This document shows positions 1 to 64,000 of a DNA stretch of 64,000 bases, piece after piece. The notes under the pieces are model-generated. The model saw only the letters and a list, made by a program, of their open reading frames with translations, did not search any database and had not been told where the DNA came from. The stretch's first letter is position 1. Each line of letters begins with the position of its first letter. This DNA is from Parasulfuritortus cantonensis (lineage in GTDB: Bacteria > Pseudomonadota > Gammaproteobacteria > Burkholderiales > Thiobacillaceae). The translations under genes and the position numbers were made by a program. The DNA lies in NCBI RefSeq assembly GCF_004337445.1, contig NZ_SJZB01000022.1, positions 1 through 64,000 of the forward strand, given 5' to 3'.

Positions 1-710
1 GCCAGGAACTCCACGAACCGTTGCGCCGTGTCTCGTCCCGTCGTCGCCCCGGCCGGGGCAAGCAGTGCGTGATACACGTTGACCAACACCGGGTCGCCCT
101 GAAACAGTAACCCCAGGTTGGACAGGCTTGCCGCTTCCATCAGCCAGGTGCTCGAGTCGCACAGGAAATAGGCGCCGATATCGTTTGCCAGTCTCAGGCT
201 GGCCGCCATGAAGTCGCCGCTTTCGACGTACCAAGGCCCGGTCGGCGCGATGCCGAGGCGGCGCCAAAGCTGAAGTTCCTTCCGGTGCGTCCCCGACTGG
301 TCGGCCCGCGATACGAACGGACGCGCGTCGGCATGGATGCGCCGAAAGGCCTCGGCGGCACTGTGTGCCTCGGAGACCCGGGCCGGATCGGCCACCGGGC
401 CCACGACGTAAAACGCGTTCGAGCCGATCAAGGTCTTCCCGACCGCCCAGCCTTCGGACATCGCGGTGTCGACCTCCTCCGGCGCATGCACCAGGACCAT
501 ATCGACCGCTCTCTCGCGCAGCAGTCGTAGCGATAGCCCCGTGCCGGCCTTGATCCAGTTCATCGTGGCATCCTCATGCCGGCAAAATGGCAAGGCCAGC
601 TGTTCGAGCAGACCGAGCTCGCCGGGGCTACCCGCCGCGACCGCAAAGGCACGCGCACCCGTGCCGTAGGAAATCGGGACGGGGCCGGTCACTTGCACGT
701 CCCCCGCCAT
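1..710 (-). CDS. Tungstate/molybdate-type PBP-like protein (partial)
   Basis: The gene runs off the left edge, so its C-terminus is missing; about 236 codons are visible. The protein resembles TupA/PBP-like domains (COG2998 type) that bind oxyanions such as tungstate. An AGTG segment lies near residues 55-58, a VLVHAP segment near 72-77 and the family-typical FVSRADQSGTH segment near 132-142. The start is taken at the ATG at 710, which leaves no signal peptide; the frame stays open further upstream, so a longer secreted form is possible. It overlaps the end of the four-helix membrane protein gene by 22 bp, and a TauE-type permease and a ModE-type regulator lie upstream, which supports a Mo/W role. 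The substrate is inferred. Confidence 0.7.
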   Translation of the reverse strand, partial: MAGDVQVTGPVPISYGTGARAFAVAAGSPGELGLLEQLALPFCRHEDATMNWIKAGTGLSLRLLRERAVDMVLVHAPEEVDTAMSEGWAVGKTLIGSNAFYVVGPVADPARVSEAHSAAEAFRRIHADARPFVSRADQSGTHRKELQLWRRLGIAPTGPWYVESGDFMAASLRLANDIGAYFLCDSSTWLMEAASLSNLGLLFQGDPVLVNVYHALLAPAGATTGRDTAQRFVEFL

Positions 711-1144
711 GGCCAGGCACGAACCCGTGCCGGGGCATGCGCGATCAGGGCCGACATGGCGACGACGAGGAAGAACAGTTCCGCGCGCCAGGCGACAAGC
801 ACGAAACTGGCCGCAAGCACGAGCAACTTCAACAGAATCCCCCATCCTTTCAACTGCAGGAGCCATACCCCGGACGAGGCGATGTACAGAAGCGAAAGGG
901 CAAGGCCGGAAAACACGGCAAGTAGCCAGTACGGCCGCCAGACGGCAAGATCGGCTGCATATAGAAATCCGGCCGAACACCCGGCGACAGCCATCAGATG
1001 GACGGATCTCAGCCCGATGTTCAGCCAGCGTTCGTATGGAATCCGCCGCGGCTCCGTGGGAAACGCGACGGCGCGCCAGGATGCCAGCAAGGTAACGACC
1101 AATGGGGACCGCTTCACGGCCTTCCCCATGTCGCTTGCCGACAC
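689..1144 (-). CDS. Small four-helix membrane protein, unknown function
   Basis: This protein of about 151 residues is strongly hydrophobic after a basic N-terminal stretch, with roughly four membrane segments (near residues 45-65, 72-90, 98-115 and 120-138). I do not recognise a family. The start is a GTG at 1144; an ATG five codons downstream (1129) is an alternative. It lies between the TauE/SafE permease gene and the PBP-like gene on the same strand and overlaps the latter, so the three look like one transcript. It could be the membrane partner of the PBP-like protein, but that is inference from position only. Confidence 0.6.
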   Translation of the reverse strand: MSASDMGKAVKRSPLVVTLLASWRAVAFPTEPRRIPYERWLNIGLRSVHLMAVAGCSAGFLYAADLAVWRPYWLLAVFSGLALSLLYIASSGVWLLQLKGWGILLKLLVLAASFVLVAWRAELFFLVVAMSALIAHAPARVRAWPWRGTCK

Positions 1145-1192
1145 GGCGGCCGGCCGCCGGTAGCCGAACTCCGTCGGTGTCCCACCTGCGCA

Positions 1193-2002
1193 TCAATGGG
1201 CATGCTGGAAGGTCTTGACCGCCGAGATCAGCAGGATCGCGCCGAGCAAGCCCAGCAACAGCCGGGTCGGTACCAGGCCGAGCATCAGCCCGCCGACGGC
1301 CGCGCCGAGGATCGAACCCACCGCCATCGACACGCCCAGCGGCCGTTCGTGCTTGAGTACGGCGAAGGCGTTGGCGCGGCTGTAGCGGACGAAGCCGACG
1401 ATCATGGTGGGCAAGCTCACCATGAGCGACAGGCTGCCCGCGAGCTTGATGTCCAGACCGTAGAGCAACACGATGGTCGGAATCAGCAGTTCGCCGCCGG
1501 CAACGCCGAGCAGTGCGGCCACCATGCCGATGCCAAAGCCGGCGATCAGGCCCGCCACGATCCGTGCCGGTCCGGCCTCGAACAACGGGGCGCTGCCTTC
1601 GTGCAAGCCGGCCCAGGCATCCCAGAGGATGAGCAGCGACAGCCCGACCAGGAGCGCCATGACGATGCGGTTGAGCCATTGCGGGGACAGCTTGATGGCA
1701 TGTCCCGCCGCCCACCAGGCGCCGACCAGGCTCCCCGCGAGCAGGTTCAACACCACGTCGAGGTGATTGGCCAGGACATCGGGCGTGATGGTGGCGCCGC
1801 GGAACAGCAGCGCGGCGGCAACCACCACCAGACTCATGGCCTTGTTCAGGATGACGGCTTCGAGGGTACCGAGCCGGAATAGGCCGACCAGCACCGGCAG
1901 CCGGAATTCCGCCCCGCCGAGGCCGATCAGGCCGCCCAGGGTGCCGATCAGCGAACCGGCGACGAAACCCTGGCCATTTCGGGTATGCGCGGAGGTGGAC
2001 AT
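1193..2002 (-). CDS. TauE/SafE family anion permease
   Basis: A 269-residue inner-membrane protein of the TauE/SafE (DUF81, COG0730) family, with two internally similar halves. Each half opens with a glycine-rich segment: GTLGGLIGLGGAEF near residues 20-33, and a GMVAALLGVAGGEL segment near 155-168. About eight hydrophobic segments are visible. Members move anions such as sulfite, sulfoacetate or other oxyanions. Here it sits between a ModE-type regulator with a candidate operator and a TupA-like binding protein, so molybdate or tungstate is a plausible substrate. A G-rich ribosome binding site lies just before the ATG at 2002. Confidence 0.85.
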   Translation of the reverse strand: MSTSAHTRNGQGFVAGSLIGTLGGLIGLGGAEFRLPVLVGLFRLGTLEAVILNKAMSLVVVAAALLFRGATITPDVLANHLDVVLNLLAGSLVGAWWAAGHAIKLSPQWLNRIVMALLVGLSLLILWDAWAGLHEGSAPLFEAGPARIVAGLIAGFGIGMVAALLGVAGGELLIPTIVLLYGLDIKLAGSLSLMVSLPTMIVGFVRYSRANAFAVLKHERPLGVSMAVGSILGAAVGGLMLGLVPTRLLLGLLGAILLISAVKTFQHAH

Positions 2003-2010
2003 AGCACCCC

Positions 2011-2082
2011 CTACTGGCCGGCGTACGCGATCACCGCAGGCCCCGGCAGGGGAAGAAGCATGCGTCGCAACCCGTATCTCAT
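2011..2082 (-). CDS. Possible 23-residue peptide ahead of the permease
   Basis: A short reading frame starts with ATG at 2082, preceded by an AGAAAGGAAA-type ribosome binding site, and ends with TAG eight bases before the permease ATG. The peptide begins MRYGLRRMLLPLPG and has a short hydrophobic stretch. It could be a small membrane subunit or a leader peptide coupled to the permease. Evidence is limited to the good ribosome binding site and its tight position; chance is quite possible. Confidence 0.3.
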   Translation of the reverse strand: MRYGLRRMLLPLPGPAVIAYAGQ

Positions 2083-2152
2083 CGATCGTTTCCTTTCTTA
2101 CATGACGACGGCGCAGATTCCCTCACACCGGCCCACCCGCTGGATTCACCGC

Positions 2153-2180
2153 ACCGTTAGGTTATAAATGACATAACGGT
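2153..2180. promoter_or_regulatory. Candidate ModE-type operator
   Basis: A perfect 7-bp inverted repeat, ACCGTTA and TAACGGT, flanks a 14-bp AT-rich spacer. The CGTTA...TAACG half sites match the general form of the ModE operator known from the E. coli modA promoter, though the spacing here is about 2 bp shorter. It lies in the gap between the modE-like gene and the permease gene, upstream of the permease operon. The assignment rests on half-site similarity and on the regulator next door. Confidence 0.5.
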
Positions 2181-2218
2181 AGGCATTAAGCAACACCCAT
2201 ACCAGGCCTTGATCCGGA

Positions 2219-2590
2219 TCAAGCGGGCCAGCCGGCCAAGGCGCTGAGCGCCGCCAACTCTTTGCCGGCGCTGGCATTTAGACTGACTTCCAGGGCGTCG
2301 TAGCACTCGATGAGCGTCTGGCCCAGCGCTGTCAGGGATGTGCCGCCGCCCCCTTTTCCCCCTGTCGCAGTCGCGACAACGGGACGGCCGAAACCTTGGT
2401 TGAGGGTGTCGATAAGCAGCCAGGCGCGCTTGTAGGGCATGCCCAGTGCACGCGCGGCCGCGGCGATGGACTGCGTTTCACCGATCCGGCGCAGCAAGTC
2501 GATCTTGCCGGGGCCGATCGATATGGCGTCGCCGATATAGATTCGGGGCCGAACCAGGACGACCGGCGATATGTCATTTGAAATTGCCAT
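2219..2590 (-). CDS. modE: ModE-type molybdate-responsive regulator, DNA-binding domain only
   Basis: A 123-residue protein matching the LysR-like winged-helix N-terminal domain of ModE. It has the helix-turn-helix stretch GKIDLLRRIGETQSIAAAAR near residues 28-47, an ALGMPYKRAW segment, and the family-typical glycine-rich loop before TSLTALGQ near 77-91. The C-terminal molybdate-binding (MOP/TOBE) domains of full ModE are absent, so it is the short form; how it senses the metal cannot be seen. It is transcribed toward the permease operon, with a candidate operator in between. No strong ribosome binding site is visible. Confidence 0.85.
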   Translation of the reverse strand: MAISNDISPVVLVRPRIYIGDAISIGPGKIDLLRRIGETQSIAAAARALGMPYKRAWLLIDTLNQGFGRPVVATATGGKGGGGTSLTALGQTLIECYDALEVSLNASAGKELAALSALAGWPA

Positions 2591-2910
2591 GAGCGGAGGC
2601 TATCGGAAAATTTTCGATGGCCCAAGCCCAGAAGCTTTCGGTGTGCGATTTGCGACTTCTACGGCACCCGCCGAGCCGGGACGACGTTTGCCGCCCGTCA
2701 ACGGCGAACCGGAAGAATGGTCGGCCTTGGCCCGGAAGGCGGCGCGGTTTCGACGGCAGCGCGCAGCCCGACGGATATTCGGCAGTATCGGGTTGCAACA
2801 CGGCTTAAGATTCTGAACGACCGTCCGGCTTCGTTTAGATCGTCTATCGTTCGCCCGACAAGATTGGATGCGGCGCATCCGAATCGCCCCATCTCCGGAG
2901 GAACCCGACT
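2591..2910. other. Intergenic region, no convincing gene
   Basis: This 320-bp stretch separates the divergent modE-like gene and the methyltransferase-like gene. Reading frames here have composition unlike neighbouring genes and no ribosome binding sites. It must hold the promoters of both flanking genes, but none stands out. A GGAGGA ribosome binding site for the downstream TTG start lies near 2897-2903. Confidence 0.6.
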
Positions 2911-3465
2911 TTGACCAACCGCAAACCGAAATTCACTCTCTCCGTCGTCATTCGCATAGTCGTCTGGGTCCTCATGCTGGTGGGTGGGGCTGCCGCCGGC
3001 ATCTGGCCGGACCTGGCATTCTTTCCGCACCTGTTCGCCAATCCGTGGTGGCACCTGGGCAGCCTGGTGTCCGGGGTGTTGCTGCTGCGTCTGGTCTTCC
3101 GCATGAGCCGCGTCACCGGGCGCACCCTGGCCCGCCATGGGCGGGAGGGGGACCTGCCGCGCATGGAGACGAATCGCCTGGTGACGAGCGGCCCCTACGG
3201 CTGCATGCGCCACCCCATGCACCTTGGGCTGCTGTTCTTTCCCTGGGCGGTGGCCCTGCTCGTCGGATCACCCAGCTTCGTGCTCTTTGTCGCCCCGCTG
3301 GAGATGGTCGTGATGGTGATCCTGGTGCTGACCCTGGAGGAGTGGGAGGTCGCGCGCAAATTCGGCGAGGATTACCAGACCTATCGCCGACGGGTACCGC
3401 CGTTCAACCTGCGTCCGGATTGCCTGCGCCGCCTGCTCGGCCTGGACGCCGCGGAAGGCCGCTGA
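2911..3465 (+). CDS. Isoprenylcysteine methyltransferase-like membrane protein
   Basis: A 184-residue membrane protein of the ICMT/phospholipid methyltransferase-like superfamily. Two or three hydrophobic segments are followed by the family hallmark RLVTSGPYGCMRHPMHLG near residues 88-105, which binds S-adenosylmethionine. Near the end comes an EEWEVARKFGEDYQTYRRRVP segment, split across residues 146-166, of the kind that closes the active site in this family. The acceptor substrate is unknown. Translation starts at TTG (2911), supported by a GGAGGA site about 8 bp upstream. Confidence 0.8.
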   Translation: MTNRKPKFTLSVVIRIVVWVLMLVGGAAAGIWPDLAFFPHLFANPWWHLGSLVSGVLLLRLVFRMSRVTGRTLARHGREGDLPRMETNRLVTSGPYGCMRHPMHLGLLFFPWAVALLVGSPSFVLFVAPLEMVVMVILVLTLEEWEVARKFGEDYQTYRRRVPPFNLRPDCLRRLLGLDAAEGR

Positions 3466-3504
3466 ACCCGGCACCCCATTGCCGGCGCGGCCGGCCGCCT
3501 GGCC

Positions 3505-4602
3505 TCACCCCTCCGCCCAGATCCTCGGCCAGTCGAGCTTGACCCCGGCCAGGGGCAGGCTCGTGTGTTCCCGGATGCCGCAGCCGAAGTGGCTGGTCTT
3601 GCGGGCGTGCGGCTGCTGCATCGGATGGCCGGACGGCCACATCAGGCTGACGACGTATTTGGGCGTCTCGGCCGACTTGAACCAGCGCGTGATGACCGCC
3701 GTCTCCCGGTTGGCCAGCTTGACCAGGGTTCCCGGCGGGTATTTGCCGAGCAGGCGGCGCAGGATGAGCATGACGGCGTCGTCCAGGTGGCCGCGTTCAC
3801 GTTCGAATGCCACGCGTACCGCGTGGCCCGGGACATACGGTAGGCGGGTGGGCCGCTGGCTCAGCATGGCCGCGAAGACATCGACCGCCCTCAGGATGCG
3901 CGCTTCGAGCCCCAGCGCCTCGGCGCCGACCTGGTATGGGTAGCCACTCTGGTCGAGGTTCTCGTGGTGCTGAAGCACGGCCCGCAGCCAGTCGACGTCG
4001 GTCACCCCGGCCTTGGCCAGCAGTTCCGTCGCGCGCCGCGGGTGGTGCGCCAGGACGGTCTTCTCCGCGCCGGTCAGCGGCCGGGATACCTCAGCAAGGT
4101 TGTCCTGCAGGGAGAACGAGGCCACGTTCATGGTCAGCGCCGCCCGAATCAGCGTCCTCCTGGCCTGGCGGCCCACGCCCATCTGCTCGGCGACCCGGTA
4201 GCTCAGTGCCGCGACGAACAAGGCATGGCGCCTGGAGTAGGACCCGACGTCGAGATGCAGCAGCATGCCGGTACACATGTCCGGGTGCGCGGCCATGAGG
4301 TCAAGCAGTTCGTCCGAGATGGCGACGTACTCGCGGGGATTCAGCCGCTTGCCCGGCGCCGAGACGTGGACGAACCGCTTTGCCAGGTCGCCGAGCAGCA
4401 GGGAAGGTGGCCGCTCGCGTTCCTCGGGCCCGGCGTCGTAGCAGTAGAGCCGCATTTCCAGCAGTCTCGCCAGGCGCGTCTGGTCCGCCAGTCGGCCGCC
4501 CTGGGCGAGCACCAGCACGCCGCTCTCGTTGAATAGGTCGAACGGGAGCGCCATCTCGAAGTCGAGATATCTGCAGTCGACCGGGATCAGTTTTCTTGCC
4601 AC
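3505..4602 (-). CDS. Degenerate HD-GYP domain protein
   Basis: A 365-residue soluble protein with a C-terminal region that aligns to HD-GYP c-di-GMP phosphodiesterases. The GYP end of the motif survives (HHENLDQSGYP near residues 213-223). The metal-binding HD pair does not: the region that should read as HDiGK is replaced by an AALTMNVASFSLQD segment, and RRHALFVAAL stands where the first conserved histidine helix lies. It is therefore probably not a phosphodiesterase and may act as a c-di-GMP or protein-binding module. No signal peptide or membrane segment is seen. It is divergent from ppc. Confidence 0.75.
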   Translation of the reverse strand: MARKLIPVDCRYLDFEMALPFDLFNESGVLVLAQGGRLADQTRLARLLEMRLYCYDAGPEERERPPSLLLGDLAKRFVHVSAPGKRLNPREYVAISDELLDLMAAHPDMCTGMLLHLDVGSYSRRHALFVAALSYRVAEQMGVGRQARRTLIRAALTMNVASFSLQDNLAEVSRPLTGAEKTVLAHHPRRATELLAKAGVTDVDWLRAVLQHHENLDQSGYPYQVGAEALGLEARILRAVDVFAAMLSQRPTRLPYVPGHAVRVAFERERGHLDDAVMLILRRLLGKYPPGTLVKLANRETAVITRWFKSAETPKYVVSLMWPSGHPMQQPHARKTSHFGCGIREHTSLPLAGVKLDWPRIWAEG

Positions 4603-4628
4603 GGGTGCACACCTGTCCGTTCACCGCA

Positions 4629-4650
4629 TGCCGCGGGTCGACCCGCGGCA
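4629..4650. repeat. 22-bp perfect palindrome
   Basis: The sequence TGCCGCGGGTC followed directly by its reverse complement forms a loopless dyad. It could be an operator for a dimeric regulator or a cruciform-prone site. It is 27 bp from the start codon of the HD-GYP-like gene, on its upstream side. Confidence 0.6.
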
Positions 4651-4680
4651 CACCCCAAATCCGGAAAAATTGGCCGCCGA

Positions 4681-4719
4681 GGCTGGGGCGGACGGAAAAT
4701 TTTTCCGTCCGCCCCAGCC
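4681..4719. repeat. 39-bp palindrome with 19-bp perfect arms
   Basis: The left arm GGCTGGGGCGGACGGAAAA is followed by one T and then its exact reverse complement. In RNA it would fold into a very stable hairpin. It sits between two divergent genes, so it cannot be an ordinary terminator for either. The A/T-rich centre and GC-rich flanks resemble the layout of a bidirectional terminator or of a mobile repeat-type palindrome. No second copy was noticed in this window. Confidence 0.75.
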
Positions 4720-4976
4720 AGGACACCGTTGCGAGCCGCACCGGCTCGTGGTTACAGCCTGTATGAGGCAATCGACATGCCAGATGGCCGCAGCCGCTAC
4801 GAAGTGGCCTGACCGGCGTCACGGACAAGCCGTGGCGGCAAGTCAGCGGTCGTCTCCGCACGCCCCGCGCATGCACCGCCCGGTCGCCGGCAACATTCCG
4901 GGGGGTGGCCGACCACGTCACGCTACAATCGAACCGTTCAAGCCGCATGGCCAGCTTGGCCGCGAGAGGAAAATCC

Positions 4977-7760
4977 ATGGTTACCGAAGACAAGGATCGA
5001 CGGGCGCGGGAGCGGCTACTCAGCCTGCTCCTGTCGCGCGTGTTGAAGAGCGAACTGCCGCGCCCCGTCTATACCGCCATCGGCACCCTGAACAAGGGTT
5101 TCACCGCCCTGCGCGAGCGGCCGAACCGCAAGCGCCACGCCGAACTCGACGCCCTGATCGGCAGCCTTTCGCCGGACGCGCTGTCGAGCATCATCCGCGC
5201 CTACAACCTCTATTTCAGCCTGCTCAACATCGCCGAGGAGACCGCCCTGCTGCGCCGGCGCCGGCTGCTCGTGAAGCAGGAAGGCCACATGTGGAAGGGC
5301 TCGTTCCACGACACCCTGATCGAACTGAAGGAACAGGGCATCCGGGCCGACGAACTGCAGACCCTGCTCGGCCGCCTGTGCTATCTGCCCGTGCTCACCG
5401 CGCACCCGTCCGAGGCGCGCCGGCGTACCGTCAAGGGCGCCTTGCGCAATATCTTCCTGTCCATGGAGGCGATGGACGACCCGCGCACCCGCGGCATGTA
5501 CCGGGACGAGGTGCAGGAGAAGCTCTCGCGCCAGATCCGCGCCCTGTGGAAGACCGACGAGGTACGCGCGTTCAAGCTCGACGTGCGCGACGAGATCGAT
5601 TCCGGCTTGTCCTATTTCCCGCAGTCGCTGTTCCGGGCGGCCACCCTCGTCTACCGGAACTTCAGCAAATCGGTGCGCGACGTCTACGGCCCCGAGACGG
5701 CCGCCGTGCTGGCCGTGCCGGCCTTCCTGCGCTTCGGCTCCTGGATCGGCGGCGACCGCGACGGCCATCCGGGCGTCACCGCCGAGGTCACCGCCCTGGC
5801 CTGGCGCATGCAGGCCCTGGCCGCCTGCGAGGAGTACCTGCGCCGGCTGGACGTGCTGTTCGCCGAGCTGAGCCTGTCCGACCGCCTGTGCCAACCGTCG
5901 GCCGCCTTCCTGGCCGGCCTTGAGGAGGACGTGCAACTGGCCGACAGCCTGTTCGGCGGCCAGCCCAACCCGCACCCCCAGGAACCCTACCGGCGCAAGA
6001 TCGAGATCATGCAGTACCGCATGCGGCGCAACCGGGAGCTGATCCGGCGCGCCATCGCCGGCAGCGTGAGCAGCCTGGACGAACCCGGCTACGCCACCGC
6101 CGACGCCTTCAAGCGCGACCTTTACGTGATCCGCGACTCGCTCGACAGCCATGGCGACGGCGCCCTGGCCCAGGGCGAGCTGCAGGACCTGATCATGCTG
6201 GTCGAGACCTTCGGCTTCCACCTCATGCAGCTGGACGTGCGCCAGGAGTCGACCCGGCACAGCGAGACGGTGGCCGAGATCCTCGGCCAGGCGCTCGGCA
6301 CCGACTACGCGGCCCTGGACGAGGACGCCCGCATCGAGCTGCTGGCCGACGCCATCGCCAACCCGGCGGCACTGAATTACGACGCCGGCGCCCTGAGCGA
6401 AAGCGCGCAGGAAACGCTGCGGGTGTTCCGGCTCATCGCCCACATGCGCCAGGAGATCGGGCCCGAATGTTTCGGCCGCTACGTCATCTCGATGACACAT
6501 ACCGCGTCGCACGTCATGGAGGTGATGATGCTGGCGGCCCAGGCCGGCCTGGCCGGGCGCCTGGCCGGCGGCTGGTACTGCCACATCGGCATCTCGCCCC
6601 TGTTCGAGACCATCGACGACCTCAAGCACGCCGAGGCGGTGCTGGATCGGCTCTACAGCCAACCGACCTACCGCAGCCTGCTCCTGGCCTACGGCGAGGG
6701 CCAGGAGGTGATGCTCGGCTACTCCGACTCCTGCAAGGACGGCGGCATCCTGGCGTCGTCCTGGAACCTGTACGAGGCCCAGAAGCGCATCATGGCCCTG
6801 TCCGACCGGCACGGCGTGCCCTGCCGGCTGTTCCATGGCCGCGGCGGCACCCTGGGCCGGGGCGGCGGCCCCACCCACGAGGCCATCCTGGCCCAGCCGC
6901 CCGGCACCGTGCGCGGCGAGTTGAAGCTGACCGAGCAGGGCGAGGTGTTGTTCTACAAGTACAACAACATGGAGACGGCGGTATACGAGTTGACCCTGGG
7001 CATCACGGGCACGCTCAAGGCCAGTTGCAACCTGGTCCGGCCGGCCAGTGCCGAACGCAAGGACTACCTGGCCATCATGGACGACATGGCGGCCGAGGGC
7101 GAAGCCGTCTACCGGGACCTGACCTGCGCCACGCCCGGCTTCCTGGACTATTTCTACGAGGTCACGCCGATCCAGGAAATCGGCCTGCTCAACATCGGCT
7201 CACGGCCCTCGCACCGGAAGAAGGGCGATCGTTCGCTGGCGTCCGTGCGGGCGATCGGCTGGGTATTCGCCTGGGGCCAGTCGCGCCACGCCCTGCCGAC
7301 CTGGTACGGCGTCGGCGGCGCCATCGAGCGCTGGCGCAAGAACGATCCCGCACGCCTGGCCAAGCTGCAGACCATGTATCGGGAATGGCCGTTCTTCCGC
7401 ACCCTGCTCTCGAACGCCCAGATGGCCCTGTACAAGGCGGACATGGGGATCGCCCGGGAATATGCCGGGCTGTGCCTGGACAAGGCGGCCGGCGAGCGCA
7501 TCTTCGACAAGATCCGGATGCGCCATGAACGGGCCGTGATGCAGATACTCAACGTCGCCGACATCCAGTCGCTGCTCGAAGAGAGCCCGGACCTGGCCGT
7601 CTCGCTGGCCCACCGCAACCCCTATCTCGACCCCCTGAACCACATCCAGGTGATCATGCTGCACAAGCTGCGCGAGCACGAGGGGCCCGACAACCCGTGG
7701 CTGGAGCCGCTGCTGCGCTCCATCAACGCCATCGCGGCCGGGATGCGGAATACCGGCTGA
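4977..7760 (+). CDS. ppc: Phosphoenolpyruvate carboxylase
   Basis: Converts phosphoenolpyruvate and bicarbonate to oxaloacetate, the anaplerotic step feeding the TCA cycle, in the cytoplasm. The 927-residue protein has all hallmark motifs: LTAHPSEARRR with the catalytic His near residue 143, GGDRDGHP near 258, the SDSCKDGG segment near 582, FHGRGGTLGRGGGP near 618, IGSRPSHRK, and the C-terminal NTG tail. Length fits bacterial PEPC (about 880-940). The ATG at 4977 is chosen because GAGAGGA lies 6 bp upstream; an in-frame upstream ATG at 4905 lacks this support. A bidirectional terminator follows. Confidence 0.97.
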   Translation: MVTEDKDRRARERLLSLLLSRVLKSELPRPVYTAIGTLNKGFTALRERPNRKRHAELDALIGSLSPDALSSIIRAYNLYFSLLNIAEETALLRRRRLLVKQEGHMWKGSFHDTLIELKEQGIRADELQTLLGRLCYLPVLTAHPSEARRRTVKGALRNIFLSMEAMDDPRTRGMYRDEVQEKLSRQIRALWKTDEVRAFKLDVRDEIDSGLSYFPQSLFRAATLVYRNFSKSVRDVYGPETAAVLAVPAFLRFGSWIGGDRDGHPGVTAEVTALAWRMQALAACEEYLRRLDVLFAELSLSDRLCQPSAAFLAGLEEDVQLADSLFGGQPNPHPQEPYRRKIEIMQYRMRRNRELIRRAIAGSVSSLDEPGYATADAFKRDLYVIRDSLDSHGDGALAQGELQDLIMLVETFGFHLMQLDVRQESTRHSETVAEILGQALGTDYAALDEDARIELLADAIANPAALNYDAGALSESAQETLRVFRLIAHMRQEIGPECFGRYVISMTHTASHVMEVMMLAAQAGLAGRLAGGWYCHIGISPLFETIDDLKHAEAVLDRLYSQPTYRSLLLAYGEGQEVMLGYSDSCKDGGILASSWNLYEAQKRIMALSDRHGVPCRLFHGRGGTLGRGGGPTHEAILAQPPGTVRGELKLTEQGEVLFYKYNNMETAVYELTLGITGTLKASCNLVRPASAERKDYLAIMDDMAAEGEAVYRDLTCATPGFLDYFYEVTPIQEIGLLNIGSRPSHRKKGDRSLASVRAIGWVFAWGQSRHALPTWYGVGGAIERWRKNDPARLAKLQTMYREWPFFRTLLSNAQMALYKADMGIAREYAGLCLDKAAGERIFDKIRMRHERAVMQILNVADIQSLLEESPDLAVSLAHRNPYLDPLNHIQVIMLHKLREHEGPDNPWLEPLLRSINAIAAGMRNTG

Positions 7761-7780
7761 CCGGCCAACACGGGAAAGGA

Positions 7781-7812
7781 AAAAGCCCCGTCTTGCCGGA
7801 CGGGGCTTTTTC
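7781..7812. terminator. Bidirectional rho-independent terminator
   Basis: AAAAGCCCCGTC and GACGGGGCTTTT form a 12-bp stem around the loop TTGCCG, with A and T tracts on both sides. It lies between the convergent ppc and rhodanese genes and can serve both. Confidence 0.9.
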
Positions 7813-7862
7813 GCCATTTTCCATCACGCCGGGCTCGCCGCCCGGCTCCAGGCGCTGCGGCG

Positions 7863-8642
7863 CTATTGCACCGGCGTCAGGTTCAACGCCTTGTACAGGC
7901 CCGGGTCGCGCTCATACGCCAGCGGCGGCTGCACCTGGGTGGTCCACGGCAAGGCCGCGAAGTTGCGCCAGCCGTCCTTGTCCGGATTCGCGTCCTTGGT
8001 CTGGCTGTACACGTCGGCGGCGTCCGCGTTGAGCTGGCCGTCATTGTTCAGGTCGAGCCGGCAGCCGGTCGGGCAATCGGGGGCGAGTTCCAAGGCATCG
8101 GAGCCCGTCTTGAAGGCGTATTTCGGCTGTCCGACGAAACCTTCCCAGATGTTGCGGACATTGGTGAACGGTTGCAGGCCGCGGTCCTTGGTCGCCGGGT
8201 CGGACTCCGGGTTGGCCAGGATGTTGCCGGCCAGGACACTGCGGTGGCCGGTCCGGCACAAGGTCATGATGGGCGTGTCCATGCGGCCGCCGACGATGCG
8301 GTACACCTCCCAGTAAAGCTTCAGGGGATCCTGAGGTGCATCCCCGCCCATGCCGCTCACGGTCGGGAAGGGCACGTTGTACGCATCTTCGGGATGGCCG
8401 GAGGCATATTCGCGCAGGGAGCGGACATCGATCAGGACGGGCTTGGCTTCGCCGGGAGCATTGGTGAAATCCTTGCTGTGTTCCATCGCAAGGTAGGCAC
8501 CCGAAACACTGATCTCCGCCTTGTAATAGCGCGGCAGGCTGTAGTAACGGTTGCCATCCGGCGGGCTGTCCGCCGCCGCCGTCGTCGTGAGTACGGTGGC
8601 AATAGCCGCCGCCAACAGCGTGATGCCGTTTCTTAGATACAT
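7863..8642 (-). CDS. Secreted rhodanese-domain protein with calcium-binding-like loops
   Basis: A 259-residue protein with a cleavable-looking signal peptide (cut after about AAA-D near residue 25). The rhodanese fold spans about residues 60-190, with LIDVRSLREY near the start and an active-site loop LCRTGHRS near 128-135 carrying the catalytic cysteine. Family members move sulfane sulfur. The C-terminal part has two EF-hand/thrombospondin-type acidic loops, DLNNDGQLNAD and a following DANPDKDG. The ATG at 8642 is chosen for its GAGGAGA ribosome binding site. It lies just downstream of the sox operon on the same strand but after a terminator, so it is probably separately expressed. A role in periplasmic sulfur handling is inferred. 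Confidence 0.8.
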   Translation of the reverse strand: MYLRNGITLLAAAIATVLTTTAAADSPPDGNRYYSLPRYYKAEISVSGAYLAMEHSKDFTNAPGEAKPVLIDVRSLREYASGHPEDAYNVPFPTVSGMGGDAPQDPLKLYWEVYRIVGGRMDTPIMTLCRTGHRSVLAGNILANPESDPATKDRGLQPFTNVRNIWEGFVGQPKYAFKTGSDALELAPDCPTGCRLDLNNDGQLNADAADVYSQTKDANPDKDGWRNFAALPWTTQVQPPLAYERDPGLYKALNLTPVQ

Positions 8643-8872
8643 TCCAAGTCTCCTCGAGCAATGGGAATTGGTGTCGATCACCAAGGATTTGCGCCGCCTG
8701 TTCGTTTCTTATGGATGCGGCTAAATGAAAATTACTCCTGAAACCCCAATTCATCAATATTTTTTATTAAGCATTTGTTTTTATTTATAAGCATATTCTG
8801 ATGGGCTTGTTGTGGAAGTCTGCCGGCAGGTGCCGACACCGATGCCGGCGGCTGCCCGCTGGAACGGCCTCA

Positions 8873-8903
8873 GGAAAAAGAAACGGGGCCTTGCGGCCCC
8901 GTT
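8873..8903 (-). terminator. Terminator of the sox operon
   Basis: In the minus-strand transcript, AACGGGGCC and GGCCCCGTT form a stem around a four-base loop, followed by a TTTCTTTTTCC tract. It lies 25 bp beyond the soxB stop codon. Confidence 0.85.
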
Positions 8904-8927
8904 CCGGTTCGGCGGTTTTCCCGAGCC

Positions 8928-10655
8928 TTACAGAACGATGCCCGGGTTGTTCTTCGGGATACCGACCACCTTGGGCTGGTTGAGCTTGAGGCCCTTGATG
9001 ACCTTCTTGTCGCGCAGGTACTCGGCCACCACTTCCCAGACCGGCGCGCCCTGCGCGCCCTCGGCCACCGGTGCCCAGCCGGCTACCTTGTAGGTCTTGT
9101 CCGGATCGACCGGCTTGCCGTTCAGGGTCATGTCGCTGATGCGGTGGCCGATGGTCTTGGTCGGATCGACCGTATAGTGGATGCCGCCGACGCGCACCAT
9201 GTCGCCGCCCTGCTGGTAATACGGATCCGGGTTGAACAGGTTGTCGCAGACGTCCTCCATGATGTTCTTGATCATGGTCCCCTTCATCGGGGTCAGGGTG
9301 GACTGCGGGTAGGTGATGGCGGTCTGGTCCATCAGCTTTTCCATGGTGATGGATTCGCCCGGCAGGATCGTGGTGCCCCAGCGGAAGCCCGGCGAGAAGC
9401 CGGCGTCGGCACCCTTGACCGCCATGATGGCATCCAGGATGAGTTGGTCCCAGGTACCGTTGAAGTTGCCGCGGCGATAGAGGAAATCGTCCGACACCGC
9501 GAGGACCTCGTTCAGCTTGCTCTCGTAGGGCGCGCGGATCTTCTGGATCAAGGCATCCATCTTGGCGTCGGCGGCCAGGAAGTTGGCGAACACGGGCAGC
9601 AGGCGATACTTCCAGCCCTTGACCTTGCCGTCCTTGACCTCGAAGTCCATGACGCCGAGGAACTTGCCGTTCGAGCCGGCGTTGGTGACCAGGCAGGTGC
9701 CGCCGTCGGGAGTCTTCACCGGGACCGGCTGGTAGACGCCGTCATGGGTGTGGCCGCCGAAGATGGCATCGACGCCGTTGACGCGGCTGGCCATCTTGAG
9801 GTCGACGTCCATGCCGTTGTGGGACAGGACGACGACCACCTTGGCACCCTTGGCGCGGGCCTCGTCGACCCACTTCTGCATGCTGTCGTCGCGGATGCCG
9901 TAGGACCAGTCCGGCACCATGTAGCGCGGGTTGGCCACCGGGGTGTAGGGGAAGGCCTGGCCGACCACGGCGACGGTGACGCCGTTGATCTCGCGCAGGG
10001 TGTAGGGCTTGAACACCTGGTCGCCGAAGTCGTTGGTGACGATGTTCTGGGCGACGAAGTCGAGGCCGGCCTTCTTGAAATCGTTGTTGACGATCTCCTG
10101 GACGCGGTCGGCACCGTAGGTGGCTTCCCAGTGCGGAGTCATCACGTCGACGCCGAGGGCGATGCAGGCGTCGACCATGTCCTGGGCGTTGGTCCACAGC
10201 GCGGTGGCGGAACCCTGCCAGGTGTCGCCGCCGTCGAGCAGCAGGCAGCCGGGGCGCGAGGCGCGCACCTGGTCGACCAGCGTCTTCAGGTGGGCGAAAC
10301 CGCCGACCTTGCCGTAGGTCTTCGCGGCGGTCTGGAAGTCCAGGTAGGTGAAGGCATGGGCGTCGGCCGTGCCGGGCTTGAGGCCGTAGTGCTTGAGGAA
10401 GTGGGTCCCCACCAGGTGCGGCACCTTGCCGGCCATGGAGCCGACGCCGAGGTTGACGTTGGGCTCGCGGAACCAGATCGGCAGCAGCTGGGCATGGGTG
10501 TCGGTGATGTGCATGAACGACACGTTGCCGGCCGGCGGCGCATCGTAGTAGCCGGCCGGCAGGGTGCCGGCCAGCACGGCGCGGCTGTCCAGGACCAAAC
10601 CGGAAGCCGCCGCGGCGGCCAGGACCTGCAGGAATTCACGACGACTCATGGACAT
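8928..10655 (-). CDS. soxB: SoxB thiosulfohydrolase
   Basis: Periplasmic dimanganese hydrolase that releases sulfate from the sulfur-loaded SoxY cysteine during thiosulfate oxidation. The 575-residue protein starts with a twin-arginine signal (SRREFLQ). Metallophosphatase motifs are present: HITDTHAQ (residues 49-56), DGGDTWQG (141-148), LSHNGMD (277-283) and GGHTHDG (300-306). A 5'-nucleotidase C-terminal domain follows. A GAGAGGAAG site precedes the ATG at 10655. It is the last gene of soxXYZAB, separated from soxA by a 221-bp gap with hairpins. Confidence 0.97.
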   Translation of the reverse strand: MSMSRREFLQVLAAAAASGLVLDSRAVLAGTLPAGYYDAPPAGNVSFMHITDTHAQLLPIWFREPNVNLGVGSMAGKVPHLVGTHFLKHYGLKPGTADAHAFTYLDFQTAAKTYGKVGGFAHLKTLVDQVRASRPGCLLLDGGDTWQGSATALWTNAQDMVDACIALGVDVMTPHWEATYGADRVQEIVNNDFKKAGLDFVAQNIVTNDFGDQVFKPYTLREINGVTVAVVGQAFPYTPVANPRYMVPDWSYGIRDDSMQKWVDEARAKGAKVVVVLSHNGMDVDLKMASRVNGVDAIFGGHTHDGVYQPVPVKTPDGGTCLVTNAGSNGKFLGVMDFEVKDGKVKGWKYRLLPVFANFLAADAKMDALIQKIRAPYESKLNEVLAVSDDFLYRRGNFNGTWDQLILDAIMAVKGADAGFSPGFRWGTTILPGESITMEKLMDQTAITYPQSTLTPMKGTMIKNIMEDVCDNLFNPDPYYQQGGDMVRVGGIHYTVDPTKTIGHRISDMTLNGKPVDPDKTYKVAGWAPVAEGAQGAPVWEVVAEYLRDKKVIKGLKLNQPKVVGIPKNNPGIVL

Positions 10656-10750
10656 GGGTAGCTTCCTCTCGATTGTCTCCGGCTGCAGGCATCCGGCAGC
10701 CGCTACGCTGGATCATCCCGGCTGCGCCGCATTCGGGTGCGATACGCGGA

Positions 10751-10829
10751 CCGGGCCGGAGGCCCGGAGGTACCGACGCTGCGGTGCAACCGATCGATAT
10801 TCTCAAAAGAACCGGGCCCGCAGGCCCGG
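10751..10829 (-). promoter_or_regulatory. Paired hairpins between soxA and soxB
   Basis: Two hairpins share the same arms, CCGGGCC and GGCCCGG, at 10751-10767 and 10812-10829. In the minus-strand transcript the first one met (10812-10829) is followed by TTCTTTT, resembling a weak terminator or RNA-processing site. It could lower soxB expression relative to soxXYZA. Confidence 0.45.
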
Positions 10830-10876
10830 CCTCACACGACCCCGCCGTCCATCCGGACGGACAGGGCCCAGGGGCA

Positions 10877-11716
10877 TTACTTGCGGAACACCGAGGACTT
10901 CAGTTCCATGCCGTTGGACAGGTAGGAATGGAAGTACTCCAGGTTGTTGAAACGGGTGCTGCCTTCCTTGTCCGGCACCTGACGAACCTGCTTGAAGCAG
11001 CCCGAGTAGCGCTTTTGCAGGGTGGTCGGCACGTCGCCGCCGTCCTTGCCGCGGAACACCGGGAAGTGGGTCGCCTGGCCGAGCACCGGCGACAGGATTT
11101 CCGAACGCAGGTTGTTGCCGGCGGCGTCGATGTGGCAGGACGCGCAGGAGAAGTTGAGCTGGCCGGCGCGGGCGTAGTAGGTTTTCTTGCCGTCCTCGAA
11201 GGCCTTGAGCGCGGCCGGGCTGTCGACCTTGATGTTCATCTTCATGCCGTCGGACAGGGTGCGGGCATACGAGGTCAGCACGCCCATGGTCTTCATGTCG
11301 TCGTACTTGTACGGCTCTTCGCCGTTGGCGACGCGGCAATCGTTGATGGCATCCTCGAAGGTCACGACCTTGCCCTTGGCTTCGTCGAACATCGGGTAGT
11401 TGCCGGCGATCATCTTGCCGCCGTTGGGCAGGCAGTCGGCGTAGGTCTTGCCGCTCTTGAACGGCGTGTCCCACATCTTCTTGCCCTTGTCGAGCACCTC
11501 GACGAAGGGCGGGAATTCCATGATGCTGTCGTACTGGGACTTGGAGTCCGGACTGAACGCCAGGGCACCGTAGATGTAGTCATCAATCTTGATGTCCGAA
11601 TACTTGTTCTTGAAGTAGTTGATCAGCTTGGTGCGGTCGTCCTCGGGACCCGCAACAGCCGACACCGAACCCAGGACGATGCCAGCCCCGGCCAAAATCA
11701 TAATCAGTTTCTTCAT
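10877..11716 (-). CDS. soxA: SoxA, c-type cytochrome subunit of SoxAX
   Basis: With SoxX it forms the SoxAX complex that links thiosulfate to the SoxY cysteine in the periplasm. The 279-residue protein has a signal peptide (about residues 1-22) and one haem motif, CASCH at 191-195. The usual N-terminal haem motif of dihaem SoxA is missing. Cys95 and Cys127 stand in that region and probably form a disulfide, so this is the monohaem type. Cys240 in RYSGC is the likely distal haem ligand, normally modified to a persulfide. The start is the ATG at 11716, behind a GGAGGAC site. Confidence 0.95.
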   Translation of the reverse strand: MKKLIMILAGAGIVLGSVSAVAGPEDDRTKLINYFKNKYSDIKIDDYIYGALAFSPDSKSQYDSIMEFPPFVEVLDKGKKMWDTPFKSGKTYADCLPNGGKMIAGNYPMFDEAKGKVVTFEDAINDCRVANGEEPYKYDDMKTMGVLTSYARTLSDGMKMNIKVDSPAALKAFEDGKKTYYARAGQLNFSCASCHIDAAGNNLRSEILSPVLGQATHFPVFRGKDGGDVPTTLQKRYSGCFKQVRQVPDKEGSTRFNNLEYFHSYLSNGMELKSSVFRK

Positions 11717-11776
11717 GCCGTCCTCCAGATGGACGCGGCCGCCGGCTGGCGCCGGCCGGCCCGCGTCGATTTCCAA

Positions 11777-12088
11777 TCAGCCGATGTCGGCTTCAGCGCT
11801 ATCCTTCTCGCCCTTGTTGTCCAGGGTCTCGATCACGACCTTGTCGCCCGCCTTGGCACCCTTCACCTTGAACGCCAGGTACGGGTTCTTGGAAATGCCG
11901 CCGCCCCACTGCGCGTCCAGCACCACCTTGCCACCCACCGTCGCCGTCACGTTCGTGATGTGGTGCGCCGGCACGATCTCGCCCGTCTTCGCATCCTTGC
12001 GCAGACCCGTCTCCATCACGTGGTTCATCAGCGCCTTGATCTCAGCAACATCTCCGGCCATCGAGGCACGAATCTTCATCCCAGCCAT
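11777..12088 (-). CDS. soxZ: SoxZ, partner of the SoxY sulfur carrier
   Basis: A 103-residue immunoglobulin-like protein that pairs with SoxY to carry sulfur intermediates. The conserved stretch HHITNVTATVGGK, the segment GGGISKNPYLAF and the absence of a signal peptide fit SoxZ, which is exported with SoxY through the Tat pathway. It follows soxY by 29 bp and precedes soxA by 60 bp. Confidence 0.96.
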   Translation of the reverse strand: MAGMKIRASMAGDVAEIKALMNHVMETGLRKDAKTGEIVPAHHITNVTATVGGKVVLDAQWGGGISKNPYLAFKVKGAKAGDKVVIETLDNKGEKDSAEADIG

Positions 12089-12117
12089 CTTGTCTTCCTT
12101 TCTCTATCCGTTGCCGA

Positions 12118-12588
12118 TCAGCCGCCGCAGCCACCAATGGTGACCTTGACTTCCTTCGCCGCCTTGTAAACCTTGCCGCCAGCCTTCACGACCGCAACAA
12201 CGTTCGACGTCGCTCCCATCTTGATCCGCGTCGACACGTAGCCTTCCGCTCCGTTCTGCAGACCAAAATCGGCAATCAGCGGAAAACCGTTCTTCTCCGC
12301 CAGAATGATGATGTGTTCCGTGCCCGGAATCGCCGAAATCACTTCCACAGGCACCACCGCGCCGTTCTCGGCAATGTCCGGCGCCTTCACCGTGATCTGG
12401 CCGCTGTCCGCGCCGCCACTCGCTCCCTCGCTCGACAGCGCACCCGCCATATCCTTGGCCTCGAACGCCGCCTTGTTCCACCCGGCCGCCCATACCGTCC
12501 CCGGCTTCAGCAGCCCGGCCGCCGCCGCCACCGTCACCACACTGGCGGCACCCGCGCCCTTCAGGATACTTCTACGTTGTTCGTTCAT
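12118..12588 (-). CDS. soxY: SoxY, sulfur carrier protein
   Basis: The periplasmic carrier to which sulfur substrates are bound during Sox oxidation. The 156-residue protein begins with a Tat-like signal (QRRSILKGAGA) and ends with the swinging-arm tail IGGCGG, whose Cys154 carries the intermediates. The ATG at 12588 is chosen because GGAGTGGAG lies upstream; a longer in-frame form is less likely. It lies 26 bp after soxX. Confidence 0.97.
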   Translation of the reverse strand: MNEQRRSILKGAGAASVVTVAAAAGLLKPGTVWAAGWNKAAFEAKDMAGALSSEGASGGADSGQITVKAPDIAENGAVVPVEVISAIPGTEHIIILAEKNGFPLIADFGLQNGAEGYVSTRIKMGATSNVVAVVKAGGKVYKAAKEVKVTIGGCGG

Positions 12589-12614
12589 CTCCACTCCTTC
12601 CACGCTTTTGGATG

Positions 12615-12977
12615 TCACAGGCCGTAGACGAAATCGACGACCTTGTCGATTTGCTCCTCGGTCAGCGCCTTGTGCTTGCCGAACGGGGGCATGATGGTAT
12701 TGGGATTGGTCGCCGTGGCGTCCCAGATCTTGGCGCGCATCACCTTCTTGTCCGGGAAGCGAGCACTCATGGCGATCAGGGGCGGGCCGCTGTTGCCGGG
12801 CTGTTCGGCATCGGGCATCGTGGGCATCGCATGACAGGCCAGGCAGTTGCCCTTGCTGCTGTTGTAGGCGATTTCCTTACCGGTCTCTTCCTTGGCCGGG
12901 TCCGCAGCCAGGGCGACGTTGATACCCAGCGCGGCGAGCAAAGCCAAGCCGGTACCGACGGAAACAAGATTCCGCAT
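12615..12977 (-). CDS. soxX: SoxX, c-type cytochrome subunit of SoxAX
   Basis: A 120-residue secreted monohaem cytochrome c. A signal peptide of about 25 residues is followed by the haem motif CLACH at 45-49. A GNSGPPL segment follows, and an IMPPFG segment holds the likely methionine ligand (Met97). It pairs with SoxA. The ATG at 12977 has a strong GGAAGGAGAG ribosome binding site. It is the first gene of the operon; the upstream gap carries two candidate operator sites. Confidence 0.93.
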   Translation of the reverse strand: MRNLVSVGTGLALLAALGINVALAADPAKEETGKEIAYNSSKGNCLACHAMPTMPDAEQPGNSGPPLIAMSARFPDKKVMRAKIWDATATNPNTIMPPFGKHKALTEEQIDKVVDFVYGL

Positions 12978-13010
12978 GGTCTCTCCTTCCTCATCCAAAA
13001 GATTATTGAT

Positions 13011-13025
13011 CCCGGGACACCCGGG
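13011..13025. repeat. Short hairpin in the soxX leader
   Basis: CCCGGG repeated around ACA can pair with itself across a three-base loop, about 35 bp before the soxX start codon. It may stabilise the mRNA 5' end; it has no T tract. Confidence 0.35.
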
Positions 13026-13035
13026 TAAGCGATAT

Positions 13036-13050
13036 TACTTAAGTTAAGTA
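13036..13050. promoter_or_regulatory. Palindromic operator candidate upstream of soxX
   Basis: TACTTAAGTTAAGTA is a perfect dyad around a central G, 59-73 bp before the soxX ATG and overlapping an ATATTA (TAATAT on the minus strand) that could be a -10 box. A repressor bound here would block transcription. Which regulator uses it is unknown; a SoxR-type ArsR protein is one option, but none is encoded in the window. Confidence 0.45.
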
Positions 13051-13068
13051 CAACGCATCTACAACTAT

Positions 13069-13093
13069 ATGTCAGACTAATTTACTCGGGCAA
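13069..13093. promoter_or_regulatory. IscR/Rrf2-like dyad upstream of soxX
   Basis: The core GACT-AATTT-ACTC closely follows the GACT-N5-AGTC core of the type 1 IscR consensus as I recall it, with one mismatch in the right half. About 19 of 25 positions agree. It is about 92 bp upstream of the soxX ATG. Better copies occur ahead of tusE/dsrC and sodB. Confidence 0.4.
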
Positions 13094-13130
13094 GCAGTAC
13101 ATTCATACGCACGCCGCGCGGCGGTCCCGG

Positions 13131-14549
13131 TCAGGGTTTGGCCTCGCGCTGCTGACGTTCGCGCAACTCGCGCAGGCGGGCGTCGACCATGGACATGGTG
13201 TAGAAGTCGCCGTCCCCCGCCTGACGGGCGAGCTGGAGTTGCTCCATCGCCTGCGCCGGCTGGTCGAGCCGGATGTGCGCCTCGGCCTGGGCCAGATGGC
13301 CCTCGGAACGCTTGCCCAAGGCATGATCGCTTTCCGCCAGCAGGCGGTAGAGGACGTCGTCGTCGTCCCAGGCGCGCAGCTTTTCCGCCACGTAGCTCTT
13401 CGTGTCCGCCGCGCGGCCGACCCGGAGCAAGGCCCGGGCATAGTCGTATACCAGCGGGCGGTAGTTCGGGTACTTGGCCAGGCCCGCCTTCAGGATGTCC
13501 ACCGCCTTGGCCGGCTGGCCGGTTTCCTGACGCAGGCGCGCGGCCAGGGTGACCGCCATGGGCGAGGTCAGCTCCGGCTGGACCTGGTTGAAGGCCTTGA
13601 CCGCGGTATCGCGCTCGCCGACCCGCAAGGCCGCCAGGACGAAGCCGTAACGGGTCGCGGCGTCGCTCTGCTTGCTGGCGGCCAGGACTTTGAAGTGCTT
13701 GTAGGCGTCGTCCGGCTCGCCGGCCGCGGCCTGGACGCGCGCGCGCACGAGCTGGAAGTCGAGGCTGTCCAGATGCTGGCGGTAGGGCAGCTCGCTGAGC
13801 CGGTTCTGCAGGTCGGCCATGCGCTCGTAGGTCAGCGGGTGGGTGCGCAGGTAGGCCGGCGCCTTGCTCTCGTACAGGCGGCCGTTCGCCTGCAGGCGCT
13901 CGAAGAAGCTGGCCATGCCGGCCGGGTCGTAGCCGGAATCGGACAGGGTCTGCAGGCCGATCCGGTCGGCCTCGCGTTCGTGCTCGCGGGTGTAGTCGAG
14001 CTGATTCTGGATCGACATGGCCTGGGCGGTGGTCACCGCCGCCTGGGCGATCTGGGCATTGTCCGAACGGGCCGCCAGGATGGCCACGGCCAGCGCCGCC
14101 AGGGTGGTCAGGGTGGAGCCCTTCTGGGCCGCGACGATGCGCGCGATGTGGTTCTGGGTGACGTGGGAGATTTCGTGCGCCAGTACCCCCGCCAACTCGG
14201 ATTCGTTGCGCACCGCCGAGATCAGGCCGGTGTGCACACCGATGTAGCCGCCCGGCAGGGCGAAGGCGTTGATCGATGCGTCGCGGACCACGAAGAACTC
14301 GAAGTGGCGGTACGGCGCCGGACTGGCCGCGACGAGCTGGCGGCCGAGCCGGTTGATGTAGTCGGTGGTCTCGGGGTCGTCGAGAAAATCCTTGTCGCCG
14401 CGGATCTGGCGCATGGCCTCGGCGCCGATCTGCGCCTCCTGGGCCTCGCTCATGGTCGCGCGCGCCGACTCGCCCAGGTCGGGCAGTTCGGAGGCATACG
14501 CCGGAGCCAGCAGCCAGCTGAGCAAGATCAAGGTGACGAGGCGTTTCAT
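13131..14549 (-). CDS. bepA: BepA-type M48 metalloprotease with TPR repeats
   Basis: A periplasmic zinc protease and chaperone for outer-membrane protein assembly (BepA/YfgC family). The 472-residue protein has a signal peptide (cut near residue 20), the zinc motif HEISH at 125-129 and the third ligand region EHEREADRIG near 191-200. Tetratricopeptide-like helices fill the C-terminal half. The ATG at 14549 starts the signal peptide; the open frame reaches further upstream but that part overlaps moaC and is not protein-like. It is divergent from moaC, 40 bp away. Confidence 0.92.
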   Translation of the reverse strand: MKRLVTLILLSWLLAPAYASELPDLGESARATMSEAQEAQIGAEAMRQIRGDKDFLDDPETTDYINRLGRQLVAASPAPYRHFEFFVVRDASINAFALPGGYIGVHTGLISAVRNESELAGVLAHEISHVTQNHIARIVAAQKGSTLTTLAALAVAILAARSDNAQIAQAAVTTAQAMSIQNQLDYTREHEREADRIGLQTLSDSGYDPAGMASFFERLQANGRLYESKAPAYLRTHPLTYERMADLQNRLSELPYRQHLDSLDFQLVRARVQAAAGEPDDAYKHFKVLAASKQSDAATRYGFVLAALRVGERDTAVKAFNQVQPELTSPMAVTLAARLRQETGQPAKAVDILKAGLAKYPNYRPLVYDYARALLRVGRAADTKSYVAEKLRAWDDDDVLYRLLAESDHALGKRSEGHLAQAEAHIRLDQPAQAMEQLQLARQAGDGDFYTMSMVDARLRELRERQQREAKP

Positions 14550-14589
14550 CCGGCTATGATAACCACCATTCCAACCAGGTTCCCCAGCC

Positions 14590-15072
14590 ATGAATGGATT
14601 TACGCACTTTAACGAAGACGGCCAGGCGGTCATGGTCGACGTCGGTGCCAAGGCCGAAACCCGGCGCGTCGCGGTGGCGGCCGGCCGCATCGTCATGCGT
14701 CCTGAGACCCTGGCCATGATCCGCGCCGGCGACGCCAAGAAGGGCGACGTCCTCGGTGTGGCGCGGATCGCCGGCATCATGGCGGCAAAGCGCACGGCCG
14801 ACCTGATCCCGCTCTGCCACCCCATCGCCCTCACCAAGGTTTCCGTGGATTTCCGGGTCGACGCCGAGGCCAACGCCGTCGAATGCGCCGCCACGGCGGA
14901 GACGTTCGGCCGCACCGGGGTCGAGATGGAGGCGCTGACGGCGGCCGGCGTCGCCCTGCTGACCGTCTACGACATGTGCAAGGCGGTGGACCGGGGTATG
15001 GTCATCGAGTCGGTCAGGCTGCTCGAGAAGCAGGGCGGCAAGTCGGGCCACTGGCGGGCCGACGCCGGCTGA
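14590..15072 (+). CDS. moaC: MoaC, cyclic pyranopterin monophosphate synthase
   Basis: Acts with MoaA in the first stage of molybdenum cofactor synthesis, forming cyclic pyranopterin monophosphate. The 160-residue protein has the signature [12 protein letters not shown] at 67-78, [10 protein letters not shown] at 109-118 and the catalytic Asp128/Lys131 in [10 protein letters not shown]. Length is normal. It stands alone, divergent from bepA and convergent with the small secreted protein gene. Confidence 0.97.
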
Positions 15073-15090
15073 GCGGCCCGGCCGCGAGGC

Positions 15091-15396
15091 TTACTTGATG
15101 CGCCCCATGAAGCGCATCACCTTGCACGGGTCGCCGTCGAACAGGACGGTGTTCTTGGGCGGCAGGGTGACGTGGCGCTCCGCGGCGCGTTTCTGCAACT
15201 CCGCCTCGTGGGCGGCGGTGTAGGTCTCGCATTCGTCGAAAGTGTGGAAGGACTGCATCCTGGCGACGTGCGCCTGACGCTCCTCCGGCGTCATCAGCTC
15301 GGCACCCCGGAAGCCATCGCCACTGGCATAGGACGGAAAGGCGTGGGCGGCCGGGCTGGCCATGATTACAAACAACAAGGCGATCGCGCGCTTCAT
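15091..15396 (-). CDS. Small secreted protein, unknown function
   Basis: A 101-residue protein with a clear signal peptide (cleavage after AHA near residue 19). The mature part is charged, with a MTPEERQAHVARMQ helix, and has two cysteines (near residues 56 and 91) that could form a disulfide. Similar short secreted proteins occur in betaproteobacteria, but I know of no function. A terminator lies upstream between it and the tusE/dsrC gene, so it has its own promoter. Confidence 0.7.
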   Translation of the reverse strand: MKRAIALLFVIMASPAAHAFPSYASGDGFRGAELMTPEERQAHVARMQSFHTFDECETYTAAHEAELQKRAAERHVTLPPKNTVLFDGDPCKVMRFMGRIK

Positions 15397-15416
15397 CTTT
15401 CGACACTCCGGAAATG

Positions 15417-15441
15417 AAAAAGGCCCCGCTCGGGCGGGGCC
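15417..15441 (-). terminator. Terminator after tusE/dsrC
   Basis: On the minus strand, GGCCCCGC and GCGGGGCC pair around a four-base loop, followed by TTTTT. It lies about 40 bp beyond the tusE/dsrC stop codon. Confidence 0.9.
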
Positions 15442-15480
15442 AGTGTAGCGCGAAAGGCGGCGCCGCGACTTACGCGGTGT

Positions 15481-15813
15481 TTAAACGCAGCCGGTCGGCT
15501 TCGGCGTGCCGGCGTAGCGGCCGGCCTGCTTGGCGGGGCCGAACGGGAACAGGTCGAAGAGGAACTTCTTCTCGCCCCATTCGTCGCCGAACTCCTCCTT
15601 CAGGCCCTTCTGCAGGAAGCGCAGGTTGGGCGCGGTGCCGTACTCGTGAAAGTACTCGCGCATGTAGTTGATGATCTTCCAGTGATTCTCGCCCAGCTCC
15701 AGCTTGTCCTGGCCGGCCAGGTATTCGGCGACCTCGTCGGACCAGTCCTCCAGGTTGACCAGATAGCCCTCGGGATCGGTTTCCACGATCCGGCCGTTGA
15801 CGTTCAGTTCCAT
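15481..15813 (-). CDS. TusE/DsrC family sulfur carrier
   Basis: A 110-residue cytoplasmic protein of the DsrC/TusE/DsvC family, which shuttles sulfur as a persulfide on a C-terminal cysteine. The tail AGTPKPTGCV carries the penultimate Cys109. The second conserved cysteine of true DsrC (eleven residues earlier) is Gly98 here. The protein is therefore TusE-like or an alternative DsrC homologue that cannot form the intramolecular disulfide used with sulfite reductase. No dsrAB or tusBCD is in the window. The ATG at 15813 is backed by GAGAGGAAA. Upstream is the best IscR/Rrf2-like site in the window. Confidence 0.88.
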   Translation of the reverse strand: MELNVNGRIVETDPEGYLVNLEDWSDEVAEYLAGQDKLELGENHWKIINYMREYFHEYGTAPNLRFLQKGLKEEFGDEWGEKKFLFDLFPFGPAKQAGRYAGTPKPTGCV

Positions 15814-15877
15814 GTCATTTCCTCTCTTCACCCGTTTATCGAAGTCCAGCAGACACTGGCATGGCCCGCACATTACA

Positions 15878-15902
15878 TAAGCCGACTAATTAAGTCAACT
15901 AT
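15878..15902. promoter_or_regulatory. IscR/Rrf2-like operator upstream of tusE/dsrC
   Basis: The core GACT-AATTA-AGTC is a perfect dyad and about 22 of 25 positions fit the type 1 IscR consensus as I recall it. It is 65 bp upstream of the tusE/dsrC ATG and about 97 bp before the alpha-2-macroglobulin gene on the other strand, so it could control either. Confidence 0.55.
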
Positions 15903-15998
15903 TCGATACTGGAAAACAAGGTCATCGTGGAAATCGTGCAACCGTCACCGAGCTGGGCGCACAATGCGCCCTGACAAGACTAAGAAGGAGGTCACACG

Positions 15999-18900
15999 AT
16001 GCGCACAGCCTGGTCCCTGCTCGCCGCCTTCCTGTTGGTGAGCGCCGCCCACGGCGCCGGCCTGGAATCGTTCACCCCGCAGGGCGTGGTCAGCCAGGTA
16101 CGCCAGGTCCAGGCCCGGTTCGACGGCGCCATGGCGCCGCTCGGCAAGGCCGACACGCCGGCGCCGTTCACGGTCGAGTGCGCGCCCGGCCAGGGCTACT
16201 GGGCCGATGAACGGACCTGGGTCTACGACTTCGCCGCCACGCCGGCACCCGGCACCGCCTGCTCGTTCACCGTGCGTACCGGCCTGACCAGCCTCGCCGG
16301 CGAGGCCATCCCCGGCGCCAGCTACGGCTTCCGCTTCGCCGGTCCCCAGGTCGTCCAGATTCTCCCCGACAACGATGCCCGGGTGGACGAGAACCAAGCC
16401 TTCGTCGTGGTCTTCGATGGCCCGGTCGACGAGGCGACGCTGACCGGCCACGGCCACTGCGCCGTCGAGGGCATCTACGAGCGCATCCCCATCCGGCGCC
16501 TGTCCGGCCAGGCCCGCGCGACCCTGGTCAAGGAATGGCAGGCTCGCCGCTACGACGCCGACGGCATTCCCGCCGAGCGCGTCGAAGTGGTCCAGTGCGC
16601 CCGCCCGCTGCCGGCCAATGCCAAGCTGGCACTGGTGTGGCAACGCCCGGACAGCGACGCCGTGCAGTCCTTCGAATTCACCGTGCGCGACCAGTTCGTC
16701 GCCCACCTGCGCTGCACGCGCGAGAACGCCCGGGCCGGTTGCATGCCGCTCGAGCCGGTGCGGGTCGAGTTCACCGCCCAGGTGGCGCGCGACGTCCTCG
16801 ACCGCATCAGCCTGACCGACGCGGCCGGCAAACGCTACGCCCGCGAGCCGGACGACGATCCGACCGGCGACCGGGTGACCTTCCCCGGCCCCTTCCCGCC
16901 GGACGCCAAGCTCACCCTGAGCCTGCCGGACAAGCTGACCGACGACGCCGGCCGCGCGCTGCTCAACCAGGACCGCTTCCCGGTCACCGCCGCGGTCGCG
17001 GAACTGCCGCCGCTGGTCAAGTTCAGCGGCGACTTCGGCATCATCGAACGCCATGCCGGCGGCCTGCTGCCGATCACCCTGCGCAACCTGGAACCCGGCG
17101 CCGGCGGCACCGGCGCCAAGATTCGCTGGCTGCGCCTGGACCAGGACAAGGACATCGCCGACTGGTGGCGGCGCCTGCATGATTTCGACAATCCACGCGA
17201 ATACCCGCCGCCCGACCGGCGTTCCGAGCGCCTGCTCGATGCCGCCCTGCCCGGCCTCGCCGAGCGGACCCTGCCGAAACCGAACGGCGCCAAGGAGTTC
17301 GAGATCGTCGGCCTGCCCCTGGAGAAGCCCGGCTACTACGTCCTGGAGGCGGAAAGCCGTTACCTCGGCCGCTCCCTGCTCGGCGCCGACAAACCGATGT
17401 ACGTGCGTGCCGCCGCCCTGGTCACCAACCTGGCCGTGCACTTCAAATGGGGCGCGAAGAACTCGCTCGCCTGGGTCACCAGCCTGGACCAGGGCCAGCC
17501 GGTGGCCGGCGCCCGCATCGCCGTGAACGACTGCAAGGGCACCCTCCTGGCCAAGGGCGTCACCGACGCCAAGGGCATGGCCTTCATACCGGCCGGCGTT
17601 CCCGACCCGCGTGCCGCGCAATGGGACTGCCCGCTCCTGGTCAGCGCCCGGACCGGCGACGACCTCGGCTTTGCCCGCTCGGACTGGGACGACGGCATCG
17701 AGAGCTGGCGTTTCAACCTGCCCTCCGACTGGCGCCAGGACGACCGCCTCGCCCACAGCGTGCTCGACCGCAGCCTGTTCAAGCCAGGCGAGACCGTGCA
17801 CATGAAGCACATCCTGCGCGACAAGCGCCTGGCCGGACTCGGCTACCCGAAGAACCTGCCCAAGACCCTGATGATCGAGCACGAGGCCAGCGGCCAGCGC
17901 TGGTTCCTGCCCCTGACCTGGCAGGCCGGTGCCGCGGTCGACGAGTGGCGCATCCCGGCCACGGCGAAACGCGGTGCCTACGGGCTGCGCCTGGTCGATG
18001 CCGAGGTCAAGGCGGACACGCCGCCGGAACGCCTGCAATACCTGTCCGGCCTGGACAGCGGCCGCTTCACCGTGGCCGACTTCCGGGTGCCCCTGATGAA
18101 GGCGGCCCTGAATCCCGTGCGACCGGACCTGACCGCCGCCGCGAATGCCGAGGAGGACGTCTCGGTGGCCTACCTGAACGGCGGCGCCGCCAAGAACCTG
18201 CCGGTACGCCTGCGCGCCCAGATGAGCCCGCGCCACGGCGTCAGCTTCGCGGCCTGGCCGGACTACGTCTTCGCCCAGCCGGCCGACGGCAGCGACGACG
18301 AGGCCGACCAGACCCTCGATGCCGACCCGCTCACCCTCGACGCCGGCGGTGCCGGGCGCGGCCGCGTCGTCGGCATTCCGGCGCGCGCCTACCCGCAGCA
18401 GTTGGCCGTCGAACTGGAGTACACCGACCCGAACGGCGAGATCCAGACCGTATCGCGGCGCCAGAACTGGTGGCCGGCCGACGTCGTGGTCGGCTTCAAG
18501 CGCCCGGACTGGGTCAAGGCCGGCACCCGGACCACCCTGGAGTTCGCCACCGTCGACACGGCCGGCAAGGCGCTCGCCGGCATCCCGGTCTCGGTCCATC
18601 CGGTCGCCCGCCGCCACCTCGGCTACCGGGTCCGCCTGGTGGGCGGCTTCTACGGCTACCGAGAGGAGACCCAGGACACCCCCCTGGAAGGCGAATGCAG
18701 CGGCGTCAGCGATGCCGGCGGCCATTTCGCCTGTACCGTGACCGCCCCGGCCGGCGGCCAGATCATCGTCGGCGCCGAGGCGCGCGACCCGGCCGGCCGG
18801 CTCGCCGTCGGCCATGCCAGCCTGTGGGTGGCGGGCCGCGACGAGTGGTGGTTCGACCAGGAAAACCACGACCGCATCGACCTCCTGCCCGAGAAGAAGA

Positions 18901-21506
18901 CCTACGCCGCCGGGGAGACCGCCCGCTTCCAGGTACGCATGCCGTTCCGTTCCGCCACCGCCCTGGTGACGGTCGAGCGCGACGGCATCCTGGACGCCCG
19001 AGTGGTACCCCTGTCCGGCCAGGCGCCGGTGCTCGAACTGCCGGTCTCCGCCAGTTGGGCGCCCAACGTCTACGTCTCCGCCCTGGTCGTGCGCGGGCGC
19101 GTCGACGCCGTCGCCCCGACCGCCTTCGTCGACCTCGGCAAGCCGGCCTACAAGCTCGGCGTCGCCGGCATCGAAGTCGACCAGCGCGGCCACCGCCTGG
19201 ACGTCCGCGTGACGCCCGAGCGCGACACCTACCAGACCCGCGACCAGGCCAAGGTCCGGCTCGCGGTCAAGACCGCCGACGGCAAGCCGTTGCCCGCCGA
19301 CACCCAGGTGATCGTCGCCGCGGTCGACGAGGGCCTCCTCGAACTGGCCGACAACAAGAGCTGGGACCTGCTGCCGGCCATGATGGCGGAACGCGGCTAC
19401 GCCATGCGCACCTTCACCGCGCAGTCCCAGGTCACCGGCAAGCGCCACTTCGGCAAGAAGGCGCTGCCCGCCGGCGGCGGCGGCGGCCGTTCGCCGACCC
19501 GCGAGCTGTTCGACACCCTGCTGTACTGGAACCCGGCCGTGAAGCTCGACAACAAGGGCGAGGCGACGGTCGCCATCCCGCTCAACGACAGCCTGACCCG
19601 CTTCCGCATCGTCGCCGTGGCCGCCTCCGAGAGCCGTTTCGGCACCGGCTGGTCCGGCATCCGGGCCACCCGCGACCTCCAGATCAGTGCCGGCCTCGCC
19701 CCCCTGGTGCGCGAAGGCGACCGCATCGAAGCCCATTTCACGGTCCGCAACGGCACCGCCCGCACCATGCGCATCGCCATGGGTGCCCAGGCCTCGGGCC
19801 TGGGCGTGCTGGCGCCCCAGCGCTTCGAACTGGCACCCGGCGACGGCAAGGAGGTCAGCTGGCCGATCACCGTCCCGGCCGGGCGCGAGCGCCTGGACTG
19901 GTACGTCAACGCGCGCGACCTGGACAGCCGGGCCCTGGATGCGGTCAAGGTCGGCCAGGCCGTGCAGCCGGTCCAGCCGGTGCGCCTCGTGGCCGGCCAG
20001 TTGTACCGGCTCGACAAACCGCTCGACCTGCCGGTGGCGGCGCCCGACGACGCCATCCCGGGCCGCGGCGAGCTGCGCGCCACCCTGGCGGCCAGCCTGG
20101 GCGGCAGCCTGGTCGGGGTGCGCGAATACATGCGCCGCTACCCCTATGCCTGCCTGGAGCAGAAGACCTCCAAGGCGGTCGCCGGCCACGACACCAAGGC
20201 CTGGGACGAACTCATGGAGGCCCTGCCCGGCTATCTGGACGGCGACGGCCTGGCCGCCTACTTCCCCGGCATGAACCGCGGCAGCGTGGCGCTCACCGCC
20301 TACCTGCTGTCGATCAGCCAGGCCGCCGGCTACGCGGTGCCGGCGGCGCCGCGCCTGCGCATGGAGGCGGCCCTGGCCAACTACCTGGCCGGACGCCTGG
20401 AACGGCCGGCCGGGCTACTGCCCAGCCGCGCCGACGGCGCCCTGCGCCTGGCCGCCCTGGCCGCCCTGGCGCGCGCCGGCAAGGCGGGGCCGGAACTGGT
20501 CGCGACGGTCAAGCCGAGCGCCAACCTGTGGCCGGCCGGCATGCTGATCGACTGGATCGACGTCCTCAAGCGCACGCCCGCCGTGCCCGAGCGCGACGCC
20601 AAGCTGGCCGCGGCCGAGACCGCCCTGCGTTCCCGCCTGACCTACACCGGCAGCCGGCTCAACTTCGGCGACGACGGCGCCTGGTGGCTCATGGGCTCGG
20701 CCGACGGCAACGCCGTGCGCGGCCTCCTGGCGGTGCTCGACCGGCCCGGCTGGCAGACCGACCTGCCCCGGCTGATGGCTGGCGCCCTGGCCCGCCAGGC
20801 GCGCGGCCACTGGGACACCACGACGGCGAACGCCTGGGGCAGCGTGGCGCTCGACCAGTACGGCGCCCGCTTCGACAAGGTCAAGCCGACCGGCAAGAGC
20901 ACCGCCTACCTGGGCAAGACCGGCCGCGTGGTCGACTGGCAGGCCAACCCGAACGGCGCCAGCGCCGCCTTCCCGCTGCCCGCCCAGCCCACCACCCTGA
21001 AACTGCGCCATCAGGGCAAGGGCGCGCCCTACGTGAACGTCACCACGCTGGCCGCCCTCGACCTCAAGGCACCGGTGGCGCGCGGCTACACGGTGCGCCG
21101 CGAGCTGGTCCCGGTCGACCAGAAGACGCCGGGCGAGTGGCACCGGGGCGACATCGTCCGGGTGCGCCTGACCGTGGATGCCCGCGACGACATGGGCTGG
21201 GTGGTCATCGACGACCCGGTGCCGGCCGGCGCCAGCATCCTGGGCGGCGGGCTCAAGCGCGACTCGGCCATCCTGACCGGCGACGAGAAGCAGGCCGGCG
21301 ACGCCTGGCCGGCCTGGCAGGAACGCCGCTTCGACCGCTTCCAGGCCTACTACGAGTACGTCCCGCGCGGCCAGCTGAGCCTGGAATACACCTTCCGGCT
21401 CAACAACGAAGGCCGCTTCGCCCTGCCCGCCACCCGGGTCGAGGCGATGTATGCGCCGGAGATGTACGGCGAGACGCCCAATGCGGCGATCGTGGTACTG
21501 CCTTAG
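15999..21506 (+). CDS. Bacterial alpha-2-macroglobulin with thioester
   Basis: A 1835-residue periplasmic protease-trapping protein of the YfhM/MagD class. A signal peptide (about residues 1-19) lacks a lipobox cysteine, so membrane anchoring by lipid is not evident. MG-type beta domains follow, then a bait-like glycine-rich segment near residues 1160-1166. The thioester motif CLEQ begins at Cys1385. Such proteins are thought to trap attacking proteases when the outer membrane is breached and work with PBP1C, encoded by the next gene, which overlaps its 3' end. AAGGAGG precedes the ATG. Confidence 0.93.
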   Translation: MRTAWSLLAAFLLVSAAHGAGLESFTPQGVVSQVRQVQARFDGAMAPLGKADTPAPFTVECAPGQGYWADERTWVYDFAATPAPGTACSFTVRTGLTSLAGEAIPGASYGFRFAGPQVVQILPDNDARVDENQAFVVVFDGPVDEATLTGHGHCAVEGIYERIPIRRLSGQARATLVKEWQARRYDADGIPAERVEVVQCARPLPANAKLALVWQRPDSDAVQSFEFTVRDQFVAHLRCTRENARAGCMPLEPVRVEFTAQVARDVLDRISLTDAAGKRYAREPDDDPTGDRVTFPGPFPPDAKLTLSLPDKLTDDAGRALLNQDRFPVTAAVAELPPLVKFSGDFGIIERHAGGLLPITLRNLEPGAGGTGAKIRWLRLDQDKDIADWWRRLHDFDNPREYPPPDRRSERLLDAALPGLAERTLPKPNGAKEFEIVGLPLEKPGYYVLEAESRYLGRSLLGADKPMYVRAAALVTNLAVHFKWGAKNSLAWVTSLDQGQPVAGARIAVNDCKGTLLAKGVTDAKGMAFIPAGVPDPRAAQWDCPLLVSARTGDDLGFARSDWDDGIESWRFNLPSDWRQDDRLAHSVLDRSLFKPGETVHMKHILRDKRLAGLGYPKNLPKTLMIEHEASGQRWFLPLTWQAGAAVDEWRIPATAKRGAYGLRLVDAEVKADTPPERLQYLSGLDSGRFTVADFRVPLMKAALNPVRPDLTAAANAEEDVSVAYLNGGAAKNLPVRLRAQMSPRHGVSFAAWPDYVFAQPADGSDDEADQTLDADPLTLDAGGAGRGRVVGIPARAYPQQLAVELEYTDPNGEIQTVSRRQNWWPADVVVGFKRPDWVKAGTRTTLEFATVDTAGKALAGIPVSVHPVARRHLGYRVRLVGGFYGYREETQDTPLEGECSGVSDAGGHFACTVTAPAGGQIIVGAEARDPAGRLAVGHASLWVAGRDEWWFDQENHDRIDLLPEKKTYAAGETARFQVRMPFRSATALVTVERDGILDARVVPLSGQAPVLELPVSASWAPNVYVSALVVRGRVDAVAPTAFVDLGKPAYKLGVAGIEVDQRGHRLDVRVTPERDTYQTRDQAKVRLAVKTADGKPLPADTQVIVAAVDEGLLELADNKSWDLLPAMMAERGYAMRTFTAQSQVTGKRHFGKKALPAGGGGGRSPTRELFDTLLYWNPAVKLDNKGEATVAIPLNDSLTRFRIVAVAASESRFGTGWSGIRATRDLQISAGLAPLVREGDRIEAHFTVRNGTARTMRIAMGAQASGLGVLAPQRFELAPGDGKEVSWPITVPAGRERLDWYVNARDLDSRALDAVKVGQAVQPVQPVRLVAGQLYRLDKPLDLPVAAPDDAIPGRGELRATLAASLGGSLVGVREYMRRYPYACLEQKTSKAVAGHDTKAWDELMEALPGYLDGDGLAAYFPGMNRGSVALTAYLLSISQAAGYAVPAAPRLRMEAALANYLAGRLERPAGLLPSRADGALRLAALAALARAGKAGPELVATVKPSANLWPAGMLIDWIDVLKRTPAVPERDAKLAAAETALRSRLTYTGSRLNFGDDGAWWLMGSADGNAVRGLLAVLDRPGWQTDLPRLMAGALARQARGHWDTTTANAWGSVALDQYGARFDKVKPTGKSTAYLGKTGRVVDWQANPNGASAAFPLPAQPTTLKLRHQGKGAPYVNVTTLAALDLKAPVARGYTVRRELVPVDQKTPGEWHRGDIVRVRLTVDARDDMGWVVIDDPVPAGASILGGGLKRDSAILTGDEKQAGDAWPAWQERRFDRFQAYYEYVPRGQLSLEYTFRLNNEGRFALPATRVEAMYAPEMYGETPNAAIVVLP

Positions 21507-23553
21507 CCTGGCCTGGCTGGCCGGCGCCGCCCTGGCGGCGCCGCCCGCCTTCGACCAGGTCCGCGCGGGCTGGCAGTCGTCCGAGGCCAAGCTGTTCGAC
21601 CGCCACGGCGAGCTGATCCAGGAATTGCGCCTGGAACGCCAGGTCCGGCGTACCGACTGGACCGCCCTGGCGGACGTCTCGCCGGCCATGCAGGGCGCCG
21701 TCCTGCTCGCCGAGGACCGGCGCTTCTTCGAGCACGCCGGGGTCGACTGGCTGGCCGCCACCAAGGCCGCCCTGACCAACTGGCTGGCGGCGCGGCCGCG
21801 CGGGGCCTCGACCATCAGCATGCAGGTCGCCGCCCTGGTCGACCCCGACCTGGCGGCCCGCTCGGGACGCCGCAGCGTCACGGAAAAATGGCGCCAGATG
21901 CAGGCCGCCGACGCCCTCGAGGCCCGCTGGAGCAAGGCGCAGATACTCGAGGCCTACCTCAACCTGACCGGCTTCCGGGGCGACCTGGTCGGCGTCGACA
22001 GCGCCAGCCGCGCCCTGTTCGACAAGCGCCCGGCCGGCCTGGGCACGACCGAGGCGCTCATCCTGGCGGCCCTGATCCGCGCCCCGGCGGCGCCCCCGGA
22101 CCAGGTCGCCCGGCGTGCCTGCCAGCTTGCCGGGGCCCTGCCCGGCGGTCCCGACTGCGGCACCGTCAGGCGCCTGGCGCGCAACAGCCTGACCGGACGC
22201 TACCCGGTCGTCGCGGCCGCCGACTTGGCGCCCCACCTGGCCCATCGCCTGCTCGAACGCCCCGGCGAGCGGGTCACCAGCAGCCTCGACGCCGGCCTGC
22301 AGCGCCAGGTCCGCGCCATCCTGGCCGAACAACTGGGCGTCCTCGCCGAGCACCAGGTCCAGGACGCCGCCGCCCTGGTCGCGGACAACCGCACCGGCGA
22401 GGTGCTCGCCTACGTCAGCCTGAGCGGCGCCGAATCGATCTCGCCGCACAGCGACGGCGTCGCCGCGCCGCGCCAGGCCGGGTCCACCCTGAAGCCGTTC
22501 CTGTACTCCCTGGCCCTGGAACGCCGCTACCTGACCGCCGCCTCGCCCCTGGCCGACCGCGCCCTGGCCGTGGCCACGGCCGGGGGCAACTACGCGCCGG
22601 AGAACTACGACCGCCGCTTCCGCGGCCTGGCCAGCGTGCGCACCGCCCTGGCCGGCTCGCTCAACATCCCGGCCGTGCGCACGCTGGAACTGGTCGGTGC
22701 CGACCTGTTCGCCGAACGCCTGGCCGGCCTCGGCTTCGCCGGCCTGACCGAGGCCGCCGACTTCTACGGCCCCTCCCTGGCCCTGGGCAGCCTGGACGTC
22801 AGCCTGTGGCAGCTGGTCGGCGCCTACCGCGCCCTGGCCAACGGCGGCCGCTACGGCGAACTCAGCCTGCGACCCGGCGCGGCGCCGAGCCACCGGGTGG
22901 TCGACCCGGCCGCCGCCTACGTGGTCGCCGACATCCTGGCCGACCGGGTCGCCCGGGCCGGCACCTTCGGGCTCGAGAACGTCCTCGCCCTGCCCTGGTG
23001 GAGCGCGGTGAAGACCGGTACCAGCAAGGACATGCGCGACAACTGGTGCATCGGTTTCTCGGACCGCTACACGGTCGGCGTCTGGGTCGGCAACTTCTCG
23101 GGCGAGCCGATGCACGACGTCTCCGGGGTATCCGGCGCAGCGCCGGCCTGGCGCCTGATCATGGAGCGCCTGCACGCCGGGCGTCCGGCCCGGGCACCGA
23201 AGCCACCCGCGCGCCTGGTCCGGGCCGAGATCGCCCCGCCCGGCGAGGCCAGGCGCGCCGAGTGGTTCCTCGCCGGCACCGAGCCCGGCGCCCGGACTTG
23301 GACCCCGGCGCAACCGCCGGTGGCCATCGAGCAGCCCGGCGACGGCGACATCCTGGCCCTCGACCCGGACATCCCGGCGCCGTCCCAGCGCCTGACCCTG
23401 CGGGCCCCCGGCGCCCCGGCCGGGAGCCGCTGGCAGATGGACGGCGCCGACTGGCCGGCCGACACTTGGCCGCTCCGGCGCGGCCGCCACCGCCTGGCCC
23501 TGCTCGACGCCGCTGGCGCCGCGCTCGACCAGGTCGAGTTCGAGGTACGCTAG
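21481..23553 (+). CDS. pbpC: Penicillin-binding protein 1C
   Basis: A bifunctional peptidoglycan glycosyltransferase/transpeptidase-like protein of the inner membrane. The ATG at 21481 gives a 690-residue product with a clean N-terminal signal anchor; an in-frame ATG at 21451 is the alternative. The glycosyltransferase motif EDRRFFEHAGVD has its catalytic Glu near 78, followed by GASTISMQ. The transpeptidase has the Ser-x-x-Lys box STLK at 335-338 and a KTGTS box near 511. The C-terminal BiPBP_C domain typical of PBP1C is present. It overlaps the alpha-2-macroglobulin gene, matching the conserved pair. Confidence 0.93.
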   Translation: MRRSWYCLSLAWLAGAALAAPPAFDQVRAGWQSSEAKLFDRHGELIQELRLERQVRRTDWTALADVSPAMQGAVLLAEDRRFFEHAGVDWLAATKAALTNWLAARPRGASTISMQVAALVDPDLAARSGRRSVTEKWRQMQAADALEARWSKAQILEAYLNLTGFRGDLVGVDSASRALFDKRPAGLGTTEALILAALIRAPAAPPDQVARRACQLAGALPGGPDCGTVRRLARNSLTGRYPVVAAADLAPHLAHRLLERPGERVTSSLDAGLQRQVRAILAEQLGVLAEHQVQDAAALVADNRTGEVLAYVSLSGAESISPHSDGVAAPRQAGSTLKPFLYSLALERRYLTAASPLADRALAVATAGGNYAPENYDRRFRGLASVRTALAGSLNIPAVRTLELVGADLFAERLAGLGFAGLTEAADFYGPSLALGSLDVSLWQLVGAYRALANGGRYGELSLRPGAAPSHRVVDPAAAYVVADILADRVARAGTFGLENVLALPWWSAVKTGTSKDMRDNWCIGFSDRYTVGVWVGNFSGEPMHDVSGVSGAAPAWRLIMERLHAGRPARAPKPPARLVRAEIAPPGEARRAEWFLAGTEPGARTWTPAQPPVAIEQPGDGDILALDPDIPAPSQRLTLRAPGAPAGSRWQMDGADWPADTWPLRRGRHRLALLDAAGAALDQVEFEVR

Positions 23554-23588
23554 CCCGGCCCGCCAATACCCCTGATCCGACATGACAA

Positions 23589-23613
23589 ATAGTTTACGGT
23601 AATAGTCAACTAT
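23589..23613. promoter_or_regulatory. IscR/Rrf2-like operator upstream of sodB
   Basis: Outer arms AATAGTT and AACTATT are a perfect inverted repeat around a right-hand AGTC core. About 23 of 25 positions fit the type 1 IscR consensus as I recall it, though the left core reads TACG instead of GACT. It is 67-91 bp upstream of the sodB ATG. Confidence 0.55.
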
Positions 23614-23679
23614 TGCCGTGGCCAGGCGATGCCCTTAGAATCCTGACCGCAGCGTTCAATTACTCACCGGAGATACGAT

Positions 23680-24264
23680 ATGGAACACCAACTGCCCGCC
23701 TTGCCCTACGCCAAGGACGCCCTGCAACCCTACATGTCCGCGGAGACCTTCGACTACCACTACGCCAAGCACCATCAGGCCTACGTCACCAACCTGAACA
23801 ACCTGATCAAGGGCACCGACTTCGAGAGCAAGTCCCTGGAAGAGATCGTCAAGACGGCGCCGGCCGGCGGCATCTACAACAACGCCGCCCAGGTCTCCAA
23901 CCACACCTTCTTCTGGAACTGCATGAAGCCGAACGGCGGCGGCGCCCCGACCGGTGCCCTGGCCGACGCCATCAACGCCAAGTGGGGTTCCCTGGACGAG
24001 TTCAAGAAGGCCTTCCAGACCAGCGCCGTGGGCAACTTCGGCTCCGGCTGGACCTGGCTCGTGAAGAAGGCCGACGGTTCCCTGGACATCGTCAACATGG
24101 GCGCCGCCGGCACCCCCCTGACGACCGCCGACAAGCCGCTGCTCTGCGTCGACGTCTGGGAACACGCCTACTACATCGACTACCGCAACCTGCGTCCGAA
24201 GTTCGTCGAGACCTTCCTGGCCAGCCTGGTCAACTGGGACTTCGTCGCCGCCAACTTCGCCTGA
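23680..24264 (+). CDS. sodB: Iron superoxide dismutase
   Basis: Dismutes superoxide to oxygen and hydrogen peroxide in the cytoplasm. The 194-residue protein has the four metal ligands in YHYAKHHQAY, NHTFFWNC and DVWEHAYY. The glutamine in AAQVSNHTF is typical of the iron-dependent type. No signal peptide. An IscR/Rrf2-like site and a purine-rich ribosome binding site precede it; a hairpin lies about 94 bp after the stop. Confidence 0.97.
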   Translation: MEHQLPALPYAKDALQPYMSAETFDYHYAKHHQAYVTNLNNLIKGTDFESKSLEEIVKTAPAGGIYNNAAQVSNHTFFWNCMKPNGGGAPTGALADAINAKWGSLDEFKKAFQTSAVGNFGSGWTWLVKKADGSLDIVNMGAAGTPLTTADKPLLCVDVWEHAYYIDYRNLRPKFVETFLASLVNWDFVAANFA

Positions 24265-24357
24265 CCGGCGCGCCGCGGCGCGCGGCGGCAACGTCCCGAT
24301 CGGCGCGGCGAAGTTCTGAACTTCACCGGATCCGCCGAACGATGGCGTGCCGACCCC

Positions 24358-24389
24358 AGAAGGGCCCGGAGGCAACTCCGGGCCCTTCT
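24358..24389 (+). terminator. Probable terminator downstream of sodB
   Basis: AGAAGGGCCCGGAG and its reverse complement form a 14-bp stem around GCAA. The following T tract is short (CTTTCC), so termination may be incomplete. Confidence 0.65.
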
Positions 24390-24474
24390 GCTTTCCAAGG
24401 TACACCATGATTCGGAGCCGGCCGCGCGGCGCCTGGGTGCCGCCGACCAATTCGGCCGGCCTGCCGTTTGCCTC

Positions 24475-24480
24475 TATAAT
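24475..24480 (+). promoter_or_regulatory. -10 box ahead of the aryl polyene cluster
   Basis: A perfect TATAAT lies 40 bp before the first gene of the cluster. The matching -35 region is weak. It is the best candidate promoter for the operon from 24520 to 33524. Confidence 0.5.
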
Positions 24481-24519
24481 CCTCCAGCCATTTTTCGCGC
24501 AACTCGATACCGGATCGAC

Positions 24520-25284
24520 ATGACAAGGGTGTCCTTGAACCAACCCGAAGTGAGCCACGGAACGGGTGGGGTGCTGTCGATCATCCTTTCCCATTTCTGG
24601 TTCAAATGCCTGGGAACCATGGCCTTCACCTCGGTGTTCTTCATGGCCTACCTCTTCCTGCTCAAGCATCCATTCTTCCCGGTGACCGTCATCCCCGCGA
24701 CCGGGCTCGACGGGCTGATCGGCATCGCGCCCCTGGCCCTGGTCCTCTATCTGTCGCTCTGGCTATACCTGTCGCTGCCGGTCATGCTGACCGGCACGCG
24801 CCCCGGGGTCGTCGACTACGGCCTATGGGTCGGCGCGATGTGCCTGACCGCGTTGACCATCTTCCTGTTCTGGCCGACCGCCGTGCCGCCGGCCCTCGGC
24901 GACTGGGCCCAGCAGCCCGGCATGGCGTTCCTCAAGGACATCGACGCCGCCGGCAATGCCTGTCCGTCGCTCCATGTCGCCACGGCGGTATTCGCCTGCT
25001 TCTGGATCAACAGGCAACTCGGCCCCTACGGCGGCCGGCGCGGACTGCGCGCCTTGAACATCGCCTGGTGCGTGGGCATCGTCTATTCGACCATGGCGAC
25101 CAAACAACACATGGCGCTCGACGTCGTCGGCGGCATTGCCTTGGCGTCGGCGTTCGCCCTGGCCCGTCACCATGCCACGCGGATGCGCGCGGAGCCCGCC
25201 GTGTCCGGCGTCGTCGAGCCATCTCCGCATCCCGGAGGGCGAGTGAAATTCGGCCCCGACCGGGAGTGCATCCTCAGGCCATGA
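24520..25284 (+). CDS. PAP2-family membrane phosphatase of the aryl polyene cluster
   Basis: A 254-residue inner-membrane protein with about five hydrophobic segments. PAP2 motifs are visible: NACPSLH at 146-152, and KQHMALD at 195-201 with the catalytic histidine and aspartate. Members remove phosphate from isoprenyl or phosphatidyl lipids, or transfer it. It is the first gene of a tightly coupled operon (next start overlaps by ATGA). PAP2 is not a core aryl polyene enzyme, so it may recycle or prepare a lipid carrier for the pigment; that is inference. Confidence 0.82.
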   Translation: MTRVSLNQPEVSHGTGGVLSIILSHFWFKCLGTMAFTSVFFMAYLFLLKHPFFPVTVIPATGLDGLIGIAPLALVLYLSLWLYLSLPVMLTGTRPGVVDYGLWVGAMCLTALTIFLFWPTAVPPALGDWAQQPGMAFLKDIDAAGNACPSLHVATAVFACFWINRQLGPYGGRRGLRALNIAWCVGIVYSTMATKQHMALDVVGGIALASAFALARHHATRMRAEPAVSGVVEPSPHPGGRVKFGPDRECILRP

Positions 25285-25925
25285 TCTCCGTCCGCAATCT
25301 CATCCTGGCGTCCATCGGCCTGGCCTATCTCGGCGTCGGCTACGTCGCCACGACGGTCCCGCACCCCCCCCTGGTCACCGTGCTGATCGGCTTCGTGCCG
25401 CTCGGGGCCGCCGCGCTGGCCGCCGCGTGGAAGTCCAGGGCACGGGTCCCGCTCCTGCTGCTCACCCTGGCCTGCATGCTGCTGATGGCGGTCTTCGTCA
25501 ATCAACTTCGCGACCATGTCGCCTGGGTGTATTTCGTCCAGCACGCCGGCGCCATGACGCTGCTCGGACTCACCTTCGGCGCCACCCTGGGCGGCCGGCA
25601 CGGCGAGGCACTGTGTTCCCGGATTGCCACGGTCGTCATCCGGTCGCCGCTGGACGACCGTTACCTTCGCTATACCTGGCAGGTGACCCTGGCCTGGACG
25701 ATCTATTTCGCCACCAGCGCCGTGTTGTCGGTGTTGCTGTTCTTCTTCGGCCCGATCACCGCATGGTCCGTGCTCGCCAACGTGTTGACCCCCATTACGC
25801 TCGGCCTCATGTTCGTCGCGGAGTACTTCATACGGCGGCGGGTGCTCCCCGACGGCCCGGAGGTGAGCATCGCCGCCACCATCACGGCCTACCGTGCGTT
25901 CACCAATCGCACCGATACGCCGTAG
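25281..25925 (+). CDS. COG4648-like membrane protein of aryl polyene clusters
   Basis: A 214-residue protein with about six hydrophobic segments, including one near the N-terminus and one near residues 145-160. It resembles the COG4648 membrane proteins that occur in aryl polyene gene clusters (ApeG-type in the E. coli nomenclature). The biochemical role is unknown; a scaffold for the biosynthetic enzymes is one idea. The ATG overlaps the previous stop codon (ATGA). Confidence 0.7.
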   Translation: MISVRNLILASIGLAYLGVGYVATTVPHPPLVTVLIGFVPLGAAALAAAWKSRARVPLLLLTLACMLLMAVFVNQLRDHVAWVYFVQHAGAMTLLGLTFGATLGGRHGEALCSRIATVVIRSPLDDRYLRYTWQVTLAWTIYFATSAVLSVLLFFFGPITAWSVLANVLTPITLGLMFVAEYFIRRRVLPDGPEVSIAATITAYRAFTNRTDTP

Positions 25926-25930
25926 CCCCG

Positions 25931-27268
25931 ATGGACACCCTCCCGCTCCTGCCCGATGTCGGCGGCGACTCGATCGTGGCCTACCATGGCCCGGCCCCGG
26001 TCAGCCAACGGCAATTCCTGGAGGACGTCTTCGCCCTCGCCGAACGGCTGCCCGACGGCGACCACCTGCTCAACCTGTGCAAGGATCGCTATTGGTTTTC
26101 CGCCGGCCTGTTCGCCGCCATGGTCCGCGGCAAGCGCAGCGTCCTGCCCAATTCCGTCGCGCCGGAAGTCCTGGCCGGCTTCCGGGAGCCGTTCAGCGGC
26201 CTCGCCTGCCTCGGGGACGACCCCGGCGGCCCTGATCGGTACCACTATGTTCGGGCGCCCGACTGCCGTACCGGAACACGGCCCGCGGTCCCCGCCACCA
26301 TGCCGCGGGTCCCGGCCGAGGAGCCGGTCCTGTACGTCCACACGTCCGGCTCCACGGGGAAGCCGCAACGACACCCGAAGACCCTCGGCCAAATGCGCCA
26401 GGGCGCCCTGGCCGGGGCGAAACGCCTGTGGGCCTTCGCCCAGGGGCCGTGCACGGTCCTCGGGACGGTCCCGTTCCAGCACATGTTCGGCCTGGAATCG
26501 ACCGTCTTCCTGCCGCTGCTCGGTGGCGGCAAGTTGAGCTCGCGCCTGCCTTTCTTTCCCGCCGACGTGGTGTCCGCCCTGGCCGAGTTGCCGGAACCCC
26601 GCCTGCTGGTCATCACGCCCTTCCATCTGCGGACCCTGCTGGACACGGCCATCGACTACCCGCCCGTGGCGGCCGTCCTGTCCGCCACGGCGCCGATGCC
26701 GGCGGGCCTCGCCGCGGCGGCGGAGGAACGCCTGGGGGCGCCCGTGGTCGAGATATACGGCTCGACCGAGACCGGCCAGATCGCCACGCGCCGGCCGGCC
26801 CGGCAACCCGAATGGGACCTGTATGACGACATCGACCTGACCCTGGACGGCGACTCCGCGACCGTCGGCGGCGGCCACCTGAGGACGCGGGAAACACTCC
26901 ACGACGTCATCGAGCCCTGCGGCGCTGCCCGATTCCGACTGCTCGGGCGCCGTTCGGACATGGTCAACGTCGCCGGGAAGCGCAGTTCGCTGGCCTACCT
27001 GAACCACGTCATCGCCACCATCCCGGGCGTGCGTGACGCGGTGTTCTGCGTGCCGGACGGGCACCCGGACCGGGACATTGCCCGCCTGGCCGCCTTCGTG
27101 GTGGCGCCCGGCTTGGCCCGGCGCGACCTCCAGTCCGCCTTGCAGCGGAAACTCGACCCGGTGTTTCTACCCCGGCCGGTCGTCTTCCTCGATGTCCTGC
27201 CCCGCGACGGCAACGGCAAGCTGCCGGCAGCGGCCCTGCAAGAACTGATCGCCGCCCACCTGCCATGA
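25931..27268 (+). CDS. AMP-dependent ligase loading the aryl polyene starter
   Basis: A 445-residue adenylate-forming enzyme. The phosphate-binding loop TSGSTGKPQ lies near residues 138-146, YGSTETGQIA near 276 and the C-terminal catalytic lysine in GNGKLP near 431. In aryl polyene clusters the corresponding enzyme (ApeH) activates the aryl acid, such as a 4-hydroxybenzoate, and loads it onto an acyl carrier protein. The start at 25931 follows the previous gene by 5 bp, and the stop overlaps the next start. The frame is open far upstream of 25931 but that part lies inside the previous gene. Confidence 0.82.
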   Translation: MDTLPLLPDVGGDSIVAYHGPAPVSQRQFLEDVFALAERLPDGDHLLNLCKDRYWFSAGLFAAMVRGKRSVLPNSVAPEVLAGFREPFSGLACLGDDPGGPDRYHYVRAPDCRTGTRPAVPATMPRVPAEEPVLYVHTSGSTGKPQRHPKTLGQMRQGALAGAKRLWAFAQGPCTVLGTVPFQHMFGLESTVFLPLLGGGKLSSRLPFFPADVVSALAELPEPRLLVITPFHLRTLLDTAIDYPPVAAVLSATAPMPAGLAAAAEERLGAPVVEIYGSTETGQIATRRPARQPEWDLYDDIDLTLDGDSATVGGGHLRTRETLHDVIEPCGAARFRLLGRRSDMVNVAGKRSSLAYLNHVIATIPGVRDAVFCVPDGHPDRDIARLAAFVVAPGLARRDLQSALQRKLDPVFLPRPVVFLDVLPRDGNGKLPAAALQELIAAHLP

Positions 27269-27576
27269 CCGAAACCGCCTTCGTCGTCCCCTTGCCGTTC
27301 GAGCCGGACCACCCCGCCTTCGCCGGCCATTTCCCGGGCCGGCCGATCATCCCCGGGGTGCAGCTGATCGACCGGGCCCAGCGGCTGATCGAGGAGCGCC
27401 ACGGCCTGGCGCTCGGCGGGCTGCAGGTGGCCAAGTTCCTCAGCCCGGCCACGCCGGGCGAGCCCTTGGAACTCGCCTACCGGATCGAGAACGGCGGCGT
27501 CAGCTTCGAAATCCACACCGGTGGCCGCCGCGTCGCCAGCGGCAAGTTCAGGGCAGCCGAGCCCGGCCACCCATGA
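27265..27576 (+). CDS. Hotdog-fold dehydratase, ApeI-like
   Basis: A 103-residue hotdog-fold protein with the FabA/FabZ-like segment HPAFAGHFPGRPIIPGVQ near residues 16-33. In aryl polyene synthesis such small hotdog proteins form 3-hydroxyacyl-ACP dehydratases, often as a pair with a larger partner (ApeI with ApeP). The partner candidate is at 32342. Start and stop overlap the flanking genes by four bases each, indicating translational coupling. Confidence 0.75.
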   Translation: MTETAFVVPLPFEPDHPAFAGHFPGRPIIPGVQLIDRAQRLIEERHGLALGGLQVAKFLSPATPGEPLELAYRIENGGVSFEIHTGGRRVASGKFRAAEPGHP

Positions 27577-28514
27577 CGACCGCCGCCCGCGACCCGGACA
27601 AGCAGACGCCGCCGGAGTGGCTGCGCCGCAAGGAACGTGGCAGCGCCTTCTGGATCCGGGTGATGCGCTGGCTGTCGCTGACGCTCGGGCGGCGGCTATC
27701 GCGCCTGGTGCTCTACGCTATCGCGTTCTATTTCACGCTCGCCGCGTCGGCGGCGCGCACGGCCTCGCGGGCTTACCTGACGCGCGTATTGCAGCGCCCG
27801 GTCCGCTGGCTGGACCTGTATCGCCACGTCCTCGCCTTCTCCAGTACCGTGCACGACCGCATCTACCTGCTCAACGACCGTTACGACCTGTTCGATATCC
27901 GGGTCGACGGCGCCGAGCCGCTCCGCGCGCTGCATTCGACCGGCCAGGGCTGCCTGCTGTTCGGCGCCCACCTCGGCAGCTTCGAGGTATTGCGCGGCAT
28001 CGCCCGCGGCAACGACGGCCTCAAGGTCAGTGCCGCCATGTACCCGGAGAATGCCCGGCTGCTCAACGACACCCTGGCCGCCATCAACCCGGGCGTCGTC
28101 CTGGACGTGATCCCCCTCGGCCGCCTGGAGGCCATGATGACGATCCACCAGCGGCTCCAGGACGGCGCCATGGTGGGCATCCTGGCCGACCGCGCCAGCG
28201 GGGCGGACCGGTACCGCCCGCTACCCTTCCTCGGGACAACGGCACTCTTCCCGACCGGACCGTTCCGGATGGCGGTCATGCTGCGCCAGCCGGTGTTCTT
28301 CATGGCCGGCCTGTACCGGGGCGGCAACCGTTATGACATCCACTTCGAACCGCTGGAGGATTTCGCCGAAGCGTCCGCAGCCGGTCGCGACGACAGGGTG
28401 CAGGCGCTGCTGGAAAAATACGTGGCCGCCCTGGAACGGCACTGCCGTGCGGCCCCCTACAACTGGTTCAACTTCTACGATTTCTGGAATCCCGTCGGCC
28501 GTGAAGATCATTGA
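27573..28514 (+). CDS. LpxL-type lipid acyltransferase of the aryl polyene cluster
   Basis: A 313-residue membrane-associated protein of the HtrB/LpxL lysophospholipid acyltransferase family. The catalytic HLGSFE box (H-x4-E) is at 133-138. A hydrophobic segment near residues 45-65 would anchor it to the inner membrane. In these clusters it is thought to transfer the polyene or an acyl chain onto a lipid acceptor. It is coupled to the genes on both sides. Confidence 0.82.
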   Translation: MTTAARDPDKQTPPEWLRRKERGSAFWIRVMRWLSLTLGRRLSRLVLYAIAFYFTLAASAARTASRAYLTRVLQRPVRWLDLYRHVLAFSSTVHDRIYLLNDRYDLFDIRVDGAEPLRALHSTGQGCLLFGAHLGSFEVLRGIARGNDGLKVSAAMYPENARLLNDTLAAINPGVVLDVIPLGRLEAMMTIHQRLQDGAMVGILADRASGADRYRPLPFLGTTALFPTGPFRMAVMLRQPVFFMAGLYRGGNRYDIHFEPLEDFAEASAAGRDDRVQALLEKYVAALERHCRAAPYNWFNFYDFWNPVGREDH

Positions 28515-29091
28515 CGCCACCCGTGTCTGCGCCTTTCTCGTCCTCGCCTTGGCGACAGCGGCCGCGCCCGCCGACGACTGGCAATTGTCGGCGCTCATGC
28601 GGTCGCTGGCCGAGAACCGGTCCGGCAAGGCCACGTTCGTGGAAAAGAAATACATGCAGATACTCGACCAGCCGATCATAGCCACCGGCGAGCTCTCCTT
28701 CGTGGCGCCCGACCGGCTCGAGAAACGCACCGTCACGCCGAAACCGGAGACCCTGATCCTGGACGGCGACGTGCTCACCATCGAGCGGCCCGGCAAGGCG
28801 ACGAGGACGGTCAGCCTGCAGGAACACCCCGAGGTGGCCGGCTTCATCGAGAGCATCCGCGGTACCCTGGCCGGCAATCTGTCGGCCCTGAAGACGTTCT
28901 ACGACGTCACCCTGACAGGCTCGGCCGACAACTGGCAGCTCACCCTGAAACCCAGGCAGAACCGCCTCCGCAGCGTCTTCGACCACATCGCCATAAGCGG
29001 CTCCCAGGCCGAAGTGCGGAGCGTCGAACTGGAGCAGCGGGACGGCGACCATTCCGAGATGGCCATCACCCGGAGCCGCATCGCCCGATGA
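28501..29091 (+). CDS. LolA-like carrier of the aryl polyene cluster
   Basis: A 196-residue protein with a signal peptide and a LolA-type fold. The segment TGELSFVAPDRLEKRTVTP near residues 62-80 is typical of the outer membrane lipoprotein carrier family. Homologues in aryl polyene clusters (ApeL-type) probably carry the lipid-linked pigment across the periplasm. The GTG at 28501 gives a proper signal peptide and overlaps the previous gene by 14 bp. An earlier in-frame start exists but lies inside that gene. Confidence 0.8.
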   Translation: MKIIDATRVCAFLVLALATAAAPADDWQLSALMRSLAENRSGKATFVEKKYMQILDQPIIATGELSFVAPDRLEKRTVTPKPETLILDGDVLTIERPGKATRTVSLQEHPEVAGFIESIRGTLAGNLSALKTFYDVTLTGSADNWQLTLKPRQNRLRSVFDHIAISGSQAEVRSVELEQRDGDHSEMAITRSRIAR

Positions 29092-31432
29092 CGTCCCGCG
29101 GACAGCGCCTCACCCTCGCCCTATGGCTGGCCGGCCTCCTGGCGTGCGTCGCGGTCATCGCCGCGACCCGGTTCGTCGCCGACCTTTCCGCTTTCATGCC
29201 CCAGGCGCCCGATGCCCGTCAGCAACTGCTCATGTCCCAGTTCCGCGAAGGCATCATCGGCCGCCTGATCATGCTCGGCGTCGAAGGCGGCGACGCCGCC
29301 GAGCGCGCCAAGCTGTCGCAAGACCTGGCCGCCCGTTTGCGCGCCACCGGCCTGTTCGCGGCCGTCCAGAACGGCGACGCGGCCACCGAGGCACGCGACC
29401 GGGCGTATTTCTTCGGCAACCGTTACCTGCTCGGCCCCGACATCACGACGGACCGCTTCACCGTGGCGGGGCTGCACGCCGCCATCGCCGACACCATCGA
29501 CGCCCTGGCGGGGGACGCCGGCCTGATCATCAAGCGCCTGTTCCCGCGCGACCCGACCGGCGAGACGCTGACCTTGGCGGAACAGTTCGAAGGCGGCGGC
29601 CAGCCGCGCAGCGACGACGGCGTCTGGACCTCCCGGGACGGCGAGCGCGCCGTACTGCTGGCCTATACCCGTGCGCCCGGCACCGACACGGACGCCCAGG
29701 CCCACGCCATCGAGACCATCCGGCAGGTTTTCGCCCAGTTGCCCGGGCCCGGTGCCGAGCGCCGGCTCCTGATGAGCGGTACCAGCGTGTTCTCGGTCAA
29801 ATCCCGGAGCACCATCCAATCCGAGGTGACGCGGCTGGCCGGCGCCAGTCTGCTGCTCGTCGTCTGCCTGCTTTTGCTGGTCTACCGGTCGCCGCGTCTC
29901 CTGGCGCTCGGCCTGGTCCCGGTGGCCTCCGGCACCCTGGCGGGGATCGCGGCGGTGAGCCTGGGCTTCGGCCAGGTCCACGGCCTGACCATGGGTTTCG
30001 GCACCACCCTGATCGGCGAGGCGGTGGACTACGCGATCTACTTCTTCCTGCAACGTTCCGGCAGTGACGCGCGGGAGAACTTCTGGCGCACCATCTGGCT
30101 CGGCGTGGCGACCTCCATCGCCGGTTTCGCCGCCCTGCTCTTCTCCGGCTTTCCCGGCCTGGCCCAGTTGGGCGTCTACACCATCAGCGGCCTCGTCGTC
30201 GCCGCCACCGTCACCCGCTACGTACTGCCGATCCTGACTCCCGCCCAGCTGACCCTCCGCGACCTGAACCGCCTGGGCCTGGCGCTCGACCGGGTCTTGC
30301 GGCGAGCGGACCGCCTGCGCTGGCTGCCACCCTTGCTCGCCGTCGCCGCCGTCGGGGCGGTCCAGATGCAAGGCGACAGTGCCTGGAACCGCAACCTCGC
30401 CGCGCTGAGCCCGATCGCCAAGGAAGACCAACGGATCGACGCCCAGTTGCGCGCCGACTTGGCCGCCCCGGATCTGCGCTACATGGTCGCCTTCACCGCG
30501 GCGAACGAGGAGCGGGCGCTCCAGGGGCGGAAAAGGCGGGGGCGGTGTTGCGCGGACTGCAGCAAGGCGGGCTGTTGCTCGGCTTCACCTCGCCGGCCAC
30601 GGTGCTGCCGAGCCGCGCCCTCCAGCAGGAGCGCCAGGCCGCCATGCCGGTCCCCGGGACCCTGGAGCACAACCTGCGCGCGGCGCTGGTCGGCCTGCCC
30701 GTCGGCGGCGACAAGCTGCAGGGCTTCGTTGCCGACGTGGAAGCGGCGCGGACACGCGCACCGCTGCGCCGCAGCGACCTCGACGGCACCTCGGCCAGCC
30801 TGCTCTACGACTCCCTCCTGGTCGACCGGGGCGGCGACTACCTGGTGCTGATGCCGCTGCGCCCGGCCAAGTCCGACGCCGGATTCGACGTGGACCGCAT
30901 CCAGGCGGCACTGCACACGGCCGGCTTGCCCGGTGTCGTGGTCATCGACGTGCTCGAGGAGTCGACCAGCCTGTTCGAAAACTACCGGAACGCCGTGTTG
31001 GCCATGGCCGAGGTCGGCGGTCTGGTGATCGTCGGGCTCCTGTTCGCCGCATTCGGCTCGATCCGGCGCGTGCTGCGCGTAGTCCTGCCACTGGTCTGTG
31101 CCGTGACCAGCGTGACCGCGCTGATACTGCAGAGCGGCACCCAGCTGACGATCATGCATCTGGTGGGCCTCCTGCTGATGGTGGCCATCGGCTCCAATTA
31201 CGCCTTGTTCTTCGAGCGCAGCAACTGGGCTCCGGACGCGGTCGAGCGCCGCCGGATGCAGGTTTCCCTGGTCGTCGCCAACCTCACCACGGTGGGCAGT
31301 TTCGGCGTCCTGGGACTCTCCGGCATCCCCGTCCTGTCCGCCATCGGCTCCACGGTCAGCGTCGGCGCGCTGCTGTCGCTGGTCTTTTCCGCCATGCTGT
31401 CGCGCCGGCCGGCCGAGGTCCGGACCGCATGA
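29088..31432 (+). CDS. MMPL-type aryl polyene exporter, frameshifted in this sequence
   Basis: An RND/MMPL-family inner-membrane exporter (ApeM-type) of about 781 residues once the frame is repaired. The first half (29088 to about 30527) has an N-terminal helix, a large periplasmic loop and a helix block from about residue 250. The second half continues in another frame with a matching loop and helix block. The break is at the G run at 30524-30527: adding one G restores a smooth reading through AEKAGAVLRG. The 2345-bp span is one base short of a multiple of three. A sequencing error is likelier than decay. The gene is coupled on both sides. Confidence 0.78.
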
Positions 31433-32304
31433 CGGAAGCCGGACGCCCCGTTCCATCCGCCGGGCGCTGGCGGCCGACGCCATTCCTGCTGGCCTCGGCC
31501 GCCATCCACGTCGGCGCCCTCGCCGGGGTCTTGGTCGAATCCGACAACTGGCCATACGCCCTCGCCGTGGTCCTGCTCGACCAGCTAGCCATCACCGCCG
31601 CCGGGCTCTGGCCGCGCAGTACCCTGCTGGGGGCGAACCTGGTGCGCCTGCACGCGGCTGCCCGACACCGCCGGGAAGTCGCCCTGACCTTCGACGACGG
31701 CCCCGACCCGGCGGTAACCCCCCGGGTACTCGACATCCTCCAGCGGTACGGCGCACGAGCCACCTTCTTCTGCATCGGCGAACGGGCCGCCGCCCACCCC
31801 GACATCTGCCGGGCCATCGTGGCGGCGGGCCACCGGATCGAGAACCACGGCCAGCGGCACCGCAATCACGCGGCCTTCTACGGCGTCGGCGGCTGGCGAC
31901 GGGAGGTGGCCGAGGGCCAGGACACCCTGGAGCGGCTCACCGGCCGGCGGCCGTGCTACTTCCGAGCCCTGGCCGGCTTGCGCAATCCTTTCCTCGATCC
32001 CGTGCTGACCCGGCTGGGCTTGCGTCTGGCGACCTGGACCCGGCGCGCGTTCGACACCCGTTGTGGCGATCCGGACGTCGTGTTGGCGCGCCTGACCCGC
32101 AAGCTCGCCGCCGGCGACATCCTGCTGCTGCACGACGGCCATTCGGCGCCGACGGGGAACGGCAATCCGGTGGTGCTCGAGGTGCTGCCCCGTCTGCTGG
32201 CCGAACTGGCCGCGCGCGGGTTGCACGCCGTGCACCTGGATCAGCCCTGCCTGGCCGCCCCGGCCGCCGAGCGCTCCGGCGTGACGCCCCATCAGCCCTC
32301 GTGA
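31429..32304 (+). CDS. Membrane-anchored polysaccharide deacetylase
   Basis: A 291-residue protein with two N-terminal hydrophobic segments and a carbohydrate esterase 4 domain. TFDDGPD at 87-93 holds the catalytic aspartates, and NHGQRHRNH near 139-147 the metal-binding histidine pair. The usual FRPPYG loop reads FRALAGLRNP, a possible change in substrate. Members remove acetyl groups from amino sugars. In this cluster it may modify a sugar attached to the polyene lipid, fitting the glycosyltransferase gene at 36909; that is inference. Confidence 0.78.
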   Translation: MTEAGRPVPSAGRWRPTPFLLASAAIHVGALAGVLVESDNWPYALAVVLLDQLAITAAGLWPRSTLLGANLVRLHAAARHRREVALTFDDGPDPAVTPRVLDILQRYGARATFFCIGERAAAHPDICRAIVAAGHRIENHGQRHRNHAAFYGVGGWRREVAEGQDTLERLTGRRPCYFRALAGLRNPFLDPVLTRLGLRLATWTRRAFDTRCGDPDVVLARLTRKLAAGDILLLHDGHSAPTGNGNPVVLEVLPRLLAELAARGLHAVHLDQPCLAAPAAERSGVTPHQPS

Positions 32305-32341
32305 CACCCCAGCCCGGGCAACCGACAAGAGACGGATCGCG

Positions 32342-32785
32342 ATGCAAATCGACAAGACCTGGATAGCCTCCCACATCCCCCACCAGGGCGACATGTGCCT
32401 GCTCGACGGCGTCGCGGCGTGGACCGAGACCACCATCGTGTGCCGGACGCGCAGCCACCTGGCCGCGGACAACCCGCTCCGGCATGCCGGCCGCCTGGGC
32501 ATCGCCAACGGCATCGAGTACGCCGCCCAAGCCATGGCGGTGCACGGGGCCCTGCTGGCCGGCGACGACCAGCGGCCCACGGTGGGCTTTCTCACCAGCG
32601 TGCGCGACGTGCGCTGGTTTCGGGCTCGCCTCGACGACCTGCCGGGCGAACTGACGGTCAGCGCCGAGCGCCTGTCCGGCGCGGGGACCAACATCCTCTA
32701 CCAGTTCACCCTGCAATACGGCGACAGCCTTTTGCTTTCCGGACGCGCGAGCGTCATGCTCGACGCCAGCGGAGCGCCCCATTGA
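32342..32785 (+). CDS. Hotdog-fold dehydratase, ApeP-like
   Basis: A 147-residue hotdog-fold protein. An N-terminal IPHQGDMCLLDGV segment (residues 12-24) and a GIEYAAQAMAVHG segment near 57-69 match the ApeP-type 3-hydroxyacyl-ACP dehydratase family of aryl polyene clusters. It probably pairs with the small hotdog protein at 27265 to dehydrate each elongated unit. It is followed 20 bp later by the ketoreductase gene. Confidence 0.8.
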   Translation: MQIDKTWIASHIPHQGDMCLLDGVAAWTETTIVCRTRSHLAADNPLRHAGRLGIANGIEYAAQAMAVHGALLAGDDQRPTVGFLTSVRDVRWFRARLDDLPGELTVSAERLSGAGTNILYQFTLQYGDSLLLSGRASVMLDASGAPH

Positions 32786-32804
32786 CCAGCCGGAACCGAA
32801 CATC

Positions 32805-33524
32805 ATGAAACGAGCCCTCGTCACAGGCGGAAGCGGCGCGATCGGCGCCGCCATCTGCAGGCAGCTTGCCGCCGACGGCATGCACGTGATCGTCCACGCC
32901 AACCGCAACCCGGAAAGCGCCCGGGCGCTCGCGGCCGCGTTGCAGGCCGAGGGCCGCTCGGCGGAGGTGGTGGGGTTCGACGTCGCCGATCCCGACGCCA
33001 CGGTGGCCGCGTTGGAACGGCTGCTCGAAGCCGGGCCGGTCCAGGTGCTGGTGAACAACGCCGGCATCCACTCCGACGCGGTCTTCCCGGGCATGAGCCG
33101 GGAACAATGGCACAAGGTGATCGATGTCTCGCTGCACGGCTTCTTCAACGTCACCCAGCCTCTCACCATGCCCATGATCCGCAGCCGGTGGGGGCGGATC
33201 ATCACCGTCTCGTCCATCGCCGGCATCGTCGGCAACCGCGGCCAGACCAACTACGCAGCGGCCAAGGGCGCCCTGCATGCGGCGAGCAAATCCCTGGCCC
33301 TGGAATTGGCCAGCCGCGCCATCACCGTCAATGTCGTGGCACCCGGGGTGATCGAATCGGCGATGAGCAAGCAGGCGTTCGGTCCGGAGGCCATCGCCCG
33401 GCTGGTCCCGATGAAACGTGCCGGCCGGCCGGAGGAGGTCGCCGCCCTGGTGGGGTTTCTGGCCTCGGAACCCGCCTCCTACATCACCGGCCAGGTGATC
33501 TCCGTGAACGGCGGCATGATCTGA
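32805..33524 (+). CDS. FabG-type 3-ketoacyl-ACP reductase (ApeQ-like)
   Basis: A 239-residue short-chain dehydrogenase that reduces the 3-keto group in each polyene elongation cycle with NADPH. The nucleotide-binding GGSGAIG is at 8-14, NNAG near 84-87 and the catalytic YAAAK at 150-154 with the serine in VSSIAG before it. It is the last gene of the rightward block and converges with the methyltransferase gene. Confidence 0.88.
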   Translation: MKRALVTGGSGAIGAAICRQLAADGMHVIVHANRNPESARALAAALQAEGRSAEVVGFDVADPDATVAALERLLEAGPVQVLVNNAGIHSDAVFPGMSREQWHKVIDVSLHGFFNVTQPLTMPMIRSRWGRIITVSSIAGIVGNRGQTNYAAAKGALHAASKSLALELASRAITVNVVAPGVIESAMSKQAFGPEAIARLVPMKRAGRPEEVAALVGFLASEPASYITGQVISVNGGMI

Positions 33525-33543
33525 GGAGCCGCACCGGCTGGGC

Positions 33544-34425
33544 TCAGTCCGGGGCGAACGGCAGTTCCAGGCCGCCGGCCCCGAGCCAGCGGGCAAACAG
33601 GCGGAAGTCGTTGCGCTGGGCCGGGCTCAAGCCGGCGTACTGGCTGCGCGCCGCCTCCCGGCTCGCCCTGTCCGGCTCGCGCCGGGGCCGGCTCCTGAAG
33701 ACGGCGATGAACGGCGCCAACGCCGTCTCGTGGCGTTCCAGGCCGGACTGGAGCAGGCGTACTGCCCGGGCCAGTTCCTCGACGCTGAAGGCCGCCCGCA
33801 TGGAATTGAAATAATCCCGGGTGAACGGCTCCGGCTGGATGTCGCGCCGGTCGTTGGCGAAGAAACGCTGGGTGGCGGCCCGCTTCAGGCGGCCGAAATC
33901 CGCCAGGTAGACCCCGCCCATCGGCTTCAGCGCCCGGCCGGCCGCGGCCATCGCCGCCGCCAGTGCCGCCTCGTCGGGCAGATGATGCAAGGTCATGGTC
34001 GACGTCACGCAGTCGAACGATGCGTCGGCAAGGCCGGCAAGCGTGGTCATGTCGCCGCTCAGCAGGTCGACGTTGCCGACCGCGCAGCGGCGGACCGTCT
34101 CCCGTGCCCGTTCCAGCATCTCGGCGGAGGCATCCAGGCCGACGAACCGCGCCTGCGGATTGAGCCGAGCCATCTGCACCAGCTGGTTGCCCGGCCCGCA
34201 CCCCAGATCGAGCACCCGGTCGCCCGGGCACACCAGGGCAGTGGTCTGCAGGGCGTGGTAGAGATGCAGGAAGGCCAGCACCCCATCCTCGCGCCCGGCC
34301 CGCTCGAAGGCCTCGTTCTGGGCCAGGTCGTCCATGACCGGTGCGGCCTCCGGCACCCTGGGCAACGGCGCCCGCGGCGACAGGCGCTCCAGGATCAGGT
34401 GAGTCGTCATGACCAGGCCGGACAT
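33544..34425 (-). CDS. SAM-dependent methyltransferase of the aryl polyene cluster
   Basis: A 293-residue class I methyltransferase. The SAM-binding motif VLDLGCGPGN lies near residues 70-79, followed by an acidic GLDAS loop and an STMTLHHLP segment near 143. Aryl polyenes are often methylated on the ring, so it may act on the head group; the acceptor is not visible. The start may be ATG 34425 or ATG 34410. It is transcribed against the flanking KS and FabG genes. Confidence 0.78.
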   Translation of the reverse strand: MSGLVMTTHLILERLSPRAPLPRVPEAAPVMDDLAQNEAFERAGREDGVLAFLHLYHALQTTALVCPGDRVLDLGCGPGNQLVQMARLNPQARFVGLDASAEMLERARETVRRCAVGNVDLLSGDMTTLAGLADASFDCVTSTMTLHHLPDEAALAAAMAAAGRALKPMGGVYLADFGRLKRAATQRFFANDRRDIQPEPFTRDYFNSMRAAFSVEELARAVRLLQSGLERHETALAPFIAVFRSRPRREPDRASREAARSQYAGLSPAQRNDFRLFARWLGAGGLELPFAPD

Positions 34426-34936
34426 GGCTCAGCGCAGGCCCAGGTCAGGCATCGGCGGCGGCCGTCCGGAATGTCGCCACGGTCTCGATCAGCCGGCCCA
34501 CGCTTTCGTGCGACGGCCTACCCCGCGGCACGCCGGTGTTCCGCTTCGCTTGGAAACCGGCGACGCCTGCGCGGAAACCGGGCGGCGCGGCCCCGATGTC
34601 GCCGGGCCGGGGCCCGGAGACCGGCCCCCGGGGGCGTCCGGATGCCGGCGAAGACAAGCCACGATGAGTTCCAGCGAGTCGTCCATTGCGATGCGAGATG
34701 TGATTCGGAGTTGCTCGACGATGCCGCCGGGCACATTCGCGGAAGCGCTCGATAGCGCCGGGATTCCGCGCAGGGCCATGTTATCCGGTTCGCCCGCACC
34801 GAGGTAGCCGGCGCCGGGGCCCCGGTGTCGGATTGGCGATTGCCGCACCAAACCGGGGTCACTAGAATGTCCGGCCTGGGGGAAATGCATCCCTCCAGGC
34901 CCTTCGATCCCCTGCCCCGAGCCGCTTTCCGCCACC
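34426..34936. other. Intergenic region without a recognised gene
   Basis: This 511-bp stretch separates the divergent methyltransferase and ketosynthase genes. Several reading frames exist on both strands but none has a family resemblance, a ribosome binding site and coding-like composition together. It should contain both promoters. It is also where a missing small gene, such as a second acyl carrier protein, could be suspected, but no phosphopantetheine motif was found. Confidence 0.5.
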
Positions 34937-36121
34937 GTGCAACCGCTAGCCGTCAACCACCATTCCCTGGTCAATGCCCTTGGTCGCGGTACCTCAGCGA
35001 GCCTGCAGGGCCTGCGCAGCGCCACCTCGGGCCTACGCCGCTGCGACTTTCTGGACGTCGGAATCGAAACCTACATCGGGCGCGTCGACGGCATCGAAGA
35101 CGAACCGGTGGTGGCGCGTTTGCGGGCGTTCGATTGCCGCAACAACCGCCTGGCGATGCTCGGCCTGGCGGCCGATGGCTTCGAGTCGGCGGTCGCCGCC
35201 GCCCGCGCGCGCTACGGCGCCCACCGGATCGCGGTCATCATCGGCACCAGCACGTCGGCCATCCTGGAGACGGAGGTGGCCTACCGGCAGCGCGACGCAG
35301 AGGGCCGCCTGCCCGGCCACTTCAATTTCCGTACTACGCACGACAATTACTCCGTCACCCAATTCGTACGCAGCTACCTTGGTCTGCAGGGGCCTTCGAT
35401 GACGATCTCGACCGCCTGCTCGTCCAGCGCCAAGGTGTTCGCCTCCGCCAGCCGCCTGATCCAGGCCGGCTTCTGCGATGCGGCCGTGGTGGGCGGGGTG
35501 GACAGCCTGTGCATGACGACGCTGTACGGATTTGCCTCCCTGGAAGTCCTTTCCAGCCGGCCTTGCCGACCCGCCGACGCCGACCGCAGCGGCATTTCCA
35601 TCGGCGAGGCGGCCGGCTTCGCGCTGCTGGAGAAGACGGGGGACGATGACACGCCCCGGCTGCTCGGCTACGGCGAGAGCAGCGACGCCTACCACATGTC
35701 CTCGCCCCACCCGGAAGGCGCCGGCGCCCGGCGCGCCATGGCGAGCGCGCTGCAACGCAGCGGCCTGGGGCCCGAACAGATCGACTACATCAACCTGCAC
35801 GGTACGGCAACGCGGGCCAACGACAGTGCCGAGGACCTCGCCGTCTCCGGCCTGTTCGGCAGCGCGACGCCGTGCAGTTCGACCAAGGGCTGGACCGGCC
35901 ACACCCTCGGGGCGGCGGGCATCACCGAGGCCCTGCTCAGTTGCCTCTGCCTGCGCGAGGGGCGGCTGCCGGCCAGCCTGAACACGGTCACCGTCGACCC
36001 GGACTTCAAGATGAACGTGCTGCTGGAAAGCCGCGACCAACCGGTACGGCACGTGCTGAGCAACTCGTTCGGTTTTGGCGGCAACAACTGCAGCCTCGTT
36101 TTCGGCTACCCGGAAAAATGA
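34937..36121 (+). CDS. Ketosynthase of the aryl polyene cluster
   Basis: A 394-residue FabF-like 3-ketoacyl-ACP synthase that adds malonyl units to the growing polyene. The catalytic triad is complete: Cys161 in STACSSS, His288 in NLHGTAT and His322 in GWTGHTLG. Translation appears to start at GTG 34937. Its stop overlaps the start of the chain-length-factor-like gene, and the two probably form a heterodimer. Confidence 0.88.
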   Translation: MQPLAVNHHSLVNALGRGTSASLQGLRSATSGLRRCDFLDVGIETYIGRVDGIEDEPVVARLRAFDCRNNRLAMLGLAADGFESAVAAARARYGAHRIAVIIGTSTSAILETEVAYRQRDAEGRLPGHFNFRTTHDNYSVTQFVRSYLGLQGPSMTISTACSSSAKVFASASRLIQAGFCDAAVVGGVDSLCMTTLYGFASLEVLSSRPCRPADADRSGISIGEAAGFALLEKTGDDDTPRLLGYGESSDAYHMSSPHPEGAGARRAMASALQRSGLGPEQIDYINLHGTATRANDSAEDLAVSGLFGSATPCSSTKGWTGHTLGAAGITEALLSCLCLREGRLPASLNTVTVDPDFKMNVLLESRDQPVRHVLSNSFGFGGNNCSLVFGYPEK

Positions 36122-36912
36122 TCGTCCACGTCAAAGGCATCGCCGTCATGGGTCCCGGGATCGAGCACTGGGACGCCTTGCGCAGCCATCTCCTGACGGG
36201 GACCCCGCTGGCGCCGGACGTCCAGCCGCGTCCTCAGGGTTCCATCCTGCCCGGCACGGAGCGGCGACGGGCCAGCACCACGGTGAAGATGGCGGTCGAC
36301 GTGGCCCAGGCGGCGCTTCGGCAGTCGGGGCTCAAGGCGGAAGACGCGGCCGTAGTGTTCGCGTCGGCCAATGGCGACACCAACACCATCCACCAGATCT
36401 GCGAGGCATTGGCGACGCCGGAACGCATGGTCTCGCCGACCCGCTTCCACAATTCGGTACACAACGCGGCCGCCGGCTACTGGAGCATTGCCTCCGGCTC
36501 CATGCAGCCGTCGTCGAGCCTGGCGGCCTGGACCGGCACCTTTGCCGCGGCGCTGGTCGAAGCCGCCGCGCAATGCATTGGCGACGATATCCCCGTCATC
36601 CTGGCCGTGTTCGACACGCCCTTTCCGGAACCGCTCGCGGCCTGCGCGCCCGGACACCAGCCCTTTGCGCTGGCGCTGGTACTGGATCGACAACCGGAAA
36701 ACAGCCTGGCCGCGCTGCGCCTCGCGGTGGCCCCGGATACGGGGCTACCGGCGTCGGCGATGGCGGACCCGGAGTTGGAGCCGCTGCGCTGCGACTCCTC
36801 GGCATCGCGCAGCCTACCCTTGCTGGCCGCCATCGCCGCGGGCAGCACCGGCGATGACTTGATCTTCGACTACGTCGAGGGGCTGCAGCTCAGGGTCGGC
36901 CTGGCCGGCTAA
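36118..36912 (+). CDS. Ketosynthase-like chain length factor
   Basis: A 264-residue truncated ketosynthase-like protein (the PF13723 type, found in aryl polyene clusters as ApeC). It keeps the fold segments VFASANGDTNTIHQICEAL and RFHNSVHNAAAGYW near residues 80-122 but has no catalytic cysteine. In the known system it pairs with a ketosynthase and sets chain length. It converges with the glycosyltransferase gene with a 4-bp overlap. Confidence 0.85.
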   Translation: MIVHVKGIAVMGPGIEHWDALRSHLLTGTPLAPDVQPRPQGSILPGTERRRASTTVKMAVDVAQAALRQSGLKAEDAAVVFASANGDTNTIHQICEALATPERMVSPTRFHNSVHNAAAGYWSIASGSMQPSSSLAAWTGTFAAALVEAAAQCIGDDIPVILAVFDTPFPEPLAACAPGHQPFALALVLDRQPENSLAALRLAVAPDTGLPASAMADPELEPLRCDSSASRSLPLLAAIAAGSTGDDLIFDYVEGLQLRVGLAG

Positions 36913-37660
36913 CCGCGTTTCCGCCAAAGCAGCCGCGGCAGGCGGAGCAGGAACCCGAACACCAGCCGGATGTGCATGAAGGTCAGCAGGGCGTTGTCGC
37001 GCAGATAATTGAAATGCGAGACGCCGCCCTCCTCGGCGGTGAAGTAGCGCACCGGGGCGTCCACGTTGATCGGCCGCACCCCCGCCAGCACAGGCGCACG
37101 ACCGCCTCGGGGTCGAAGTCGAAGCGACGCATCCAGCGTTGGCCGCGCATCACGGTTCGAAGAGCCTCCACCGGATAGACCCGGAACCCGAACAGGGAGT
37201 CCCCGATCCCGCCTTGCAGCGTCTCGACGTTCGCCCACCAGTTGGATATCTTGCGGCCCGAGACCCGGATGCCGGGGGCGCTGGCATCGAACACCGGCCG
37301 CCCCAGCACCATGGCATCCGGGTGCTGTTCCGACGTCCGCATGAATTCCACGATCTTGGCCGCCGGATGCTGCCCGTCGGCGTCCATGGTCAGGACGTGG
37401 CTGAAGCCTTTGCGGTGCGCCTGGTCGAGCCCGAACAGCACCGCTGCGCCCTTCCCCCGGTTGGCGGGCAGCACCCACACCGCCAAGCCTTCGTCGGCGG
37501 CGCTCATCTCCTGCAGCCCGGCCGCCGTGCCGTCGTTGCTGCCATCCACGACCACCCAGACCGGGTTCCACCAGCGGCGGGCCTCGCGCACGGCCTCATA
37601 GACCTTGGGCCCGGTGTTGTAGCTGGGGATCAGGACCAGGTGGCTGGGGGAAGGGGTCAC
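36909..37660 (-). CDS. GT2 family glycosyltransferase, frameshifted in this sequence
   Basis: A dolichol-phosphate-mannose-synthase-like glycosyltransferase of about 250 residues after repair. The N-terminal part has PSYNTG, VVDGSNDGT and the metal-binding TMDADGQH. The C-terminal part, in another frame, has INVDAPVRYF and GGVSHFNYLRDN before a basic hydrophobic tail. The break is at the run of five C (G on the coding strand) at 37079-37083; one extra G restores LCWRGVRPINV, as in relatives. The span of 752 bp is one base short of a multiple of three. It likely glycosylates the polyene lipid. It overlaps the next leftward-reading gene start. Confidence 0.78.
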
Positions 37661-38439
37661 GATGGTCGCTCCATCTGGCCAGGCGCCAGTTCATCACGAA
37701 AATAATGCTCCAGCTTGGCGATGTAGGGCCGGAGCTGCGCGGGCGGCATGAAGCGTTCGCCAAGCCGGGCCCGCAGGACCAGGGGGAACTCGGGTTTGTC
37801 GAACAGCGGGCGCCCCTTGCTCAGGAATGGATGGTTGATCTCGATCAGCACCGTCTGCACCGGGGCCTGCGCCTTCTTCGAGATCAGGGCGAAGCCGCCC
37901 TTGAAAGGCTGAAGCGTGCCGCCGACGGTCCGGGTGCCCTCGGGGAACACGAGGAGATGGCTGCCCGCCTGCAGTTCCCGGCTGGCGTCGAGGATCAGCT
38001 TCGAGCCGGAGATGTTACGGATGTAGCCGGCCAGGCGCGCACTGCCGCCGAAGATGAACTGGTCCGCCAGGCTGGCCTTGATGATGCAGACGGCGTCGGG
38101 CAGGCGGGAGACGATCAGCACCACGTCGATCAAGGACGGGTGGTTGGCGGCAATGACCAGCGGCCCCTGCTCGGCCAAGCCGTCGAGCTCCGCCAAATCG
38201 CATTTCACGATTCCGCTCCACTCGAGCAGGTTCAAGTAGGTCCGGAAACCGAAAGAGATGACCCAGCGGCCCACCCGGCGTCCCATGCGGCCCGGCAACA
38301 GCAGGACCAGCGGCAGGGAGAGCAGGCTCCACCCGAGGCACATGAGCGCGAAAACCAGCAGGAAACCGTAATACACCACGTACTCGTAGGCACGCCTCAG
38401 CGCGGACACCAGGCCGGCCGGCCGTTCCTCGCCGGTCAT
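37657..38439 (-). CDS. PlsC-type acyltransferase of the aryl polyene cluster
   Basis: A 260-residue membrane-associated acyltransferase. The NHPSLID box (N-H-x4-D) near residues 98-104 and FPEGT near 165-169 are the catalytic and binding motifs of the 1-acylglycerol-3-phosphate acyltransferase family. An N-terminal hydrophobic segment anchors it. In aryl polyene clusters a related protein (ApeD-type) is thought to attach the chain to a glycerol or sugar-lipid acceptor. It overlaps the glycosyltransferase gene by four bases. Confidence 0.83.
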   Translation of the reverse strand: MTGEERPAGLVSALRRAYEYVVYYGFLLVFALMCLGWSLLSLPLVLLLPGRMGRRVGRWVISFGFRTYLNLLEWSGIVKCDLAELDGLAEQGPLVIAANHPSLIDVVLIVSRLPDAVCIIKASLADQFIFGGSARLAGYIRNISGSKLILDASRELQAGSHLLVFPEGTRTVGGTLQPFKGGFALISKKAQAPVQTVLIEINHPFLSKGRPLFDKPEFPLVLRARLGERFMPPAQLRPYIAKLEHYFRDELAPGQMERPS

Positions 38440-38609
38440 CCGGCACCATGCCCCGGGCCTTGCCGAACAGCGGCGGTGGCCGTCAGACTCACGGTCTTCT
38501 TGACAACGAATGCTGGCACCCTAGGCCTCGGCACGAACGTTCAGGAAGCGGCAGTCCAGTTTCTCTCAGACCGGAGCACCGCCGCGGCGCGACTCCGGGA
38601 GACTGGACG

Positions 38610-38882
38610 TCATCGCGTACGGTTCGATTGGATATATTGATTCAGGTTTCGCAGCGAACTGAAGATCTGCTGATTGTCCGGGTTGTCGGATCGCAACTGG
38701 ACACCGTAGTCGCGCGCGACCACCAGCGATATCTCCAGCATGTCGATGGAGTCCAAGCCAAGCCCGTCGCCGTACAGCGGGGCATCAGGATCGATCGTCT
38801 CCGGTGCCAGGTCGAGATTCAGGCCGGCCACGAGCGCCTTTGCCAGGGCCAGTTCAAGATCGTCCAATGATTTCGCTTCCAT
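38610..38882 (-). CDS. Acyl carrier protein of the aryl polyene cluster
   Basis: A 90-residue acyl carrier protein. The phosphopantetheine attachment site is Ser45 in LGLDSIDMLE. The ATG at 38882 is chosen over the earlier start at 38900 because it gives the usual length; the ribosome binding site is weak for both. It carries the starter and the growing polyene. It is the first gene of the leftward operon with the PlsC-type and glycosyltransferase genes. Characterised systems have two such carriers; only one was found here. Confidence 0.88.
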   Translation of the reverse strand: MEAKSLDDLELALAKALVAGLNLDLAPETIDPDAPLYGDGLGLDSIDMLEISLVVARDYGVQLRSDNPDNQQIFSSLRNLNQYIQSNRTR

Positions 38883-39148
38883 CACAAAAACCCGATACAA
38901 ATCAATTCACTACGCGTTATTCACCCTGTCCTTACGGGTCCTTACGGCAGTAACCTCGAAAAGACGGCGCATTATATCCGATCGCCAGGGCGAGCTGTCG
39001 GCCGGCCGACCCGGCAGGCGGCGGCGAACGGGAACCTTCTGCCCAAGTGGGTCGACTAACACGCTGACGTTGTCGATCCCCGAGCGACCCCGGTTACGAG
39101 GGAAGACACCACGCCCGCGATCAACTTTGGAAGCGAGGACCTTTGACC

Positions 39149-39493
39149 ATGACCCCGATCCGCACCGCAAGTCACCTGCTCGGCGCCCTGCTGTTGGTCC
39201 TGTCCTGGAGTGCGGCGCACGCCGAAGACGCGGCCGGACCGAAGCCCGCGCCGCCGCAGTCCAACGGCGTGCTGGCCAAGGTCGAGCACACGCTGGACGT
39301 CGCCGCAACCGCCACGGCGCACGGCATCCAGCGGGGCGCGTCGGCCACGGCGCACGGCGTCAAGCGCGGCGCGGCGGCCGCGGCGCGCGGAATCGCCCGC
39401 GGTGCCGAAGCGACCGACCGGGCGGCCCATAAAGTAGCGGCAAAGATCACCGGAACGTCGGCCTCGTCGAAGACCGCCCCGGACGCCAAGTGA
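39149..39493 (+). CDS. Small secreted alanine/glycine-rich repeat protein
   Basis: A 114-residue protein with a signal peptide (cleaved after AHA near residue 25). The mature region contains three near-copies of an ATAHGIQRGA-type unit in tandem near residues 55-90 (ATAHGIQRGA, ATAHGVKRGA, AARGIARGA), predicted helical and basic on one face. I do not recognise a family. ATG 39149 is chosen; a TTG two codons earlier is possible. It stands alone between the aryl polyene cluster and the radical SAM gene. Confidence 0.65.
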   Translation: MTPIRTASHLLGALLLVLSWSAAHAEDAAGPKPAPPQSNGVLAKVEHTLDVAATATAHGIQRGASATAHGVKRGAAAAARGIARGAEATDRAAHKVAAKITGTSASSKTAPDAK

Positions 39494-39598
39494 TCCCCGC
39501 CGGGGCACCGCGGTGCTCCGGCCTTTCCCGTCCAGCTCCCCGCAAGCGGTCGCCGGGTGTCGCCGCTGACCACGGCGTGCCGGACCCGTCGGCGCTTG

Positions 39599-40666
39599 CT
39601 AAGTGAACAGATCCAGCTGCTCGGCCCGGCCCGGCACCCGGAACTGGCTGCAGTCGAGCGCCGCGACGCCCGGGAAGGCGAGCCGGCGCCGGGCCAGGGC
39701 GAAACGCCGGGCGATCAGGTCGGCGTATTCGCCCTCGCCGCGCATGCGCGACCCGAAGCGGCTGTCGTTGTCCTTGCCGGCCCGGCAGTCGCGCAGCCGG
39801 TTGAGCACGCGCTCGGCCTTGAGCGGCGCATGGAGCGCAAGCCAGTCTCGGAACAGCTCCTTCACCTCGAGCGGCAGGCGCACCAGGGCATAGCCGGCGT
39901 CGCGGGCGCCGGCCGCATGCGCGGCGGCCAGGATCGCCTCCAGTTCGTGGTCGTTGAGGAACGGGATCACCGGCGCCACCAGCGCGGTCACCGGCACGCC
40001 CGCGGCTGCCAGCCGGCGCAGCGTCTCCAGGCGCCGCTCCGGGGCGGCCGCGCGCGGCTCCAGGGTGCGAGCCAGGTGCCGGTCCAAAGTGGTCACCGAG
40101 ATCGCCACCTGGACCAGGCCGCGCGCCGCCAGCGGGCCCAGGAGGTCGAGGTCGCGCTCGATCAGGGCCGATTTGGTGACGACGGTGAACGGATGGCCGT
40201 GCTCGGCGAGCACCTCGATGATGGCGCGGGTCAGGCCCAGGCGGCGCTCGACCGGCTGGTAGGCGTCGGTGTTGATGCCCAGGGCGATGGCCGCGCAGCG
40301 GTAGCCGGGCTTGGCCAGTTCGCCGCGCAGGACGGCCGGGGCGTCCGGCTTGTGGAACAGCCGGCTCTCGAAGTCGAGCCCCGGGGACAGGCCCAGCCAG
40401 GCGTGGGTCGGCCGGGCGAAGCAGTAGACGCAGCCGTGCTCGCAGCCCCGGTAGGGGTTGATCGAGCGGTCGAAGGGCACGTCGGGCGATTGGTTGTAGC
40501 TGATCACGGTACGGCTGCGGTCGACCAGCAGCTCGGTGCGCAGGGGCGGCGGTTCGGCGTCCAGGCTGCCCCAGCCGTCGTCGCAGGCCTCGCGGGCATG
40601 GGCGGCGTAGCGGTTGCCGGGGTTGCCGGTGGCACCCCGGCCGGGCGGCGGCGGACGGTCTGTCAT
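39599..40666 (-). CDS. PA0069-type radical SAM protein
   Basis: A 355-residue radical SAM enzyme. The 4Fe-4S cysteines are Cys75, Cys79 and Cys82 in the motif GCEHGCVYC, preceded by an INPYRG stretch typical of the spore-photoproduct-lyase-like COG1533 group. The reaction in this subgroup (PA0069 family) is not known. The ATG at 40666 begins the conserved part; the open frame extends into the opposite-strand thiO gene but is not protein-like there. It is divergent from thiO, 72 bp away. Confidence 0.85.
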   Translation of the reverse strand: MTDRPPPPGRGATGNPGNRYAAHAREACDDGWGSLDAEPPPLRTELLVDRSRTVISYNQSPDVPFDRSINPYRGCEHGCVYCFARPTHAWLGLSPGLDFESRLFHKPDAPAVLRGELAKPGYRCAAIALGINTDAYQPVERRLGLTRAIIEVLAEHGHPFTVVTKSALIERDLDLLGPLAARGLVQVAISVTTLDRHLARTLEPRAAAPERRLETLRRLAAAGVPVTALVAPVIPFLNDHELEAILAAAHAAGARDAGYALVRLPLEVKELFRDWLALHAPLKAERVLNRLRDCRAGKDNDSRFGSRMRGEGEYADLIARRFALARRRLAFPGVAALDCSQFRVPGRAEQLDLFT

Positions 40667-40738
40667 GGCGGCATTATCGCCCGGGCCGGGCGCTGCCTTT
40701 GCTAACATCGGGCCAACACCACAAGAGGATTGCCACGG

Positions 40739-41776
40739 GTGAATCGACACATCATCGTCATCGGCGGCGGCGTCGCCGGCCTCGCCACCGCCTGGGCGCT
40801 GGCCCGGCGCGGCGCCCGCGTCGAGGTGCTGGAGCGCGGCGAGCTCGGCCGCGAGTCGTCCTGGGCCGGTGCCGGCCTGCTCAGCCTGCTCCTGCCCTGG
40901 GACTATCCGGCCGAGCTGAACGAACTGGCCGAGCACAGCCTGGCCCTGTATCCGGACTGGATCGCCGGGATCCGGGCCGAAGCCGACACCGATCCGGAAT
41001 TCCGCCGCACCGGCATGCTCGTCCTGCCCCCGTACGACGGCGCGCGCGCCGCGCCGGGTGCCCCGCTGCCGGCCGGACTGGCGCCCTTCGGCCCGGGGCT
41101 CTGGCTGCCGGAGGTGCCCCAGGTGCGCAACCCGCGCCTGCTCAAGGCCTTGCGCGAAGCGCTGACGCGGCGCGGCGTCGGCCTGCACGACCAGCTCGGC
41201 GCGGTCGGCCTGGATGCGGCCAACGGCCGGGTCGAGGCGGCGGTGGCCGGGAGCCGGCGCTGGCAGGGCGACCTCTACGTGGTCGCCGCCGGGGCCTGGA
41301 GCAGCGAATTGCTCGGCCCCCTGGCGGCCGGCCTGCCGATCCGGCCCATGCGCGGCCAGATACTGCTCTACCGGGCGGCCCCGGACCGCCTCCCCTGCGT
41401 CGTCTACCAGGGCGGCCATTACCTGGTCCCGCGCGCCGACGGCCACATCCTGGCCGGCAGCACCCTGGAGGACGTCGGCTTCGACAAGCGCACCACCGCC
41501 GAGGCGGCCACCGAACTGGCGGCCCTGGTCGCCCGCGTCCTGCCGGACGTCGCCGCCGGCGCCCCGGTCCGGCACTGGGCCGGGCTGCGTCCCGGCTCGC
41601 CCGGCAACGTGCCCATCGTCGACCGCCACCCCGAGCTGGCCAACCTGTATGTCAACGCCGGCCAGTTCCGCTACGGCGTCACCCTCGCCCCGGCCTGTGC
41701 CGAACACCTGGCCGACCTGGTCGAGGGCAAGACGCCGAAATTCGGCGCGCTGCGTTACGCCTGGCCTCTGATATAA
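40739..41776 (+). CDS. thiO: Glycine oxidase ThiO-type FAD enzyme
   Basis: A 345-residue FAD-dependent D-amino-acid-oxidase-fold protein. ThiO oxidises glycine to iminoglycine for the thiazole ring of thiamine. The FAD-binding GGGVAGLATAWALARRG is near residues 9-25, followed by an EVLERG acidic end; a C-terminal GLRPGSPGNVPIV stretch is typical of ThiO. The GTG at 40739 is about 9 bp after AGAGGA; TTG 40730 is an alternative. No other thiamine gene is nearby, so the assignment to thiamine synthesis versus a general amino acid oxidase is uncertain. Confidence 0.78.
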   Translation: MNRHIIVIGGGVAGLATAWALARRGARVEVLERGELGRESSWAGAGLLSLLLPWDYPAELNELAEHSLALYPDWIAGIRAEADTDPEFRRTGMLVLPPYDGARAAPGAPLPAGLAPFGPGLWLPEVPQVRNPRLLKALREALTRRGVGLHDQLGAVGLDAANGRVEAAVAGSRRWQGDLYVVAAGAWSSELLGPLAAGLPIRPMRGQILLYRAAPDRLPCVVYQGGHYLVPRADGHILAGSTLEDVGFDKRTTAEAATELAALVARVLPDVAAGAPVRHWAGLRPGSPGNVPIVDRHPELANLYVNAGQFRYGVTLAPACAEHLADLVEGKTPKFGALRYAWPLI

Positions 41777-41777
41777 T
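41772..41777 (+). promoter_or_regulatory. -10 box for tRNA-Thr
   Basis: A perfect TATAAT overlaps the stop codon of thiO and ends 9 bp before the tRNA. No clear -35 element is seen. Confidence 0.6.
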
Positions 41778-41786
41778 CCGCGCCAC

Positions 41787-41862
41787 GCCGGTGTAGCTCA
41801 GCTGGTAGAGCAGCGCATTCGTAATGCGAAGGTCGGGAGTTCGAATCTCTTCTCCGGCACCA
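41787..41862 (+). tRNA. tRNA-Thr (anticodon CGT)
   Basis: A 76-nt cloverleaf with the CCA end encoded. The anticodon loop TTCGTAA gives CGT, and the anticodon arm closely matches E. coli tRNA-Thr(CGU). The acceptor stem has a T-T mismatch at its sixth pair. Confidence 0.93.
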
Positions 41863-41885
41863 GACAAGACCATCAATTTTTCCGC

Positions 41886-42854
41886 ATGACCGCCACTTCA
41901 CTGACCGATCTGTTGCGCGATGACATGGCCGAAGTGGATCGGGTCATTCGTGCGAGTCTCCATTCCGACGTCGTCCTGATCCGCCAGGTCGCCGAGTACA
42001 TCATCGCCGGCGGCGGCAAGCGGCTGCGCCCGGCCATGGTGGTGCTGTGCGCCAACGCGCTCGGTTACCGGGGCCACTACCACCACGAGCTGGCCGCCGT
42101 CGTCGAGTTCATCCACACCGCCACCCTGTTGCACGACGACGTCGTCGATGCCTCCGACCTGCGCCGGGGCCGCCCCACCGCCAACGTCGAGTTCGGCAAC
42201 GCCGCCAGCGTCCTGGTCGGCGACTTCCTCTACTCGCGCGCCTTCCAGATGATGGTGACGGTGCAGAACATGCACGTCATGGAGGTGCTTTCCGACGCCA
42301 CCACCGTGATCTCCGAGGGCGAGGTGCTGCAGTTGATGAACTGCCACGACCCCGACATCGAGGTCGACAACTACCTCCAGGTCATCCGCTACAAGACGGC
42401 CAAGCTGTTCGAGGCCTCGAGCCGCCTGGGCGCCATCATCAGCGGCGCCGGCGACGAGGTGGAGGCGGCGCTGGGCCGCTACGGCATGCATCTGGGCACC
42501 GCCTTCCAACTGGTCGACGATGTCCTCGACTACTCGGGCGACAGCGACCAGACCGGCAAGAACGTCGGCGACGACCTCGCCGAAGGCAAGCCCACCCTGC
42601 CCCTGCTGCACGTCATGCGGACCGGCACGCCGGAACAGGCGACGACGGTGCGGGAAGCCATCATCAACGGCAGCGTCGACCAGTTCGACGCCATCATGGC
42701 CGCGGTACGGGCTACCGGCGCGCTCGACTACACGCGCGAATGCGCCCGGCGCGAGGCCGAACTCGCGGTTGCAGAATTAACGTGTTTACCCGATAGCGTT
42801 TACAAGCAGGCTTTGCTAGAATTGCCGGCCTTCGCGGTCGAGCGTGACCGCTGA
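41886..42854 (+). CDS. ispB: Octaprenyl diphosphate synthase
   Basis: Makes the long isoprenoid side chain of ubiquinone from IPP and farnesyl diphosphate. The 322-residue protein has both aspartate-rich motifs: HDDVVDASD with Asp84, Asp85 and Asp88, and LVDDVLDYSG near 211-220; GGGKRLRP is at 42-49. It starts 23 bp after tRNA-Thr and ends 10 bp before tRNA-Pro. Chain length (octa- or similar) is taken from the family, not visible in the sequence. Confidence 0.95.
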   Translation: MTATSLTDLLRDDMAEVDRVIRASLHSDVVLIRQVAEYIIAGGGKRLRPAMVVLCANALGYRGHYHHELAAVVEFIHTATLLHDDVVDASDLRRGRPTANVEFGNAASVLVGDFLYSRAFQMMVTVQNMHVMEVLSDATTVISEGEVLQLMNCHDPDIEVDNYLQVIRYKTAKLFEASSRLGAIISGAGDEVEAALGRYGMHLGTAFQLVDDVLDYSGDSDQTGKNVGDDLAEGKPTLPLLHVMRTGTPEQATTVREAIINGSVDQFDAIMAAVRATGALDYTRECARREAELAVAELTCLPDSVYKQALLELPAFAVERDR

Positions 42855-42864
42855 AGGATCAAAT

Positions 42865-42941
42865 CGGGGTGTAGCTTAGCCTGGTAGAGCGCCACGTTCG
42901 GGACGTGGAGGCCGGAGGTTCGAATCCTCTCACCCCGACCA
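42865..42941 (+). tRNA. tRNA-Pro (anticodon CGG)
   Basis: A 77-nt cloverleaf with encoded CCA. The anticodon arm CCACG-TTCGGGA-CGTGG gives CGG. The acceptor stem CGGGGTG pairs with CACCCCG. It lies 10 bp after ispB and is probably cotranscribed. Confidence 0.95.
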
Positions 42942-43404
42942 GACTTCCAATGGGCCGCGACGCGGCCCATTCCGCGACTGCGGATACCCCTGGCCGTCCG
43001 CTTCCCTTGCCGGGCGAGGCCTATGGCCAAGCCGGGCGGGCAGTCGGCGACACCCTCCCCAACGGCCCGGCCACCGAGCAAGCGGCGCATCGCCGCAAGC
43101 ACGGCAGCGTTGGCCCCGGTTGACGCCGTCGTCGCCGGATGTTGCTAGGCACGAAACGCTGTCCCTATACTTAGGTAACTTTCCTCTGTCGCTCCCGCGA
43201 CCCGAGAGAAGACTGACTGAAGGCGCGCCGCTGCGTGGCAATACCGGGGACAGCGGTCACGGCCAACATACCAGGGGTGGTAAACATGCCAGGCAGATCT
43301 CCAGCCGTACCGCACGGGCCGAATCGCGGCGGTCGCCGTAACCCGGCCGGGGCCGAATCCGCCGTACTTGCCGACTTCGCAACGCCGTCGGGCCGGGTGC
43401 CAAT
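42942..43404. other. Region between tRNA-Pro and the hybrid kinase
   Basis: The 463-bp stretch begins with the hairpin at 42949-42971. A promoter-like pair TTGCTA and TATACT (43142-43147 and 43166-43171, 18-bp spacing) could drive the kinase operon, with a leader of about 115 bp before the small reading frame at 43286. No riboswitch class was recognised in the leader. Confidence 0.45.
42949..42971 (+). terminator. Hairpin after tRNA-Pro
   Basis: AATGGGCCGC and GCGGCCCATT form a 10-bp stem around a three-base loop, 8 bp after the tRNA. No T tract follows, so it may serve in 3'-end processing rather than as a full terminator. Confidence 0.5.
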
Positions 43405-43408
43405 ATGA
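43286..43408 (+). CDS. Possible 40-residue peptide coupled to the hybrid kinase
   Basis: A short frame starts at ATG 43286 behind a strong AGGGGTGG site and ends with a TGA that overlaps the kinase ATG (ATGA). The peptide begins [18 protein letters not shown] and is rich in Gly, Pro and Arg, with no hydrophobic segment. It may be a translational-coupling leader. No family is recognised. Confidence 0.35.
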
Positions 43409-46400
43409 AGTACTACCGGCGCGTCTCGGTCGTTGCGGTGGTGCTCTTCCTGCTGTTCGACTTCACCGCGCTGGTGCTCAACTTCTGGCTCAGCCACCGC
43501 ATCGAACAGCGTGCCGTCGCCATCAACCTGGCCGGCCGCCAGCGCATGCTGTCGCAACGGCTGACCAAGGTGCTGCTGCAGATGCAGGTGGCCAGCCAGG
43601 CGCGCCGGCCGCTCACGGGATTGAGCGCCGAACTGGACGAAGTCGACAAGCTGTTCGACAGCACGCTGCAGGGATTCCGCAACGGCCACGACACCGGCGA
43701 CGCCGACGGGCAGAGGGTGTTCCTGGAACCGGTCGCGGACGCCAGTGCATTGGCCATCCTCGACGCCGCCGCGAGCAATTGGCGCGAACTCCATGCCCGC
43801 GTGCGCGCGGTGCTGGCGCGGCCGGACCCGGGCGGGCTCGCGCCCTCCCTGGCCGCCGCCGTCGCCTACGCGAACGCACACAACCTCGAACTGCTCGACC
43901 AGATGAACCGCCTGACCAGCCGGCTGCAGGTCCTCACCCAGCACGAGGCGCGCAATATCCGCGTCTACCAGGGCATCGCCTTCTTCCTCGCCCTGGTCAA
44001 CTTCGCCCTTGCCGTCGTGCTCTATTCGGGGCGCGGCCGCCGGGCCGACAAACTGGAACAGTTGGTGGAGTTGCGCACCGACGAACTCGAGGAGACCAAC
44101 CAGCGCCTGCGCGACACCCACATCGCCATGGACCGGGGCGGCATCGGCATCCAGGGGGTCGACGCCGAGACCGGGCGCTTTCTGTACGTCAATCGCGCCG
44201 CGGCCGCGATGCTCGGCTACAGTGCCCAGGAGATGCTCGAGCTCGGCGTGCCGGACGTCGATCCGAACTTCCCGCAGGAGCACTTCCCGGCACTGGTGGC
44301 GCCGTTGCGGGAACGCGGCAATGCCCATTTCCAGTCCGTCCAGCGAGCCAGGGACGGACGCGCCATCCCGGTCGAGATCGTGGTGAACTACCAGGCGGAC
44401 GCCAACGCCGGGGAACCCGGACGCTTCATCGCCTTCGTCTGGGACATCACCGAGCTCAAGGAGGCCGAGCGCCGGATCCGGCAGCAGGCCGACGAGCTGG
44501 ACGATCTCTACAACAAGGCGCCGTGCGGCTACCACAGCTTGGCCGCGGACGGGACCGTGCTCAGGATCAACGACACCGAGCTGGCCTGGCTGGGCTACGC
44601 ACGCGAAGAGGTGGTCGGCCGGAAACGGATCACGGAATTCATGACCGCCGAGTCGACCGCCGCCTTCGCGGCCAAGTTCGCCGAATTGCCGGCCCGCGGC
44701 ACGCTCGGCGAAATCGAGCTGCAGTTCGTACGCCGCGACGGCAGCATCCTGCAGGCACTGGTATCGCTCACCGCGGTCCGCGGCGAGGCCGGCGAATTCC
44801 AGATGGCCCATTCGGCGCTGGTGGACTATTCCGGTCTCTGGCAGCAGAGGGAGACCCTGCACGAGGTGCTGGCGGCCGCCCCCATCGGGGTCCGCATCGC
44901 CACCCTGGCCGACAGCCGCATCCTGTTCCTCAACCAGGCCTTGTGCAACTTGCTCCACGAGGACGAAGAGACCGTGCGCGGCATGGACATCAGCCGCACC
45001 TACGTCGACGGCGCCGCCTTCGAGGACATCCGCCGCCGCCTGCAGGCCGGCGAAAGCGTACTCAACAGGCTGGTCGAACTGCATCGACCCGACCACCCGG
45101 AGGCGCCGCACGCCTGGGTCCTGGGTTCCTACATGGCGATCGACTACGAGGGCCAGCGCGCCGGGCTCGCCTGGCTCTACGACGTCACGGAACTGCATGA
45201 GGCGCGCGCCGCCGCGGAGGCGGCCACCCAGGCCAAGAGCCGTTTCCTGGCCAACATGAGCCACGAGATCCGGACCCCGATGAACGCCATTCTCGGCCTC
45301 GCCTACCTGCTCGAACGCGCCAACCTGCCGGCCGACGCCATCAAGCTGGTCGGCAAGATACGCGCCTCCGGGCGCCTCCTGCTGTCGATCATCAACGACA
45401 TACTCGACTTCTCGAAGATCGAGTCCGGCAACCTGGAACTGGAGGACGCGCCCTTCAACCTCAACGTGGTGCTCGACAGCCTGTCGACGGTGATGTCGGC
45501 GAACGCCAGCAGCAAGGATATCGAGCTGATCATCTCGGCGCCGGGCGGCCTGGACAACCTGCGCGGCGACGCCCTGCGCCTGGAGCAGATACTCATCAAC
45601 CTCACCGGCAACGCGATCAAGTTCACCGAGCATGGCCACGTCGAACTGCGCATCGACCTGCTCGAGGAAGCCGACGACCGGGTGGCGCTGCGCTTCGCCG
45701 TCGCCGACACCGGCATCGGCATCGCGCCGGACAAGCTGCAGGAAGTCTTCGGCGCCTTCAACCAGGGCGACGCCTCCACCACGCGCCGGTTCGGCGGCAG
45801 CGGGCTCGGCCTGGCCATCAGCCGCCAGCTCGTCGAGATGATGGGCGGCCGCCTGGCGGTCGCGAGCACGCCCGGGGTGGGCAGCGAGTTTTCCTTCCGG
45901 CTCGATCTCCCGCGCACCCCGGGGCCCAGCCTGTCGGCGCCGGAAATGGCCGGCCTGGAGCTGCTGATCGCCGACGACAACCCGGCGGCCCTGGCGGCCC
46001 TGGGCGCCGCCGCGCGCGCCATCGGCTGGAAGGTGACCACCGTCGACTCGGGCGAAGCGGCGGTCGAACACATCCAGGCCCGGCGCGCCGCCGGCCTGCC
46101 CGACGAAATCGTGATGCTGGACTGGCGCATGGCCGGCATCGACGGCCTGGCCGCGGCGCGCGCCATCCGTACCCGGCACGGCAACGGCGCCGACCAGCCC
46201 ATCATCGTCATGGTCACCGCCTACTCGCAGGATGCCCTCCTGGCCGAGCCGGACAGCAAGCTGGCCGACGCCGTGCTCACCAAGCCGGTGACGCCGTCCG
46301 GGCTCTACGACGCCGTCGCCCAGTCCATGAATCGCCGTTTCGGCCAGCAGACGGGCCAGCCGTCGGCCGAGGACGGCAAGCGCCTGCCCGGCCTGCGCAT

Positions 46401-47385
46401 CCTGGTCGTCGACGACAGCGACATCAACCGCGAGGTCGCCCAGCGCATCTTCGGCGCCGAAGGCGCCACGGTGTCCCTGGCCAACGACGGCCGGCAGGCC
46501 GTGGACTGGCTGTCGGCCCACCCGAAGTCGGTGGACATCGTCCTGATGGACGTCCAGATGCCGGTCATGGACGGCTACGAGGCCACCCGCCGGATACGCG
46601 CCACCCCGGCCATCGCCGCCCTGCCGGTAGTCGCCCTCACGGCCGGCGCCTTCAAGTCGCAGCACGACGAGGCCCGGGCCGCGGGCATGGATGACTTCAT
46701 CACCAAGCCGTTCGACGTCGATGCCGCCGTGCGCCGCATCCAGAAACTCACCGGCTGGCGCAACGCCCCCATCGCCCTGGCGCCGGCGGCCGAGTCCGGC
46801 CCGGGCGCCGGCAGCCCGCTGCCGGGCATCGACGTCGAACGCGGCCTGCGGGTATGGCGCGACCAGGCGGTCTACCGCCAGTACCTGCAACGGTTCGCCC
46901 AGGAATACCGGGCCAGCGCCGAGCTGCTCAGGCAGTCGGACGGCGATGCGGCGTCGGCGCTCGCCCACAAGCTCAAGGGCGTGGCCGGCAACCTGGCGCT
47001 CGGCGAGGTCGCCGGCCACGCCCAGGAGGTCGACGCCCTGGCCCGCAACGGCGACGACCTCGGTGCCGCCATCGACCGCCTGCAGGCGGCACTCGACGTC
47101 GCCCTCGCCAGCATCCGCCGGTACGCCCCGGAGCCGGGACCGGACACCGCCGCGCTACCGGAGTTCGACCGCCACCTGGTGACCGGCCAACTCGGCCGCG
47201 CCCTGGCGGCCCTGGACGCCGACAACCCGGACGGCGTCGAGCCGCTGCTGGCCGAACTGGCCGAGCAACTGCCCGGGCCGCGCATCGAGGCGATCAGGCT
47301 GGCGGTCGAGACATTCGATTTCCGGGCCGGCGAGGCCGCCATCCGCCGGCTCGCCGAAGAACTCGGCATCCGCCTCGAGGCATGA
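43405..47385 (+). CDS. Hybrid sensor histidine kinase with three PAS, two receiver and HPt domains
   Basis: A 1326-residue inner-membrane sensor. Order: membrane helix at about 8-28, periplasmic NarX/PilJ-type domain beginning with [12 protein letters not shown], second helix near 195-212, three PAS domains (about 240-355, 365-480, 490-600), HisKA with His620 in MSHEIRTP, HATPase, receiver 1 with Asp906, receiver 2 with Asp1049, and an HPt domain with His1188 in AHKLKG. The second receiver keeps the full [10 protein letters not shown]. The signal is unknown. The next gene starts 1 bp later and encodes its probable output regulator. Confidence 0.93.
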
Positions 47386-47386
47386 C

Positions 47387-48376
47387 ATGACCCCCGGCCC
47401 CCTGCTCATCGTCGACGACGAACCCGAGAACCTCGCCGCCATGCGCCAGGTCCTGGCGCCCCACTACCACATGGTCTTCGCGCGCAGCGGCGAGGAGGCC
47501 CTCAGGGCCGCGCTCAAGCACAACCCGGCCCTGGTGCTGCTCGACATCCAGATGCCCGACATGGACGGCTTCAGCGTGTGCCGGCGCCTGAAAAGCGACG
47601 TCCGCACCGCCGCCGTGCCGGTGATCTTCGTCACCGCGCTGGCCGAGACCGGACACGAGTCGGCCGGTTTCGAGGTCGGCGCCGTCGACTACATTGTCAA
47701 GCCGATCTCGCCGGCCATCGTGCGCGCCCGCGTGCGCACCCACCTGTCCCTGGTCCAGGCCAGCCAGCTCGAGGACAGCCACCGCGAGGCCGTGTTCATG
47801 CTCGGCGAGGCCGGCCACTACAACGACACCGACACCGGCGTGCACATCTGGCGCATGGCCGCCTACAGCGCCGCCCTGGCCCGGGCCTGCGGCTGGCCGG
47901 ACGACATGGCCCGGCTGATCGAGCTGGCGGCGCCCATGCACGATACCGGCAAGCTCGGCATACCCGACGCCATCCTGCGCAAGCCGGGCAAGCTCGACGT
48001 CGAGGAGTGGACGCTCATGCAGACGCACACCCGGATCGGTTACGAGATACTCCGGCGCGGCAGCGCGCCGCTGTTCCGGCTCGCCGCCGAGGTCGCCCTG
48101 CGCCACCACGAGAAATGGGACGGCGCCGGCTACCCGGACGGCCTGGCCGGCGACGCCATCCCGGAATCGGCGCGCATCGTCGCCCTCGCCGACGTATTCG
48201 ACGCGTTGAGCATGAAACGGCCCTACAAGGAGGCCTGGCCGCTCGAGCGGGTGATCGCGACGATACGGGAGAGCGCCGGCAGCCATTTCGAGCCGCGCCT
48301 GGTCCAGGCCTTCGAGGCCATCCTGCCGGAGATCATCGCCATCAAGTCGACCTGGGACGAGCGCGAACCGCCCTGA
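47387..48376 (+). CDS. RpfG-like response regulator with HD-GYP domain
   Basis: A 329-residue cytoplasmic protein with an N-terminal receiver domain (acceptor aspartate in LLDIQMPDMDG near residue 49) and a C-terminal HD-GYP c-di-GMP phosphodiesterase. The active site is intact: MHDTGKLGIPD and HHEKWDGAGYPDG. It starts 1 bp after the hybrid kinase gene, so phosphorelay from that kinase's HPt domain to this protein, lowering c-di-GMP, is the natural reading. Confidence 0.93.
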   Translation: MTPGPLLIVDDEPENLAAMRQVLAPHYHMVFARSGEEALRAALKHNPALVLLDIQMPDMDGFSVCRRLKSDVRTAAVPVIFVTALAETGHESAGFEVGAVDYIVKPISPAIVRARVRTHLSLVQASQLEDSHREAVFMLGEAGHYNDTDTGVHIWRMAAYSAALARACGWPDDMARLIELAAPMHDTGKLGIPDAILRKPGKLDVEEWTLMQTHTRIGYEILRRGSAPLFRLAAEVALRHHEKWDGAGYPDGLAGDAIPESARIVALADVFDALSMKRPYKEAWPLERVIATIRESAGSHFEPRLVQAFEAILPEIIAIKSTWDEREPP

Positions 48377-48381
48377 CCGGC

Positions 48382-49725
48382 TCAGGCCGGGCGTGCCGGG
48401 AAGGCCACCTCGACGGTCAGGCCGCCGCCGTCGAGGCCGGCGCCGAAGCTCAGGCCGGCACCGTGCAGTTCGGCGATGCGACGGACGATGGAGAGGCCCA
48501 GGCCGACGCCCTCGGCGCTCTGCGGGCCGAAGCGATGGAAACGCAGGCCCAGCTTCTCGCGTTCCTCGGCGGCCACGCCGGGACCGTCATCGGCCACCCG
48601 GAGGGTGCCGCCGGCCACGCTCACCCGGACCCGGCCGCCCGGCCGGGCATAGCGCAGCGCATTGTCGATCAGGTTGCGGGCCAGGGCCCGGATCAGGCCG
48701 GGGTTGCCGGTCAGCGCCAGGGCCGGGGCGTCGGCATCGAGCTCCAGCGTGACCTGCCGCTCCCGGGCCATGGCTGCGAGGTCGGCGGCCACGTCGGCAA
48801 CCACGCCGCGCAGGTCCACGGGCTCGGCTTCGCCCGGCGTCCCCGAGCTCTCCAACCGGGCCAGGGCCAGCAACTGGGTCACCAGGTGGGACATGCGGCC
48901 GGCCCCGAGCAGGGCCTTGGCGATGGCGCTGTGGCGCTCCTCGTCGTCCGGCGTCCGCTGGGCCACCTGCAACTGCACGCGCAGGGCCGCCAGCGGCGTG
49001 CGCAACTCGTGCGCCGCGTCGTTGGTGAAGCGGCGCTCGTTCTCGATGGTCAGATCGACCCGGCCGAACAACCGGTTCAGGGTCTCCACCAGCGGCTTCA
49101 GCTCGCGTGGCAGGCCGGTCGCGGCCAGCGGGTCGAGACGTTCCGGCGAGCGCGCCGCGAGTTCGCCCTGCAGGCGCCGCAGGGGGGCCAGGCCGCGCCG
49201 GATGGCCAGCCACAGGAACGCCGCCAGGACCGGCAGGCCGAACAGGTACGGCTTCATGTTGTCCTCGGCGATCTCGCCGGCCAGGTGGGCGCGGATGTCG
49301 AGGTCCAGGGCCGCCCAGGCGACTTGGTCGCCGTCGTCGTCGGTGGCGGCGAAGCAACGCCAGGTGCGGCCGTCGATGCGGGCCACCGAATAGCCCGAGC
49401 GGGCGACCTGCTCGGGCCAGTTGGAGGCCAGTCCGGGCGAGCGGATGAGCAGGCGGTCGCGGCCATGCTCGCGGTGCCAGATCTGGAACAGCATGCGGTT
49501 CTCGTAGCGGTGGCCGTCGATGTTCGGCAAGCGGACCTCGTCGTCGTCGTCGGTCTCGTGCGCCAAGGCGAGCAGGATGCCGACGTATTGGGAAAGCTGG
49601 GCGTCGAACAGCTCGTCCACCTCCTTGACGGCGCGCTGGTAGGCCAGCCAGGCGGTCACCAGCCCGACCACCAACACGGCCAGCATGACCGGCACCAGCA
49701 GGCGGGCCTGGATCGAGGTCCTCAT
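48382..49725 (-). CDS. QseC/PmrB-type sensor histidine kinase
   Basis: A 447-residue inner-membrane kinase. A membrane helix near residues 10-28 and another near 160-176 flank a periplasmic domain. The HisKA box has its histidine in AAHELRTPL. The ATPase N, G1 and G2 boxes (NLIDNALRYA, VADDGPGV, GVGLGLSIV) follow. The ATG at 49725 overlaps the regulator stop by four bases, so the pair is coupled. The frame is open far upstream only because it overlaps the regulator gene. Confidence 0.9.
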   Translation of the reverse strand: MRTSIQARLLVPVMLAVLVVGLVTAWLAYQRAVKEVDELFDAQLSQYVGILLALAHETDDDDEVRLPNIDGHRYENRMLFQIWHREHGRDRLLIRSPGLASNWPEQVARSGYSVARIDGRTWRCFAATDDDGDQVAWAALDLDIRAHLAGEIAEDNMKPYLFGLPVLAAFLWLAIRRGLAPLRRLQGELAARSPERLDPLAATGLPRELKPLVETLNRLFGRVDLTIENERRFTNDAAHELRTPLAALRVQLQVAQRTPDDEERHSAIAKALLGAGRMSHLVTQLLALARLESSGTPGEAEPVDLRGVVADVAADLAAMARERQVTLELDADAPALALTGNPGLIRALARNLIDNALRYARPGGRVRVSVAGGTLRVADDGPGVAAEEREKLGLRFHRFGPQSAEGVGLGLSIVRRIAELHGAGLSFGAGLDGGGLTVEVAFPARPA

Positions 49726-50384
49726 GCCACGGCCTCGAACAGGTAGCCGATGCCGCGCAGAGTCCGGATGCGGCTGTGGCCCAGCTTGCGGCGCAGGTGG
49801 TGGATGTAGACCTCGACCGCATTCGATTCGACGCCCTCGTCCCAGCCGTACAGCGCCGACTCCAGCTGGGCGCGCGAGATCACCTTGCCGGCATTGCGCA
49901 TGAGCATCTCGAGGATGGCGAACTCCTTGGCCGGCACCTCCACCGGCACGGCGTCCAGGTACACCCGGCGCGCGGCCGGGTCGAGCACCAGGTCGCCGAC
50001 CCGGATGGTCGGCGCGCTGGAGCCGCCGGCCCGGCGGATCAGGGCACGCAGGCGGGCCGCCAGTTCGTCCAGGTCGATCGGCTTGACCAGGTAGTCGTCG
50101 GCGCCGCTGTCGAGGCCGACCACCTTGTCGGTGGTGGCGTCGCGCGCGGTCAGGACGAGGACCGGGATGTCGTCGCCGGCACCGCGCAGGAGGCGCAGCA
50201 GGCTGAGTCCGTCCAGGCGCGGCAGGCCGAGGTCGAGCACCACGGCGGCGTATTCCTCGCTGGCCAGGGCCAGGCGGGCGCTCTCGCCGTCGCGCAGCCA
50301 GTCGGTCTGGAAGCCGCAATGGCGCAGGCCGGCCTGAAGGCCGTCGCCGAGCAGTTCGTCGTCTTCCACCAGGAGTATGCGCAT
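49722..50384 (-). CDS. QseB/PmrA-type response regulator
   Basis: A 220-residue OmpR-family regulator. The receiver domain has the acidic pair EDD near residues 7-9 and Asp in VVLDLGLPR as the acceptor, with a conserved threonine in VLTARD. The winged-helix DNA-binding domain ends in VEVYIHHLRRKLG and RGIGYLF. ATG 50384 is chosen for its GAGGA site. Four CTTAAG-type repeats lie upstream, matching the binding-site style of this family. Confidence 0.92.
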   Translation of the reverse strand: MRILLVEDDELLGDGLQAGLRHCGFQTDWLRDGESARLALASEEYAAVVLDLGLPRLDGLSLLRLLRGAGDDIPVLVLTARDATTDKVVGLDSGADDYLVKPIDLDELAARLRALIRRAGGSSAPTIRVGDLVLDPAARRVYLDAVPVEVPAKEFAILEMLMRNAGKVISRAQLESALYGWDEGVESNAVEVYIHHLRRKLGHSRIRTLRGIGYLFEAVA

Positions 50385-50423
50385 GCCGATCCTCACGTTT
50401 CGCCGGCCATTATGCCCCGGCGC

Positions 50424-50463
50424 CTTAAGCCCTGCTTAAGCGCGGGTTAAGGCTGACCTAAGG
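50424..50463. promoter_or_regulatory. Four tandem CTTAAG half sites at 11-bp spacing
   Basis: TTAAG or its variant CTAAG begins at 50425, 50436, 50447 and 50458, exactly 11 bp apart. This matches the direct-repeat layout bound by PmrA/QseB-type regulators (CTTAA repeats with 5-bp gaps), here doubled. It lies between the divergent regulator gene and the cytochrome operon and may control both. Confidence 0.7.
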
Positions 50464-50540
50464 CTGGCCGGCAAACATGCGACCCACGCCGGCCGCCCCG
50501 CGCTGCCGGCACCCCCCGACATTCGATAGGAGACCCCATC

Positions 50541-50936
50541 ATGAGACCTTATCTTCTTCTGCTCGGCCTCGCCGTCGCGCCCAGCCTGTGGGCGGCCGGC
50601 CCGGCCCAGTTCATCGCCGAATACAGCGCCCAGGCCGGTGCCGGCTTCACGGCCGACGCGGCCCGCGGCAAGGCCTTCGCCGGCAAGAACTGGGGCGTCT
50701 CGGAGAAGCTGTCCAGCTGCACCGCCTGCCACACCGAGAACCCGCGCAACCCGGGCCGCCACGCGGTGACCGGCAAGACGATCCAGCCGCTCAGCCCGGC
50801 CGTCAATCCGGAACGCTTCAGCGACCCGGCCAAGGTCGAGAAGTGGTTCAAGCGCAACTGCAAGGAAGTCGTCGGACGCGCCTGCAGCCCGGCCGAAAAG
50901 GCCGATTTCATCCAGTTCGTCGCCGGAGCCCAATGA
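50541..50936 (+). CDS. SHP-type cytochrome c (DUF1924)
   Basis: A 131-residue secreted monohaem cytochrome with a signal peptide (cut near residue 19) and haem motif CTACH at 60-64. It matches the sphaeroides haem protein (SHP) family, in which an asparagine is the second haem ligand and leaves on reduction to allow oxygen or NO binding; Asn89 in PAVNPERF is the candidate. Cys107 and Cys115 may form the family disulfide. It begins an SHP-DHC-cytochrome b561 operon behind the four-repeat operator. Confidence 0.87.
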   Translation: MRPYLLLLGLAVAPSLWAAGPAQFIAEYSAQAGAGFTADAARGKAFAGKNWGVSEKLSSCTACHTENPRNPGRHAVTGKTIQPLSPAVNPERFSDPAKVEKWFKRNCKEVVGRACSPAEKADFIQFVAGAQ

Positions 50937-51403
50937 CCATGAAACGATTCCTCATCGTCCTCGCGGCCCTCGCCGCCCTGCCCGCCTGGGCCGAACGCAA
51001 CGCCCTGCCGACCGGCATGCCGGCCGCCTACCAGAGCGAATGCGGCAGCTGCCACACGCCCTTCCCGCCCGGCCTGCTCTCGGCCGCCGACTGGAAGGCC
51101 ACCATGGCCGGCCTGGAAGACCACTTCGGCACGGACGCCAGCCTGGACGCCAAGAGCGCCGGCGCCATCTCGGCCTGGCTGGAAACGAACGCCAGCCGGC
51201 GCATCCAGGCGGCGGGCAAGCCGCCGCGCCTGACCACCACCGCCTGGTTCAAGCGCGAACACCGCGAGGTACCGACCAAGGCCTGGCAGGACAGCCGGGT
51301 CAAGAGCGCGGCCAACTGCGCTGCCTGCCACCGCGGCGCCGACCAGGGCCGCTACGGCGAACGCGAGATCGATATCCCCGGCATCGGCCGCTGGGAGGAC
51401 TGA
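50933..51403 (+). CDS. Dihaem cytochrome c (DHC)
   Basis: A 156-residue secreted cytochrome with signal peptide and two haem motifs, CGSCH near residues 37-41 and CAACH near 126-130. It matches the DHC family that is encoded with SHP and passes electrons between the membrane cytochrome b and SHP. The ATG at 50933 overlaps the SHP stop (ATGA); ATG 50939 is an alternative. Confidence 0.87.
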   Translation: MTMKRFLIVLAALAALPAWAERNALPTGMPAAYQSECGSCHTPFPPGLLSAADWKATMAGLEDHFGTDASLDAKSAGAISAWLETNASRRIQAAGKPPRLTTTAWFKREHREVPTKAWQDSRVKSAANCAACHRGADQGRYGEREIDIPGIGRWED

Positions 51404-51404
51404 C

Positions 51405-52010
51405 ATGGAACGCGTCCTGGTATGGGATTGGCCGACCCGCATCGGCCACTGGCTCATGGCGCTCGCCTTCCTGGTCGCCTACCTGACCGGCGAGAGCGAG
51501 GAATGGCGGCTGGTGCACGTCTGGGCCGGCGGCGCCCTGGCCGGCCTGGTGGCGTTCCGCCTGTTCTGGGGCCTGGTGGGGACCCGGCACGCCCGGTTCG
51601 CCGACTTCGTCCGGGCACCGAAGGCCGCCTGGCACTACCTGACCGGCCTGGCCGGCGGCCGGGCCGAGCACTACACCGGCCACAACCCGGCCGGGGCCTA
51701 CGCCATCCTGGCCCTGCTCGGGCTCGGCCTGGCCGCCGCCGCGACCGGCTGGCCGACCTACCAGGACATCGGCGGCGAATGGCTCGAGGAACTGCACGAG
51801 GGCGTGGTCAACGCCATGCTGGCAGTGGTCGTCGTCCACCTGGCCGGGGTCCTGGTCGGCAGCCTGGCGCACCGGGAGAACCTGCCGCGCGCCATGGTGA
51901 CCGGCCTCAAGCTGGGCCGGCGCGACGAGGCGATCGCCGGCGCCGCCCTCTGGGCCGTACCGCTGCTCCTGGTGCTGGCGCTGTCCTGCGCCTGGTGGCT
52001 CAGCCTGTGA
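51405..52010 (+). CDS. Cytochrome b561-type membrane protein
   Basis: A 201-residue inner-membrane protein with four or five hydrophobic segments and the histidines expected for two haem b groups (IGHWLMAL near residues 13-20, HVWAG near 38, and others near 131 and 145). It starts 1 bp after the dihaem cytochrome gene. With SHP and DHC it would form a short chain taking electrons from quinol to the periplasm. Confidence 0.88.
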   Translation: MERVLVWDWPTRIGHWLMALAFLVAYLTGESEEWRLVHVWAGGALAGLVAFRLFWGLVGTRHARFADFVRAPKAAWHYLTGLAGGRAEHYTGHNPAGAYAILALLGLGLAAAATGWPTYQDIGGEWLEELHEGVVNAMLAVVVVHLAGVLVGSLAHRENLPRAMVTGLKLGRRDEAIAGAALWAVPLLLVLALSCAWWLSL

Positions 52011-52659
52011 CGGGCGCCCGCACCGGCCCGGCCGGGCGGCTGCGCGGCGGCCCGGCCTCGGCGTCGAGGTGGCGGCGCAGTGCCGCCAGCCCGGCCCGCG
52101 AGGCGAGCATGACGTCGAGCGGCCGGCGGCCGCCGAGTTTCACGTTGGGCAGGCGCAACCACTCGGCCGGGCAATCGGCGGCCTCGCCGTAGCGCCGGCG
52201 CAGGCGCTTGTTGATCGCCAGCAGGTGGCCGACCCGGCTGAGCAGGACGGCATCGTCCGCCAGCGGCCGCCCGTCCAGGTAGCCGTCCAGGCCGCGGGCA
52301 TCGAGACCGAGCAGCCCGGCCTGCTCCTCGCGGCCCAATTGCCAGGCGGCGAACAGGCGCAGCACGGCCTGGGTCTCGGCAGCGCGCAGTTCGGGGCTGC
52401 GCGGGTCCAGGCGGCGGAACTCCGCGAACGCGCTGCCGCACAGTTCGTAGCCCTCGCGCCGGCGCCGGTGGCGCAACTGGCGCATGGCCTCGAGGCCCTT
52501 CTCGTAGCTGGCCAGCGGCTTTTCCCGGACCCGGCCGTTCTTGCCGGAGCGCGCGCCCGAGGCGGTCACCAGGGTCCAGCCGCCGAACAGGTCGGGGGCC
52601 AGCATGGCGGTGTAGTAGTTGTCGGAGTTCTGCCAACGTACGGTGAGCGGCTGTTCCAT
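52000..52659 (-). CDS. WGR-domain protein with MbcA/ParS-like C-terminus
   Basis: A 219-residue protein. The N-terminal 70 residues fit a WGR domain (FGGWTLVTASGARSGKNG, then a basic RRRREGY end). The C-terminal 90 residues resemble the toxin-binding domain of MbcA/ParS/Xre antitoxins (a PAEWLRLPNVKLGGRRPLDV segment near 168-187). No RES or other toxin gene is adjacent. The 3' end overlaps the cytochrome b561 gene by 11 bp on the other strand. Role unknown; an orphan antitoxin or a DNA-linked regulator are both possible. Confidence 0.7.
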   Translation of the reverse strand: MEQPLTVRWQNSDNYYTAMLAPDLFGGWTLVTASGARSGKNGRVREKPLASYEKGLEAMRQLRHRRRREGYELCGSAFAEFRRLDPRSPELRAAETQAVLRLFAAWQLGREEQAGLLGLDARGLDGYLDGRPLADDAVLLSRVGHLLAINKRLRRRYGEAADCPAEWLRLPNVKLGGRRPLDVMLASRAGLAALRRHLDAEAGPPRSRPAGPVRAPVTG

Positions 52660-52896
52660 GGCACCTATCCCTTTCCCGGTCCGGACACGGGCGGGCCGGC
52701 ATCCCGCCCGCTCCGGGCGTGCTCGGCTGGCTTCGACTTCCGGCTCAGGCGCATGACGTTCGTCCCTGGACTCGCTATCACCTCCAGCATAGCAATATCC
52801 GGACCGAAACCCAGGTTGCCACGATGAATCATGGCCTTAGCGCGACACCCCGAAAACGCGGCCGGGAGCGGCGCGGCAATTTCCGCCGCCCGTCCC

Positions 52897-53574
52897 CTAC
52901 CAGAACTGCCAGTTCCCGGTAGCCAGTACCCAGACCCCGAGCATCAGGTTGGTGACGGCATGGGCCAGGATCGCCGGCCACAGGCTGCCGCTGGCCCGGT
53001 ACAACCAGGTGTAGGCCAGGCCGGCCAGGATGCCGGCGAACCAGAGGGCATGCTCGACGCCGAACAGGACGCTGGACACCAGCACGGCGCGCAGGCTGAG
53101 CGCCGCCGGGGCCAGGGCCAGGAAATCGGAGCGGTCGATCCAGCGGGCCAGGAAGGCGCGCCAGAACAGTTCCTCCATGACCGGCACCACCACGGCCGCC
53201 CCGGCCAGGCGCACCGCCGCCAGCGACCAGATCAGGCCGCCGTCGGGTCCGGTCGGGCGATAGCCGGCGCCGCTGCCGAGACTGAGCCAGCCGACATCCA
53301 GGTTGATCCAGGCGACGAACACCACGGCACCGACGGCGGGCGCCGCCAGCCAGAGCCACGCCGCCTGCGCGGGCAGCACCCGCAGCTCGCCGTATTGGGG
53401 CAGGAAGGCCAGCAGGGCCGTGAGGACCAGGCCGATCTTGACCGGGTACAGCCAGGCCTGGTCGCCGCCGAAGACCTCGGCCAGGATCAGAAACAGGATG
53501 TACAGGGCAAACGGCAGGACGCGCGCCAGGATGGCGACGTCGAGCCGGCGGCCGGTCCGGGCCGGGCCGCTCAA
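52897..53574 (-). CDS. CAAX protease-related membrane protein (exosortase-associated type)
   Basis: A 225-residue inner-membrane protein of the CPBP (Rce1-like) family, of the type linked with PEP-CTERM/exosortase systems. The N-terminus ARVLPFALYILFL and the triad motifs EELFWRAF, FGVEHALWF and HAVTN are present. No ATG lies in frame at a suitable place; the TTG at 53574 with a G-rich upstream region is my choice, and the true start is uncertain. No exosortase gene is in the window. Confidence 0.78.
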   Translation of the reverse strand: MSGPARTGRRLDVAILARVLPFALYILFLILAEVFGGDQAWLYPVKIGLVLTALLAFLPQYGELRVLPAQAAWLWLAAPAVGAVVFVAWINLDVGWLSLGSGAGYRPTGPDGGLIWSLAAVRLAGAAVVVPVMEELFWRAFLARWIDRSDFLALAPAALSLRAVLVSSVLFGVEHALWFAGILAGLAYTWLYRASGSLWPAILAHAVTNLMLGVWVLATGNWQFW

Positions 53575-53797
53575 GACCGCCCCGCCGACGCCGTGCCGAC
53601 CCGGCCCGGCCGGGCCACGTGGCCGTATCGAATGTGCATGGAACCCCCTTTGTGAGCGTTGCCGTGGCGACCGGCACGCCCTGGTCATGGCCTGACTCTT
53701 GGCTTGCGTCGACGCCCGATCCGGCGCCGCCCGCGTGATGATAAGAAGTGGCGCGGCGGCCGTCGAGCCGTCCGCCTGAAATCGGCGCGGACCGCGG

Positions 53798-54004
53798 TCA
53801 GTCGAACGCGGTCCCGACCGAGAAGAAGTCGCACGCCCCCTCGTCGCCGGGGCGCGTGCGCGGCAGGAGGGCCTGGTCGTCGCCGTAGGCGTCCAGGTCG
53901 CCGGCATCCGGGATCGGCATCACGTACAGGTGAACGAACGCCGCCTCGACGCCCAGCGCGCTGCTGTCGACTTCCTCGGGTTTGTAAAAGATGGTCTCTG
54001 ACAT
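53798..54004 (-). CDS. Small acidic protein, unknown function
   Basis: A 68-residue soluble acidic protein (begins MSETIFYKPEEVD) with no signal peptide, one cysteine and no recognised family. A CGGAGGTG ribosome binding site lies 6 bp before the ATG at 54004, which supports it as real. It is divergent from the PpiC gene. Confidence 0.6.
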   Translation of the reverse strand: MSETIFYKPEEVDSSALGVEAAFVHLYVMPIPDAGDLDAYGDDQALLPRTRPGDEGACDFFSVGTAFD

Positions 54005-54194
54005 GGTCGGCACCTCCGCAAGATCGTGAGCCGCCAGGCTAGGGCCGGCGCGTTTACCGGCCGTGACAACGGCCGCCGCGAGCGACACGTGCCGGCCCGA
54101 TGCGGCGGATATGCAACAGTCGCCGGCGCAGCGTGGTCATGCACGAGTAACGGCCTTGCAATATCATGCGGCTTTCCCAACCCAACGGACCGCC

Positions 54195-55046
54195 ATGCGC
54201 CTTCGTCTGCTCGCCCTGCTGGCCTTCGCCGCCACCGCCACCCCTGCCCTCGCCGCCGACAGCGACGTCATCGCCCGCATGGGCGACGTCAGCCTCAAGG
54301 TCAGCGACGCCCGCCAACTGGCCGACCGCCTGCCCGCGTCGGAACGCAACCCGCAAATCCTGGAACGCCTGATCCGCACCGAACTGGTCCGCCGCAGCGT
54401 CGCCGCCGAGGCGCGCAAGCAGGGCTTCGACCGCAAGCCCGAGGTCGCGGCACGCATGGACCAGGCGGCCGAGCAGGCGCTGGTCGGCGCCTACGTCGGC
54501 AGCATCGCCAAGCCGCCCGCGGACTACCCGCCGGACAGCCTGGTCCGCCAGGCCTACGATGCCAGCAAGGACACCTTCACCCTGCCCAAGCGCTACCAGG
54601 TGAGCCAGATCTACGTCACCGGCACCGACGCCAAGGCGAAGGCCAAGGCCGATGACCTGTACCGCCAGGCGAGCGCCCGCAACGCCGATTTCGCGGCCGT
54701 CGCCCGCAAGTCCTCGCAGCACGCCGCCAGCGCGGCACGGGGTGGCGACATGGGCTGGCTGGCCGAGAAGGACATGCTGCCCGCGGTCGCCGGCGCCGTC
54801 GCGGCATTGAAGAAGAACGAGGTGGGCAAGCCCGTGCTCGGGCCGGCCGGCTATCACATCCTGCGCGTGACCGACTCCAAGGCGCCCGAACTGCTGCCCC
54901 TCGACAAGGTCCGGCCGGCGATCGTCCAGAGCCTGCGCCTGCGCCGGGCCAAGGAGATCGAGGCGTCCTACCTGGACGGCCTCGCGGCGAAGACGCCGAT
55001 CGCCGTCGACGGCATCGGCCTGAGCGAACTGGCCAAGGGCAAGTAA
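54195..55046 (+). CDS. PpiC-type periplasmic peptidyl-prolyl isomerase
   Basis: A 283-residue secreted protein. A signal peptide (cut after ALA near residue 20) and a SurA-like N-terminal helical segment precede a parvulin domain at about residues 130-230, with QIYVTG, GGDMGWL and YHILRVTD motifs. It would help fold exported proteins. The ATG at 54195 starts the signal peptide; the longer frame upstream is not protein-like. Confidence 0.85.
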   Translation: MRLRLLALLAFAATATPALAADSDVIARMGDVSLKVSDARQLADRLPASERNPQILERLIRTELVRRSVAAEARKQGFDRKPEVAARMDQAAEQALVGAYVGSIAKPPADYPPDSLVRQAYDASKDTFTLPKRYQVSQIYVTGTDAKAKAKADDLYRQASARNADFAAVARKSSQHAASAARGGDMGWLAEKDMLPAVAGAVAALKKNEVGKPVLGPAGYHILRVTDSKAPELLPLDKVRPAIVQSLRLRRAKEIEASYLDGLAAKTPIAVDGIGLSELAKGK

Positions 55047-55116
55047 GCCGGGCGGCAACGTCCGGCCGAGGCTACGACCGGAAGCCGGCCGTAGCGCGGC
55101 TCGGGCCGCGCCGGAC

Positions 55117-55305
55117 TCAGTGGCTGTGGCAGCTGCCGCTGTCGCAGCTGTCGCCGCCCCCGCAGCAGCCGCAGCCGCCGTTGTCGGAACGGAACGGCCC
55201 GAGTTCGGGATGGCGGCGGGCGAATAGCTTGTAGAACTGCTGCACGACGACCCAGGCGAGCATGAGGATGAGGATGAGGCCGATGGTGACCAGGTAGGTG
55301 GCCAT
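55117..55305 (-). CDS. Small Cys-rich membrane protein at the end of the rnf operon
   Basis: A 62-residue protein with one membrane helix (about residues 5-22) and a C-terminal tail rich in Cys, Gly and His (GGCGCCGGGDSCDSGSCHSH). It follows rnfA by a 2-bp gap. It is not NqrM itself by sequence, but the layout (one helix, terminal cysteines, next to rnfA) recalls that iron-delivery factor, so a role in building the iron site between RnfA and RnfE is a reasonable guess. ATG 55305 fits the GGGGGA site; ATG 55311 is an alternative. Confidence 0.65.
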   Translation of the reverse strand: MATYLVTIGLILILMLAWVVVQQFYKLFARRHPELGPFRSDNGGCGCCGGGDSCDSGSCHSH

Positions 55306-55307
55306 CG

Positions 55308-55895
55308 TCATTCCCCCGCGCCCAGGCCGGCGAAGCCCATGAAGGCCAGCGACAGCATGCCGGCCAGCATCAGGGAGAGGGCCGTACCCTGGACCACGTT
55401 GGGCACCTTGGACAGGTGCAGGCGCTCGCGCAGGCCGGCCATCAGGACCAGCGCCAGGGTGAAGCCGGCACCGGCACCGGCCGCGAAGGTGATGGACTGG
55501 GCGAAGCTGTACTCGCGCGCGGTCTGGAACAGGGCGACGCCGAGCACGGCGCAGTTGGTGGTGATCAGGGGCAGGTAGATACCCAGGGCGCGGAACAGGG
55601 CCGGGCTGTATTTCTTCAGCACCATCTCGACCAGTTGCACGGCGGAGGCGATCACCACGATGTAGGAGATCAGGCGCAGGAACTCGAGGTCGAAATGCAC
55701 GACCAGCCAGTTCAGCCCGTAGGCGCACAGGCTGGCGACCAGCATCACGAAGGTGGTGGCGGCACCCATGGGGGCGGCGGTCTTCAACTGGCCGGAGACG
55801 CCCAGGAACGGGCACAGGCCGAGGAACATCGCCAGGACGAAGTTGTTCGAGAGTACGGCCGCGAGAAAGATTTGGCCTACGGAAATGTCACCCAT
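55308..55895 (-). CDS. rnfA: RnfA, ion-translocating oxidoreductase subunit
   Basis: A 195-residue six-helix inner-membrane subunit. GLCPFLG near residues 26-32 and TTNCAVLG near 112-119 carry the cysteines that, with RnfE, hold an iron-sulfur site inside the membrane. It overlaps rnfE by 8 bp and is followed by the small Cys-rich gene. Confidence 0.95.
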   Translation of the reverse strand: MGDISVGQIFLAAVLSNNFVLAMFLGLCPFLGVSGQLKTAAPMGAATTFVMLVASLCAYGLNWLVVHFDLEFLRLISYIVVIASAVQLVEMVLKKYSPALFRALGIYLPLITTNCAVLGVALFQTAREYSFAQSITFAAGAGAGFTLALVLMAGLRERLHLSKVPNVVQGTALSLMLAGMLSLAFMGFAGLGAGE

Positions 55896-56541
55896 GGACG
55901 TGTGCCTCCACCGGTTGGGCCGCGGCCGGCTTGCGCTGCTTCAGCCAGTTGAACAGGAGCAGCCAGGTGCCGAGGACGAAGAAGCCGCCCGGCGGCAGGA
56001 CCATGACCACCCAGGGCTGGAAGTCGGGGCCGAACAGCGAGACGCCGAACAGCTTGCCCGCCCCGAGTATCTCGCGCACCGAACCGAGCGCGAACAGGCC
56101 GATGGTGAACCCCAGGCCCATGCCCATGGCGTTGACCACGGTACGCAGGGGCGGGTTCTTGGAAGCGTGCGCCTCGGCGCGGCCGAGGATGATGCAGTTC
56201 ACCACGATGAGCTGGATGAAGGCGCCGAGGGCGTCGTACAGCTTGAGGCTGATGGCCTGGATCAGGTAGTCGACGATGGTCACGAAGGTGGCGATGATGA
56301 CGATGTAGGTGGCGATGCGCACCTCCTTGGGCACCACCTTGCGGATCAGCGACACCAGCAGGGTCGAGCAGACCAGCACGAAGGTCGTGGCGACGCCCAT
56401 GGACAGGGCATTGACTGCGGAAACCGACACCGCCAGGACCGGGCACATGCCCAGGACCATGACGAATACCGGGTTCTGCTTCCAGATACCCTCCATGAAC
56501 TCTTCCATGTGGGTGAGCTGCTTTTGTCCAGGGATGGCCAT
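55888..56541 (-). CDS. rnfE: RnfE, ion-translocating oxidoreductase subunit
   Basis: A 217-residue six-helix membrane protein related to RnfA. The cysteines in GMCPVLA near residue 33 and VVNCIILG near 114 are the partners of RnfA's pair. A longer final loop before the last helix marks it as RnfE rather than RnfA. It overlaps rnfG by one base. Confidence 0.94.
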   Translation of the reverse strand: MAIPGQKQLTHMEEFMEGIWKQNPVFVMVLGMCPVLAVSVSAVNALSMGVATTFVLVCSTLLVSLIRKVVPKEVRIATYIVIIATFVTIVDYLIQAISLKLYDALGAFIQLIVVNCIILGRAEAHASKNPPLRTVVNAMGMGLGFTIGLFALGSVREILGAGKLFGVSLFGPDFQPWVVMVLPPGGFFVLGTWLLLFNWLKQRKPAAAQPVEAHVHG

Positions 56542-57215
56542 CAGTTGCCCCTCAGCTTGTCCAGATTGGGCGCCAGGCGCGGCAGCAGCCGCTGGGCGCT
56601 CTCATTGATGCCCTTGCCGACCGCCTTGGAGGTCACGGTGGCGCCGGAGATGGCGTCGATCTCCCAGGGATTGCGCTTGGTACCGTGCTTGACCACCTTG
56701 ATCGCGTTGGCCAGGGCCTTGCCGTCGGCGCTCAGGCGCACGTCCAGGGCCTGGAAGTTGGCCAGGAAGGCCTGGTCGGTGTAGATCTTGTCGCCGATAC
56801 CCGGGGTCTCGCGCATGGACACCACGCCCAGCCCCGAGATCGCCTGCGTGGCCGGGTCATAGGCGTAGAGCACCCGCACGACGTCGGCGTAGCCGGTGGC
56901 GGCGCCTTCGGCGGCAATGCCCTTGAGGGCGCCGGCCTGGTCATAGGCGGCATAGAACTCGACCGCGCCGGTCGGCGTCTGCGGCCCGGCCGGGGCGATG
57001 CCGTCCGCGGTGGCGACGAATTCCTTCATGCTGGCGGCGCCCGGCACCACCTTGAACACGGCCCGCTCGAGGGCGATGCGCTTGTTCGCGGTCACCGCGT
57101 TCAGGGTGCCGTGGTAGGTGGACACGATGAGCACCCCGCACAGGGTGGCCACCAGGCCGAGGGTGGCGATCATCACGCGGCCGGGAGTGACGGCCATGGC
57201 AGTGGCGTCGTTCAT
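56541..57215 (-). CDS. rnfG: RnfG, covalent FMN subunit
   Basis: A 224-residue protein with an N-terminal membrane helix and a periplasmic flavin domain. The flavinylation motif SGATVT at 190-195 makes Thr195 the covalent FMN site. It overlaps rnfD by four bases (ATGA) once the rnfD frame is repaired. Confidence 0.95.
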   Translation of the reverse strand: MNDATAMAVTPGRVMIATLGLVATLCGVLIVSTYHGTLNAVTANKRIALERAVFKVVPGAASMKEFVATADGIAPAGPQTPTGAVEFYAAYDQAGALKGIAAEGAATGYADVVRVLYAYDPATQAISGLGVVSMRETPGIGDKIYTDQAFLANFQALDVRLSADGKALANAIKVVKHGTKRNPWEIDAISGATVTSKAVGKGINESAQRLLPRLAPNLDKLRGN

Positions 57216-58257
57216 GCCTGGTCCCTCCGTGCGCCGAATACCTTGGGCTGGGTGTACTGGTCGATCAGCGGCGCCAGGGCGTTGCCGATCAGGATGGCGT
57301 ACATGACCCTTCGGTGAGGCCGCCGAAATAGCGGATCATCACCGTGACCACGCCGATCAGGCCCCCGTATATCCACACCCCCTTGGGCGTCACCGGCGAG
57401 GTGGCCATGTCGGTGGCCATGAAGACCGCGCCCAGCATGAGACCGCCGGACAGGAGCACGAAGAACGGGTCGGGGTAGCGCTGCGGGCCGAACAGGTGGA
57501 AGGCCCAGGCGGTCAGCGCGGCGGCGCCCAGGACGGCCACCGGGATGCGCCAGTCCATGAACTTGCGCGCGGCGAGGTACAGGCCGCAGACCAGGATCAG
57601 GAGCGCCGAGGTCTCACCGGCCGAGGCGGTCACCGCGCCGGTCAGGAAATCGCTCGGCGCGGCGAGCACGTTCTCGAATTTCCAGCGCGCCATCGGCGTG
57701 GCGCCGGTAAAGCCGTCGACCGCCGCCTTGGCCCAGGCCGAGATGTCCGGCGGGGTCATCAGGGGCAGGGTGAACGTGGTCGGGATGAAGCTGGTGAAAC
57801 GTCCCGGGGCGTAGGCCGGCACCCAGGTGGTGATGGAGACCGGGAAGGCGGCCTGGACGAAGGCGCGCCCGACCAGGGCCGGGTTGAACACGTTGTGGCC
57901 GAGGCCGCCGAATAGGGCCTTGCCAAGGGCGATGGCCGCGATGCCGGCGACCGCACCCATCCAGAGCGGGAAGGACGGCGGCAGGGTGAGCGCCAGAAGC
58001 AGCCCGGTGATGGTGGCGCTCCAGTCCGACAGGGTGCTGGCGGTGCCGGACAGGCGGTTGACCGCCCGTTCGGTGAGCAGACAGGCCAGGGTGACGGTGG
58101 CCATCAGGGCCAGGGCCGAGAGGCCGTACTGCCAGACCGAGAAGGCGGCGATGGGAAGCAATGCCAGCACCACGTGCAGCATGATCTTCTCGACGCCGAC
58201 CGGGCGCCGGACGTGCGGCGCGGCACGCAATTCAATGCGGGAGGGTTTGCCAATCAT
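57212..58257 (-). CDS. rnfD: RnfD, frameshifted near the C-terminus in this sequence
   Basis: A membrane subunit with a covalent FMN on a periplasmic loop (TGATP with Thr187). The reading frame ends early after GGLTEG. The expected tail (MYAILIGNALAPLIDQY onward) continues in another frame down to 57212, where it overlaps rnfG. Adding one G to the GGG run at 57307-57309 restores EGVMYAIL. The span of 1046 bp is one base short. The repaired protein has 348 residues, a normal length. A sequencing error is likely. Confidence 0.9.
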
Positions 58258-58263
58258 GTTGTG

Positions 58264-58917
58264 TCAGGCGTAGGCGACGGATTGTTGGGTACGCGGCGAT
58301 GGCGTCGGCAGGCCGGCTTCGTCGTGCGCGATCCAGGCCCGCAGGACCCGGTCCAGTTCGCGCGGCGTCAGGCGGCGGCCGGCCGGCTCGGCCAGACGTT
58401 CGACGAGTTTACGACAGCAGGAGAAGAAACGGCCATATTCGGGATCGTGCTCGCTGCGCGCCAGATAGCCGCAGTCGCCGGAACCGAGCGCATAGGCGGC
58501 GGCGGCCACCCGGCCGTCGTAGATGAAGTACAACTCGGGGAAATGGAAGTGCAGGTACTTCGAGGCGACCGAGCGGGCCTGGTCGGCGGGCATGTCCGCG
58601 AACACGTCCATGACCCGCTTGTGCATCTCGAACATGAGCGCGGGATCGATCCGCTCGGCGGTGGCGATGCCGGCGAACCAGCGGTCGACGCCGGACTGGC
58701 CCAGGCGGTGGGCGGCGAACTCCGGCGAGAAACCGGGCACCTCGACGCCGCGCTCGGCGCAGACGCGCACGATCATGCGCAGCTTGTCGGCGACGATCTC
58801 GTCCTGGAAGTGGGTCCGGTGCATGAAGCACAACTCGTAGAGGGCGCGCGTACGCGGGTCGAGCACGGACTCGGCCAGGACGTCGGCGATGAACTCGCGG
58901 GTGATTTCGCTTTTCAT
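58264..58917 (-). CDS. Uncharacterised soluble protein inside the rnf operon
   Basis: A 217-residue soluble protein, mostly alpha-helical, with no signal peptide, no membrane segment and no recognised domain. It contains several cysteines (C30, C53, C148, and a CC pair near 166). It lies between rnfC (26 bp) and rnfD (6 bp) on the same strand, so it is cotranscribed with them. Its position suggests a helper or regulator of the Rnf complex, which is inference. Confidence 0.75.
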   Translation of the reverse strand: MKSEITREFIADVLAESVLDPRTRALYELCFMHRTHFQDEIVADKLRMIVRVCAERGVEVPGFSPEFAAHRLGQSGVDRWFAGIATAERIDPALMFEMHKRVMDVFADMPADQARSVASKYLHFHFPELYFIYDGRVAAAAYALGSGDCGYLARSEHDPEYGRFFSCCRKLVERLAEPAGRRLTPRELDRVLRAWIAHDEAGLPTPSPRTQQSVAYA

Positions 58918-58943
58918 GATGGACGGGGAAGTGGGGTTGGAAC

Positions 58944-60404
58944 CTAGCCCTTGGTCTCGGGGACCGGGTGACGCCGGCCGCCGGTCTTGCGTTCTTCGCC
59001 TTCGGCATGGCCGAAGTCGAAACGCTCGCCGCTTTCGTGGATCTCGATCTTGGCCTTGGCGATCTCGGCACGCTGGCGCAGGACGCTCTTGGCGGCACGG
59101 AATTGCTGTACCAGGGGGATGTTGGACGGGCACACGTAGGTGCAGCAACCGCATTCGAAGCAGTCGCCCAGATGGTAACGGCTGCCCATCAGTTCGTATT
59201 CGGAACTGCCGGCCAGGAGGCCGAGCATGGACGGGTTCAGGCCCATCGGACAGGCCTGCACGCATTCGCCGCACTTGATGCAGGCATAGCTGCTGCGGTC
59301 GCTCTCCGCCTTCACGGCGCGACGATCGAACACCAGGATGCCGGAAACGCCCTTGGTGATCGGGACGTCCAGCGAGGCGATGGCCTGGCCCATCATGGGC
59401 CCGCCGAGGATGATCTCGCGTTCGCTGACGTCTTCGGCACCGGCCCATTCGAGCACGTGGCGCAACGGGGTGCCGATGGGCACCCAGTAGTCGCCCGGCC
59501 GTTTGATGCCGGGCCCGGTCAGCGTGACCGCGCGTTCGGTAAGTCCCTGGCCGAGGGGGAGGAGCCTGCCCAACAAGGCCAACGTACCGACGTTGTTGAC
59601 CACTACGCCGACTTCGGAGGGCAGGCCACCGGCCGGGACTTCCAGGCCCAGAGCGGACTTGATGAGCATCTTCTCCGCACCCTGGGGATATTTCGTTTCC
59701 ACCGCCGCGACGGCGATGCTGCCGTCGGCGGGCAGCGCGGCGCGGACCGCCTCGACGGCGTCCGGCTTGTTGTCCTCGATACCGATCACGGCCTTCTCGG
59801 CGCCGACCGCGCGCATGGCGTAGCGGATGCCCAGCATGAGGTCGTCGGTGCGCTCGAGCATGACCCGGTGGTCGCAGGTGAGGTAGGGCTCGCATTCGCA
59901 GCCGTTCACCACCAGGGTGTGGATCTTGCGTCCCTTGGGCACCGTCAGCTTGGCGTGGCTGGGGAAGGCGGCGCCGCCCAGGCCGACCATGCCGGAGTCC
60001 TGGACGGCCTGGATGATCTCCTGGGCCGACAGGGCGTCCATGTCGCGCGGCGTACCCCAGCGTACCTCCTGGGTCGACGCCTCGTAGGTGCGGATGACGA
60101 TGCTTTCGGTCCACGGACCGCGTGCCGACGGCCGCAGCTCGATGGCCTCCACCACGCCGTCCACGGGGGCATGGATGGGCACCGAGAGGAACCCCTCGGC
60201 GCGCGCGATGAGTTGTCCGCGAACGACCTCCTGGCCCACCGCGACGATGGGCACCGCCGGCTTGCCGATGTGCTGCGCGAGGGGGAGGATCATGCGCGGC
60301 GCAAACGGCAACCGACGGAGCGGCGTGCCAGCAGTGCTCTTGTTGCTCGCGGGGTGTACCCCACGGGCGAAAGTCTTGCGCCTAAAGATAGAAAGAAGGC
60401 TCAT
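58944..60404 (-). CDS. rnfC: RnfC, NADH-binding iron-sulfur subunit
   Basis: A 486-residue peripheral subunit that oxidises or reduces NAD(H) and holds FMN and two 4Fe-4S clusters. FMN/NADH-binding segments GLGGAAFPSH and NGCECEPY are present, and the cluster motifs are CIKCGECVQACP and CFECGCCTYVCP near the C-terminus. The start at ATG 60404 (MSLLSIF) matches the usual RnfC beginning; the frame is open to 60488. It is the first rnf gene here. No rnfB is found in the window. Confidence 0.94.
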   Translation of the reverse strand: MSLLSIFRRKTFARGVHPASNKSTAGTPLRRLPFAPRMILPLAQHIGKPAVPIVAVGQEVVRGQLIARAEGFLSVPIHAPVDGVVEAIELRPSARGPWTESIVIRTYEASTQEVRWGTPRDMDALSAQEIIQAVQDSGMVGLGGAAFPSHAKLTVPKGRKIHTLVVNGCECEPYLTCDHRVMLERTDDLMLGIRYAMRAVGAEKAVIGIEDNKPDAVEAVRAALPADGSIAVAAVETKYPQGAEKMLIKSALGLEVPAGGLPSEVGVVVNNVGTLALLGRLLPLGQGLTERAVTLTGPGIKRPGDYWVPIGTPLRHVLEWAGAEDVSEREIILGGPMMGQAIASLDVPITKGVSGILVFDRRAVKAESDRSSYACIKCGECVQACPMGLNPSMLGLLAGSSEYELMGSRYHLGDCFECGCCTYVCPSNIPLVQQFRAAKSVLRQRAEIAKAKIEIHESGERFDFGHAEGEERKTGGRRHPVPETKG

Positions 60405-60517
60405 CTTCAGTTCCGCGAACGGTGAAACGTGAAGGGAGCGCCGCACGGGTCCGGGCGTATCGAAAACCCCTGCGGCGACCTCATTCACTTTTCAAGTTCC
60501 AGGTTTCACACGTTCGA

Positions 60518-63500
60518 TCAGTTGAACTTCGCGGCGCGGGCGATCAGCTTGTCGATGCCCGGTTCGCTCATGTTCCACGGCGTGCCCGGATGGATGCAGC
60601 TCGCCGTGCACTTCTCGGCCGCCTTCACCAGGTTGGCGTAGGTGGTGCCCTGGGCGTTGAGCACAACGGCCTGCTTCTGGTCGTTGTACTGGAAGGCCTT
60701 CGGTGCCAGGTTGGTACATTCGTCGCAGGCCGTGCATTCCGGGCTGTCGATCCACACCGCCTCGTAGCCGTCGGCCGTGGCGGCCGGCTTGGCCGGGGCC
60801 GCCGCAGCGGCGGCCGCGGGGGCGGCAACCGTGTCCATGGCCACGCCGCCACCGAAGGCGGCCAGGCTCGCGGACAGCTTCTGGACCAGTTCGGCGCGGG
60901 CCTTGTCGGCGATCGCCTGTTCGTCCACCGCCTCGCGGTTCAGACCGGCCAGATCCTTCAACTGCTGCCAGAAGGCCTGCCGCTCCTCGCACGACTTGAC
61001 CAACTCCTGGGACACCAGGACGCGCATCAGACGGTTCTTCTTGTCGACCGCCCAGATGTACGGGAACTTGCCTTCGCGGTCGTCCTCGGCCATGGCCAGG
61101 AAGTCGGACAGCAGGACCATGTCGGCGTTCCAGGTCTCCTGGGGCGCCTTCTTGAACTGCTTGGCGAAGCGGCCTTCGGTCAGGGCGAAGTCGGCGAAGG
61201 TGAAGGGCAGGACCATCTTCTGCTCATTGCCTTCGGCGTCCTTGTAGACCAGGGTGTACTCGGGCCAGTCGGTGTCCATGGCCGGGTTGCCTTCCAGGGA
61301 CACGCACTCGCTGAAGGTGGTGCCGAGGTCGGGGTCGTACTTGAACAGCGGGTAGGCGCGCGATTCCACGGCCAGCTTGGACTGCTCGGTGGCGCGGTCG
61401 TCGCCGACACCGTGCTCGACCGGGCAGACGGCGTAGATGTTGAACATCGCAGGACGCGAGCTGTTCAGGCCCTCGATGTAGCCTTCGATCAGGTGGGTCG
61501 GGCTGGAGATCGCGCTCTGCAGGATGTAGCTGGTGCGGTGCGCCATGCCGATGACGCTGATCTCCTTGCGCACTTCCTGCTTGCCCTTGATCGCCTTGCC
61601 GTAGGGCGACATGTCGGCGACCTGGCCGACGAAGGTGGAGGTGCAGGCCTGGCCGCCGGTGTTGGAGTAGACCTGGGTGTCGACCACCATGATCTTCACC
61701 GGCTTGCCGGTCATCAGGGCACGCGACAGGTTCTGGAAGCCGATGTCGTACATGGCGCCGTCACCGCCCACGGCCACGACCGGCGGGCAAAGCTTGAATT
61801 CCTCGTCGCTGAAGCCTTCCCAGGTGAAGTGGGTGAAGAAGGCATCATGCTCGAGCGGGTTGTAGCCGCCGTTCAGTTCGATCTCCGCCATGCGCACGGC
61901 CTTGAAGCCTTCCGCCATCTTGACCATGTGGCCCTCGAACAGGCCCAGGGCCACGGACGGGGAATCCTGGAACAGGTGCGAGGTGAACGGGAACGGATAC
62001 GGGTTGTAGGGATAGGTGGACGCCCACACCGAGGTGCAACCGGTGGAGTTGGCGATACCCATCTCGGCGCGGCCGCGCTTGGTCGGGCCCTCGACATAGC
62101 GCCAGCGCAGGTCCTTCAGCTTTTCCAGGAGCTGGGTGGCCCACTGCAGCCACTGCGGATCGATGGGCTGGCCGGCCTTGTTCTCCATGAGGCGACCGGA
62201 CAGGTTGGCCAGGGTCAGGTCCTGGCCCTTGGCCGCCTCGACCGCGGCCTTGACGGCCTTGCTGTCGGTGAAGTCGACCGACTCGGTCAGCTTCATGCGG
62301 ATGTGCTTCTCCAAGCCCATGATCAGGCCGTCGATCTTGGCGACGAACTGCTCGACACGCGGCTGCATCAGGGCGGTCACCGTGGCGGTGAACAGGTGGA
62401 TGGCGGTCTTCTCGCCGCAACCCAGGCAGGCGCCGTCGCCGCAGGCCATGGAACCGTAGTTCTTCTTGTCCAGCAGCAGGGTTTCCAGGGCGCCGATCTT
62501 CTCGTCCAGGCTGTCGATGCGGCTGTACTTCTGCGGCGTGGTGGGCAGGTCGAGCCAGAACTTCCAGTCCTTGCGCAGGCCGTCGATGGATTCCGAGGTC
62601 TGGGTGACCATCTTCAGGGCATCGTCGTCGCAGACGTCGACGCAGATCGCGCAACCCTTGCAGGTGTACGGGTTGACCGTGATGGAGAACAGGCCGCCGC
62701 TGCCGGCGCCCTTCTTCTCGCGGTTGGTCCAGTAGGGCTTGGTGGTGGCGAACTTGAAGCCGCCGATGCCGCTCCGCAGGAGGTCGAACTCGGCCGCCAG
62801 GCGCTCGCGTTCCTCGCCCTGGGCGGGATCCTCGGCCAGGGTGTTGTCGATGGCCTTTTCGAACAGCGCGCGGACGTCCAGGCCGTCCTTGTCGAGCATG
62901 CCGCGCAGCTTCTTCTCGATGGTCCGGCTGGCCTTGCGCAGGAAGCGGGTCGGGCGGCCGCCCATTTCGATGTCGGTGATCGCGGTATTGAGCACCTCGG
63001 CGACGTCGGTCACCAAGCCGGGGATGGCGGAGTCCGGGCACTGCGTGTAGCAGTTGCCGCAGGCGGTGCAGTTCTCGGCGATCCACTCCGGATGTTCGAA
63101 GCGAATCTGGGTCATGTCGCGGAACACGCCGGTGACGGCCGGGATCACGGCCATGCCCATGAACGGATCGACCAGGTTGTCGGAGCCCTTGCCGGTGGCG
63201 TAGAAGCTGCCGGTGGCCTGCCAGAAGCGGTGGATGTCGGCGGCGCTGCCGTCACCTTCCGGCTGCTCCTTGAGCATCATCGGGATGGCGATCTCGCTCT
63301 TCAGAGCGGCCTGGCGGGCACCCACCTGCATGACCTCGGCGGGCAGTTCCTTGAGTTCCTCGTAGCCGCGCTTGACCACGCGCAGGTTGTCCTCGACGAC
63401 GCGCTTGCCCTTCTTGCCGAACTTGTCGTTGAGCTGGTTCTCGATCGCCTTGAACAGGGTCTCCTCGGTCAGGCCGGCACGGTCCTTGATGTCCGAGGCA

Positions 63501-64000
63501 CGGAAGAAGGCGCCCTGGAACACGTTGCCCTGCATACGCAGTTGCAGGTCGGGGTTGGAGGCTTCTTCACGGGCGACCTGGAAGGCGTCCAGGTAGTAGA
63601 CCTTGATGCCCTGGTCGACGATGGTCTTCTGGACATGGACCGGGAAGCTCGCCCAGACAGCCTCGGCGGAATCCAGGTTGCTCTGGATGATGAACACGCC
63701 GCCCTTGGACAGGCCGGCCACCGCGTTGGTGTGCAGGAAGACCTGCGGGTCGGGCGACAGGACGACGTCGACAATGCTGTATTCGCAGTTGACGCGGATC
63801 GGTTCCGGGGCGGCCGACAGGTAGTAGGTGGTCGGCTGGCCCTTCTTCTCGGAACCGTACTTCGGGTTGGCCTTGATGTCCCAGCCGAGCAGCTCGAACA
63901 GGGTCATGGCCAGGTTCTTGCCGGTGGTCACGGCGCCCCAGCCGCCGACCGAGTGCATGCGCACGGCGATGGCGCCCTTGGGCATCAGGTTGGGGTTGAC
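60518..64000 (-). CDS. NifJ-type pyruvate:ferredoxin oxidoreductase with C-terminal ferredoxin (partial)
   Basis: The N-terminal part (probably the alpha domain) lies beyond the right edge; about 1160 codons are visible. Order seen: gamma domain (AVRMHSVGGWGAVTTGKN), delta-type ferredoxin with two 4Fe-4S motifs (CTACGNCYTQCP and CKGCAICVDVC), then the TPP-binding beta domain (GGDGAMYDIGFQN, YSNTGGQ, with CGDGACLGCGE). The enzyme interconverts pyruvate, CoA and oxidised ferredoxin with acetyl-CoA, CO2 and reduced ferredoxin. A Pro/Ala-rich linker leads to an extra C-terminal ferredoxin-like domain (CTACDEC, then CTASC). It precedes rnfC on the same strand, 113 bp away. Substrate (pyruvate versus another 2-oxoacid) is inferred. 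Confidence 0.88.
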   Translation of the reverse strand, partial: VNPNLMPKGAIAVRMHSVGGWGAVTTGKNLAMTLFELLGWDIKANPKYGSEKKGQPTTYYLSAAPEPIRVNCEYSIVDVVLSPDPQVFLHTNAVAGLSKGGVFIIQSNLDSAEAVWASFPVHVQKTIVDQGIKVYYLDAFQVAREEASNPDLQLRMQGNVFQGAFFRASDIKDRAGLTEETLFKAIENQLNDKFGKKGKRVVEDNLRVVKRGYEELKELPAEVMQVGARQAALKSEIAIPMMLKEQPEGDGSAADIHRFWQATGSFYATGKGSDNLVDPFMGMAVIPAVTGVFRDMTQIRFEHPEWIAENCTACGNCYTQCPDSAIPGLVTDVAEVLNTAITDIEMGGRPTRFLRKASRTIEKKLRGMLDKDGLDVRALFEKAIDNTLAEDPAQGEERERLAAEFDLLRSGIGGFKFATTKPYWTNREKKGAGSGGLFSITVNPYTCKGCAICVDVCDDDALKMVTQTSESIDGLRKDWKFWLDLPTTPQKYSRIDSLDEKIGALETLLLDKKNYGSMACGDGACLGCGEKTAIHLFTATVTALMQPRVEQFVAKIDGLIMGLEKHIRMKLTESVDFTDSKAVKAAVEAAKGQDLTLANLSGRLMENKAGQPIDPQWLQWATQLLEKLKDLRWRYVEGPTKRGRAEMGIANSTGCTSVWASTYPYNPYPFPFTSHLFQDSPSVALGLFEGHMVKMAEGFKAVRMAEIELNGGYNPLEHDAFFTHFTWEGFSDEEFKLCPPVVAVGGDGAMYDIGFQNLSRALMTGKPVKIMVVDTQVYSNTGGQACTSTFVGQVADMSPYGKAIKGKQEVRKEISVIGMAHRTSYILQSAISSPTHLIEGYIEGLNSSRPAMFNIYAVCPVEHGVGDDRATEQSKLAVESRAYPLFKYDPDLGTTFSECVSLEGNPAMDTDWPEYTLVYKDAEGNEQKMVLPFTFADFALTEGRFAKQFKKAPQETWNADMVLLSDFLAMAEDDREGKFPYIWAVDKKNRLMRVLVSQELVKSCEERQAFWQQLKDLAGLNREAVDEQAIADKARAELVQKLSASLAAFGGGVAMDTVAAPAAAAAAAPAKPAATADGYEAVWIDSPECTACDECTNLAPKAFQYNDQKQAVVLNAQGTTYANLVKAAEKCTASCIHPGTPWNMSEPGIDKLIARAAKFN

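Follow-up and report, generated by a model that had tools for sequence, protein, structure and literature searches.

Bacterial uptake of molybdate and tungstate has been described almost entirely through ABC systems. The left end of the window (the whole 64-kb stretch of DNA analyzed here, which is the start of contig C12 in a genome of 3.22 Mb, 54 contigs, and 88% completeness) raises the question of whether a TauE/SafE permease can take part as well. The original prediction described a short ModE, a 7-bp inverted repeat, and genes for a TauE-type permease, a four-helix membrane protein, and a TupA-like binding protein as one locus with no ABC permease or ATPase visible, possibly a different way to move or sense these oxyanions. 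Profile matches and coordinates within positions 1-2590 located all four genes and the repeat:

2219-2590, minus strand: short ModE-like regulator, 123 aa, winged helix-turn-helix (HTH) only (TIGR00637, 85.9 bits)
2153-2180, no strand: ModE-type operator, 7-bp inverted repeat ACCGTTA-N14-TAACGGT, arms at 2153-2159 and 2174-2180
2155-2178: 24-bp operator core CGTTA-N14-TAACG, between the modE and TauE genes
1193-2002, minus strand: TauE/SafE (TSUP) permease (PF01925, 81.8 bits against a cut-off of 32.6)
689-1144, minus strand: four-helix membrane protein without a named family
1-710, minus strand: TupA-like oxyanion-binding protein (PF12849, 70.6 bits), its C terminus cut by the contig end

The ModE-like and TauE genes are separated by a 216-bp gap that contains the inverted repeat, and the four-helix and TupA-like genes overlap by about 20 bp. 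The spacing of the TauE, four-helix, and TupA-like genes is close enough for a single transcription unit, which we infer them to form. No tup or mod ABC permease or ATPase genes were recognized within positions 1-8000, so the predicted lack of visible ABC genes holds there; this is true but weak, because window base 1 is where the contig starts, so that the locus has the contig end on its left. With the same contig end on the left, the locus differs from TupABC systems (no tupB or tupC seen) and from E. coli-type ModE-ModABC operons (no modBC seen). It resembles the latter in its probable ModE-type HTH and its operator, and its TauE clade is often found inside or beside such operons.

We examined the regulator and its site. 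The TIGR00637 score of the ModE-like protein (E = 1.5e-24) is just below the curated cut-off of 98.5, and its 123 residues gave no match to a TOBE/Mop molybdate-binding domain; E. coli ModE has two molybdate-binding domains, whereas this protein has neither. Its orthologues, at 64-83% identity, adjoin modA/modB/modC or TauE. The E. coli ModE consensus is ATCGNTATATA-N6-TATATANCGAT (PMC545781, PMC2700814), and the window operator has the identical 24-bp CG-to-CG spacing, although its arms are CGTTATGTC/GACATAACG rather than the TATATA of E. coli. Judged by its letters, then, the site in front of the window TauE is a 24-bp ModE-type operator. The core occurred once in the window and in 0 of 100 shuffles. 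Genome-wide, exact cores numbered three: at the window locus, before the full-length modE of a nif-linked mod operon (contig C25), and on contig C2. By our own estimate, chance alone would produce the 10-base core roughly once in a genome of this size (3.2 Mb) and G+C, so the significance of the operator rests on its position and conservation. A box matching at least 9 of 10 bases within 400 bp accompanied 20 of 53 short-ModE places, compared to 1.2% of control windows; exact boxes were seen at 8 of the 53 and in no control window. Beside short ModE genes, the box sits on the 3' side of modE, ahead of the next gene. In Rugamonas (L125), the operator preceding modA-TauE-modB-modC is identical to that of the window at 22 of 24 bases. 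Absence of the repeat from relatives, which the original prediction had named as evidence against itself, was looked for, and we found the repeat conserved instead and enriched beside short ModE genes. The third exact site (C2:140810-140833, L229) lies ∼190 bp ahead of the gene for an ABC binding protein of the peptide/nickel type and may be either chance or a further ModE target.

To place the permease, we built a profile from nine TauE relatives, searched it against one genome per species, and inspected the best 80 loci. Among 95 clade loci examined, 30 had modA/B/C, and in 41 modABC or ModE lay no more than about 5.5 kb away. A maximum-likelihood tree put the window TauE in a 37-row clade (support 99/94), 29 rows of which have modABC or ModE next to TauE, its commonest place being between modA and modB; the sister group is mostly alphaproteobacterial, with more arsenic-island members and more members without a recognized neighbor. 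In 13 of the best 80 loci (L122-L126, L129-L131, L133, L138, and L145-L147), modA and modB flank a co-directional TauE; in others of the 80, TauE lies downstream of modABC. We read modE-modA-modB-modC-methyltransferase-TauE in a genome of the host's family (G033), modE-modA-modB-modC-TauE in G113, and modABC-TauE in G196 and G206. Elsewhere TauE accompanied a lone short ModE (L135, L136, L137, L151-L153, L168, and L193), and the bare modE-TauE pairs of L135, L136, and plasmid R64 carried the operator box. The pairing of modE with TauE, alone or with modABC, thus recurs across relatives, as the original prediction had suggested checking. Because a ModE-type operator precedes it and its clade is linked to modE and modABC, the window TauE is, as far as sequence can tell, very probably a gene of the molybdenum/tungsten (Mo/W) regulon.

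Two neighborhoods from this survey deserve description. At L128:1684-10783, genes read by eye as full-length ModE, TonB receptor-like, FecB/FecCD-like, methyltransferase, and TauE form an operon-like run with TauE as its last gene, resembling an operon for TonB-dependent molybdenum uptake; G033 (L100) likewise has a methyltransferase of this kind ahead of TauE. In Bosea (L151:5029-10789), a gene for a large subunit resembling that of arsenite oxidase (AioA, by eye) is followed by moeA, cytochrome c, short ModE, and TauE, which links the ModE-TauE pair with a molybdoenzyme.

What, then, does the permease carry? Characterized TauE/SafE proteins move sulfur anions, by export of sulfite and sulfoacetate and, in a recent case, by sulfate uptake (PMC11535334). 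The window TauE shares their PF01925 domain, whereas its clade is set apart by GGAEFRLP/GGELLIP motifs and by linkage to Mo genes. In a structure model (pLDDT 84.9), the motifs GLGGAEFRLP and GVAGGELLIP fall at the starts of two short helices. A fold search with this model returned nothing significant, with a weak resemblance to BacA/UppP, and a sequence search found no solved structure of a TauE relative. The known sulfur substrates, together with soxB- and soxY-like genes (by eye) 6-10 kb away, speak against a Mo/W permease, and in keeping with the family name the protein could be an ordinary sulfite/sulfate permease for the organism's sulfur oxidation beside an incidental ModE-like gene. 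However, the operator stands between modE and tauE and keeps 22 of its 24 bases before a modA-TauE-modBC operon, and the modE/modABC linkage is repeated in Beta-, Gamma-, and Alphaproteobacteria, a Desulfobulbaceae, and a Bacteroidota genome; we consider a sulfur-oxidation permease highly improbable.

That TauE itself would carry molybdate or tungstate without ATP, under ModE control, we regard as the likeliest reading, at about even odds. Since clade members share operons with importers, we favor import over export, and the TauE family probably has an unrecognized role in molybdenum uptake, to judge from these arrangements. Against a second importer, a high-affinity ModABC in the same operon makes uptake by TauE look redundant.

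Plasmid and arsenic-island members bear on the alternatives. The clade matched 223 plasmid records, of which 175 are conjugative. Citrobacter pR56A and a Methylomonas plasmid carry annotated modA-TauE-modB-modC, whereas Salmonella R64 and Ideonella have TauE plus a short HTH gene inside an arsenic region; in R64 (L206, NC_005014.1:25092-26335), the TauE/ModE-like pair of the arsenic-resistance region has an exact ModE-type operator in front of TauE. Thirteen clade loci were labeled as arsenic islands without Mo genes. Because the clade is common in such islands, the substrate may be another oxyanion, and transport of a companion anion is the main rival to a Mo/W permease. TauE could belong to the Mo regulon and export an anion that enters along with molybdate or competes with it (sulfate, sulfite, thiosulfate, or arsenate), thereby protecting selectivity; co-expression with modABC suits such an anti-leak pump, many clade members sit in arsenic islands, and the characterized relatives move sulfur anions (PMC11535334). 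Yet modA-TauE without modBC and bare modE-TauE pairs have no adjacent importer whose leak would need correcting, and we judge such export rather unlikely. TauE might instead be a molybdate/tungstate efflux permease induced at oxyanion excess, with ModE acting as an activator or released at high Mo/W. Its presence in resistance islands and on conjugative plasmids would fit; however, TauE lies inside modA-modB-modC operons, where it would be futile to make an exporter together with the importer, and E. coli modABC is expressed under Mo starvation. Efflux of this kind seems improbable.

Does a TauE-type permease replace ABC uptake? The same genome carries full-length ModE, modA, and modB next to nifHDK-like genes on C25, which ends at modC, and its ModA and ModB score above curated cut-offs. 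Since this canonical modE-modA-modB is present, the window locus is an addition to the standard Mo system of the genome. The idea of a different way to move or sense Mo/W gained from the operator and from the recurrence of the TauE clade in Mo/W loci, and also from stand-alone modE-TauE pairs in several genera and from two MAGs, one of Comamonadaceae (L132) and one of Bacteroidota (L195), in which modA immediately precedes TauE and the flanking sequence retrieved contains neither modB nor modC. It did not hold as a general replacement of ABC uptake, because TauE is usually inside or behind modABC and the genome has its own modE-modA-modB. We also rejected TauE as the only Mo transporter of a genome, since modB scored above the cut-off in 28 of the 31 genomes tested. 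Candidatus Nitrotoga HW29, considered as a modB-less case, was dropped because its modA lies at a contig end.

The TupA-like protein departs from a normal periplasmic binder, which the original prediction had taken it to be. Its nearest PDB matches are the tungstate-binding proteins 3lr1 and 5my5, and it scored 89.1 bits against the TupA equivalog NF041772, below the cut-off of 400, with its sequence shortened by the contig end. When its N terminus (start MAGDVQVTGPVPISYGTG at 710) was compared with those of TupA relatives, no signal peptide was found: the relatives, read by eye, have a signal sequence and ...ATTTST..., whereas the window protein and those of G044 and G458 have ...GSPGELGLL and no signal sequence. 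The pocket of D. alaskensis TupA consists of His59, Thr9-11, Ser12, Arg118, Thr124, and Asp170 (PMC5517513). The window protein shares most of these, with His, Ser, Arg, Thr, and Asp retained and Thr9-11 replaced by AAG (TTTS to AAGS), and its oxyanion pocket seems, by alignment, largely retained. The missing signal peptide makes a cytoplasmic location probable, with the protein serving as a sensor or partner and not as a binder in the periplasm, and three of the four known subfamily members seem to remain in the cytoplasm. The fourth, from G477 (52%), has a signal peptide. At L218:8702-11508 this GSPGELG-type protein is in tandem with a normal TupA, both with signal peptides, and the tandem is divergent from a gene whose product, by eye, fuses a ModE-like HTH to a binding domain (HTH-PBP), possibly a tungstate sensor. 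Because of this tandem with TupA near a ModE-like regulator, the subfamily is, by gene context, tungstate/molybdate-linked.

A protein without an export signal cannot supply the periplasmic face, which counts against TauE as a molybdate/tungstate permease at this locus. The same fact led us to drop a TRAP-like assembly of TauE, four-helix, and TupA-like proteins as the main reading, along with the lack of a solved fold for the four-helix protein. TRAP/tripartite transporters likewise combine a large permease, a small four-helix membrane protein, and a binding protein as a unit, and modA-TauE pairs at other loci add to the likeness. They differ in that the window binding protein is not exported, TauE is of another permease family (PF01925), and the four-helix protein, in a model of pLDDT 77.7, had no significant match to any solved fold, including as a DctQ-like subunit.

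The four-helix protein had no Pfam or NCBIfam match and no match among plasmids. Relatives were present in 12 of 180 genomes of a class-wide sample, its own included (∼6%), and conserve R46, H49, K106, H136, and R142 in or near helices. The best relative (G223) is on a contig with a gene read as mobA, and a truncated relative in G194 (L223) lies directly behind modC in an operon of the ModABC type whose operator is close to consensus. We infer a role for the protein within the unit.

We propose that the locus forms a molybdate/tungstate unit under ModE control. The ModE-like protein, which has no TOBE domain, would bind the operator that separates its gene from tauE and would set tauE, four-helix, and tupA-like expression up or down by Mo/W status. 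TauE would act as a secondary permease for molybdate/tungstate, supplementing the genome's ModABC. The signal-less TupA-like protein would bind oxyanion in the cytoplasm and, by analogy, might be the sensor, or a handling partner, of a ModE that has no ligand domain. HTH-PBP regulators, which fuse a binding domain of this kind to a DNA-binding one, adjoin TauE in 8 loci (PF12728 + PF12727 in the one scanned), a precedent for a cytoplasmic binding domain as sensor. In Desulfovibrio, TunR is a tungstate-responsive regulator. A ModE consisting of the DNA-binding domain only, and so without a ligand domain like the window protein, is also known there, its sensing mechanism described as unclear (PMC545781). 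Its operator CGGTCACG-N14-CGTGACCG is by modABC (PMC545781), whereas the window operator is E. coli-like and ahead of TauE, and the window unit differs further by including the signal-less TupA-like gene. The widest form of our proposal, that the clade is a non-ABC Mo/W permease family, in places with its own binding protein (modA-TauE), and that here a TOBE-less ModE senses through a TupA-like protein lacking an export signal, we hold to be unlikely as a whole.

If the proposal is true, a widespread TSUP clade, annotated throughout as "sulfite exporter," is co-regulated with ABC uptake, and gene calls would change in many genomes and in plasmids like R64; it would also bear on metal sensing by ModE proteins without a ligand domain, left open in the literature (PMC545781). 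In the open-access papers searched, we found no account of TauE in a Mo regulon or of this TauE clade; subscription papers were outside the scope of the search, and this is not proof of novelty.

Other gene runs in the window were also noted. Rhodanese, SoxB-like, and SoxY-like genes at 7863-12618 form a sulfur-oxidation cluster near the locus (Sox genes by eye only). At 24520-38439, a run of ketosynthase, reductase, acyltransferase, and MMPL-like exporter genes resembles an aryl-polyene-type pigment cluster, by eye only. Rnf-like and pyruvate:flavodoxin oxidoreductase-like genes at 55311-64000, read by eye, are consistent with a nitrogen-fixing genome (nifHDK on C25).

Follow-up and report, generated by a model that had tools for sequence, protein, structure and literature searches.

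Candidate IscR type 1 sites upstream of soxX, a TusE/DsrC-like gene and sodB in Parasulfuritortus cantonensis

Within the window, by which we mean the whole 64,000-nucleotide stretch of Parasulfuritortus cantonensis DNA that was analysed, lie a soxXYZAB cluster, a gene for a TusE/DsrC-like sulfur relay protein and sodB, each preceded by a 25-bp dyad (Table 1) that stands 91 bp from the start codon of soxX (start 12977), 64 bp from that of the TusE/DsrC-like gene (15813) and 66 bp from that of sodB (23680). DsrC of the dsr operon is defined by two conserved C-terminal cysteines, and only the penultimate one is present in all 13 aligned TusE/DsrC-like proteins; the score with the TusE equivalog PRK11508 also lies below its cut-off (104.6 vs 191), and the protein is, by these sequence comparisons, a member of the TusE/DsrC family that we do not file as TusE. 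The sodB product scores 318.9 bits with the SOD [Fe] model, under the equivalog cut-off of 348. All three sites were found where the first-pass annotation had placed them; the GACT-N5-AGTC core that it took them to share is exact in site 2 only. One base of the core deviates in site 1, and in site 3 its left half is degenerate.

Table 1. Positions of the candidate sites, genes and putative promoters in the window
Feature	Position	Strand	Letters at this position	Context	Evidence
IscR type 1-like site 1	13069..13093	-	ATGTCAGACTAATTTACTCGGGCAA	before soxXYZAB; covers -35 and spacer of putative soxX promoter	19/25, 18.8 bits, weakly conserved
IscR type 1-like site 2	15878..15902	-	TAAGCCGACTAATTAAGTCAACTAT	before TusE/DsrC-like gene	22/25; kept in 24/30 and 69/79 loci
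IscR type 1-like site 3	23589..23613	+	ATAGTTTACGGTAATAGTCAACTAT	adjoins sodB -35	23/25; >12 bits in 20/30 loci
soxX	12615..12977	-		first gene of soxXYZAB	NCBIfam TIGR04485 SoxX, 94.3 bits, cut-off 61
soxY, soxZ, soxA, soxB	8928..12594	-			NCBIfam TIGR04488, TIGR04490, TIGR04484, TIGR04486, each above cut-off
Putative soxX promoter	13064..13093	-		TTGCCC-18-TATAGT	consensus scan
TusE/DsrC-like sulfur relay protein	15481..15813	-		penultimate Cys only	TIGR03342, 132.8 bits, cut-off 53.5; alignment
sodB, probably Fe-type superoxide dismutase	23680..24264	+			best NCBIfam model SOD [Fe]
Putative sodB promoter	23613..23641	+		TTGCCG-17-TAGAAT	consensus scan

The suggestion of an IscR/Rrf2-like dyad can now be narrowed, since consensus match, matrices and the genome's own IscR all point to predicted sites of the IscR type 1 motif. 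In the sections of PMC3899308 available to us, the type 1 site of Escherichia coli and Pseudomonas aeruginosa IscR reads ATASYYGACTRWWWYAGTCRRSTAT, and by a count over the 25 positions of the E. coli consensus published there, sites 1, 2 and 3 (19, 22 and 23) are the top three places in the 64-kb window, followed by one at 18/25 and five at 17/25; two putative sites of P. aeruginosa given in the same paper score 17 and 20. Our main matrix was made from 12 sites, all outside the window, picked by eye from 30 candidate places in the genome, among which the soxX site was absent. Left out were the window sites at 15878 and 23589 (kept for testing), 14 places with poor arms or cores as judged by eye (the gene context was viewed for three of them) and two places rejected as IscR sites, namely C23:5275, which falls inside a gene whose frame NSRLEKS is kept in G002, and C34:19060, a perfect, terminator-like hairpin. 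The consensus count and a four-site matrix (sites before Fe-S-assembly genes only) were added because the matrix sites had been chosen by eye. With the 12-site matrix, sites 1, 2 and 3 score 18.8, 23.9 and 26.0, and the best place in the window that does not overlap them scores 7.7. Among 40 random first-order sequences as long as the window the highest score is 14.9, and no place in 6 Mb of first-order random sequence reaches 18.7; the four-site matrix also ranks the window sites first (23.5, 22.8 and 18.1, the next non-overlapping place scoring 11.4). The bare GACT-N5-AGTC core was rejected as a signal, being without enrichment in the window when up to one mismatch is allowed (8 vs 14.3 expected), and in the genome it occurs 17 times vs 11 for the reversed pattern; for the motif pattern, in place of the bare core, the counts against its reversed form are 14 vs 0 in this genome (the 14 including two window sites and two probable false hits) and 101 vs 1 summed over 51 genomes.

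Conservation is firm for sites 2 and 3. As a positive control, a site was found upstream of iscR in all 29 loci with at least 100 bp of upstream sequence (30 were fetched). Site 2, that of the TusE/DsrC-like gene, is present in 24 of 30 loci and hardly ever lost in relatives (probably Thiobacillaceae), occurring across the homolog set of 79 in 44/44 close, 25/29 more distant and 0/6 still less similar named homologs; its left arm, in gene orientation, contains a -35-like TTGACT, and the promoter scan gave nothing above threshold at this gene in the window. The sodB site is missing from 10 of 30 loci, including those of G021 and same-genus G006, and the putative sodB promoter is retained across an alignment of ten upstream regions. 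The counts for the dsrC, sodB and dsrA sites (the last described below) were each reached by 0/200 decoy matrices. For the TusE/DsrC-like and sodB sites we found neither random placement of hits, nor lack of an Rrf2 regulator, nor loss in relatives, the outcomes that the first-pass annotation had named as contrary to its proposal.

The soxX site is the weakest of the three, considering its score, its overlap with a promoter and its fading even inside the genus, and soxX as a target of the shared site is poorly supported. It exceeds 12 bits in 5/30 loci and reaches at least 15 bits in 3/30, a count that one of 200 decoy matrices reaches as well, and it is conserved only as weak matches in G004, G002 and G005, all of the same genus. 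The match upstream of soxX in G044, included in the locus totals, is an AT-rich stretch with a poor dyad. Under a stricter null model, for which AT-rich upstream DNA containing the motif served as training set, 3 Mb yield 23 places of at least 18.7 and one of at least 23.8, and site 1 alone is therefore only moderately significant, at about 0.001 per 150-bp upstream region. It is nearly an even call whether sites 2 and 3 are IscR sites and site 1 a chance match assembled from promoter elements (a TTG... -35, spacer and TATAGT -10), a view favoured by the weak conservation, by the rate at which upstream-like random DNA reaches such a score and by a genus alignment in which fewer genomes retain the dyad than retain the -10 (TATAGT/TATATT-like in 5/7 relatives); however, the site ranks third in 64 kb by two matrices and the published consensus, and its left half, CCGAG-N-AAATT, is retained in G004 and G002.

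IscR is a [2Fe-2S] repressor of Fe-S cluster assembly that senses iron-sulfur clusters, and the Rrf2-family regulator which the first-pass annotation supposed is indeed encoded here, in the order cysE-iscR-iscS-iscU-iscA, with type 1 sites preceding both iscR and cysE-iscR (C24:5176 and C24:6040). The protein carries the Rrf2 domain (PF02082, 136.6 bits, cut-off 30), all four cluster ligands C92, C98, C104 and H107 (positions as given in the available part of PMC3899308) and all five DNA contacts S40, Y41, E43, Q44 and R59 (residue list from the available part of PMC11475020); its 206.8 bits with NCBIfam TIGR02010 fall 0.75 short of the 207.55 cut-off, which is a naming threshold and not a defining feature. 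We consider it very probable that this IscR binds the three as type 1 sites, and the reading of a shared IscR-type site is well supported by sequence.

Hits in the genome place the motif before iscR, cysE-iscR, apbC/mrp, a DUF971 gene and other Fe-S genes, and also before folE2, clpX, an ankyrin gene and small ORFs. One might argue, as a serious contender that we would put somewhat short of even, that the regulon is a conventional IscR one which has nothing particular to do with sulfur oxidation. The TusE/DsrC-like protein would then relay sulfur in a housekeeping role, for tRNA thiolation or to supply Fe-S clusters, and sodB would be a usual IscR target. The lone penultimate cysteine of the 13 aligned proteins and the several own-genome sites before Fe-S assembly genes fit this, as does Yersinia sodB, which the accessible text of PMC8262890 gives as a direct IscR target, via a type II site. 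Against it stand the sites at other DsrC-family genes, upstream of dsrA and perhaps at sox, and the retention of the site in every close named homolog of the TusE/DsrC-like gene, many of the records being titled Thiobacillus, Sulfuritalea or Sulfurisoma. These three genera are sulfur oxidizers. The second DsrC-like gene has no site in its closest ortholog (G005, 86%). Upstream of dsrA a site occurs in 18/30 loci, mostly common to a divergent DUF6967 operon, and where present its distance is 26-40 bp to the DUF6967 gene and about 200-225 bp to dsrA, the exceptions being G026 and also G044, in which DUF6967 was not found. Either gene may be its target. The site is absent upstream of dsrA in same-genus G003 and G006 and in G014. 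The G026 match, included in the dsrA totals, is an AT-rich stretch with a poor dyad.

Binding by another regulator appears very improbable. The genome, 88% complete, yielded two Rrf2 proteins only, and the second (C13:22328-22717) has three cysteines and one histidine at the IscR ligand positions, yet it is 28% identical to IscR and is without S40, E43 and Q44, and the same motif precedes iscR itself in 29/29 loci; a RirA-like protein, which the first-pass annotation had entertained as a binder, is not needed because of these three missing contact residues, and we rejected RirA or another Rrf2 protein as the regulator. That AT-rich promoter DNA should resemble the motif by chance at all three places is scarcely credible, the unenriched bare core speaking for it and the full-motif statistics, the decoy matrices and the conservation, already that of sites 2 and 3, against it.

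Returning to IscR as the predicted regulator, we infer its binding, the need for a bound cluster, the sign of regulation and the signal as follows. With Fe-S clusters plentiful and the cell reduced, cluster-bound IscR would occupy the sites. At soxX, as at the TusE/DsrC-like gene, it would thereby cover both the spacer and the -35 element and should block RNA polymerase; at sodB, with the site immediately ahead of the -35, repression and activation would both be possible. Oxygen, superoxide or Fe-S demand would oxidize or strip the cluster, IscR would depart, and the TusE/DsrC-like and soxX genes would rise along with iscRSUA. In E. coli, type 1 sites are bound more weakly once the cluster is oxidized, and superoxide breaks the cluster down, according to the accessible text of PMC12594620. 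There is partial support for the proposal that one regulator joins sulfur oxidation and oxidative stress; it comes from the TusE/DsrC-like gene and sodB, perhaps also from dsr, rather than from sox. The sites of the first two, conserved in relatives, suggest a link between sulfur handling and oxidative stress by way of a single known sensor.

The regulator is already known, and what appears new is the content of the regulon. As far as the available parts of the papers reach, the arrangement matches E. coli and P. aeruginosa IscR in the 25-bp dyad, the promoter-like overlap, a regulator encoded with iscSUA, the cluster ligands and E43 (PMC3899308), and differs in predicted targets that include TusE/DsrC-family genes, sodB by a type 1-like site, the dsrA upstream region and possibly sox. 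Yersinia also has an IscR-type site at the sodB promoter, although there it is of type II and expression fits repression by the apo form of IscR, and here a type 1-like site lies beside the -35 (PMC8262890). SoxR and sHdrR, ArsR-type repressors of sulfur oxidation, likewise target sox and sulfur carrier genes; they belong to a different protein family from IscR and answer sulfane sulfur with two cysteines, whereas IscR senses cluster status and redox (PMC10451225). Of 22 operons predicted to oxidize reduced sulfur compounds in Acidithiobacillus thiooxidans, an in silico network assigned IscR to 8, by an affinity-based prediction that spreads eight regulators over the same operons (PMC6966769).

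We advance only tentatively, and think it rather doubtful, that in Thiobacillaceae and related Betaproteobacteria that oxidize sulfur, IscR has come to govern sulfur energy metabolism globally, with control over several sulfur carriers of the DsrC family, the locus for reverse dissimilatory sulfite reductase, sox in some lineages and superoxide defence. DsrAB and their partners are Fe-S proteins, and if this were true, sulfur oxidation would be set by the state of Fe-S clusters and redox as well as by sulfur compounds, the IscR input joining Fe-S cluster demand and oxidative damage to sulfur flow. The TusE/DsrC-like protein, for its part, now has a conserved candidate regulatory site that is directly testable. 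Two further sites were noted: the one at C4:9028 belongs to a superoxide-reductase-like gene present in one of 51 genomes, that of P. cantonensis itself, and another of 19.6 bits, outside the training set and in favour of the IscR reading, lies 11 bp before a gene for an RnfB-like Fe-S protein.

Two of the three sites are firm and the one upstream of soxX is doubtful, with binding by IscR predicted from sequence. At each of the positions proposed in the first-pass annotation (sites 1 to 3 in the table) the sequence was confirmed, and the full 25-bp dyad of the three is, by the comparisons that follow, the type 1 IscR motif, whose published consensus is reported as ATASYYGACTRWWWYAGTCRRSTAT (PMC3899308). 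The GACT-N5-AGTC core that they were said to share is exact in site 2 only, with one mismatch in site 1, and in site 3 the perfect outer arms were borne out but the left core is poor; by itself the core occurs no more often in the window than expected (8 vs. 14.3). Identity to the consensus is 19, 22 and 23 of 25 for sites 1, 2 and 3, the window's top three, followed by one place at 18 and five at 17. Under a matrix of 12 sites, all outside the window and picked by eye among 30 candidate places, the next non-overlapping place in the window reaches 7.7 bits and the maximum across 40 first-order random sequences as long as the window is 14.9, and a four-site matrix trained only on the sites before iscR, cysE, apbC and a DUF971 gene ranks the same three first (18.1, 22.8 and 23.5; next non-overlapping, 11.4). 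A score of 18.7 bits was never reached in 6 Mb of random sequence, and a 3 Mb null modelled on AT-rich, motif-containing upstream DNA gave 23 places at or above 18.7 bits and one at 23.8. Because of these consensus, matrix and random-sequence scores, I consider sites 2 and 3 secure and site 1 moderately so.

Coordinates of predicted IscR-type sites and associated features (L, locus extract; G000, own genome; C, contig; site scores from the matrix of sites outside the window)
Feature	Location	Bits	Context
Site 1	window 13069-13093	18.8	upstream of soxX
Site 2	window 15878-15902	23.9	upstream of TusE/DsrC-like gene
Site 3	window 23589-23613	26.0	upstream of sodB
IscR-type site	L045 2875-2899 = G000:C43:9374-9398	33.1	between dsrAB and divergent DUF6967/Cas6-domain/DsrC-like run
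IscR-type site	L048 4398-4422 = G000:C12:66397-66421, just beyond window	19.6	11 bp before RnfB-like multi-Fe-S protein; outside training set
IscR-type site	L035 2504-2528 (G000:C7)		~48 bp before folE2
Desulfoferrodoxin-like (superoxide reductase domain) gene	L033 2529-3011 (G000:C4)		IscR-type site ~60 bp upstream
Cas6 Pfam-domain protein (131.9 Pfam bits)	L045 3184-3711		
Perfect 10-bp inverted repeat	L043 3061-3085 (G000:C34)		

The proposal of one Rrf2-family regulator presupposes such a protein, and the genome assembly, 3.22 Mb in 54 contigs and 88% complete, encodes two above the family cut-off, one of which, to judge by its sequence, is IscR, with cysE on one side of its gene and iscS-iscU-iscA on the other; it carries C92, C98, C104 and H107 together with the contact residues S40, Y41, E43, Q44 and R59, and scores 206.8 bits against an NCBIfam naming cut-off of 207.55. 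The second lacks S40, E43 and Q44. An IscR homolog (E <=1e-30) is present in 47 of 51 genomes, and as a positive control a site of at least 15 bits was predicted upstream of iscR in 29/29 loci (30 fetched, one dropped, the remainder with at least 100 bp upstream).

The pattern ATANYYGAYTANNNTARTCRRNTAT occurs at 14 places in the own genome (up to three mismatches) vs. none for the reversed pattern, and, with up to two mismatches and rows summed, at 101 vs. 1 across 51 genomes and 88 vs. 0 across the family's 31 genomes. The isc genes anticipated by the first-pass annotation are among the neighbours (iscR and cysE, in cysE-iscR-iscS-iscU-iscA), as are other genes of Fe-S or sulfur type (an ApbC/Mrp ATPase, the dsrA/DUF6967 intergenic region and a second DsrC-like gene) and genes for a DUF971 protein (which I take to be GBBH-like N), a desulfoferrodoxin-like protein found in this one of the 51 genomes, FolE2, clpX (named by eye from translation, like dsrN and dsrP below), an ankyrin-like protein and two small ORFs. 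Two of the matches look false: one is inside a gene, and the other is the inverted repeat on C34, between dsrP-like and dsrN-like genes, which resembles a terminator or a processing hairpin more than an operator.

Conservation was counted in the best loci per gene (up to 30, out of 51 genomes) against 200 column-permuted decoy matrices, and site 2 is well conserved: upstream of the TusE/DsrC-like gene a site exceeds 12 bits in 24/30 loci, the six misses being five homologs at 50-53% identity and one locus with only 13 bp upstream, and 24/29 reach at least 15 bits (decoy maximum 5). In a named collection of 80 such loci, 79 with upstream DNA, sites of at least 15 bits precede 44/44 homologs at 78% identity or more, 25/29 at 58-70% and 0/6 below 57%, which may be paralogs or distant orthologs; random sequence gave 15/1580. 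The more distant matches in this collection are largely Rhodocyclaceae, Sulfuritalea and Sulfurisoma. Site 3 is likewise retained, sodB having a site above 12 bits, and also at or above 15 bits, in 20/30 loci (decoys at most 6). Upstream of dsrA the counts are 20/30 above 12 bits and 18/30 at or above 15, two of these doubtful (decoy maximum 5), with a similar distance kept in the 18; no site was found there in relatives G003, G006 and G014.

Site 1 is weakly conserved: soxX has a site above 12 bits in 5/30 loci and at or above 15 bits in 3/30, a count equalled by one of the 200 decoys (their maximum). It overlies the -35 and spacer of a promoter-like TTGCCC-18-TATAGT, and 5/7 relatives in the genus alignment retain the -10, the dyad being kept, partly, in G004 and G002 only (13.1 and 12.8 bits), with a different match of 15.6 bits in G005. 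The soxX site is either young or decaying, or else a chance match.

As to mechanism, about half of the named TusE/DsrC-like promoters seem to have their -35 and spacer overlapped by the site: a -10-like hexamer (at least 4/6) lies 17 bp past the site's internal -35-like hexamer in 35/69, compared with 2 and 7 at the adjoining offsets, 47 at spacer 12 (inside the motif itself) and 14 at 15, and the scan at the window's own TusE/DsrC-like gene passed no promoter. This overlap resembles that of the putative IscR sites in the P. aeruginosa isc promoter, from which its authors infer repression (PMC3899308). In E. coli, cluster oxidation is described as weakening type 1 binding and superoxide as degrading the IscR cluster (PMC12594620). 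Oxygen or superoxide could accordingly release IscR here, which would raise expression of the TusE/DsrC-like gene and, if its site is real, of sox. The end of the sodB site coincides with the first base of the -35, and IscR might repress or activate this gene; Yersinia sodB is reported to be under IscR control through a type II site (PMC8262890), whereas site 3 is type 1-like.

The regulator is known, and it looks as if this regulon content is unreported. A predicted Acidithiobacillus thiooxidans network gives IscR for 8/22 reduced sulfur oxidation operons (PMC6966769); besides this, mainly open-access literature, judged largely by titles and abstracts, describes no DsrC-family, dsr or sox gene as carrying IscR sites. 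In two papers mentioning dsrC an E. coli strain deleted for iscR serves as expression host (PMC7596348; PMC6067878), and IscR and dsrC both appear in expression tables (PMC11267869).

Finally, the genome has six DsrC/TusE-family matches (those listed are C12:15484, C43:5146, C43:10392, C8:22131 and C1:29190), of which the genes on C12 and C1 have upstream IscR-type sites and C43:10392 lies within the run beginning at DUF6967. The second DsrC-like gene has a predicted site in 7/8 best-matching loci and 7/30 overall, its closest ortholog (G005) having none. Among 12 TusE/DsrC-like loci, the gene is divergent beside sodB in G003, G005 and G025, with two predicted sites in the shared intergenic region, and a 121-123-aa gene lies nearby in five (G003, G004, G005, G009 and G015), with its own predicted site (16-25 bits) in all except G015; it is a DsrC-family match in all except G009, where it is similar by eye. 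The Cas6-domain gene lies beside dsrAB, adjoining a DsrC-like gene.
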